NCBI GenBank assembly: GCA_900316875.1 | Contig: ONEP01000127.1 | Coordinates: 1-33,919, forward strand | Direction: 5' to 3' | Origin: Candidatus Ruminimicrobium bovinum | GTDB lineage: Bacteria > Elusimicrobiota > Endomicrobiia > Endomicrobiales > Endomicrobiaceae | DNA length: 33,919 nt | Part shown: positions 1 to 33,919 of the stretch, one piece after another | How the letters are laid out: each line of letters begins with the position of its first letter | Position numbering within the stretch: the first letter of the stretch is position 1 | Notes under the pieces: generated by a model | Told to the model about the DNA's origin: nothing | The model's database searches: none | What the model saw: only the letters and a program-made list of their open reading frames with translations | Translations under genes and position numbers: made by a program

Positions 1-655
1 ACATATTTTCAAGTAATTTATAATCATCCATCAATGTTATGTACTTTATTGATTTTTTATTATTCAATATACGAAAAAACTCGTTTTTTCTCATTTCGCA
101 AACCGACAACTTAATTTTAGCTGCATTTTTCTTAATTTGAGAAAGTGTATTTTTGGAAATACTAAAATTCAATTCGCTTGCAAATCTAAATGCTCTTAAC
201 ATTCTTATAGGGTCAGTTATTAAAGAATTTTTTGAAGAAAGATTTATTATTTTATTTTTTAAATCCTTGTATCCGCCGGAAACATCTATTAAATTTTTCC
301 TTATATTACCGAACCCGTTTATATCAACGGCCAAAGAATTTATTGTAAAATCTCTATTAATTAAATCCTGTTGAATTGTTTTTCCGGTCATCAATGAAAC
401 ATCAATATATTTCAATACGGGATTATTTATTAATGCAACTCTGTAATTTTTATTTTTCAAATCCAATACTATATATTTACCTTTTAATATCAAAGCAAGT
501 TTTTTTGCAAATATGTCGGCATTTTTCGACACCGTTATATCCAAATCATCGGATTGTTTTTTTAATAAATAATTTCTTATATATCCGCCTACAACAAATA
601 CTTCACTTTCCGTTTCTTCCGCAATTTTTTTAATAATTTCTATAATTTCTTTCAT
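1..655 (-). CDS. cca: CCA-adding enzyme / poly(A) polymerase family nucleotidyltransferase (3' end missing)
   Basis: Reading the minus strand from ATG 655-653 gives 218 codons open to the window edge. The family (class II CCA-adding enzymes and poly(A) polymerases) adds CCA to tRNA 3' ends or A tails to RNA. The head-domain signatures are visible: a VGGYIRNYLL segment near residues 22-31, then DDLDIT with the metal-binding aspartates near residues 36-41, RDFTINSLA near 92-100 and DPIRMLRAFRFA near 144-155. The start is supported by an AAGGA ribosome site about 8 nt upstream. The body and tail domains lie outside the window, so CCA-adding and poly(A) activities cannot be told apart. It is divergent from alaS across a 152-nt gap. 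Confidence 0.9.
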   Translation of the reverse strand, partial: MKEIIEIIKKIAEETESEVFVVGGYIRNYLLKKQSDDLDITVSKNADIFAKKLALILKGKYIVLDLKNKNYRVALINNPVLKYIDVSLMTGKTIQQDLINRDFTINSLAVDINGFGNIRKNLIDVSGGYKDLKNKIINLSSKNSLITDPIRMLRAFRFASELNFSISKNTLSQIKKNAAKIKLSVCEMRKNEFFRILNNKKSIKYITLMDDYKLLENM

Positions 656-690
656 TTTAAAATCCTTTTACTAATGTCCGACTAATATTT

Positions 691-718
691 TTTATAAAGC
701 GAAAAATATAATAAACAA
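691..718 (-). promoter_or_regulatory. Candidate sigma-70 promoter for the cca-family gene
   Basis: On the minus strand TTGTTT (718-713) is followed after 16 nt by TATAAA (696-691). The resulting leader to ATG 655 would be about 30 nt and holds an AAGGA ribosome site. In DNA this AT-rich such matches arise easily, so confidence is moderate. Confidence 0.4.
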
Positions 719-769
719 TTAAAATTTACAAATTGAAATTTTGCCGTATATTTTACAATATTTTTAAAT

Positions 770-798
770 TTGCTAAAAGAGCCGTTTTTTGATAAAAT
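770..798 (+). promoter_or_regulatory. Candidate promoter for alaS with a nearly absent 5' leader
   Basis: TTGCTA (770-775) is followed after 17 nt by TAAAAT (793-798). Transcription from it would begin at about 805, only a few bases before ATG 808, and no Shine-Dalgarno sequence precedes that ATG. This would be leaderless or nearly so. An upstream promoter cannot be excluded. Confidence 0.35.
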
Positions 799-807
799 TT
801 CTACATT

Positions 808-3429
808 ATGAATAAACAATCATCAAATATCAGAAAAACTTTTTTAAACTTTTTTAATGAAAAAGGTTGCAAAATTATTCAGTCGGATTCACTTGTTCCT
901 TCGGGTGACAAAAGTTTGTTATTTACTTCAGCGGGAATGGTTCAATTTAAAAAACATTTTTTAGGGCAAAGCAAAGATACTTTTACACGGGCAACTTCTT
1001 CCCAAAAATGTTTCAGAACATCAGATATAGACCAGGTAGGTGTAACCAACAGACATTTAACTTTTTTTGAAATGTTAGGTAATTTTTCATTCGGAGATTA
1101 CTTTAAACGGGAAGCAATTGAATGGGCATGGGACTTTCTTACAAATTATATGGAACTTCCCAAAGACAAATTATATGTAACAATATATAAAGATGATGAT
1201 GAAGCAGGTAAAATGTGGGCAAAAATAGTTCCGGAATCGAAAATAATAAAAATGGGAGATGAAACAAATTTTTGGACTATGGGACCTACCGGTCCTTGCG
1301 GACCGTGTTCGGAAATATTAATAGACTTAGGCGAAGATATGGGTTGCCATAAACCTACATGCGGACCGTGGTGCGACTGTAACAGATACCTTGAAATTTG
1401 GAATCTTGTTTTTACACAATTTGACAGACAGGAAGACGGTTCTTTAAAACCGCTCGGAAGAAAAAATATAGATACGGGTATGGGGCTTGAAAGAATAGTT
1501 GCCGCAGCCAACGGTAAAAACAATGTTTTTGATACGGATTTATTTTTACCTTTAATGAACAATGCAGCAGACATTTTAAAAGTTTCTTTTGAAAATAATA
1601 TTCCAAAACTCAGAATGATTGCAGACCATGCAAGGGCAATAACATTTTTAATTTCCGACGGTATTCATCCTTCCAATGAAGGAAGAGGATATGTTTTAAG
1701 AAGAATTTTAAGAAGAGCGGTCCGTCAGGGAAAAGTTTTCGGAATGAATGAACCCTTTTTATATAAACTTGTAGATACCGTTCATTCCATAATGAAACCG
1801 GCATATCCGGAACTTACCGCACGGCTTGAAAACATAAAATCAATGACAAAAGTAGAAGAAGAAAAGTTTCTTGAGACATTAAATACCGGTACGGAACTTT
1901 TAAACGGGTTAATTTCGCAATACAAATCAAAAAACGGATCTGTAATAAAAGGAACGGATGTTTTTAAATTATACGATACTTACGGATTTCCTTGCGAATT
2001 GACAAAAGAAATTGCAGCAGAACAGGGTTTAACAATTGACGAAAAAGGTTTTGAAGCCGAAAAAAAATCCGCTCAGGAAAAATCGAGGTCGGCATGGTCC
2101 GGTTCCGGTGAACAGGATATAACTTTTTATTCCGTTGTTCATAAACAATTCGGTGATACAAAATTTGAGGGATATGTTCAAAATTCATCAAACGTAAAAG
2201 TGCTTGCATTAATTAAAGGCGGAAAAATTGTCGATACTCTTTCGGAAAAAGATAAAGGTGAAATTGTTTTATCAAATACTCCGTTTTATGCGGAATCCGG
2301 CGGACAGGTTGCCGATACCGGAACAATGTTTAACGAGAACACAAACATAGATGTTACCGATGTTGTAAAACCTATCGGAAGTTTATTTATTCATAAAGTT
2401 ACAATAGTTAGAGGAACACTAAATACGGGCGACGTTTTAACTGCATCAATAAATACACAAAACAGAAAACAAACAGCAAGGCATCATACAGCAACACATT
2501 TACTGCAAAAAACTTTAAGAACCATACTCGGTAATCATGTTGCACAGGCAGGATCTTTGGTTTGTCCGGAAAATTTAAGATTTGACTTCAATCATTTCAA
2601 AGCTTTAACAAAAGAAGAACTTAAAAACATAGAAAAACAAGTGAATGAAGTTATAAGACAAAATTTACCTGTTTTGATTACGGAGATGCCCATAGAACAA
2701 GCAAGAAAACAAGGTGCTATGGCATTATTCGGTGAAAAATACGGAGATGTCGTTAGAACGGTAAAAGTTATGGAAGACGAAACTAAATATTTTTCAATGG
2801 AATTATGCGGCGGCACACATATAAACAGAACCGGTGATATAGGTATGTTTAAAATTGTTTCCGAAAGCTCCGTGGGTAGCGGAATAAGAAGAATTGAAGC
2901 GGTTTGCGGAACGGCTTGTGAAGAATATATTAATGTCATCGAAAAAAATATTGATACTATTTCATCCGAATTAAAAGTATCAAAAACTTCATTGGTAACC
3001 GCTGTAAAAAAATTACTTACCTCAATAAAAAATTATGAAAACGAAATTTCTTCGTTAAAAGATAAAATTATGTCAGATAAAATAGACGACTATTTAAAAA
3101 CGGCAAAAATTGTAAACGGTATAAATATTATTTCACTTGTGCTTGAAAATATTGATATTAAATCTTTAAGACAAATTTCAGACCAAATAAGAGTTAAAAT
3201 GCCGTCATCAATAATTGCAATTGCTTCAAAATTTACTGATAAAGTTTCGTTTGTTGTATCCGTAAGTAAAGATTTAACGGAAAAAGGTTACAATTCAGGC
3301 AAAATTGCAAAAAAAATTGCGGCAGAACTTGAAGGTTCCGGCGGCGGCAAACCCGAGTTTGCACAAGGCGGCGGCAAAAAACCGGATAATTTAAAAAATA
3401 TTTTTGATAATTTTGAAAAAATTTTATAA
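808..3429 (+). CDS. alaS: Alanine-tRNA ligase
   Basis: A cytoplasmic class II synthetase that charges tRNA-Ala with alanine and edits mischarged Ser/Gly. The 873-residue length is normal for bacterial AlaRS. The N-terminal catalytic core contains the class II motif 3 region GMGLERI at residues 224-230. The editing domain has its zinc ligands: HxxxH at 560-564 and CGGTH at 667-671. A C-terminal oligomerisation region ends in the Gly-rich stretch found in the family. It is the first gene of a plus-strand series; the glycan genes begin 24 nt after its stop and may be cotranscribed. No Shine-Dalgarno is seen before the start. Confidence 0.98.
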   Translation: MNKQSSNIRKTFLNFFNEKGCKIIQSDSLVPSGDKSLLFTSAGMVQFKKHFLGQSKDTFTRATSSQKCFRTSDIDQVGVTNRHLTFFEMLGNFSFGDYFKREAIEWAWDFLTNYMELPKDKLYVTIYKDDDEAGKMWAKIVPESKIIKMGDETNFWTMGPTGPCGPCSEILIDLGEDMGCHKPTCGPWCDCNRYLEIWNLVFTQFDRQEDGSLKPLGRKNIDTGMGLERIVAAANGKNNVFDTDLFLPLMNNAADILKVSFENNIPKLRMIADHARAITFLISDGIHPSNEGRGYVLRRILRRAVRQGKVFGMNEPFLYKLVDTVHSIMKPAYPELTARLENIKSMTKVEEEKFLETLNTGTELLNGLISQYKSKNGSVIKGTDVFKLYDTYGFPCELTKEIAAEQGLTIDEKGFEAEKKSAQEKSRSAWSGSGEQDITFYSVVHKQFGDTKFEGYVQNSSNVKVLALIKGGKIVDTLSEKDKGEIVLSNTPFYAESGGQVADTGTMFNENTNIDVTDVVKPIGSLFIHKVTIVRGTLNTGDVLTASINTQNRKQTARHHTATHLLQKTLRTILGNHVAQAGSLVCPENLRFDFNHFKALTKEELKNIEKQVNEVIRQNLPVLITEMPIEQARKQGAMALFGEKYGDVVRTVKVMEDETKYFSMELCGGTHINRTGDIGMFKIVSESSVGSGIRRIEAVCGTACEEYINVIEKNIDTISSELKVSKTSLVTAVKKLLTSIKNYENEISSLKDKIMSDKIDDYLKTAKIVNGINIISLVLENIDIKSLRQISDQIRVKMPSSIIAIASKFTDKVSFVVSVSKDLTEKGYNSGKIAKKIAAELEGSGGGKPEFAQGGGKKPDNLKNIFDNFEKIL

Positions 3430-3453
3430 ATTAAAAAATGAAGTATCATTAAC

Positions 3454-5007
3454 ATGAAAAACATTATAATTCAAGCAGGCGGAAAAGGTTCAAGATTGGA
3501 ATTATTAACAAAAAACAGACCTAAATGTTTAGTTCCTGTTGACAATTTACCAATGATATTTCATTTATTCAAAAAATATCCTGATGCTCAATTTACAATA
3601 ATTGCAGACTATAAAAAAGAAATCTTAAAAAAATATCTTAAAACTTTTGCAGTTGTTAAATATAATTTTATAGAAACGAATAATATAGGAACTTGTTCCG
3701 GAATAAAACAAGCACTGAAATTTATTCCGAATAAAGAACCTTTTATGCTAATATGGTGTGATTTAATATTAAGCAATAAAACAACTATTACTGCAGATAA
3801 AAAAAACAATTACATAGGTATTTCAAAAAAATTTGAATGCAGATGGTCTTATAAAAACAATAAGTTTGTAAAAGTTTCATCAAAGCAAAACGGTGTAGCC
3901 GGATTATTCTTATTTAAAAATAAAAGTTTTATAGAAGATGTTCCAATTGAAGGAGAATTTGTTCAATATTTATCGAATAAAAATATAAGATTTAAAACTT
4001 TTGATTTATATGGAGTAAAAGAAATAGGAACAATTCTTTCATATTTTCAAAATGAATTAAACAAACCTAAAACCAGACCTTTTAATAAAATAGAATTTTT
4101 CAAAAACAGAGTGATAAAAACTTCTGTAGATAAACAGGGTGAAAAATTGGCATTAGATGAAATTGCTTGGTATAAAAAAATTTGTAAATTTAATTTTAAA
4201 GATATACCTCAAATTTATAATTTTTTACCGCTTACTATGGAAAAGATTCAAGGTGAAAATATTTATTTTTATTCTTTTCTAACACACAGTTACAAAAAAG
4301 CTATTTTGGAAAAAATAATCAACGCTATTAACAATTTACATAATATACAATACAATTCGATTGTATTCACAAAACAACAGATAAAAAAAGACTGCTACAA
4401 AGTTTATGTAGAAAAAACATTTGAAAGATTATCCAAAATACAAAATTTAGTTCCTTTTGCAAAGGATGAATATATAACAATAAACAATATAAAATGCAAA
4501 AATATATTTTATATTAAAGATAGTATTATAAAAAATATAAAACAATATTTTCCAAAGCAATTTAATTTTATACATGGCGATTGTACTTTTTCAAATATTA
4601 TTTTAAAAACCGAAGGAGTAGAACCAATTTTGATTGATCCAAGAGGATATTTCGGATCAACTAAATTTTACGGTGATAAAGATTATGATTGGGCAAAATT
4701 ATATTATTCAATAGTCGGTGATTATGATCAATTTAACAGAAAAAATTTTTCTCTTAATATAGGCAGCAAATCTATAGAATTGGCAATAATGTCAAATAAT
4801 TGGAAAGATTGTGAAAATTATTTTTTCAATTTAATTTCTCAAACAGACAATTCAAATATAGAAGAAAAAAGAAAAAAAATAAAGTTATTGCATGCATTAA
4901 TTTGGTTATCGTTGACTACTTATACTTGGGAAGATTATGATTCGATCTGTGGTGCATTTTACAATGGTTTATTATACCTTCGGGATTATCTAAATGAAAC
5001 AAAATAA
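3454..5007 (+). CDS. Fused sugar/choline-type nucleotidyltransferase and choline kinase/APH-like phosphotransferase
   Basis: The N-terminal ~230 residues are a nucleotidyltransferase: the signature AGGKGSRL at residues 8-15 is followed by the PKCLVPV segment, and WCD near residue 103 may bind metal. The C-terminal half is a choline kinase/aminoglycoside phosphotransferase-like kinase: HGD at 374-376 with N381 forms the catalytic loop and D395 in the IDP motif is the metal-binding aspartate. Such pairs (compare the separate LicC and LicA proteins of phosphocholine incorporation) phosphorylate and then CMP- or NDP-activate a small substituent for a surface glycan. The substrate cannot be read from the sequence. 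The gene overlaps the next by 14 nt and sits in a four-gene surface-glycan set. Confidence 0.85.
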   Translation: MKNIIIQAGGKGSRLELLTKNRPKCLVPVDNLPMIFHLFKKYPDAQFTIIADYKKEILKKYLKTFAVVKYNFIETNNIGTCSGIKQALKFIPNKEPFMLIWCDLILSNKTTITADKKNNYIGISKKFECRWSYKNNKFVKVSSKQNGVAGLFLFKNKSFIEDVPIEGEFVQYLSNKNIRFKTFDLYGVKEIGTILSYFQNELNKPKTRPFNKIEFFKNRVIKTSVDKQGEKLALDEIAWYKKICKFNFKDIPQIYNFLPLTMEKIQGENIYFYSFLTHSYKKAILEKIINAINNLHNIQYNSIVFTKQQIKKDCYKVYVEKTFERLSKIQNLVPFAKDEYITINNIKCKNIFYIKDSIIKNIKQYFPKQFNFIHGDCTFSNIILKTEGVEPILIDPRGYFGSTKFYGDKDYDWAKLYYSIVGDYDQFNRKNFSLNIGSKSIELAIMSNNWKDCENYFFNLISQTDNSNIEEKRKKIKLLHALIWLSLTTYTWEDYDSICGAFYNGLLYLRDYLNETK

Positions 5008-5371
5008 ATTAGTCTTTTCTTCTCTTGCTAAAACTTGGATATTTGATATTGATGGAACAATTGTTATACACAACGGTTATAAAAGAGGGCAAGATATTTT
5101 ATTACCTGGCGTAAAACAGCTTTTTAAAAAAATAAAAAAAGAAGATATGATTATTTTCATAACATCAAGAGATATTTCTTTTAAAAAAAATTTAGAAAAC
5201 TTTTTAAATAAAAACAAAATAAGATACAGTCATATAATTTATAATGCTCCTATGGGCGAAAGAATTTTAATAAATGATAAAAAAACGTCCGGATTAAAAA
5301 CAGCATTTGCAATAAATAAAAACAGAAATGAAAAATTGCAAATCAATTTTTCAATATCAAAATCATTATGA
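4994..5371 (+). CDS. Small HAD-superfamily phosphatase-like protein of the glycan cluster
   Basis: A 125-residue HAD protein without a cap domain. Motif I is FDIDGT, with nucleophile D18 and acid/base D20. Motif II is TSR at 57-59. D95 in the IND segment is the likely motif III metal ligand, and it is followed by a KKTSGLKTAFAI tail seen in HAD proteins found beside nucleotidyltransferases in polysaccharide loci. The start overlaps the kinase gene by 14 nt and the stop overlaps the next start as ATGA, so translation is probably coupled. A likely role is dephosphorylating an intermediate for the glycan substituent; this is inference from context. Confidence 0.75.
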   Translation: MKQNKLVFSSLAKTWIFDIDGTIVIHNGYKRGQDILLPGVKQLFKKIKKEDMIIFITSRDISFKKNLENFLNKNKIRYSHIIYNAPMGERILINDKKTSGLKTAFAINKNRNEKLQINFSISKSL

Positions 5372-6333
5372 AATTAATAAATATTTTTAGAATAGAAAGC
5401 TGGAAAAAAAGGTTATCTTTCCCGTTTGAATATTTAAAAGTAAAGAATTTAATAAACAGGTATTATAAAAATTATTTTATTATAGCACCTGCTTCTAACT
5501 TAGGAGAAACTGTTATTACTGTTTCATTGATGAATGAATTTTATAAAAAATACCATGGGCAAAATCTTTTGTTAGTAAATAATAGGATGTATGAAATTGC
5601 TAAACTATTTAAGGGTGTTGATGAAGTATTGCCAATCTATGCCTACTATGCCATTAAAAAACAAGATATTAAATCTATTAGTAAAGGTAACATTTTTCCA
5701 ATATTTGAGAAATATTTAGATTCAAATTTTTCCCCCGAGAACATGGTTGATAGTCACCGATACCTTTTGGGTTTACCAAAAGATATTCAACCGACAAAAA
5801 TAAAATTAGATAATAATTTAATTTTAAATATTAGAAATAAATATAATATAAAACCTAACACTGTTTTATTATCTCCTGAAGCAAATTCTTTAAATTATAA
5901 AATATTATCTCCATCTTTTTGGAAAAAATTGGCAAATATATTAACAGAAAAAGGATATAATATATTAATAAATACAAAAGATAAAAATTCTTATAAAGAA
6001 TATAATCTTATATTTGATTCAATATTAAATACTTGCGCAATAGCAGAAAACTGCAAGTGTGTTATTGGTTTTCGTTCAGGTCTTATGGATATTTTTGCCT
6101 TATCGGTTTCAAAAAAAATGTTCATTATTTATCCTTCCGATAACTATCAAATATATTTATTTATGTCAAACAAAGAAATAAAAACTTATAATAATTTGAG
6201 CTGTTCACAATGGATATTACATTATAGTTCATTAAAAACAATGTTCAATAACTATAATATAACTGAAACAATGTTTACAGGTAATGAACAATTGTTAATA
6301 AAAGAAACATTTGATTTTATAAAAAAAACATGA
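5368..6333 (+). CDS. Putative GT-B glycosyltransferase, heptosyltransferase (GT9)-like
   Basis: 321 residues with a two-lobed layout. An N-terminal region carries the early APASNLGETVI segment, where GT9 proteins have their first glycine-containing loop. The C-terminal lobe contains LLSPEAN near residues 168-174 and the motif GFRSGLMD at about 234-241, which resembles the donor-site loop of surface-glycan transferases. No signal peptide or membrane segment is obvious, so it would act at the cytoplasmic face. Both ends overlap neighbours by ATGA. The exact family is uncertain: the canonical GT9 donor loop is not present, and a fucosyltransferase-like GT-B fold is an alternative. Confidence 0.6.
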   Translation: MKLINIFRIESWKKRLSFPFEYLKVKNLINRYYKNYFIIAPASNLGETVITVSLMNEFYKKYHGQNLLLVNNRMYEIAKLFKGVDEVLPIYAYYAIKKQDIKSISKGNIFPIFEKYLDSNFSPENMVDSHRYLLGLPKDIQPTKIKLDNNLILNIRNKYNIKPNTVLLSPEANSLNYKILSPSFWKKLANILTEKGYNILINTKDKNSYKEYNLIFDSILNTCAIAENCKCVIGFRSGLMDIFALSVSKKMFIIYPSDNYQIYLFMSNKEIKTYNNLSCSQWILHYSSLKTMFNNYNITETMFTGNEQLLIKETFDFIKKT

Positions 6334-7310
6334 AACAAAATCCTTTATTATCAATATGTATTCCAACTTATAACCGCTCAAAATACTTAATAGAAACGAT
6401 TAATTCTATTATAAAAAGTGACGGATTTAACGAACAAGATATTGAAATTGTTATTTCCGATAATTGTTCAACCGATGATACTTCTGAAATTATAAAAGAA
6501 CTAACCGACAAGTATAAAAATATTCATTACTTTAAAAGAAAACAACCTACTGATTTTGCCGATAGAAATTTTATAGAAGCATTATCTTTAGGTACGGGTG
6601 AATTTTTAAAATTAAACAATGACATAGTTGGTTTTAATAATGGAACATTAAAAATAATATTAGATAAAATAAAAGAAAATTTAGAAACAAAAACTCCTAT
6701 ATTTTTTCAAACTTTAATACATAATCAAATATCTAAAAATATATCTAAATTATTTAGATTAAATGAATCTTTAAAAGAATTTTATTTTAATGATATAAAC
6801 GATTTCATTAATACCATATCAACAGCTACTACTTGGATTGCAAATTTTGGTTGTTGGAGACAGCATTTTGAAGAAATAAAAAATAAAGATAGATTTTTAT
6901 ATAACCAATTTATGCAAGTAGACTGGACATTATCAATATTACTTACCCATAAAAAAGCAAAAGTTTATATTAAAAACTTCTATAATCCTTTTAAAATAAA
7001 AAAAGAAGGAAAAGTTGATGCTTTTAATGTTCATGGTCAAAAATTTTTGCAAATATATCAATATTATCTCAATAAAGGTTTGATATCAAAAAAAAGTTAT
7101 GAAAACGAAAAAAGAAAAGTTTTAATAAAAGTATTGATTCCAATGTTGGCACTAAATTTAACTTCTAAAAAACATTTTTTTCAAATAAACGGATTGTTTG
7201 ATTTTTTGAAGGATTACAAGACAAAATTGTATATGTATTTTTCAATATTGATTGAACTTCCTCTTTGCATAATTTTTTTATTATTAAAAAAATTTATAAA
7301 TATTTCATAA
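6330..7310 (+). CDS. Family 2 (GT-A) glycosyltransferase
   Basis: 326 residues. The GT2 N-terminus is clear: LSICIPTYNRSKYLIETINS near residues 7-26, then a nucleotide-binding ISDNCSTDDT segment near residues 43-52. The position usually occupied by a DxD metal motif reads N96-N97-D98, so metal binding may differ. The last ~20 residues form a hydrophobic segment that could anchor the protein to the inner membrane. It is the last gene of the glycan set and converges on mnmG, with 56 nt between the stops and no convincing terminator hairpin there. Confidence 0.85.
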   Translation: MKQNPLLSICIPTYNRSKYLIETINSIIKSDGFNEQDIEIVISDNCSTDDTSEIIKELTDKYKNIHYFKRKQPTDFADRNFIEALSLGTGEFLKLNNDIVGFNNGTLKIILDKIKENLETKTPIFFQTLIHNQISKNISKLFRLNESLKEFYFNDINDFINTISTATTWIANFGCWRQHFEEIKNKDRFLYNQFMQVDWTLSILLTHKKAKVYIKNFYNPFKIKKEGKVDAFNVHGQKFLQIYQYYLNKGLISKKSYENEKRKVLIKVLIPMLALNLTSKKHFFQINGLFDFLKDYKTKLYMYFSILIELPLCIIFLLLKKFINIS

Positions 7311-7366
7311 ATTAAAAATTTATCATTTTACTGTTTTTCAATAAAGATATTACATACAATATAACT

Positions 7367-9142
7367 TTATATCAATATTTTTTCAATTTTCTTATATCTC
7401 TCAATAGCTATATTTAAAAATACTATATCACTCGGTTTTATACCGGGAATTCTGTTTGCCTGTCCCAAAGTTAACGGCTGAACTTTTATTAATTTTTCTT
7501 TTGTTTCCGAAGATAACGTAGAAACAGAATTATAATCAAAATCTTTCGGAATTTGTTTATTCCCATATTTGGCTATTTTTTTTGCCGTCTGTTGTTGTAT
7601 ATGAATATAACCTTCATATTTTTTTGTTATTTCAAGTTCTTCTTTTATTTTTTCACGTGTCCAAGGTACAAGTTCTTCGTCCGTAGGAATTTCAATATTT
7701 TTTTCTTCATATAAATCAACTAATGTTTGCCTATACAATGTAAATTTTTTATACATAGCGTCCGAAATTAACCCTATTTGATGAGCCAATTCAAGAAGTC
7801 TTAAATCGGCATTATCCGTTCTTATGCTTAACCTGTTTTCTGCTCTTGATGTAAACATTCTGTAAGGTTCATCAACACCTTTAGTTACCAAATCATCTAT
7901 AAGAATACCTATATATGCTTCCTGTCTGTTAAGTATAAGAGGTTGTTTTTGAAATATTTTCAAAGCGGCATTTATTCCTGCAATTATTCCCTGACCGGCA
8001 GCTTCCTCATAACCGGTTGTTCCGTTAATTTGTCCCGCAAGATAAAGATTTTCTATATTTTTTGTTTCAAGTGTATGTTTTATTTGTGTCGGCTGAATAT
8101 AATCATATTCAATTGCATAACCGTATCTTATTATTTTAACATTTTCCAAACCTTCAATTGAATGCAATAATCGTTCCTGAACGTTTTCCCCTAAACCCGT
8201 AAACAAACCGTTTATATAAATTTCATTTGTACTTAAACTTTCGGGTTCCAAAAATAATTGATGTCTTGTTCTTTCGGGAAACCTGACTATTTTATCTTCT
8301 ATTGAAGGACAATATCTCGGTCCGTGAGCATTTGCAAGCCCGTTATATAAAGAAGATTCTTTTATATTTTCTTTTATTATTTTATGTGTTGTTTCGTTGG
8401 AATACACTAAATGACACGAAACTTGCTTTTTTGTTTGTTGCCACAATTTTATGTTTGTAAAATGAGAAAAAGGTATAGGAGGATTATCTCCGGGTTGTTC
8501 AACCATTTTAGTATAATCCACGGTATTTCCGTTAATTCTCGGCGGAGTACATGTTGTAAATCTTGATATTTCAAGCCCACAATCCTGTTTTAAAGATTCA
8601 GACAAATCAGTTGAAGAAGTTTCACTAAATCTTCCACCGTTAAAAACGGTTTTCCCTATAAAAATTTTTCCGTTTAAAAATGTACCTGTAGTAATTATAA
8701 CCGCTTGCGCCCGTATTGTTTCGTCCAAATTAGTTACAACACCCGTAACCTTACCGTTTTTTATTATAAGCTTTATAACCGTAGCTTGTAAAAGATCCAA
8801 ATTTTTTTGCGATATTACGGAATTTTGCATAAATGTAGAATATAATTTTTTATCACACTGTGCTCGCGGAGACCAAACTGCAGGACCTCTTGATTTATTA
8901 AGCATTTTAAATTGGATACCTGCCATATCGGTTATCCAACCCATTTCACCGCCTAAGGCATCTATTTCTCTGACGATTTGTCCTTTTGCTATACCTCCTA
9001 TTGCGGGATTGCACGGCATATTTGCTATTAAATCTATATTTTGTGTAATTAATAAGGTTTTTAACCCGAGTCTTGCAGGCGCAAGTGCAGCTTCACATCC
9101 TGCATTTCCCGCACCTATAACAATTACATTATATTCTTTCAT
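7367..9142 (-). CDS. mnmG: tRNA uridine-34 5-carboxymethylaminomethyl modification enzyme MnmG
   Basis: The FAD-dependent partner of MnmE, which installs the (carboxymethyl)aminomethyl group on U34 of tRNAs reading two-fold codon boxes. The N-terminus has the FAD loop VIGAGNAGCEAALA. The family signature RGPAVWSPRAQCDK and the C-terminal AGQINGTTGYEEAAGQG follow in order. I chose ATG 9142: it gives the standard MKEYNVIVIGAG start and lies 7 nt after the metH stop. An in-frame ATG at 9190 would add 16 residues that only duplicate the metH overlap. At 591 residues it is slightly short for the family but complete. Last gene of the trpB2-pyk-metH-mnmG run. Confidence 0.97.
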   Translation of the reverse strand: MKEYNVIVIGAGNAGCEAALAPARLGLKTLLITQNIDLIANMPCNPAIGGIAKGQIVREIDALGGEMGWITDMAGIQFKMLNKSRGPAVWSPRAQCDKKLYSTFMQNSVISQKNLDLLQATVIKLIIKNGKVTGVVTNLDETIRAQAVIITTGTFLNGKIFIGKTVFNGGRFSETSSTDLSESLKQDCGLEISRFTTCTPPRINGNTVDYTKMVEQPGDNPPIPFSHFTNIKLWQQTKKQVSCHLVYSNETTHKIIKENIKESSLYNGLANAHGPRYCPSIEDKIVRFPERTRHQLFLEPESLSTNEIYINGLFTGLGENVQERLLHSIEGLENVKIIRYGYAIEYDYIQPTQIKHTLETKNIENLYLAGQINGTTGYEEAAGQGIIAGINAALKIFQKQPLILNRQEAYIGILIDDLVTKGVDEPYRMFTSRAENRLSIRTDNADLRLLELAHQIGLISDAMYKKFTLYRQTLVDLYEEKNIEIPTDEELVPWTREKIKEELEITKKYEGYIHIQQQTAKKIAKYGNKQIPKDFDYNSVSTLSSETKEKLIKVQPLTLGQANRIPGIKPSDIVFLNIAIERYKKIEKILI

Positions 9143-9149
9143 AATATTT

Positions 9150-11561
9150 TTACCGTCCGTTATCAAAAAATTGTTTTGCAATTTTTGCACAGTTTATGGC
9201 ATCCTGTGCATATCCGTCAGCATTTATGCTATCCGCAAAACTTTTTGTAACCGGAGCTCCGCCGACAATAATTTTTGTTTTTAAATTCATTTTTTGTTTT
9301 AACTTAATAACTTTTTCCATTTCTGTCATTGTAGTTGTCATAAGAGCGGAAAGTCCGATAATATCCGCATTATATTCCATTGCTTTATCAATTATTGTTT
9401 GCTCGTCGACATTTTTGCCCAAATCGTAAACTTCAAATCCGAAACTTTCAAGAACGGCACATACTATATTCTTACCTATATCGTGAACATCGCCTTTAAC
9501 CGTAGCCATAACAACTTTACCTGCAACGGAATTTTTTTCCTTTTTTAATTTCGGTTTTAAATAAGCAAATGCTTTTTGTGCCGTTTCGGCAGACATTATA
9601 ACCTGCGGTAAAAAATACTCTTTTGAATTGAACTTTTCACCGACAATATTTAATGCTTTTAAAATCAAATCATTTGATATTGTTAACGGAGTTACATTTT
9701 GTTTTAAAAGTTCGTCGGTAAAATCAACAATATAATCTTTATCACCGTTTAAAATTGCATTGAAAAGCTTTTCTTCCGTTGAAAGTTCTTTTATATTTTT
9801 AACCTGTTGTTTTTGAAATGCGGAATATTTTTTAACATATTCTTTTGCATTGGCATCTTTGTTATTTAACAAATTTCGTGCATATTCATCATCAATGGTC
9901 CAATCAAGCCCCGGATTACATATTGCAATATCAAGCCCTGCTTCTTGTGCCATTTTAAAAAATGTGGAGTTTAAAATCTGCCTTGCAGGTAATCCGAAAG
10001 AAATATTTGATACACCGAGAAGTATTTTGTTTTCCGGATAAAGCTGTTTTGACTTTGTAACGGCTTTTAACGTTTCTTGTGCCTGTTCCGGTGAGGAACT
10101 TGCAGACAATGTTAAATAATCAAAAATTATTTCATTTTTATTTATATTATATTTATTCGCAAATTTTAGAATTTTTTCGGCAATTTGAAGTCTTTCTTGC
10201 GCTGTCTTGGGAATACCTTTTTCGTCAACCGTCAATGCAATTACACTTGCACCGTATCTTTTTACTATAGGCAAAATCAATTTAAGTTTTTCTTCTTCGC
10301 CGTTTACGGAATTTATCAGCGGCTTACCCGCACAATGTTTGCAAGCGGCTTCTATTGCTTTATATGAACTTGAATCTATTGACAAAGGCAGCTGAACAAT
10401 TTCCTGTATTTCATTGACTGCGGTTATAAGTAAATTTGTTTCATCACCGCCGGGAAGCCCCATATTTACATCAAGTATATCTGCTCCGTTTTTGCTTTGA
10501 TTTCTTGCTTCGGACTTAACTAATGCAAAAATATTTTTAGACAGTTCTTCCTGAAAATTTTTTCTACCCGTCGGGTTTATCCTTTCCCCTATTTTTACCG
10601 GTTTTTTTAATAAATTCAAATTTATTGCTTTTGTTCTTGAAGATAATAAATGATGAGAAACTTTTTTCCTTTCAACAGGTTTTTTATTTTTTAAATTTTC
10701 GGATAATAATTTTATGTATTGAGGATTTGTTCCGCAACAACCGCCGAACATATTTATACCGTATTGATATGCTTTAAGGCAAACTTCAACAAATTCTTCC
10801 GGTGTTCCGGGATATACCGTTTTTCTGTTTATAAATTGAGGCATTCCGGCATTAGGTTTGAACGATATCGGCAAGTTTGTATTTTCGGATAATGTTTTTG
10901 CAAATTTTAAAAGTTGTGAAGGTCCGACTGAACAATTCATTCCGAGTGCCGTAACATCAAGACTTTCCGCCATAGCAACAAAACTTAAAATGTCGGTTCC
11001 GGTAACCGTAGTTCCTTCCTCGGTAAAAGACATTTGAACAATAATCGGTCCGTCATAAACATCACGGGCAGCAAGCACTGCCGCTTTAAGTTCCTTAATT
11101 TCGGTCATTGTTTCTATAACAATCAAATCAACGGCACTGTCTCTTAAAATTTCCGCCTGCTGTTTAAAAGCATCATAAGCCAAGTCAAAAGAAACGGAAC
11201 CTAACGGCTGAATATAAGAACCTACCGAAGAAATATCACCTGCAACAAAAGCACCTGTTCTTTTTGCTTCCTGCTTTGCAAGTAAAACACCTGCATTTAT
11301 AATATCTTCTATTTTATCTTCAAGGTTATATTGTGAAAGTTTTATTTTGTTTGCACCGAAAGTATTTGAAAAAATAATATCCGAGCCGGCATCAATATAT
11401 GAAGCATAAATCTGCTTTATTCTTTCCGGAAATTTTATATTAAGTTCTTCCGGAGTTGACACATCATTAACAAAACCGAACTTTTGAAGTTCGGTTCCGG
11501 TAGCACCATCAAGTATTAAAACTTTTTGTTTTAAAAGATTTATAAAATCTTGTTTTTTCAT
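9150..11561 (-). CDS. metH: Cobalamin-dependent methionine synthase, short form without the reactivation domain
   Basis: 803 residues; transfers a methyl group from 5-methyltetrahydrofolate through cobalamin to homocysteine. Domains in order: homocysteine-binding barrel with zinc cysteines C210, C275 and C276; pterin-binding barrel starting with KIGERINPTGR near residue 320; four-helix cap; B12 domain with D691-V-H693-D-I-G, where His693 is the lower axial cobalt ligand, and a closing GGAPVT segment. The AdoMet-binding reactivation domain (about 330 residues in E. coli MetH) is absent. That is known for some bacteria, for example Thermotoga-type MetH, where a separate activator is used. None is visible here. 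The start lies 3 nt after the pyk remnant's stop. Confidence 0.93.
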   Translation of the reverse strand: MKKQDFINLLKQKVLILDGATGTELQKFGFVNDVSTPEELNIKFPERIKQIYASYIDAGSDIIFSNTFGANKIKLSQYNLEDKIEDIINAGVLLAKQEAKRTGAFVAGDISSVGSYIQPLGSVSFDLAYDAFKQQAEILRDSAVDLIVIETMTEIKELKAAVLAARDVYDGPIIVQMSFTEEGTTVTGTDILSFVAMAESLDVTALGMNCSVGPSQLLKFAKTLSENTNLPISFKPNAGMPQFINRKTVYPGTPEEFVEVCLKAYQYGINMFGGCCGTNPQYIKLLSENLKNKKPVERKKVSHHLLSSRTKAINLNLLKKPVKIGERINPTGRKNFQEELSKNIFALVKSEARNQSKNGADILDVNMGLPGGDETNLLITAVNEIQEIVQLPLSIDSSSYKAIEAACKHCAGKPLINSVNGEEEKLKLILPIVKRYGASVIALTVDEKGIPKTAQERLQIAEKILKFANKYNINKNEIIFDYLTLSASSSPEQAQETLKAVTKSKQLYPENKILLGVSNISFGLPARQILNSTFFKMAQEAGLDIAICNPGLDWTIDDEYARNLLNNKDANAKEYVKKYSAFQKQQVKNIKELSTEEKLFNAILNGDKDYIVDFTDELLKQNVTPLTISNDLILKALNIVGEKFNSKEYFLPQVIMSAETAQKAFAYLKPKLKKEKNSVAGKVVMATVKGDVHDIGKNIVCAVLESFGFEVYDLGKNVDEQTIIDKAMEYNADIIGLSALMTTTMTEMEKVIKLKQKMNLKTKIIVGGAPVTKSFADSINADGYAQDAINCAKIAKQFFDNGR

Positions 11562-11564
11562 TGT

Positions 11565-12587
11565 TTACAGACGATAACTGTTTTTTTCGGTAAATTTTAT
11601 TATGTTACCCATCATTGCAACGGCTTTATCCGGATATTTACCTACCGCAGTTTCGGCAGACAACATAACAAAATTACTTCCGTCAATTATTGCATTTGCA
11701 ACATCACTTACTTCCGCTCTTGTAGGTGTAGGTGATTCCACCATACTTTCAAGCATTTGAGTTGCCGTAATTACGAATTTATCTCATGACCTGCATTTTT
11801 TTATCAAATATTTTTGAACAATGGGAACCGTCCATAAAGGTATTGATATTCCAAGGTCGCCCCTTGCAACCATAACACCGTCACATGCTTCTATAATTGA
11901 AATAATATTTTCAATACCCTCTCTGTCTTCTATTTTTGCAACCAATTTACAGTTAGGATGTTTTTGCTGCACGGTTTTTTGTAAAGCAACCATATCTGCC
12001 TTATTTCTTACAAAAGAATTTGCAATGTAATCAAGTTTATGTTTTATTGCAAATTCAATATGTTTCATATCATGTTCTTCAATTTCTGGAAAATGAAGTT
12101 TGGCATCCGGTATATTTACACCTTTATGTTCCTTCAATAAATAATCCATTTCAACTTCCGTAACTATAAAACTTTTTGAAACGGATTTAACAGTCAACTT
12201 TAAATTACCGTCATCAATAAATATTGCAAGCCCTTTCTTGAAATCGGTTATCGGACCGGAATAATCAATTGATACGGTATTGGAATTACCGATAATCGGT
12301 TCCAATGTTAAAGTTAATTTTTGTCCTTTTTTCAATGCAACCGGTTTTGAACCTTTTAGTTTTCCTACCCTTATTCTGTGGCCTTCCAAATCACCCAAAA
12401 TTTTTACTTTTTTATTGTATTGTTTATTTAATTTTCTAACCAATGCAATATCTTTTTCGTATTGTTCAAATGTCCCGTGAGAAAAATTTAAACGAACAAC
12501 CGTCATGCCGGAATCGGCCATACTTTTTAAAATTTTTATTGACCTTGTTGAAGGTCCCATTGTGCAAATAATACCTGTTTTAGACAT
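11565..12587 (-). pseudogene. pyk: Pyruvate kinase gene with an in-frame TGA and no C-terminal domain
   Basis: The first 267 codons (ending at TGA 11786-11784) are a good pyruvate kinase N-terminus: ICTMGPSTRS, VRLNFSHG, an inserted B domain, KIEDREGIENI and MVARGDLG. Reading through the TGA in the same frame continues at once with [28 protein letters not shown] and [12 protein letters not shown]. It then stops at 11567-11565 after 340 codons in total. Aligned with the usual sequence the TGA replaces one residue between KKC and the ITATQ motif, with no insertion or deletion. The C-terminal ~120 residues (regulatory domain) of a normal ~470-residue enzyme are missing, yet metH starts 3 nt later. 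TGA serves as an ordinary stop elsewhere in the window. A GGAG ribosome site precedes ATG 12587. Nonsense-mutated pseudogene, readthrough or an assembly error are all possible. Confidence 0.8.
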
Positions 12588-12608
12588 ATAAAAACACTCC
12601 GTAATTTT

Positions 12609-12696
12609 GGGTTATCGGTTTTTGGGTTATAAGGTTATAAGTTACTTTTTAGTTGCTACTTAACTCATAACCCTATAAACTTATAAATTTATAACC
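12609..12696. repeat. Intergenic palindromic AT-rich repeat, longer copy
   Basis: Between trpB2 and pyk. Arms 12624-12644 and 12661-12681 are inverted copies; the mismatches are mostly ones that give G-U pairs in minus-strand RNA, around a 16-nt loop. A perfect 14-bp palindrome follows at 12681-12694. Short units reading GGTTATAAG, or the reverse, recur throughout, and a shorter relative lies at 20179-20205. It could act as a processing, terminator-like or REP-type element. Confidence 0.6.
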
Positions 12697-12700
12697 TCTG

Positions 12701-14071
12701 TTAAATGTTTACTTTTGGTAAATCTTTTAATGCTTTTTGAACTTCTTCTTCGGAATAGTCACAATCCTGTATTTGTCCCGATAAATATTGTTCGTAAGCA
12801 GTCAAATCAAAATGCCCGTGACCGGACAAATTGAATAATATAGTTTTAGCTTTTCCTTCTTCTTTTGCTTTTAATGCTTCATCAATTGCAACTTTTATTG
12901 CATGTGAAGATTCCGGTGCAGGAAGTATTCCTTCACACCTTGCAAAAGTTACCGCAGCTTCAAAAACTTCTCTTTGTTTAACAACTACCGATTCTGCAAG
13001 TTTTTCTTTAACAATTGCAGATACCAAAGGTGATGCTCCATGATACCTTAACCCGCCTGCATGTATTGCACTTGGCATAAATGTATGTCCCAAAGTATAC
13101 ATTTTAAATGCAGGTGTAAAACCTGATAAATCACCGTAATCGTAAGCATAAACACCTTTAGAAAGTTTAGGACATGCCGAAGGTTCGGCGGCTATTGCCC
13201 TTAAATTTTTATGTGTTCCGTTTATTTTATCCATTATAAAAGGAAATGCCATACCGGAAAAATTTGAACCGCCGCCCAAACATGCTATTACTATATCCGG
13301 ATAATCTCCTGCTATTTCCATTTGTTTTTTTGCTTCCAATCCTATAACCGTTTGATGCATTGCAACATGGTTTAAAACACTGCCTAACGAATATTTTGCA
13401 TTTTCATGAGTTATAACATCTTCAATGGCTTCCGATATCGCTATGCCTAATGAGCCGCTACAGTCAGGATCTTTTTCCAAAATTTTTCTTCCGGCTTCTG
13501 TTTGTGTTGAAGGGCTTGCATAAACATTTGCACCGTAAACCTGCATAAGCGATTTTCTGTAAGGTTTCTGTTGAAAAGAAACTTTTACCATATATACCAC
13601 ACATTCTATACCGAACATTTTACAAGCCATAGCAAGTGCGGACCCCCATTGACCTGCACCCGTTTCGGTTGCAATTCTTTTTGTACCTGCTTTTTTATTA
13701 TAATATACTTGTGCTACGGCAGAATTTGATTTATGGCTTCCCGACGGGCTTACACCTTCATTTTTGAAATATATTTTTGCGGGAGTATCAAGAAATTTTT
13801 CAAGATTTGTTGCCCTTATTAAAGGTGAAGGTCTCCATATTTTATAAATATCCCTAACTTCTTCCGGAATGTCTATCCATCTTTCTCTGCTTACTTCCTG
13901 TTCAACGATTTCTTCCGGAAAAATTTGACACAAATCATCTTTGGTTGCAATTTTACCGGTTCTTGAATTAAACGCAGGTTCCAAAGGTGCAGGCAAATCC
14001 GCCTGAATGTTATACCATTGTTTCGGTATATCCTGCTCACTTAAAATTATTTTTTTATTTTTTAAAGACAT
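12701..14071 (-). CDS. trpB: Tryptophan synthase beta chain, TrpB2 type
   Basis: 456 residues of the fold II PLP family, catalysing condensation of serine with indole to tryptophan. PLP-binding K114 lies in GSHKSNSA, and a CLGGGSNFSG glycine loop binds the PLP phosphate. The extra-long N-terminus (QWYNIQADLPAPLEPA, then WRPSPLIRA) is typical of TrpB2 rather than the TrpB1 partner of TrpA. No trpA or other trp gene is present here, which suits indole salvage. A strong AAGGAG ribosome site (14085-14080) lies 8-9 nt before the start and a consensus promoter lies about 140 nt upstream, with a structured leader between them. Confidence 0.95.
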   Translation of the reverse strand: MSLKNKKIILSEQDIPKQWYNIQADLPAPLEPAFNSRTGKIATKDDLCQIFPEEIVEQEVSRERWIDIPEEVRDIYKIWRPSPLIRATNLEKFLDTPAKIYFKNEGVSPSGSHKSNSAVAQVYYNKKAGTKRIATETGAGQWGSALAMACKMFGIECVVYMVKVSFQQKPYRKSLMQVYGANVYASPSTQTEAGRKILEKDPDCSGSLGIAISEAIEDVITHENAKYSLGSVLNHVAMHQTVIGLEAKKQMEIAGDYPDIVIACLGGGSNFSGMAFPFIMDKINGTHKNLRAIAAEPSACPKLSKGVYAYDYGDLSGFTPAFKMYTLGHTFMPSAIHAGGLRYHGASPLVSAIVKEKLAESVVVKQREVFEAAVTFARCEGILPAPESSHAIKVAIDEALKAKEEGKAKTILFNLSGHGHFDLTAYEQYLSGQIQDCDYSEEEVQKALKDLPKVNI

Positions 14072-14206
14072 AAATAAAACTCCTTTTTTGAATTTTTTAA
14101 AAGTGTTCCAATATTAAAAGCAAACTTAACACCATCGAAATTCAAAAAGGTTTTGAAAAAAGAATATTAAGAGATGATTACAAACACTTACCTTTATCAT
14201 AAATAT
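14072..14206 (-). promoter_or_regulatory. Structured trpB2 leader with alternative foldings around the ribosome binding site
   Basis: In minus-strand RNA the stretch from 14150 to 14138 (CCTTTTTGAATTT) is complementary to 14095-14082, which includes part of the AAGGAG site; pairing would hide it. The same stretch overlaps the 3' arm of a local 7-bp hairpin (14157-14151 with 14147-14141, loop 14150-14148). The two foldings exclude each other, which is the usual layout of a translational switch. A nested GTGTT/AACAC pair (14132-14128 with about 14107-14103) could extend the long hairpin. Predicted by eye, not tested. Confidence 0.45.
14126..14200 (-). CDS. Possible 24-residue leader peptide upstream of trpB2
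   Basis: ATG 14200-14198 opens a 24-codon frame ending in Arg-Trp-Cys-stop; the Trp codon is at 14134-14132 and the stop at 14128-14126. The start lies about 6 nt after the predicted transcription start and has no Shine-Dalgarno, so translation would have to be leaderless. Its codons 18-21 coincide with the stretch that can mask the trpB2 ribosome site, so a ribosome waiting at the Trp codon would free that site. There is only one Trp codon and the composition is low-complexity, so it may be chance. Confidence 0.25.
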   Translation of the reverse strand: MIKVSVCNHLLIFFFQNLFEFRWC

Positions 14207-14212
14207 CTTTTT

Positions 14213-14242
14213 ATTATATCTAAAATTTGCTGTTTTTGTCAA
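14213..14242 (-). promoter_or_regulatory. Consensus sigma-70 promoter for trpB2
   Basis: TTGACA (14242-14237) and TATAAT (14218-14213) on the minus strand, 18 nt apart; both hexamers match the consensus perfectly. Transcription would start near 14206. Confidence 0.8.
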
Positions 14243-14289
14243 TTTTTTACTAATATTTTTGTTCAAAGACAAAAATACAAAAATATTGT

Positions 14290-14295
14290 ATAATT
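14290..14295 (+). promoter_or_regulatory. -10 box of a probable leaderless recG promoter
   Basis: TATAAT, preceded by TG at one base's distance or less, lies 5 nt before ATG 14301. Transcription would therefore start at or beside the start codon. No good -35 hexamer and no Shine-Dalgarno are visible. Confidence 0.4.
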
Positions 14296-14300
14296 AGAAA

Positions 14301-16370
14301 ATGAATTTATATGAAAACATACAATTTTTGAAAGGTATCGGTCCAAAAAGAGCGAAAGCACTTAATAAGTTAAATATTAAAAACATTGCGGATTTACTGA
14401 CTTTTTTCCCGCGAGCCCATCAGGACAGAAATATTATTTTACCGATACTTTCTTCACAATTTTCCGGGCACAAATGTATTTTTGGCAAAATAACAAACGC
14501 TTACACAAAAAAATTATCAAAAAATTTAGCTGTATTTTGTATTGATGTATCGGATAATACCGGAACCGTTACCGGAGAATTTTTTAGAAAAATTTCACCA
14601 TATTCAAAATATGATATTTTTGAAAATTTAAGAAATAATTTATCCGTTGGAAAATATGTTTATCTTTACGGTATCCAAAACGGAATTTTTAAATTCTCCG
14701 TTGAAGACTTTGAAATTATTGATAATCCGCAAATAAAACCTTTGTTTTTTAAAAGACTGCTGCCGGTATACAATTTAACTTCGGGAATAAATCAGAAATT
14801 TTTATTGAATTTAATGTTGCCTGTAGTAACGGAATTTGCAAAATATTATCCGGATATAGTTCCGCAAAACATAATGCCCGTATCGGAAGCAATTTACAAA
14901 TTGCATTTTCCCAATAACAAACAAGAATATGAACTTGCAAGACAAACTTTTGCCTTACAGGAATTTTTTATATTACAACTTATGATTTTAATAGCTAAAA
15001 ATAAAAACGGAACAAATTATAAAGCTCAAAAATATCAAATAAAAAAAACTCTGTTATCGGTATTCAAACAAAACTTAACTTTTGATTTTACAAAAGCACA
15101 AAAAAAAGCAATAAATGAAATTTTTAACGATATGTTAAGTTCCGAAGTTATGAACAGAATGTTAATGGGTGATGTAGGTTCCGGTAAAACGGTAGTTGCA
15201 TTAAGCGCCATATTACTTGCTATAGAAAACGGATATCAGGCAGCAATAATTGCACCTACGGAAATTTTAGCCGAACAACATTTTTTAACTTTCGGTAATT
15301 TATTAAAAAATTTAAATATAAAAATAGATTTGGTTACATCCTCAATATTAAAAAAAATTAAACAAAAAGATGAAATTTTAAATTCAATAGCTACCGGGAA
15401 AACAAATATTATAATCGGAACTCATTCGGTTATGGAAGACAGAGTAAAATTTAAAAACATAAGTCTTGTAGTGATAGATGAACAACACAGGTTCGGTGTT
15501 ATGCAAAAAGTTTCGGCACTTGCCAAAGGAGCCACACCTGATGTACTTATGATGACGGCAACTCCGATACCGAGAGGTTTGGCAATGACAATATACGGAG
15601 AGATAGATGTAAGTATTATAGACCAACTTCCGCCGGGAAGGATTCCGATAAAAACAACTTGTGTAACGGAGAATGAAGCATACAAAAAAGTTTCGGCAGA
15701 AATCAGCAAGAAAAACCAAGCATATATAGTTTATCCTTTAGTAGATGAATCCGATAAAACAGAATTAAAATCGGCTGTTACCGAAGCCGAAAACTTATCA
15801 AAAACCGTTTTTAAAAATTTTAAAGTAGGACTTTTACACGGTAAAATGAAACCGAAAGAAAAAAATGAGGTAATGACAAAATTTAAGAATAAAAATTTTG
15901 ATATTTTAATATCAACAACCGTTATAGAAGTCGGTATAGACATTCCGGATGCAACCGTTATGGTAATAGAACACGCCGACAGATTCGGGCTTGCAACACT
16001 TCACCAACTTAGAGGAAGAGTAGGAAGAAGCAAAAAACAATCCTATTGTATGTTGGTATCTGATTCAAAAAGTAAAAAAGCAAAACAACGATTATCTGTT
16101 ATGACACAAACAAACGACGGTTTTAAAATTGCCTCACATGATTTGGATATGAGAGGCCCCGGAGATTTTATCGGAACAAAACAACACGGCTTTCCGGAAT
16201 TTAAAGCCGGTAATATTATAAAAGATTTAAAGCTGATAGAACTTGCCAAAGAAAAAGCAGCCGTTATAATACAACAAGATCCTGAATTAAAATCCGCAAA
16301 TAATAATGAAATTAAAAATTTTATAAACAATAATCATTTAAACATATCAAAAATAATACAGGTAGGATAA
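14301..16370 (+). CDS. recG: ATP-dependent DNA helicase RecG
   Basis: 689 residues, normal length. RecG remodels stalled replication forks and branch-migrates Holliday junctions. The N-terminal wedge domain begins with FLKGIGPKRAKAL. Helicase motifs in order: Walker A GDVGSGKT at 290-297, IAPTEILAEQH (Ia), DEQH at 393-396 (II), MTATPIPRGLAMT (III), then STTVIEVGIDIP and HQLRGRVGRS (V and VI). The C-terminal DMRGPGDFIGTKQHG wedge-contact segment is intact. It stands alone on the plus strand and converges on the pilus operon, with 16 nt between the stops. Confidence 0.97.
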   Translation: MNLYENIQFLKGIGPKRAKALNKLNIKNIADLLTFFPRAHQDRNIILPILSSQFSGHKCIFGKITNAYTKKLSKNLAVFCIDVSDNTGTVTGEFFRKISPYSKYDIFENLRNNLSVGKYVYLYGIQNGIFKFSVEDFEIIDNPQIKPLFFKRLLPVYNLTSGINQKFLLNLMLPVVTEFAKYYPDIVPQNIMPVSEAIYKLHFPNNKQEYELARQTFALQEFFILQLMILIAKNKNGTNYKAQKYQIKKTLLSVFKQNLTFDFTKAQKKAINEIFNDMLSSEVMNRMLMGDVGSGKTVVALSAILLAIENGYQAAIIAPTEILAEQHFLTFGNLLKNLNIKIDLVTSSILKKIKQKDEILNSIATGKTNIIIGTHSVMEDRVKFKNISLVVIDEQHRFGVMQKVSALAKGATPDVLMMTATPIPRGLAMTIYGEIDVSIIDQLPPGRIPIKTTCVTENEAYKKVSAEISKKNQAYIVYPLVDESDKTELKSAVTEAENLSKTVFKNFKVGLLHGKMKPKEKNEVMTKFKNKNFDILISTTVIEVGIDIPDATVMVIEHADRFGLATLHQLRGRVGRSKKQSYCMLVSDSKSKKAKQRLSVMTQTNDGFKIASHDLDMRGPGDFIGTKQHGFPEFKAGNIIKDLKLIELAKEKAAVIIQQDPELKSANNNEIKNFINNNHLNISKIIQVG

Positions 16371-16386
16371 TCTTTATAAAAATATT

Positions 16387-17541
16387 TTATTTAATCGGAA
16401 CCAAATGTGCATCCCAACCGCCGTTATAGGATTTTTTATATTGTCTTATCGGTGTTGTTTCATCGGTTAAACCATCGTAAATATTGTTGTAAGTTTGGTA
16501 AGCATAATATGCACCGCTTGCAACAAGTGCGGCGGCACCTGCGATACCAACTATTGGAATTTTTGCAACAAGTTCGGCAAAATCCCAAAAAACTTTTAAT
16601 TGTTTTGCAACTATCGGCAACATTCCTACGGCTACTATCGGGTCGAGGCCTGTTTTTGTATTTTCGTTTTCGGGAAACATATAACCGTCAACATTGTATA
16701 CGGCAGCTGCAGAATAAGCTGTTATAGGCGGCCACTTTATACCTATTAAATTTGCAAATAACGGATATCCTTTATTACTTTTTGCCGAAGGCAATTTTAC
16801 TCCGTAAGCAATAAATTTTTGGTCATAAAAATTTTTATCCTGCACATACCAAGAATACTTATCTTTTGCATAAGGAACGGAATCCACAATATGATAATGT
16901 TTCGATTTTAAGTCGATACAATAATTTTTTGTTTCATAATAATTAATGCCCTTTGTATTTTTTTTAAGTCCCAATAAAACCGAAGGATCCGAAATATTTG
17001 GAATGTTAAAATTTTTCAAATCATTTACAAACCTTGAAGGAACAACAATAACAGAACAATCCTTTGCGGGAATATCTTTTAATATTTGTAAATATTTCAT
17101 GTAATGTTCGGCTACTGCGGCATTTTGAATTGTTTGTATTGCATTGACTGCTTTTCTTAAATTTTGAACACCTGTTCTTGATGAAAAAGAATAATTTGAT
17201 TTACCCAAACATTTATAATCACTAAAGATTCCGGGTATCATGGAACCTGCAATTTTATCCGTGGATAAAGACGGAAACATTACAACTTTAGGATTTGAAG
17301 CCGCAGATAAAATTGTTGCAAGCAAATAATTTGTTGCACCTAAAATATTTAAAGTTCTTGCTTGCAAAGTTGCAACAGATAATACCGTATTATCTACGGA
17401 ATTTTGTAATATCATTCTATCTCTTATAAGTTTTGCAATATTTATCATCATCGCCCAACTTATAAGCAGTATCATCGTCAACACTATAAAGTAAGGAATA
17501 ACCTGCCCTTTATTGTTTTTTATTTGAAAAACTTTTTGCAT
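16387..17541 (-). CDS. TadG-like pilus/membrane protein
   Basis: About 384 residues. An N-terminal KGQVIPYFIVLTMILLISWA segment forms a membrane helix after a short positively charged stretch, followed by an amphipathic region rich in Ala, Gln and Asn (QNSVDNTVLSVATLQARTLN). This is the arrangement of TadG/TadE-like minor pseudopilins and Flp-pilus-associated proteins. A second hydrophobic stretch rich in Ala/Gly lies near residues 320-345. I prefer ATG 17541, which has AAGG about 8 nt upstream; ATG 17559 would add six residues. Either start overlaps the preceding tadE-like gene. Last gene of the gcvT-secretin-pilin run. Confidence 0.6.
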   Translation of the reverse strand: MQKVFQIKNNKGQVIPYFIVLTMILLISWAMMINIAKLIRDRMILQNSVDNTVLSVATLQARTLNILGATNYLLATILSAASNPKVVMFPSLSTDKIAGSMIPGIFSDYKCLGKSNYSFSSRTGVQNLRKAVNAIQTIQNAAVAEHYMKYLQILKDIPAKDCSVIVVPSRFVNDLKNFNIPNISDPSVLLGLKKNTKGINYYETKNYCIDLKSKHYHIVDSVPYAKDKYSWYVQDKNFYDQKFIAYGVKLPSAKSNKGYPLFANLIGIKWPPITAYSAAAVYNVDGYMFPENENTKTGLDPIVAVGMLPIVAKQLKVFWDFAELVAKIPIVGIAGAAALVASGAYYAYQTYNNIYDGLTDETTPIRQYKKSYNGGWDAHLVPIK

Positions 17542-18124
17542 TTGGATATGCCTTATCATAATATTGTATATCCGGCGATTTTATCATTCTTGCCCGTGCA
17601 GACTGTTGTCTGAATAAATTTCCGCCGAACAGTTTATAAAACATCAATCTTGTTTTATAATTAACTTTTACATTATATTTTTTTATATTTGTTCCTGAAT
17701 GGTCAATAATATTTTCACCTAAAATTGTTCCCTGCCAATTTGTAGTTTTTGTTTTTTCATCATCACTGTCTCGCCCGTCCTGTTCAATATCGGAAAATAA
17801 TAAACCTGAAACAAGTCCCGATGCAACAAGTAATTTATTAACCGTTTTTTTTGAAAAATTTTGAATGTCTTTTTCTTTTGTAACAGTTACTGCTCTTGTT
17901 GCCGAAAAGCTTACTTCATTATATAACATATCGTTTACAACAAGTATACAAACTTGAATTAAACCGAACATCAAAGCGGTAACCAACATACAAACTATTA
18001 AACCTTCTATTAAAGTTTGCCCGGAACAAAATTGCTTCGCATTTTTTGAGGCATTGAAGTATGGAGGCACGGATGTATGTAGCAATGATAAAAACATTGA
18101 TTTTTCTTTTTTAAAAAATGGCAT
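17510..18124 (-). CDS. TadE-like pseudopilin
   Basis: 204 residues. GQTLIEG at residues 35-41 with Glu40 followed by a hydrophobic helix (about 41-62) is the TadE/type IV-pilin-like signature: the conserved Glu opens the membrane helix. The remainder is a polar extracytoplasmic domain. AAGGA lies about 8 nt before ATG 18124. An in-frame ATG nine codons later is possible but has no better site. The start overlaps the preceding small gene by 14 nt, indicating coupled translation. TadE proteins are minor pilus or secretion-channel-associated subunits of tight-adherence systems; the motor and platform genes are not in this window. Confidence 0.75.
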   Translation of the reverse strand: MPFFKKEKSMFLSLLHTSVPPYFNASKNAKQFCSGQTLIEGLIVCMLVTALMFGLIQVCILVVNDMLYNEVSFSATRAVTVTKEKDIQNFSKKTVNKLLVASGLVSGLLFSDIEQDGRDSDDEKTKTTNWQGTILGENIIDHSGTNIKKYNVKVNYKTRLMFYKLFGGNLFRQQSARARMIKSPDIQYYDKAYPNAKSFSNKKQ

Positions 18125-18287
18125 TTAATATTTCCTTTGATAACGATAAAAATTCAAATTTATGTTTCCAGGAAAGTGCAAAAATTTTTAACATACCTAA
18201 ACTTACACAAGTTACAAGAAGAACAAATAAAATAAACTCAACACTTGCTTGAGCTCTGCAATTTATAATTTTTTTTATTTTTTTCAT
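18111..18287 (-). CDS. Small Flp/TadE-like membrane protein
   Basis: A 58-residue frame. After a basic start (MKKIKKIINCR) it has AQASVEFILFVLLVTCVSLGM near residues 12-32, giving the pilin-like Glu17 before a membrane helix, then a short charged tail. The ATG overlaps the secretin stop as ATGA (18287-18284) and its end overlaps tadE by 14 nt. Both overlaps and the pilin-like motif argue that this short frame is real. It could be a TadE-family minor subunit or the major Flp-type pilin. Confidence 0.75.
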   Translation of the reverse strand: MKKIKKIINCRAQASVEFILFVLLVTCVSLGMLKIFALSWKHKFEFLSLSKEILNAIF

Positions 18288-19012
18288 TGTTCTATAATTT
18301 TTGGTGTTACAAAAATTAAAACATTTGTTTTATTTTCTCTTGTTGTTGTTTTTTTGAATAATGTTCCAAGCAGAGGAATGTCAGACAATAAAGGAACACC
18401 CGAGGTTTGTTTATCTTTATAATTTTCTATTAAGCCGGCAATAACTATTGTTTGTTGATTTTTTAAAACCACATTGGAATATGCCTGCCTTTTTGCAATA
18501 TTCGGATAACCCTGCACGGCATTTGCCCAATCAAGCCTTGAAAGTTCCGCTTCTATTGTTATATCTATTTTTTTATCCGGTAAAATTTTAGGTAAAATTT
18601 CGGTTATAATACCGTATTCCTTCCATTCAACATTCCCGCCTGAAACGCCGGAAACGGCTATAGGAAATTCCCCTCCCACCAAAAACCTTGCTTTTGAACC
18701 GGACTTTGTAACAAGTTTAGGATTTGATAAAACTTGTGCGGAACCGTTTTCCTGCAATAATTTTAATGTTGCACTTAAAGGAGTGTAACGAACCCATTCG
18801 TTAAAATCTACTAAGGAAGGATAAATTGATTTTGCACCTTCGGCTTGGATAAACAATTCTCCTGCAGATATTTCATCAACCCATTTTATACCAAACTCTT
18901 TTGCTTTATTGTTGTTTATTTCTGTTACTTCTATTGATATTTCAACCAACTGTTCAGCATATAAAAAAGCCGAAAAAATAAACAACAAAAATAAAGCAAA
19001 AAGTTTTTTCAT
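18284..19012 (-). CDS. Minimal secretin (RcpA/CpaC-like C domain only)
   Basis: 242 residues. A signal peptide at about 1-19 (ends LYA) is followed directly by the secretin core: VEISIEVTEI, LSATLKLLQENGSAQVLSNPKL, GGEFPIAVSG, YGIITEILPKI and the C-terminal SGVPLLSDIPLLGTLFKK with the final LIFVTPKII. Secretins form outer-membrane rings for pili and secretion systems. Family members normally carry N0/N1 or BON periplasmic domains of 100-300 residues before this core; none is present here. The start overlaps the gcvT stop by one base (TAATG). Confidence 0.88.
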   Translation of the reverse strand: MKKLFALFLLFIFSAFLYAEQLVEISIEVTEINNNKAKEFGIKWVDEISAGELFIQAEGAKSIYPSLVDFNEWVRYTPLSATLKLLQENGSAQVLSNPKLVTKSGSKARFLVGGEFPIAVSGVSGGNVEWKEYGIITEILPKILPDKKIDITIEAELSRLDWANAVQGYPNIAKRQAYSNVVLKNQQTIVIAGLIENYKDKQTSGVPLLSDIPLLGTLFKKTTTRENKTNVLIFVTPKIIEQ

Positions 19013-20085
19013 TACAATTTCGTCCTCTTATAAAAAGGTTTTTGAACTACTAAAACTTCCCTCAAATTATTATGAACTTTTACTTGTATTTTTGAATTGA
19101 TATCGGTATTATAATCAACCAAAGCCATTGCTATTGCTTTTTTTAATGTAGGAGAAAAAGAACCGCTTGTAACATAACCTACTTTTTTATCATCACAATA
19201 AACTTCATCACCTGCACGTGCTATACCGTTTTTACAAATAATTGCAATTGATTTTTTCAAAGGTTTATCTTTAAATTTTTCTATTGCAGTTTTTCCGATA
19301 AAATTTTTATCCCAAAAAATTGTTTTTATAAAACCCGCATCTATGGGATTTATGTTTTCTGTAATTTCATGCCCGTGTAACGGCATACATGCTTCAAGCC
19401 GAAGTGTGTCCCTGCAACCTAATCCGCAAGGTGTTGCACCTGATTCAATCAACTTTGTCCAAATATATTCGGCACAACCGTTTGAAATTAAAATTTCAAA
19501 ACCGTCTTCGCCGGTATAACCCGTTCTTGCAATTTTTGAAAAAGCTGTCTGCTGTCCTTTAAATTTAATATCTTTTGCCGTAAAATATTTCATTGAAGAA
19601 ATATCTTCATCGGTAAGTTGTTTTATTATTTCAACGGCTTTAGGACCTTGTACTGCAATCATTGAAATTTCTTTACTGATATTTTTTATTTCGACATTAT
19701 CAGTTTTATTATCGTTTAACCATTTAAAATCTTTATCCAAATTACCGGCATTTACTACCATCATATAATAGTCTTCAAATTTATAAACTATAATATCATC
19801 TTTTATACCGCCGTTTTCATTAAGCAACATAGAATATCTTGCCTTGTGCAAAGGTAAATTTGCCATATCAGAAATTGTAACATAATCTAAAAATTTACCG
19901 GCATTTGAACCTGAAATAATAAAAGTTCCCATATGCGATGTATCAAAAATCCCAACGGAATTTCTAACTGCATTATGTTCCTGAATAATGGAAGTGTACT
20001 GAACAGGCATATCCCAACCGCCGAATTCCGTAAATTTTGCATTTAATTTTTTATGCTGAGGGTATAAAAAGGTTTGTTTTAACAT
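19012..20085 (-). CDS. gcvT: Aminomethyltransferase, glycine cleavage T protein
   Basis: 357 residues, typical length. Moves the aminomethyl carbon to tetrahydrofolate in glycine cleavage. The start KQTFLYPQHKKLNAKFTEFGGWDMP, then VGIFDTSHMG and ARTGYTGEDGFEI, are diagnostic of GcvT and its relatives. GGAG lies 8 nt before ATG 20085 and a good promoter lies 29 nt further upstream. The neighbours downstream are pilus genes rather than gcvH or gcvP, with a one-base overlap, so folate metabolism and pilus genes share a transcript here. Confidence 0.93.
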   Translation of the reverse strand: MLKQTFLYPQHKKLNAKFTEFGGWDMPVQYTSIIQEHNAVRNSVGIFDTSHMGTFIISGSNAGKFLDYVTISDMANLPLHKARYSMLLNENGGIKDDIIVYKFEDYYMMVVNAGNLDKDFKWLNDNKTDNVEIKNISKEISMIAVQGPKAVEIIKQLTDEDISSMKYFTAKDIKFKGQQTAFSKIARTGYTGEDGFEILISNGCAEYIWTKLIESGATPCGLGCRDTLRLEACMPLHGHEITENINPIDAGFIKTIFWDKNFIGKTAIEKFKDKPLKKSIAIICKNGIARAGDEVYCDDKKVGYVTSGSFSPTLKKAIAMALVDYNTDINSKIQVKVHNNLREVLVVQKPFYKRTKL

Positions 20086-20113
20086 TTTGAAAGCTCCGAA
20101 TTTATTATGTTTT

Positions 20114-20143
20114 ATTATATATAATTTAATATAAAAACGCCAA
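20114..20143 (-). promoter_or_regulatory. Promoter of the gcvT-pilus operon
   Basis: TTGGCG (20143-20138) and TATAAT (20119-20114) on the minus strand, 18 nt apart. The leader to ATG 20085 is about 20-25 nt and contains GGAG. Confidence 0.65.
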
Positions 20144-20178
20144 GCACTTTAAAACATCCTAACAATAAACATCAACAA

Positions 20179-20205
20179 TAACTTATACCCCGATAACCTA
20201 ATAAC
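20179..20205. repeat. Intergenic AT-rich repeat, shorter copy
   Basis: Shares the TAACTTATA and CGATAACC blocks, in the same order, with the reverse complement of the element at 12609-12696, but lacks the central part. It lies in the 149-nt gap between the giant gene and gcvT. Confidence 0.4.
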
Positions 20206-20215
20206 ATTATAATCG

Positions 20216-20234
20216 AAATTTGCTCGGCAAATTT
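20216..20234 (-). terminator. Perfect hairpin abutting the stop codon of the giant gene
   Basis: AAATTTGC, loop CGA, GCAAATTT: an 8-bp perfect stem that begins immediately after the TAA at 20237-20235. It is AT-rich and followed by only three U residues in the stem end, so it is a weak intrinsic terminator at best and may instead protect the RNA 3' end. Confidence 0.45.
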
Positions 20235-23200
20235 TTATGCAGCGGCAAGCATTGCCCTGTAATCTCTTGAATCATTTTCATCAGATAGTTTTTCTACTTT
20301 ACTATTCTTTTCATCCATTATTATAGGTATTAATACTATCAGTTTTGTTACATTATTATCAATATCAGTTATTATTTTGTTATATTCTTGTTCTAACTCA
20401 ATTCCGGTCATTTTTTCATATTCATTCAATTGTTCTTGATATAGTTCTTGATCTATATCAATATTTCCTTTATTTATCATCTTTACCAATAACTTTTCTA
20501 AATTTTTATTTTTATTATTTTGTGCTATTTGTACATTTTCTACCGTTACTTGTTTTATTACTTTTTTTGCTTCTATCCTTGCTTCTATTGTTGTTTTAAA
20601 TACTTTCTTTTTATCTTCTGATATGGAATTATACATCATCATTATTTCATTGTTTTGTTCCAAACTTTCCCATTTTACAGGTATTTTATCAAATGAAACA
20701 TTATATGCCATTTCTTCTACGTCTTTTTCGGTTAATTGTCCTATTCCGAAAGTTGTTTTTATATTTCCCATTAATGTTTCAAACATATCATAAACTTCTA
20801 AAATATCGGATGTTTGATTATTTTTTAAAATACCTTTCAAATCTTCTATATCTATTAACAATGATTTTTCCGAAGAAACAATTTTATTTTGTAATCCTTG
20901 TATTGTTATATTTCCATCAACTTTTTCTATATCTTTTATTTCTTCTTTAGTGTCAAATTCTTTGATTTTATCTCCTTCTTTAATGTATACTTCTATTCCT
21001 TCTTCTCTTAATTTAAATAATTCGGCTTTACTTAAACCTAAATCATTCATTTGTTCTTCCGTTATTACTTTCCTTGCTTTTCCGTTATTTAAAGATTGTA
21101 TTAACGATACTTTATCTTCAATACTTTCCAATGATATTATCATCTTATCCGCTAATGTATACCCTATTGTTTGTTTTATGGAAGATAATGTTTTAAATTC
21201 GTTAATTATTTCAGTTTGTGTTTGTCCGTTTATTTTATTAACTATCATTATACCGTCTTCAAAAATTATATTACTGTTTTCAAAATCTTTTTCTTTCTGT
21301 TTCTCTTGTATATAATTATTATCCTCTACTACAATATCCGATTTCACTTTTATATTTTTACCGATTTTATCCTTTATCAAATCTTCCAATACTTTACTTT
21401 CGTTCAATACTTGGGCAACATCTTTTGCACTTGCTCCGCTTCTTGTTCCAAGTATTATTGCTCCGGCTTTTTCAACCGCAAATACACTTTCACCTTTTTC
21501 CGTTTTCAAACCCGTATTTCTTAAATTATCATATCCTAATCCTTCCAAACCTTTAGACATTACATATATCGGCAAAACTATTTCCTTTTCATTTTTTTCT
21601 TGTGCAACTATTTCTTTCATTTCCAATTCTATTGCTATATTATTTGATATTGTATTAAACAATTCTTTTCTTGTTTTTATTGCTTTAAAATCAAGTATTA
21701 CATGCAATCCTATATTTGATGCAAATATTGAAGTTATAAATGCTATTAAAACCGTTGTTAACGGTATTGCAGGCAATAATAAGCCGACAATCCCTACTAT
21801 TACCGGTATTAAACAAGATGTTATTGTTAATATCATTGCGGTTTGTTGAGATGCAGCACCTTTTTCTTCGTGCTTTTTTGCAAAATTAGGATTATATACA
21901 TTTAAAAATTCCTTCCAAGCTATTCCTAACAATATTCTTAATGAACTTTTTCCGTCGGAAATCGATTTATTCACATAATCTTCATTTCCGGGAAGAATTG
22001 CCGCTTTGTTAATATTAGCATTCATTAAAAGATTGTCCATTAAATTAGCAAATATACGAACATTACTAATATCCATTTTTGACTCATGTTGTCTTAATAT
22101 TTTCAATATACCGTTTAATAAAGTTTGAGTTCCTACAACAAGAGTAGTATGATTTATAATATTGTCTGCTATATTATTATATTCCTCATTGTCTGAATAT
22201 TTCATTTTAAGAAGAACTTTTATTTCATCAAAAGTAAATGAAGATTCATTTTCATCTCTTTCTTTATCCATGTTTTTATGCAAGAAGAAATAAACATTTG
22301 TTATTTTACCGGAATTTATATCCTTATTAATCTGTTTCATTAATTCATAAGGTTTTGCTTTTATCGTTCCGTCTTTACCTTCTTCCAATATATCATTATC
22401 TCCATCTCTATAATATTCATACCATTGTTTAGAAATATTTTTACATATAGCATCCAACATTCTTACTTTTGAAGAATATCTGTTATCCGATTTTATTCTA
22501 TATTCAGATCTTCCAAGAGAAAGAACTTTATTACCATCTTTATTTTTCATTTCATTGACAGCTTCAACAGGCAATATAATTCTATTTTCGAACAAACCAA
22601 AAAATTCTTCTACTGAAATTTTTTTCCTGTTTGTTTTTATACTTATGTTTTCGTTTCTATCTATATTATCATCATCGTTCAGATCTATATTAGTATTTTC
22701 AAAAATATTACTTTTTTCTTCTTCAATAGATATTAAAAAGTTATCTTTATCGGTAAAATCCAAATAATAGGCATTCAAATATTTATTATATTGTTCATTT
22801 ATTTCATCTTCAACATTAGTACCTTCAAAAGTTTCAGGGACATTTTTATAATCAAATTTAATCTGTATTGTTATTATATCTTTTAATATGTTTCGATGTT
22901 CTTCATTAAACAAATTCAACAATTTAACGATTCCCAATAATGAAATATTTTCAAAAAATGTTTTATTATTATCTAACATAAATCTAAAATACTCGGAAAT
23001 AAAATCATCATAATAACGAAACTCTTCACTTCTTAAAAGAATAATATCAAACACATCTGTTTCCAATCCAATATTTATCATCTCTTTAACATCGTCCATA
23101 TCCGCATTATCATTTCTTAATTTGTCTTTTAAATATTCTCCTCTATATTGTTGTTTTAATTTATTTTTTTGAGAAAAAGGAATATAATTAAAAAATTCCA

Positions 23201-26200
23201 AACCGGAACGTTTTGTTAGTGAGGATATAATCAATAAATCAAAATACGTAAGTCCTTTATTGGTTGATATATATTTATCAAAAGAATCATTAAGCGGAAT
23301 AGTATCTTTAGCTACGATATCCCCGTAAGAAGATTCACTCATTGCAAAAGGCAAACCAATTTTATCTAATTGTTCTTCACTTAAACCAAGTTCTTTAAGT
23401 TTTAAAGTTACTGTTTTTAAAGTATTTTCTTCTATAAAAGAGCCAAAACAACAACTAAAATGAAGAAATTCATTTTTCAAATTAATTTTATCCAAATTAT
23501 CAATATTTTTTTCTACCGTTTTTTTAATAATTTCAGCAATCTCATCAGGACTTAAATATAGCAATTCAGTTATTATTTCATTTAAAGAATTTATTTCTTT
23601 TTTATATTTCTCATTTTTATTCGTATATTTATTATTAAATTCATTTAAAATTGTTACAAAAGATTTTATATCCGAATTTAATATTCCAAATTTATCATCA
23701 TAAAAAATTCCGTGTCCCGAAAACAACCAATATTTTGTTCTATCCGAGTTAATATAACTGTTTTCAAATTGACCCCTAATATATATTGAATTTATTAAAT
23801 TATATTTAGCCATATTTAACTTTTGTTTATCTTGTAAAAAAATATCAGATTCATATTGTAAAACATTATCAGCTTCAGAAATACGGTTATCTATAAAAAT
23901 TAATAACTTTTCTATTTTCTCTTGTTTTTCTTTAGGCAAAAAGTCTATCTTTCTTAAAAGAAGTTTATTTTCATTTTGTTTAATAATATTTTCTTTTGTT
24001 TCTTCTATCTTCTTTCTTAAAGGTTCTTTTGTTTCTTCAACTAAACTTTTTCCATTTTCTTCAAATAAAACTTTATTATTTTTTGTTATTTCATTGAAAC
24101 TTTTACTATCAAAAATACTTCCATACTCATTTTTACATCTTTTTTCTATATTCTCATATAATTTTTTTGAATTCCATGCAGGATTAGCCAGCCTTTCTAA
24201 TAATTTATTTATTATATTTTGTGTCGCATTAATAATATTATCGGACTTTGTAATAATTTTAAGTTTTTCTTCAATAACTATAGTTTCAAAATCATTTATA
24301 GGTATTCCGAATATTTTAATTTCAAATTCTGATAAAATATCTTTTATATCTTTTTCGTTAAAAAAATTATTAAAATCATCCTTGTAGCTTATAAGCTTAT
24401 ACGAATCATCAAACGATATTCCCGCTTGTTTATAATTTTTAGTTAACTTATCGTTATTATGTAACCTGCTATTGTCATAAATTGTTTCACCTTTTTCATC
24501 AAGAAAAGAATAAGGCAGTACACCTACAAAACTTAATTGTTCATGAGTCAACACTAATCTTTCTAAGTAGTTGTTTATCATATATTCATCATTAAAAAAC
24601 ATATTAGAAGTAAACTTTATTTTTTCATCAGATATATCCATATCGTTCAAGTTCTTTTCTTCTATTTCTAAAATATCTTTCATAAATTTAGCCAATTCAA
24701 CAGCTATGGTATATTTTATAACATCATAATTTATACCGGTATTTTTATTTAGCTCATTTAATTTCTTTTTAAAATAAGAATTTTCAAAAATTATATTATA
24801 ATCATCATTTAAAAATATTTTTAATGCTAAACAGTTATTGTTAGTATCTATTCCTTCCCTATCAAGACCTTTTTCACCAAGTTTTTCAAAAAGAGTTATT
24901 ATTTTATTTTTATATTGTTCATTTTCATTTATACCTATTAAAAATTTCCCCAATAATTCTAACTGTTCGTTTATCAGTTGTTCATGATAACTTCCTTCAC
25001 TATAATGTGTTTCAATTCTTTTAATTAAATTATCAATAGGATAACCTTTTCCTTTATATTCTGCAGGAATATAATCTTGCGGATTTTGTTGCAATAACTT
25101 ACTTTCATAAGTTTTATTGTTTAAATATTTTCTTAAATTTTCATTCTCAATAATATTTTCTAAATCTTCTTTATTTTGAATTTTACTTAATTTTTCATCT
25201 TCGAAAAGATTTTTCAAATCTGTTTCTGTTGCAGGCAATTTATCATGAATAATCTTTAATATTGTTTCATTAGGTTGTTCGCCTGCTAAAATTATATGAT
25301 AAAGTATTGTATTAGCATCACCGTCTTTTACTCTCTGTTCTATTTCGTCGGAATATATTCCTTTATACGATTTATTAACTCTATATGATTTTTTCACATT
25401 TCCATTTTCATCCGTTATTTCATCTTTTATTGCAGATATCATTTGTAAACATTCATTTGGATATTTTTCTTCAAAATATTTTAAAGCATTATACAAAACG
25501 GACTGACAACCGAAATCCGATTCATTTACTTTTTTTTCAAAATCTTTAATAAAATTTTCATCTTTACCTTCAAGATAAATATCAAAAATTTTGTTTCGTA
25601 ATTCTAATTGAGATAATCCGTCAAATGTATTTCTAAAACCGCTAAATTCTTTTGAAATCATTAATTTAACAATTATCTCCGACAATTTTTTTCCGGTAAA
25701 AGGTTCACCTATTATATCCATCACTTCCATAAACATTTCCGAAAAATTGTGTTCTTCATTAAAAGGAATAAATGAAAAATTATCCGTTTTCTTTTCATCT
25801 TTTTTATCTTCTTCATTTAATGAATATTCTTTTGAAGCAATATAAGCAAATAACTCATTTAAAGAAAGCCCTATTTCATTTTCATTTTCAAAACCGGCTT
25901 TTTTAACAAAAATATGCATTAATTCATGTATAACAGTATCATTCAAATCATCTTCAAAGTCTACTGAGAAAGCTAAATCGGAATATGCCCTTTTTATCAA
26001 ATAAATTGTAGGTAATCTCCCTAAAAATATAGCATTAGGTATTTTTTCATACATGCCTTGTAAAATTTGAGCTTTTTCTTCCGATTTACCGGCAATATTT
26101 GCCAATTCGGTAAAATCTTCTTCCAAAATTAACATTATTCCGGCAATATGTGCTTTTAAATCAAAATTATTTTTTATATTGTTTCTGTAACCTTTTGTTT

Positions 26201-29200
26201 TTATCTTTTCGTTATATTCTTCTTTTATTTCATCTTCAACTTTTTTATCTGTATTTTCACCTAATATTTTTAAATACATTAAAGCATATAATCTGTGTTC
26301 TATTTTATTATTTGTGTTTTTTAAATAATTTTTAAGTAATTCCGTTTTCTTTTCTCTGTATAAATAGTAAATATAAGCATAATTATTAGAACCTTTGTAT
26401 TCTCCGTTACTAAATTTTTCAGAAGTAACTCCGTTATCAATAAATTCATTTAACAACTTTTCTTCTTCATTTCTATAGCTATTTCTTTGTTCGCTACCGG
26501 CATTTAAATTAGGATACTCTAAAGTATTATCTTTGTTAATTTCTCCTGTTTTATTTATGAAATCTATTTGGTCATTAATATTCCAATTATCATTAAAAAC
26601 AATATCACCTTTAGCAGTATAATATCTGCGATTAATTGCTTGTGTAATTAAATTTACACCGGGGATATTACTAAATAATGCTTTCCCTATAAAAGATGCC
26701 TGATATTCTTCCGATGATATTGATATATCGGTAACTTTTTCTGAAGGTAATTCAACAATTATTGTTTCTTTTTTTAATTCATCCTCCAACTGTTCTTCTA
26801 AATTATAACCTTGGGATTTTATATTTTTTATTTGTTCTTTAATATTTATAGTTACATTATTACCTTTAGTATCTTTTTTTATTTCATCATTTTGTATTTC
26901 CGTTTTCAATTCTACCCATTTTGTTTTTTTACTCTCAATTATTTCAAAATATAAAATTTTTTCTTCTTTATTTTCAGTTTTTACTTTTACTCCTATAAAT
27001 TTTTTACCGGCATTATTTTTATATTGTTTTATATATTTATTTCTATTATCATTATAATCTTCCGGTAATTTTATATTTTCTTTTTCTCTTTTATTGTATT
27101 GTTTTATTTGCCCATTTAAAATAAAATCCCAAATATATTTTCCATTTTTATTTTTTTCATTTATTATTTGCTTTATATCTTCATACATATTCTCTTCATC
27201 TTCACCTGTTTCTGTAGTATATCTGTTACTTATGGTATTATAACTATCTACATTTTTTTCGACTTTTAAAAATTTATTTTGTCCTATTTCTAAAATAAAT
27301 CCTTCTTGTCCACCGGTTAATGCATAAACCGGAAGATTTAAAAGTTCGACCATATCAACTAAATTATATGCAAAATTATGAATTAATTTTTCATTGTTTA
27401 ATACAATTTTGCCATCATTATTTAATGGTAATTCATTATCAAAAGTTCCTTTTGTGTCTTCTACTATTCCTTCCCTTAAAATAGATTGTTCTATCTCGAA
27501 TTTATCAATTATAGAATCATTATATTTATGCCCCGTCAATGTTCTTAAAATTTTAAGTTTATTACCTTTGATTTCATATTCTTCTACTTTAGCATGTAAT
27601 TTTGACTCATCCATATCTATTTCATATAAACTATCTAAGTTACCTTGTGCTAATAAATTATCTTTATCGGAAGTTTTTACTTTTACTATTAAATTTCCAT
27701 CTACTTCTTGATATGATACTCCTTTGATATTTTTTAATATTTTAGATAATTCTCTAACTTCTGCATCGGATAATTCGGCTTCTTTTTTATAAATTTCTAA
27801 CTCATTATGATATTTATCATATTCTATTTCTATTTTATCGGTCAATTCTTTGTTACCTGTTTTCAACATCATATCTTTTATGTTTGTAAAAATTGTAAAA
27901 GGTATAATATCTTTAAAAAATTGAGTATTTGAACTGTCAGTATCAATATACACATGATTAATTTCAAAATTTTTATAATTTTTATCATCTTTATTTATTT
28001 TTGTTATAATTTGAGAAATATACTCCAAACTCTCAAAGAAATATTGTCCTTCAAAATCTATATTACCGTATTCACCTCCGTCGTTTTTATCACCGTCACT
28101 TTCATTTGTTTTATTAGGTCTAAAACCCGGAATATCTTCCATAGACATAATATGCATACTGTCTTCATCAAAATGGCACATATATTTCTGAATTAATTTA
28201 CCTTCTTTAAAATAGCCAACCACAAAAAAATTATCCAAAAATAATCTGTTATTTCTATAATTTTCATTATTTTGACCATTTGCCAATCTGCCGGTACAAT
28301 CTCCGGTAATATAACCGGCATTTAATGCTTGTGTATAAGTCATTATGCAAGGACCGTCTTTTAATAAAGAACATTGAAAATCATAATTATTTTTATTTAA
28401 AATTTTAAAATCTTCTTTATATCCGCTTTCATTATTATTTTTTAAAACCGTTACAATTGCCAGTAATATATCGTCTCTATAAACATTAAATATTTGTCCT
28501 CTTTTATATTTTCTGCCATTTATTGTTATATCTTTGTTTTCATTTTCTTTTATTTGGCTTACAGAAAAACCTGTCCAACTTTCAAATATATCATCGACAT
28601 TTTTATATTCACCGTTATCATAATTGCCCTTAAACTTTTTCCATATACTGTTTACTTCTGTCTTGCCGTTAATATTTCGTTTTTCTGCAACAGTTAAATC
28701 TCTCAAGTATTGCGGATTTTTTTGAACAAACTCATTTATATCTCCATCAAAGGCAGGTCTTATATATTCTTTTAAATTTGCAATTGATTTTATTGAACCG
28801 TCCAAAAACATTTGTCTGAACACATTCGGCAATCTGTCAAAATCCTTTATTTCCAACATATCGCTATCGTCATTTTTCATACCCAATTTTTGTTCTGCCT
28901 TTATTTCATTTTTAAAGATATCTTTTCTTTGTTCGGATTGTTCGGATGTAAACAATTCTTTAAACAATTCTTTATTGTTATATAATTTAGTTAAATTATT
29001 TCTTTTGTTCTTAAGATAATTATCACTTTTAATTTCAACCTTATCAAAATCATCAAAAGGATATGTTTTATTGTTATTTTTATCGTGAATTACCGTTCCT
29101 TCTTTTTCTTCATTATAATATTCAAAAACAAGTTTTGATGATTTGTTAATAAACTCTTTTTTTTGTTCTTGTGTTATTCTGCCCATTTTGCAATTATTAA

Positions 29201-32200
29201 GTAAAATATCAAATGAAATACAATGATCATTTATGCTGAAATCAAAATAATCTATCTTAAGCAATAATTTATTAATTTTTATATCTCTTATAATATTTTT
29301 AACAGTATCTTTATCCGTTATACCATATTCATTATTTAGGAAAGAACATATATTTTCAAATGATACTTCAGAACCATCATAAGAATTAACCATATCGGCA
29401 AATCTTTTTTCATTATCATAAATATCGTTAACTCTTTTATACATGTTTTTATTTTTTATGTCTTTTACAATATTTTGAACTGTATTTTTTTCATACTTTA
29501 TTCCTTTTTTATCTAAGAGTTTAAAAATTTCATTAATATTATAAGAATTTACAAATTCAATAAATTCTTCATCTTCGTTATAAATTTTATTTATAATATT
29601 ATACAGTTTAGCATACAAAATATCTTGCTTAACATATTTAACTACTTTTCTTACATCGGATTCACTGAAATATCTTTTTTCTACAATATTTGCTTTTATC
29701 AACAAATTTTTTATTTCATCAAAAGACGGATTATTTTCATCATAAGAATCTATTAATTCGGCAAACTTTTTATTTTTATTATAAAGGTCTGTCATTTGTT
29801 TATTCTTTATTATTTTATTATTCTCTATCATATACTCAAATGAACTGTCACTTTGATACGGACGAGAAATTCTATAATGAATGTCTCTCATATTTCCTTT
29901 TGTTATTAACTCGTAATAATTATCGTTTGTTTTAGCATTATCATCTAAATTAATTATAAACTGACCTACATTTTTATTTAAAGCCAAATAGAACAAAGCA
30001 TTATACGGAAATTTTGCCGGATTTTCATTATATTTTATTGTAAACAAACTAATAAGATCGTCTGTTAATTGTTCTTCATCACACAAGTTTTTAACATCTT
30101 TAATATTTTTTTTGGAAAGAATATCTTTATTTTCAATCAACAAATTTAAAACTGGAACAGCCAATATTCCAAATTTACCACTAATATCAAATAGCAATTC
30201 TTTATTATCATTAATAAAAGATTTACCGTCACTTGTTTTCCCCAAATCTAAAATAAAATCTATAAACATATAGTTAGCAGTGTTGTCGATTTTATCAACG
30301 GAATAACGGAAACAATCTTTGTATATATTAAATGCAAAAACAAGATTTTCATCACTAATATCCGAAAAATATTCATTATCATGTTCATATAAAAAATTTA
30401 ATCCTTCAATAAACCTCTTTATATGTTTTGAGTCAAAAGAAGAAATTTTTGCATTTTCGTATAAATTATTTACTAATTTAAAATTGTCTTTTATAAAATC
30501 ATAATTGTTATTTAAAACCGATATATTCTCATCTATTTCTTCAACTATATTTACATTTTTTAATATATATTCAATCAAATCTTTAAATTCAAATAAAAAT
30601 TCTTTCTTATCTATTCGTTCATCAAATATTTTTAATAATTTATAACTTTGTTCTTCATAATCTTTGTATGCAAGATTTTCTTTAAAATATTTTATTTTAT
30701 CGGCAACTAAAACTAATAAATCGAAATTTTCCGATATAAAATTTGTTGTTATTATTTTTTCCAAAAACCATTTTTCAACACTTGTCGGCATATCAATATC
30801 TTTGGTCAGTTCAATATATTTATCTTTTTCATTTTTTCCGGTTTCAGTTAAATATTCATTCAAATACTCCACATAAAAAAATCTTCCATCCGAAATTTCT
30901 TCTAAAAGTTCTTCCATTGATAATTTATCATTAATATTTTTATTACCGACATCAAAAATACTTAGACTACGATATTCTAAATCAGGTAATTTGTTTATTA
31001 AAGGAATTTTGCTTTTTATGTTGTTTACGATATTTGTGATATTTTCAGCAAATTTTTCGTCTTCATTCCAATGCTTATGGAAATCAGTTGCGGTTATTGT
31101 TGATAATAGCATCGGTATTAATGTTGTTAATACGGGTGCTGCAAACGGAACTATCGGTAAAATTGTTGATATTAATGCTACAGGAACTAACGGTAAAACC
31201 ATTGATACTGCTGCAAAAGGTATTATATATGATGCTGTTAATATTAATGCGGGAATGCTTAAATCTTTTATGTCTTGTTTTGCAAAATCTTTAAAACTTT
31301 TTCTATTCCCTGCTGCATCTTTATCAGTAAGCCACCTTACTATAGTGTGTGAAAATAAAAACAATGCAACAAATGCCGCAAACAATGCAATACCGGAAAC
31401 AGTAAGTAACGAACCGAACAACAATCCCGATAATATTGTAGGTGCAACAAAAAATATATTTTCCCATATATGTGCATATTTATTTAACATCCCACCTATT
31501 TTTGTATTTTGCAACGAAGAAAAAATAGAAAGTTGTACATTTTTTCTTATATAACTATCTTCTACATCATGTCTTGCATCCTGTATATAAAATGTGTCAA
31601 CAAAACCATTATCTTTTAAAACTAACACATATAATTCACCTTCTATTTCTTTTTTAAATACTTTTTTTCCATCATTTTCTTCTTCAGTACCTTCTCTATA
31701 CACCTCAATCATATTATCTTCTATCTTATCAATTCTTATAGAATGTTTTAAAGAAATATTTGGAGCATAAAGATTAAACATATTTTCGGAATATTCCAAG
31801 TTAGCTGTTATGGGGCAGTGTGCATCACATATATGAACAAAATTTTTACGACTTAACTTTAACTCTTTATCATTTTCAACATGAATTGTAATTTGTTCTC
31901 TATTGCCATATTTGTTTTCCCAACAATAAACCGCATAATATTTTGATAAAACTTTTAACATTCTTTCTCTATTCAACACCAATTCTGAAATAATATTAAA
32001 CCTGATTTCATTAAATTCTTCACCTGTGTATTCTCTGGCTATATCTATGTTAAGTTGTGATACAGCTAAAGCTAATTCTTTTTTTGAAAAATACAAATAT
32101 CCATCTTCGTCCCTATCACTATTACTTTTAATATCAATCAAATCTCTTAGCATTTCATCATATAGTTTAATATACAGTTCTTTCTTATAATCAGAATTTA

Positions 32201-33919
32201 ATGCTGTATTGTATTGATATGGATATGAATATCTGAAAAAAGACATATCTTCACCAGAAATATCATTATTATAGAAAAATATGCTTTCATTATTTTTATA
32301 TGTCCCAGTAAAACCTGAAATATTGATTAAATTTCCAAAAACGAAATTAATTAATAAATCCTTGGCAAGTTCTAACCTCTCTTCATCATTATCCATTAAA
32401 ATTCTTATAGCTTCTTTTAAACTCATATTTTCATATTGAAAATTAAAATCTAAAACATCAATATACTCATCCATTTTTTCTGCAGGAATAATACTGCTTT
32501 CTTCCATATTTTTATTCATTTTAAATTTTTCTTTTCTATAATCTGCAACATTATTAAAGAAGTTTCTCAATATCTGTCTATTGGAACTTTCAATGTTAAT
32601 TATTTCCAATGGTTTATACTCTAAGTTTAAATCTATCAATTTATTTAAGTTATTAATTATTGGTGTACCTTTTTTATTCCAAATATAGTGAAAAAGTATT
32701 GAAATCAATGAAGGAATTACTACTAATGCCAAAGGTGATAAGAAAGGAAAAGTTATTGATAAAATTGTGAAAGGTATTATGTATGAAATTGTTACTAATA
32801 AAGAAGGGAAACCTAAATTTTTTAAATCTTCTTTTGCAAACTTACCTAATGTTTTTAAACTCCAATTCCCCGCATCTTTTGATATCGTTATCCACTTTAC
32901 TATAGTGTGTGAAAATAAAAACAACACTTGCATAATAGAAAAAAATGTAGGTGATACTGCCATAGGAATTGTTCTAAATACCATTTCTTCCCATACCGGT
33001 GCATATTTATTTAATACAGAACCTATCTTCGTGTTTTTTAACGGAGAAAAAATTGAAAGGGAAAATTTTACAAAGTTATCAAAATCAATTTGTTCTTCTT
33101 GTTCAAGAGATGTTATTCCTAATTCTTTTCTAAATTTGTTATCTAACTTTTGCTTTTTTTGATAAAATTCGTAATCATAGACAATAATAGATGGTGTAGA
33201 ATATTTATATTTTTTCCAGGATAGCAATAAATTTTTGATGGAAAAAGCACCATTATTTTGAATTTCATCTTTGTTGTTATCCATATAGTATATAGTTGCA
33301 TATTCAAAAGTAGATATATCATAAATATTATTATCTTTTCTAAAACTAACACCTGAACTGTATTTATAATCTTTATTTGTAGAAGTGATTATTATTGGAA
33401 TCAAAATTCCTTCTTTTAATTCAGTTTCTATTATTTTATTTATTTCTTCACGATTTTTCCCTTCCGCTCTTAATTCCCGTATTCTTTGATTTATTATTGC
33501 ATTAATAAGTCTTTCCGCAAAGCCGAATGAAACACAAGAAGCTAAATTTATTATCATATTATTCATAACGGCACCGTTATTTTTAGCTTCAATTATAGCT
33601 TCTGCTGTCTGTTTTACCGTAACAAAATCCATATCTTCTTTATTTTTATTTTTTTCTCCTCCGGTAACGAAATAAAGAACACCTCCGTTTGAATGTCCGT
33701 TAAACACATACATAGTTTTTTTTGATTTATCGGAATATTGCTTTTTACTACCTTTTATTGCTCTTAAAAAATTATTTGAAGAATTTATTTCTTTTCCATC
33801 AATATTATCTCTTATATTTATATTCATTCCCAAATTTTCAAATCTGTTTTTTATTAAATTCATTCCATCAGACGAGAAGCCATAACCATTACCGACATAA
33901 ACATCTGTTCCGCTTTCAA
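20235..33919 (-). CDS. Giant multidomain protein with several protease-like modules (5' end missing)
   Basis: The frame is open to the right edge; 18 more codons (ESGTDVYVGNGYGF...) precede the first in-window ATG at 33863, so at least 4,560 codons exist. Numbering from that ATG: caspase-like region with His57 and Cys110; CPBP-type membrane protease 270-400; a degenerate second copy 778-940; helical stretches; three ~57-residue repeats 1358-1535; an unassigned segment with GDCTG at about 1854-1858; HELMH metalloprotease motif at 2646-2650; second caspase-like region with His3384 and Cys3471; third CPBP-like hydrophobic segment 3970-4070; Lys/Glu-rich C-terminal region ending RAMLAAA. Most of the chain between motifs is unrecognised. 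No signal peptide can be judged without the true N-terminus. Giant proteins are known from several uncultured bacterial phyla. Function is unknown; a self-processing surface or predation/interaction factor is a guess. Confidence 0.9.
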   Translation of the reverse strand, partial: ESGTDVYVGNGYGFSSDGMNLIKNRFENLGMNINIRDNIDGKEINSSNNFLRAIKGSKKQYSDKSKKTMYVFNGHSNGGVLYFVTGGEKNKNKEDMDFVTVKQTAEAIIEAKNNGAVMNNMIINLASCVSFGFAERLINAIINQRIRELRAEGKNREEINKIIETELKEGILIPIIITSTNKDYKYSSGVSFRKDNNIYDISTFEYATIYYMDNNKDEIQNNGAFSIKNLLLSWKKYKYSTPSIIVYDYEFYQKKQKLDNKFRKELGITSLEQEEQIDFDNFVKFSLSIFSPLKNTKIGSVLNKYAPVWEEMVFRTIPMAVSPTFFSIMQVLFLFSHTIVKWITISKDAGNWSLKTLGKFAKEDLKNLGFPSLLVTISYIIPFTILSITFPFLSPLALVVIPSLISILFHYIWNKKGTPIINNLNKLIDLNLEYKPLEIINIESSNRQILRNFFNNVADYRKEKFKMNKNMEESSIIPAEKMDEYIDVLDFNFQYENMSLKEAIRILMDNDEERLELAKDLLINFVFGNLINISGFTGTYKNNESIFFYNNDISGEDMSFFRYSYPYQYNTALNSDYKKELYIKLYDEMLRDLIDIKSNSDRDEDGYLYFSKKELALAVSQLNIDIAREYTGEEFNEIRFNIISELVLNRERMLKVLSKYYAVYCWENKYGNREQITIHVENDKELKLSRKNFVHICDAHCPITANLEYSENMFNLYAPNISLKHSIRIDKIEDNMIEVYREGTEEENDGKKVFKKEIEGELYVLVLKDNGFVDTFYIQDARHDVEDSYIRKNVQLSIFSSLQNTKIGGMLNKYAHIWENIFFVAPTILSGLLFGSLLTVSGIALFAAFVALFLFSHTIVRWLTDKDAAGNRKSFKDFAKQDIKDLSIPALILTASYIIPFAAVSMVLPLVPVALISTILPIVPFAAPVLTTLIPMLLSTITATDFHKHWNEDEKFAENITNIVNNIKSKIPLINKLPDLEYRSLSIFDVGNKNINDKLSMEELLEEISDGRFFYVEYLNEYLTETGKNEKDKYIELTKDIDMPTSVEKWFLEKIITTNFISENFDLLVLVADKIKYFKENLAYKDYEEQSYKLLKIFDERIDKKEFLFEFKDLIEYILKNVNIVEEIDENISVLNNNYDFIKDNFKLVNNLYENAKISSFDSKHIKRFIEGLNFLYEHDNEYFSDISDENLVFAFNIYKDCFRYSVDKIDNTANYMFIDFILDLGKTSDGKSFINDNKELLFDISGKFGILAVPVLNLLIENKDILSKKNIKDVKNLCDEEQLTDDLISLFTIKYNENPAKFPYNALFYLALNKNVGQFIINLDDNAKTNDNYYELITKGNMRDIHYRISRPYQSDSSFEYMIENNKIIKNKQMTDLYNKNKKFAELIDSYDENNPSFDEIKNLLIKANIVEKRYFSESDVRKVVKYVKQDILYAKLYNIINKIYNEDEEFIEFVNSYNINEIFKLLDKKGIKYEKNTVQNIVKDIKNKNMYKRVNDIYDNEKRFADMVNSYDGSEVSFENICSFLNNEYGITDKDTVKNIIRDIKINKLLLKIDYFDFSINDHCISFDILLNNCKMGRITQEQKKEFINKSSKLVFEYYNEEKEGTVIHDKNNNKTYPFDDFDKVEIKSDNYLKNKRNNLTKLYNNKELFKELFTSEQSEQRKDIFKNEIKAEQKLGMKNDDSDMLEIKDFDRLPNVFRQMFLDGSIKSIANLKEYIRPAFDGDINEFVQKNPQYLRDLTVAEKRNINGKTEVNSIWKKFKGNYDNGEYKNVDDIFESWTGFSVSQIKENENKDITINGRKYKRGQIFNVYRDDILLAIVTVLKNNNESGYKEDFKILNKNNYDFQCSLLKDGPCIMTYTQALNAGYITGDCTGRLANGQNNENYRNNRLFLDNFFVVGYFKEGKLIQKYMCHFDEDSMHIMSMEDIPGFRPNKTNESDGDKNDGGEYGNIDFEGQYFFESLEYISQIITKINKDDKNYKNFEINHVYIDTDSSNTQFFKDIIPFTIFTNIKDMMLKTGNKELTDKIEIEYDKYHNELEIYKKEAELSDAEVRELSKILKNIKGVSYQEVDGNLIVKVKTSDKDNLLAQGNLDSLYEIDMDESKLHAKVEEYEIKGNKLKILRTLTGHKYNDSIIDKFEIEQSILREGIVEDTKGTFDNELPLNNDGKIVLNNEKLIHNFAYNLVDMVELLNLPVYALTGGQEGFILEIGQNKFLKVEKNVDSYNTISNRYTTETGEDEENMYEDIKQIINEKNKNGKYIWDFILNGQIKQYNKREKENIKLPEDYNDNRNKYIKQYKNNAGKKFIGVKVKTENKEEKILYFEIIESKKTKWVELKTEIQNDEIKKDTKGNNVTINIKEQIKNIKSQGYNLEEQLEDELKKETIIVELPSEKVTDISISSEEYQASFIGKALFSNIPGVNLITQAINRRYYTAKGDIVFNDNWNINDQIDFINKTGEINKDNTLEYPNLNAGSEQRNSYRNEEEKLLNEFIDNGVTSEKFSNGEYKGSNNYAYIYYLYREKKTELLKNYLKNTNNKIEHRLYALMYLKILGENTDKKVEDEIKEEYNEKIKTKGYRNNIKNNFDLKAHIAGIMLILEEDFTELANIAGKSEEKAQILQGMYEKIPNAIFLGRLPTIYLIKRAYSDLAFSVDFEDDLNDTVIHELMHIFVKKAGFENENEIGLSLNELFAYIASKEYSLNEEDKKDEKKTDNFSFIPFNEEHNFSEMFMEVMDIIGEPFTGKKLSEIIVKLMISKEFSGFRNTFDGLSQLELRNKIFDIYLEGKDENFIKDFEKKVNESDFGCQSVLYNALKYFEEKYPNECLQMISAIKDEITDENGNVKKSYRVNKSYKGIYSDEIEQRVKDGDANTILYHIILAGEQPNETILKIIHDKLPATETDLKNLFEDEKLSKIQNKEDLENIIENENLRKYLNNKTYESKLLQQNPQDYIPAEYKGKGYPIDNLIKRIETHYSEGSYHEQLINEQLELLGKFLIGINENEQYKNKIITLFEKLGEKGLDREGIDTNNNCLALKIFLNDDYNIIFENSYFKKKLNELNKNTGINYDVIKYTIAVELAKFMKDILEIEEKNLNDMDISDEKIKFTSNMFFNDEYMINNYLERLVLTHEQLSFVGVLPYSFLDEKGETIYDNSRLHNNDKLTKNYKQAGISFDDSYKLISYKDDFNNFFNEKDIKDILSEFEIKIFGIPINDFETIVIEEKLKIITKSDNIINATQNIINKLLERLANPAWNSKKLYENIEKRCKNEYGSIFDSKSFNEITKNNKVLFEENGKSLVEETKEPLRKKIEETKENIIKQNENKLLLRKIDFLPKEKQEKIEKLLIFIDNRISEADNVLQYESDIFLQDKQKLNMAKYNLINSIYIRGQFENSYINSDRTKYWLFSGHGIFYDDKFGILNSDIKSFVTILNEFNNKYTNKNEKYKKEINSLNEIITELLYLSPDEIAEIIKKTVEKNIDNLDKINLKNEFLHFSCCFGSFIEENTLKTVTLKLKELGLSEEQLDKIGLPFAMSESSYGDIVAKDTIPLNDSFDKYISTNKGLTYFDLLIISSLTKRSGLEFFNYIPFSQKNKLKQQYRGEYLKDKLRNDNADMDDVKEMINIGLETDVFDIILLRSEEFRYYDDFISEYFRFMLDNNKTFFENISLLGIVKLLNLFNEEHRNILKDIITIQIKFDYKNVPETFEGTNVEDEINEQYNKYLNAYYLDFTDKDNFLISIEEEKSNIFENTNIDLNDDDNIDRNENISIKTNRKKISVEEFFGLFENRIILPVEAVNEMKNKDGNKVLSLGRSEYRIKSDNRYSSKVRMLDAICKNISKQWYEYYRDGDNDILEEGKDGTIKAKPYELMKQINKDINSGKITNVYFFLHKNMDKERDENESSFTFDEIKVLLKMKYSDNEEYNNIADNIINHTTLVVGTQTLLNGILKILRQHESKMDISNVRIFANLMDNLLMNANINKAAILPGNEDYVNKSISDGKSSLRILLGIAWKEFLNVYNPNFAKKHEEKGAASQQTAMILTITSCLIPVIVGIVGLLLPAIPLTTVLIAFITSIFASNIGLHVILDFKAIKTRKELFNTISNNIAIELEMKEIVAQEKNEKEIVLPIYVMSKGLEGLGYDNLRNTGLKTEKGESVFAVEKAGAIILGTRSGASAKDVAQVLNESKVLEDLIKDKIGKNIKVKSDIVVEDNNYIQEKQKEKDFENSNIIFEDGIMIVNKINGQTQTEIINEFKTLSSIKQTIGYTLADKMIISLESIEDKVSLIQSLNNGKARKVITEEQMNDLGLSKAELFKLREEGIEVYIKEGDKIKEFDTKEEIKDIEKVDGNITIQGLQNKIVSSEKSLLIDIEDLKGILKNNQTSDILEVYDMFETLMGNIKTTFGIGQLTEKDVEEMAYNVSFDKIPVKWESLEQNNEIMMMYNSISEDKKKVFKTTIEARIEAKKVIKQVTVENVQIAQNNKNKNLEKLLVKMINKGNIDIDQELYQEQLNEYEKMTGIELEQEYNKIITDIDNNVTKLIVLIPIIMDEKNSKVEKLSDENDSRDYRAMLAAA
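21654..21956 (-). other. Third CPBP-like hydrophobic segment
   Basis: Hydrophobic helices after WKEF (from W3983) end in H4054-VIL-D4058, resembling the HxxxN motif of the first module. The EExxxR motif is not present, so this is a remote or decayed relative, or an unrelated membrane hairpin. Confidence 0.35.
23274..23846 (-). other. Caspase-like (clan CD) region 2 of the giant protein
   Basis: YWLFSGHG with His3384 and HFSCCFGSF with Cys3471 (and Cys3472) repeat the strand-His and strand-Cys layout of region 1, with a longer helical insert (87 rather than 53 residues between His and Cys). Confidence 0.5.
25464..26066 (-). other. HExxH metalloprotease-like module
   Basis: VIHELMHIFV gives H2646-E2647-xx-H2650. 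E2670 in SLNELFAYIA, 20 residues further on, is placed where gluzincins have their third zinc ligand. Confidence 0.65.
29260..29792 (-). repeat. Three tandem repeats of about 57 residues inside the giant protein
   Basis: Each unit has Y(N/D)..(K/E).F....NSY, then a helical stretch, then V..IV.DIK.....K. Units begin near residues 1358, 1424 and 1479. The pattern suggests a small helical domain; it resembles no named repeat with certainty. Confidence 0.65.
31044..31532 (-). other. Degenerate duplicate of the CPBP module
   Basis: Aligns closely with the first module (NTKIG..LNKYA, FLFSHTIV.W, FAK.D...SYIIPF). The catalytic EExxxR reads E801-N-xxx-V, while H839 and the final H929-xxx-N933 remain. 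Probably not catalytic. Confidence 0.65.
32664..33056 (-). other. CPBP-type intramembrane protease module with a complete signature
   Basis: Three conserved CPBP (CAAX protease/bacteriocin-processing) motifs appear in order: E292-E293-xxx-R297, F315-xxx-H319 and H392-xxx-N396. They are set among hydrophobic stretches fit to cross a membrane. Confidence 0.7.
33264..33919 (-). other. Caspase-like (clan CD) region 1 of the giant protein
   Basis: A hydrophobic strand then NGHSNGG with His57, followed 53 residues later by a second strand and ASC with Cys110, then IIITST near 157-162. This is the His/Cys dyad layout of caspase-fold peptidases (C14, C11, C80, CHAT). The upstream DVYVGNGYGF stretch, read before the first ATG, probably forms the first strand, so the domain extends to the window edge. 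Confidence 0.55.

What the first reader, a model, noticed from the sequence alone, without database searches (positions are those of the whole stretch)
20235..33919. Giant protein combining several unrelated protease signatures in one chain
An uninterrupted frame of at least 4,560 codons carries two His/Cys caspase-like dyads, one full CPBP signature plus two weaker relatives, and one HExxH...E motif. Three peptidase classes in one chain, two of them repeated, is unusual. Seen directly: the frame and motifs. Known: the motif definitions of CPBP, clan CD and gluzincin families. Inferred: that it self-processes or acts on membrane targets.
Basis: partly seen in the sequence, partly recalled or inferred. 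Interest (0 to 1): 0.85.

Follow-up and report, generated by a model that had tools for sequence, protein, structure and literature searches.

The report
Secreted giant protein with three proteases
A gut-type bacterium (Endomicrobiaceae) encodes a huge, probably exported protein that carries a caspase-like protease, a membrane-embedded protease and a zinc-protease-like module in one chain, and it belongs to an undescribed family of giant multi-enzyme proteins that share the same front end and the same last few amino acids.

Summary
The frame is real: 4,560 codons, minus strand, 5' end cut off by the contig edge. Catalytic motifs are conserved in homologous giants of other Endomicrobiaceae (Elusimicrobiota). 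The first caspase-like domain keeps His75/Cys128 in 15/15 copies at 16-27% identity to the window copy, folds like caspases (Foldseek 3e-5), and its profile hits GPI transamidase (C13, clan CD). It is fused to a CPBP membrane-protease domain (EExxx[RK] in 21 of 24 copies), linked stepwise to Pfam Rce1-like. HExxH...E residues are invariant in 11/11 copies, but the fold is unproven. The second His/Cys dyad is inconclusive; one 'weaker CPBP' is a degenerate homologue, the other is not CPBP. Four giants carry all three classes in the same order. The family is broader: 15 contigs of this MAG carry a new ~560-aa N-terminal domain behind a signal-peptide-like segment, and 36 of 40 large frames with a 3' end finish in [ILM]x[ASC]A, even without a shared C-domain. 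Other giants carry HD, PPDK, aldolase-GAPDH or PGI-PGM enzymes. Best reading: an exported, membrane-anchored polyprotein whose peptidases process giants (itself or others) or act on a host. Processing is inferred, not shown. No description found in the papers searched.

The parts
20235..33917 (-). Giant reading frame, 4,560 codons plus stop; 5' end runs off the contig, so the conserved N-terminal domain is missing here
33075..33854 (-). Caspase-like (clan CD, C13-like) domain, residues 22-281; His75 (33693-33695), Cys128 (33534-33536)
   Evidence: H and C invariant in 15/15 copies; caspase fold by AlphaFold2 plus Foldseek E 3.1e-5; profile hit to GPI transamidase E 2.1e-4; Pfam Peptidase_C13 in 7/15 copies
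32673..33065 (-). CPBP (Rce1-like) membrane protease domain 1, residues 285-415: WEEMVFR, FLFSH, HYIWN
   Evidence: motifs conserved across copies; profile comparison with CPBP domains in other giants prob 98.5, E 1.6e-15, which in turn match stand-alone CPBP
31065..31535 (-). Second CPBP-like domain, residues 795-951, motif 1 degenerate (ENIFFV), probably inactive
   Evidence: homologous by profile, catalytic E and R lost
25479..26387 (-). HExxH domain, residues 2511-2813; H2664, E2665, H2668, E2688
   Evidence: H, E, H, E invariant in 11/11 copies; weak profile resemblance to M1 aminopeptidase ERAP1, E 0.22; no significant fold match
23424..23771 (-). Candidate second caspase-like dyad, residues 3383-3498 (H3402, C3489); inconclusive
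   Evidence: in-register but chance-level profile score; no homologues
21678..21860 (-). Hydrophobic transmembrane hairpin module, residues about 4020-4080; similar stretches recur in other giants; not CPBP by profile
20238..21458 (-). Conserved C-terminal domain, residues 4154-4560
20238..20261 (-). C-terminal tail YRAMLAAA, matching the ending common to the giant family
   Evidence: 36 of 40 large frames versus 0 of 101 smaller ORFs

Best explanation
The frame encodes a protease-rich member of an Endomicrobia family of exported giant multi-enzyme proteins. Members start with a signal-peptide-like hydrophobic segment and a new ~560-aa N-terminal domain and end in a fixed [YIV][RK]x[MIL]L[AS]AA tail (seen in the sequences of relatives; the window copy lacks its start). 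In this member a C13-like caspase domain fused to an intramembrane CPBP protease, a degenerate CPBP copy, a zinc-protease-like HExxH module and a terminal hydrophobic hairpin plus C-domain would give a membrane-anchored protein with large soluble parts on the outer side of the inner membrane, or beyond the cell (inferred). Most likely mechanism (inferred): after export the caspase-like and CPBP units cleave the polyprotein, in cis or on sister giants, freeing soluble parts from their membrane segments; the HExxH modules act as further processing enzymes or as effectors towards a protist host or neighbouring cells.
For: Catalytic residues stay fixed while the rest diverges. Caspase and CPBP domains are neighbours in 14 of the 15 aligned copies (the caspase-like domains of L195 and L197 lack it). 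Giants with all three classes occur in three genomes (two in this MAG), always with casp-CPBP before the last HExxH and the C-domain. Homologous giants start with signal-peptide-like segments. Other members carry soluble enzymes with no obvious reason to be linked, such as PGI-PGM, aldolase-GAPDH and PPDK, which fits a polyprotein. Caspase-like and CPBP-related PrsW domains are proposed releasing peptidases of secreted bacterial toxins (PMC3482391). Rumen relatives are suspected ciliate associates (PMC11257099).
Against: No cleavage site, transcript, peptide or localisation evidence. Several giants lack detectable peptidase modules, so cis-processing cannot be universal. The window copy lacks its N-terminus, so its signal segment is inferred from relatives. 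The HExxH fold is unproven. The signal segments were judged by eye, not by a predictor.
Confidence: 0.45

Rival explanations
1. The peptidase domains are effectors, not processing enzymes: the giant is delivered towards a protist host or neighbouring cells and cleaves their proteins, the hydrophobic modules helping insertion or membrane crossing.
For: Host association of the family; rapidly varying interiors; a PBECR3 nuclease-like hit in one member and an LPD13 hit in another; peptidases are common toxin domains.
Against: Present also in relatives from anaerobic digesters (Praeruminimicrobium, Proruminimicrobium); glycolytic enzymes are odd effectors; no delivery system was identified.
Confidence: 0.25
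2. The giants are surface or periplasmic scaffolds or adhesins, and the protease-like domains mainly serve turnover or peptide binding.
For: Giant proteins in other bacteria are often surface proteins (PMC11573180, PMC10066038); some copies are degenerate.
Against: Catalytic residues are conserved in most copies; no adhesion repeats were seen in the Pfam scans.
Confidence: 0.15
3. The motifs are chance or eroding remnants in an AT-rich giant gene.
For: Asn/Lys/Ile-rich composition; HExxH alone occurs in 4.6% of shuffles; the second dyad is at chance level.
Against: Invariant catalytic residues, a significant caspase fold match and the profile chain to CPBP; long frames without stops in many genomes.
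Confidence: 0.05

Closest known systems
Polymorphic toxins with caspase-like or PrsW releasing peptidases (Zhang et al. 2012, PMC3482391)
   Same: Constant export-linked N-terminus, variable enzymatic body, embedded caspase-like and CPBP-related membrane peptidases
   Different: Here the C-terminus is constant and the interior variable; no immunity gene follows; several peptidase classes in one chain
Polyvalent proteins of phages and conjugative elements (PMC5512222)
   Same: Many unrelated enzyme domains in one chain with internal metallopeptidases proposed to autoprocess; one giant has an LPD13 domain
   Different: Chromosomal MAG contigs, signal-peptide-like start, very long, no relative found among viral contigs
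Giant ORFs of Omnitrophota and huge proteins of Elusimicrobiota (PMC10066038, PMC11573180)
   Same: Very long frames with transmembrane helices and few annotated domains, in small host-associated bacteria
   Different: The passages read mention no conserved N-domain, C-terminal tail, casp-CPBP module or glycolytic cargo
Peptidase family C13 / clan CD (legumain, GPI transamidase)
   Same: His/Cys dyad, caspase-type fold, profile similarity
   Different: Divergent and fused to CPBP; the window copy itself is not matched by the Pfam C13 model
CPBP / Rce1-like intramembrane proteases (PF02517)
   Same: EExxxR, FxxxH, HxxxN in order across hydrophobic helices
   Different: Short helix core embedded in a giant chain; the window copy is not matched by the Pfam model directly

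Membership tests
Clan CD (C13-like) cysteine peptidase, domain 1 | His and Cys dyad, each after a hydrophobic strand | tested here: met
   H75 and C128 invariant in 15/15 copies
Clan CD (C13-like) cysteine peptidase, domain 1 | Caspase-type fold | tested here: met
   AlphaFold2 model, Foldseek top hit caspase-11, E 3.1e-5, probability 1.00; mean pLDDT 69
Clan CD (C13-like) cysteine peptidase, domain 1 | Sequence similarity to family C13 | tested here: met
   A3 profile to GPI transamidase E 2.1e-4; Peptidase_C13 best E 3.3e-5, 7 of 15 copies, not the window copy
Clan CD, second dyad (3402/3489) | Profile similarity above chance | tested here: inconclusive
   in register, but shuffles score as high
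CPBP / Rce1-like | EExxxR, FxxxH and HxxxN motifs | tested here: met
   domain 1 keeps all; domain 2 lost motif 1
CPBP / Rce1-like | Homology to known CPBP proteins | tested here: met
   only stepwise: window group to other giants prob 98.5, those to stand-alone CPBP prob 91; direct comparison 4%; shuffled controls 0.1% or less; PF02517 above cut-off in several giants including this MAG
Gluzincin-type metallopeptidase | HExxH plus downstream Glu ligand | tested here: met
   invariant in 11/11 copies
Gluzincin-type metallopeptidase | Zincin fold | tested here: inconclusive
   best Foldseek E 0.77 to unrelated folds; LasB appears at E 3.2
Polymorphic toxin | Variable C-terminal toxin tip | tested here: not met
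   C-terminal tail constant, interior variable
Polymorphic toxin | Immunity gene directly downstream | tested here: not met
   the next gene (19012-20085) is a glycine cleavage T-protein homologue
Polyprotein | Actual cleavage into separate products | not testable with these tools
   needs proteomics or expression

The most novel reading that the evidence does not exclude
Endomicrobia run an undescribed export route for giant polyproteins: a signal segment and a ~560-aa N-domain at the front and a [ML]LxAA tail at the back define the cargo, and dedicated protease giants such as this one mature the others, releasing outside the cytoplasm a second set of enzymes including glycolytic ones.
Probability: 0.2. 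Interest if true: 0.92.

Novelty: new variant of a known kind. Interest (0 to 1): 0.72.

Why it matters
It ties giant genes of a little-studied, protist-associated bacterial lineage to recognisable enzymes and to a shared head and tail, which makes their export and processing testable. In one relative (G018) the frames carrying the N-domain add up to about a tenth of a 1.8 Mb genome (my sum of the frames listed, some with interior stops), so their function is likely to matter to these bacteria.

Tried and rejected
Pfam and PDB sequence search of the window protein alone: nothing useful. NCBIfam scan of twelve homologous giants: metabolic and regulatory hits, no peptidase. TraB/TIKI-like origin of the N-domain, suspected from the H..EGG..GGYH pattern: no support from Pfam, PDB profile search or a PF01963 genome search in this genome; left open. 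Viral relatives of the casp-CPBP module: none among 70 candidate stretches. Joining the cut 5' end to another contig of the MAG by end overlap: none among the loci fetched. Similarity between the giant and its neighbouring genes: none significant. Direct profile match of the window CPBP to stand-alone CPBP: weak (4%), only the stepwise route works. 16S identification: no rRNA match in the MAG; the family was inferred from named relatives.

Full report
The frame. The window is a complete 33,919-bp contig of a 1.89 Mb, 284-contig MAG. The largest frame runs on the minus strand from 33917 to the stop at 20235, 4,560 codons, and is open at the contig edge. G+C of the frame is 24.9% against 30.4% for the rest. 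The named relatives that carry its C-terminal domain are Endomicrobiaceae or unclassified Elusimicrobia, phylum Elusimicrobiota. No rRNA was found to place the MAG itself.

Family. A paralogue of 3,718 codons on contig C62 shares 52% identity over the last ~600 residues. The C-terminal ~610 residues match 19 of 150 genomes (the MAG included), mostly in long frames up to 6,758 codons. Comparing the window protein with those giants shows shared regions at residues ~20-440 and ~790-950, ~2500-2890, and ~3964-4560.

Caspase-like domain. His75 and Cys128 are invariant in 15 copies from the window and 13 other giants, at 16-27% identity to the window copy. The AlphaFold2 model (mean pLDDT 69) matches caspase-11 at Foldseek E 3.1e-5. 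The alignment profile finds GPI-anchor transamidase at E 2.1e-4, and Pfam Peptidase_C13 is hit in 7 of 15 copies, though not in the window copy. I regard this domain as clan CD, near C13.

CPBP domain. It follows the caspase domain through a linker with a conserved ELSIF motif. EExxx[RK] is kept in 21 of 24 copies that cover it, with FxxxH in 23 of 25. Direct comparison with stand-alone CPBP proteins is weak (4%), but the window group matches CPBP domains in other giants (98.5%, E 1.6e-15) and these match stand-alone CPBP (91%, E 1.1e-6); column-shuffled controls gave 0.1% or less. Both comparison sets were picked by an EExx[FYW]R-type pattern, which favours alignment at motif 1. Independently, PF02517 exceeds its curated cut-off inside several giants, one of them in this MAG (C261; a second scan of the same protein put it just below the cut-off, 20.8 against 22.4 bits). 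Residues 795-951 are a copy that has lost motif 1.

HExxH domain. H2664, E2665, H2668 and E2688 are invariant in 11 copies. The model (pLDDT 70) has no significant structural match; the best sequence lead is the M1 enzyme ERAP1 at E 0.22. Metal binding is likely by motif; the fold is open.

Not supported. The dyad at 3402/3489 is aligned in register but at chance level, without homologues. A third CPBP copy was not found.

Architecture. Four giants, two in this MAG and one each in G016 and G005, carry all three classes with casp-CPBP followed by HExxH and then the C-domain; G016 and G005 have further CPBP or HExxH copies earlier in the chain.

The wider family. A ~560-aa N-terminal domain behind a signal-peptide-like segment occurs in 57 of 199 genomes examined, with frames of up to more than 11,000 codons. 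In this MAG it occurs on 15 contigs. It has no convincing Pfam assignment; the best member hits were DUF1722 at 2.1e-6 and SYF2 at 2.1e-5, in few members, which I do not take as an assignment. Of 40 frames of at least 900 codons with a closed 3' end, 36 end in [ILM]x[ASC]A; of 101 ORFs of 250-900 codons none does; RpoB- and RpoC-like frames are two of the four exceptions. Many of the 36 were fetched because they share the C-domain, and some are overlapping fetches of one gene, so this is not a count of independent genes; but eleven giants with a closed 3' end and no C-domain hit also have the tail.

Cargo. Pfam finds HD, PPDK, LMWPc, metallophosphatase and PBECR3 domains, aldolase plus GAPDH in C86 of this MAG, PPDK in a 4,935-codon giant, and PGI plus PGM in a 3,031-codon giant. 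All 14 genomes tested have a PGI match; 13 have a full-length stand-alone-sized one and eight have a second one inside a long frame, in four cases within ~10 kb of the stand-alone gene. The embedded PGI of G018 aligns throughout with the stand-alone enzyme.

Mechanism. Export and membrane anchoring follow from the signal-like segments of relatives and the hydrophobic CPBP and hairpin modules; cleavage is proposed by analogy with caspase-like and PrsW releasing peptidases of polymorphic toxins and the metallopeptidases of polyvalent proteins. Neither step is shown. The family fails two polymorphic-toxin criteria, a variable C-terminal tip and a downstream immunity gene, so I say it may work like one, not that it is one.

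Literature. Elusimicrobiota are known to be rich in huge proteins of unassigned function, and a term search of the Endomicrobia genome paper found no mention of giant genes, effectors, toxins or proteases. Searches of the held library found no description of this family; most subscription journals and preprints are not held.

Noticed in passing
L202 (G018:C2:40400-50500), L209: A giant with signal-like segment, N-domain and family tail contains a full PGI and PGM; a stand-alone PGI gene lies directly upstream, and the same pairing on one contig recurs in G008, G036 and G025.
   Followed up: partly
L186 (G000:C86): A truncated giant of this MAG carries a GAPDH C-terminal domain and a class II fructose-bisphosphate aldolase after the N-domain.
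   Followed up: no
window 20238-20261 and ends of giants in L041-L203: Near-universal C-terminal tail [YIV][RK]x[MIL]L[AS]AA across giants with different interiors; it resembles tails read by PDZ or tail-specific proteases (from memory, untested).
   Followed up: partly
L007 (C62 giant), L009 (C267 giant): Stretches such as EAMKNAFYHGN and EILKNAFVHGN look by eye like the N-box of GHKL ATPases, repeated in the C267 giant.
   Followed up: no
G009, single-contig 1.6 Mb genome of the same family: No N-domain giants were detected there, while relatives have many; many small genomes of genus g7 also lack them and a few matches in the family have interior stops, suggesting loss in some lineages.
   Followed up: no
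L060 (G044:C88): A giant starts about 1.6 kb downstream of genes that look like rpoB and rpoC.
   Followed up: no
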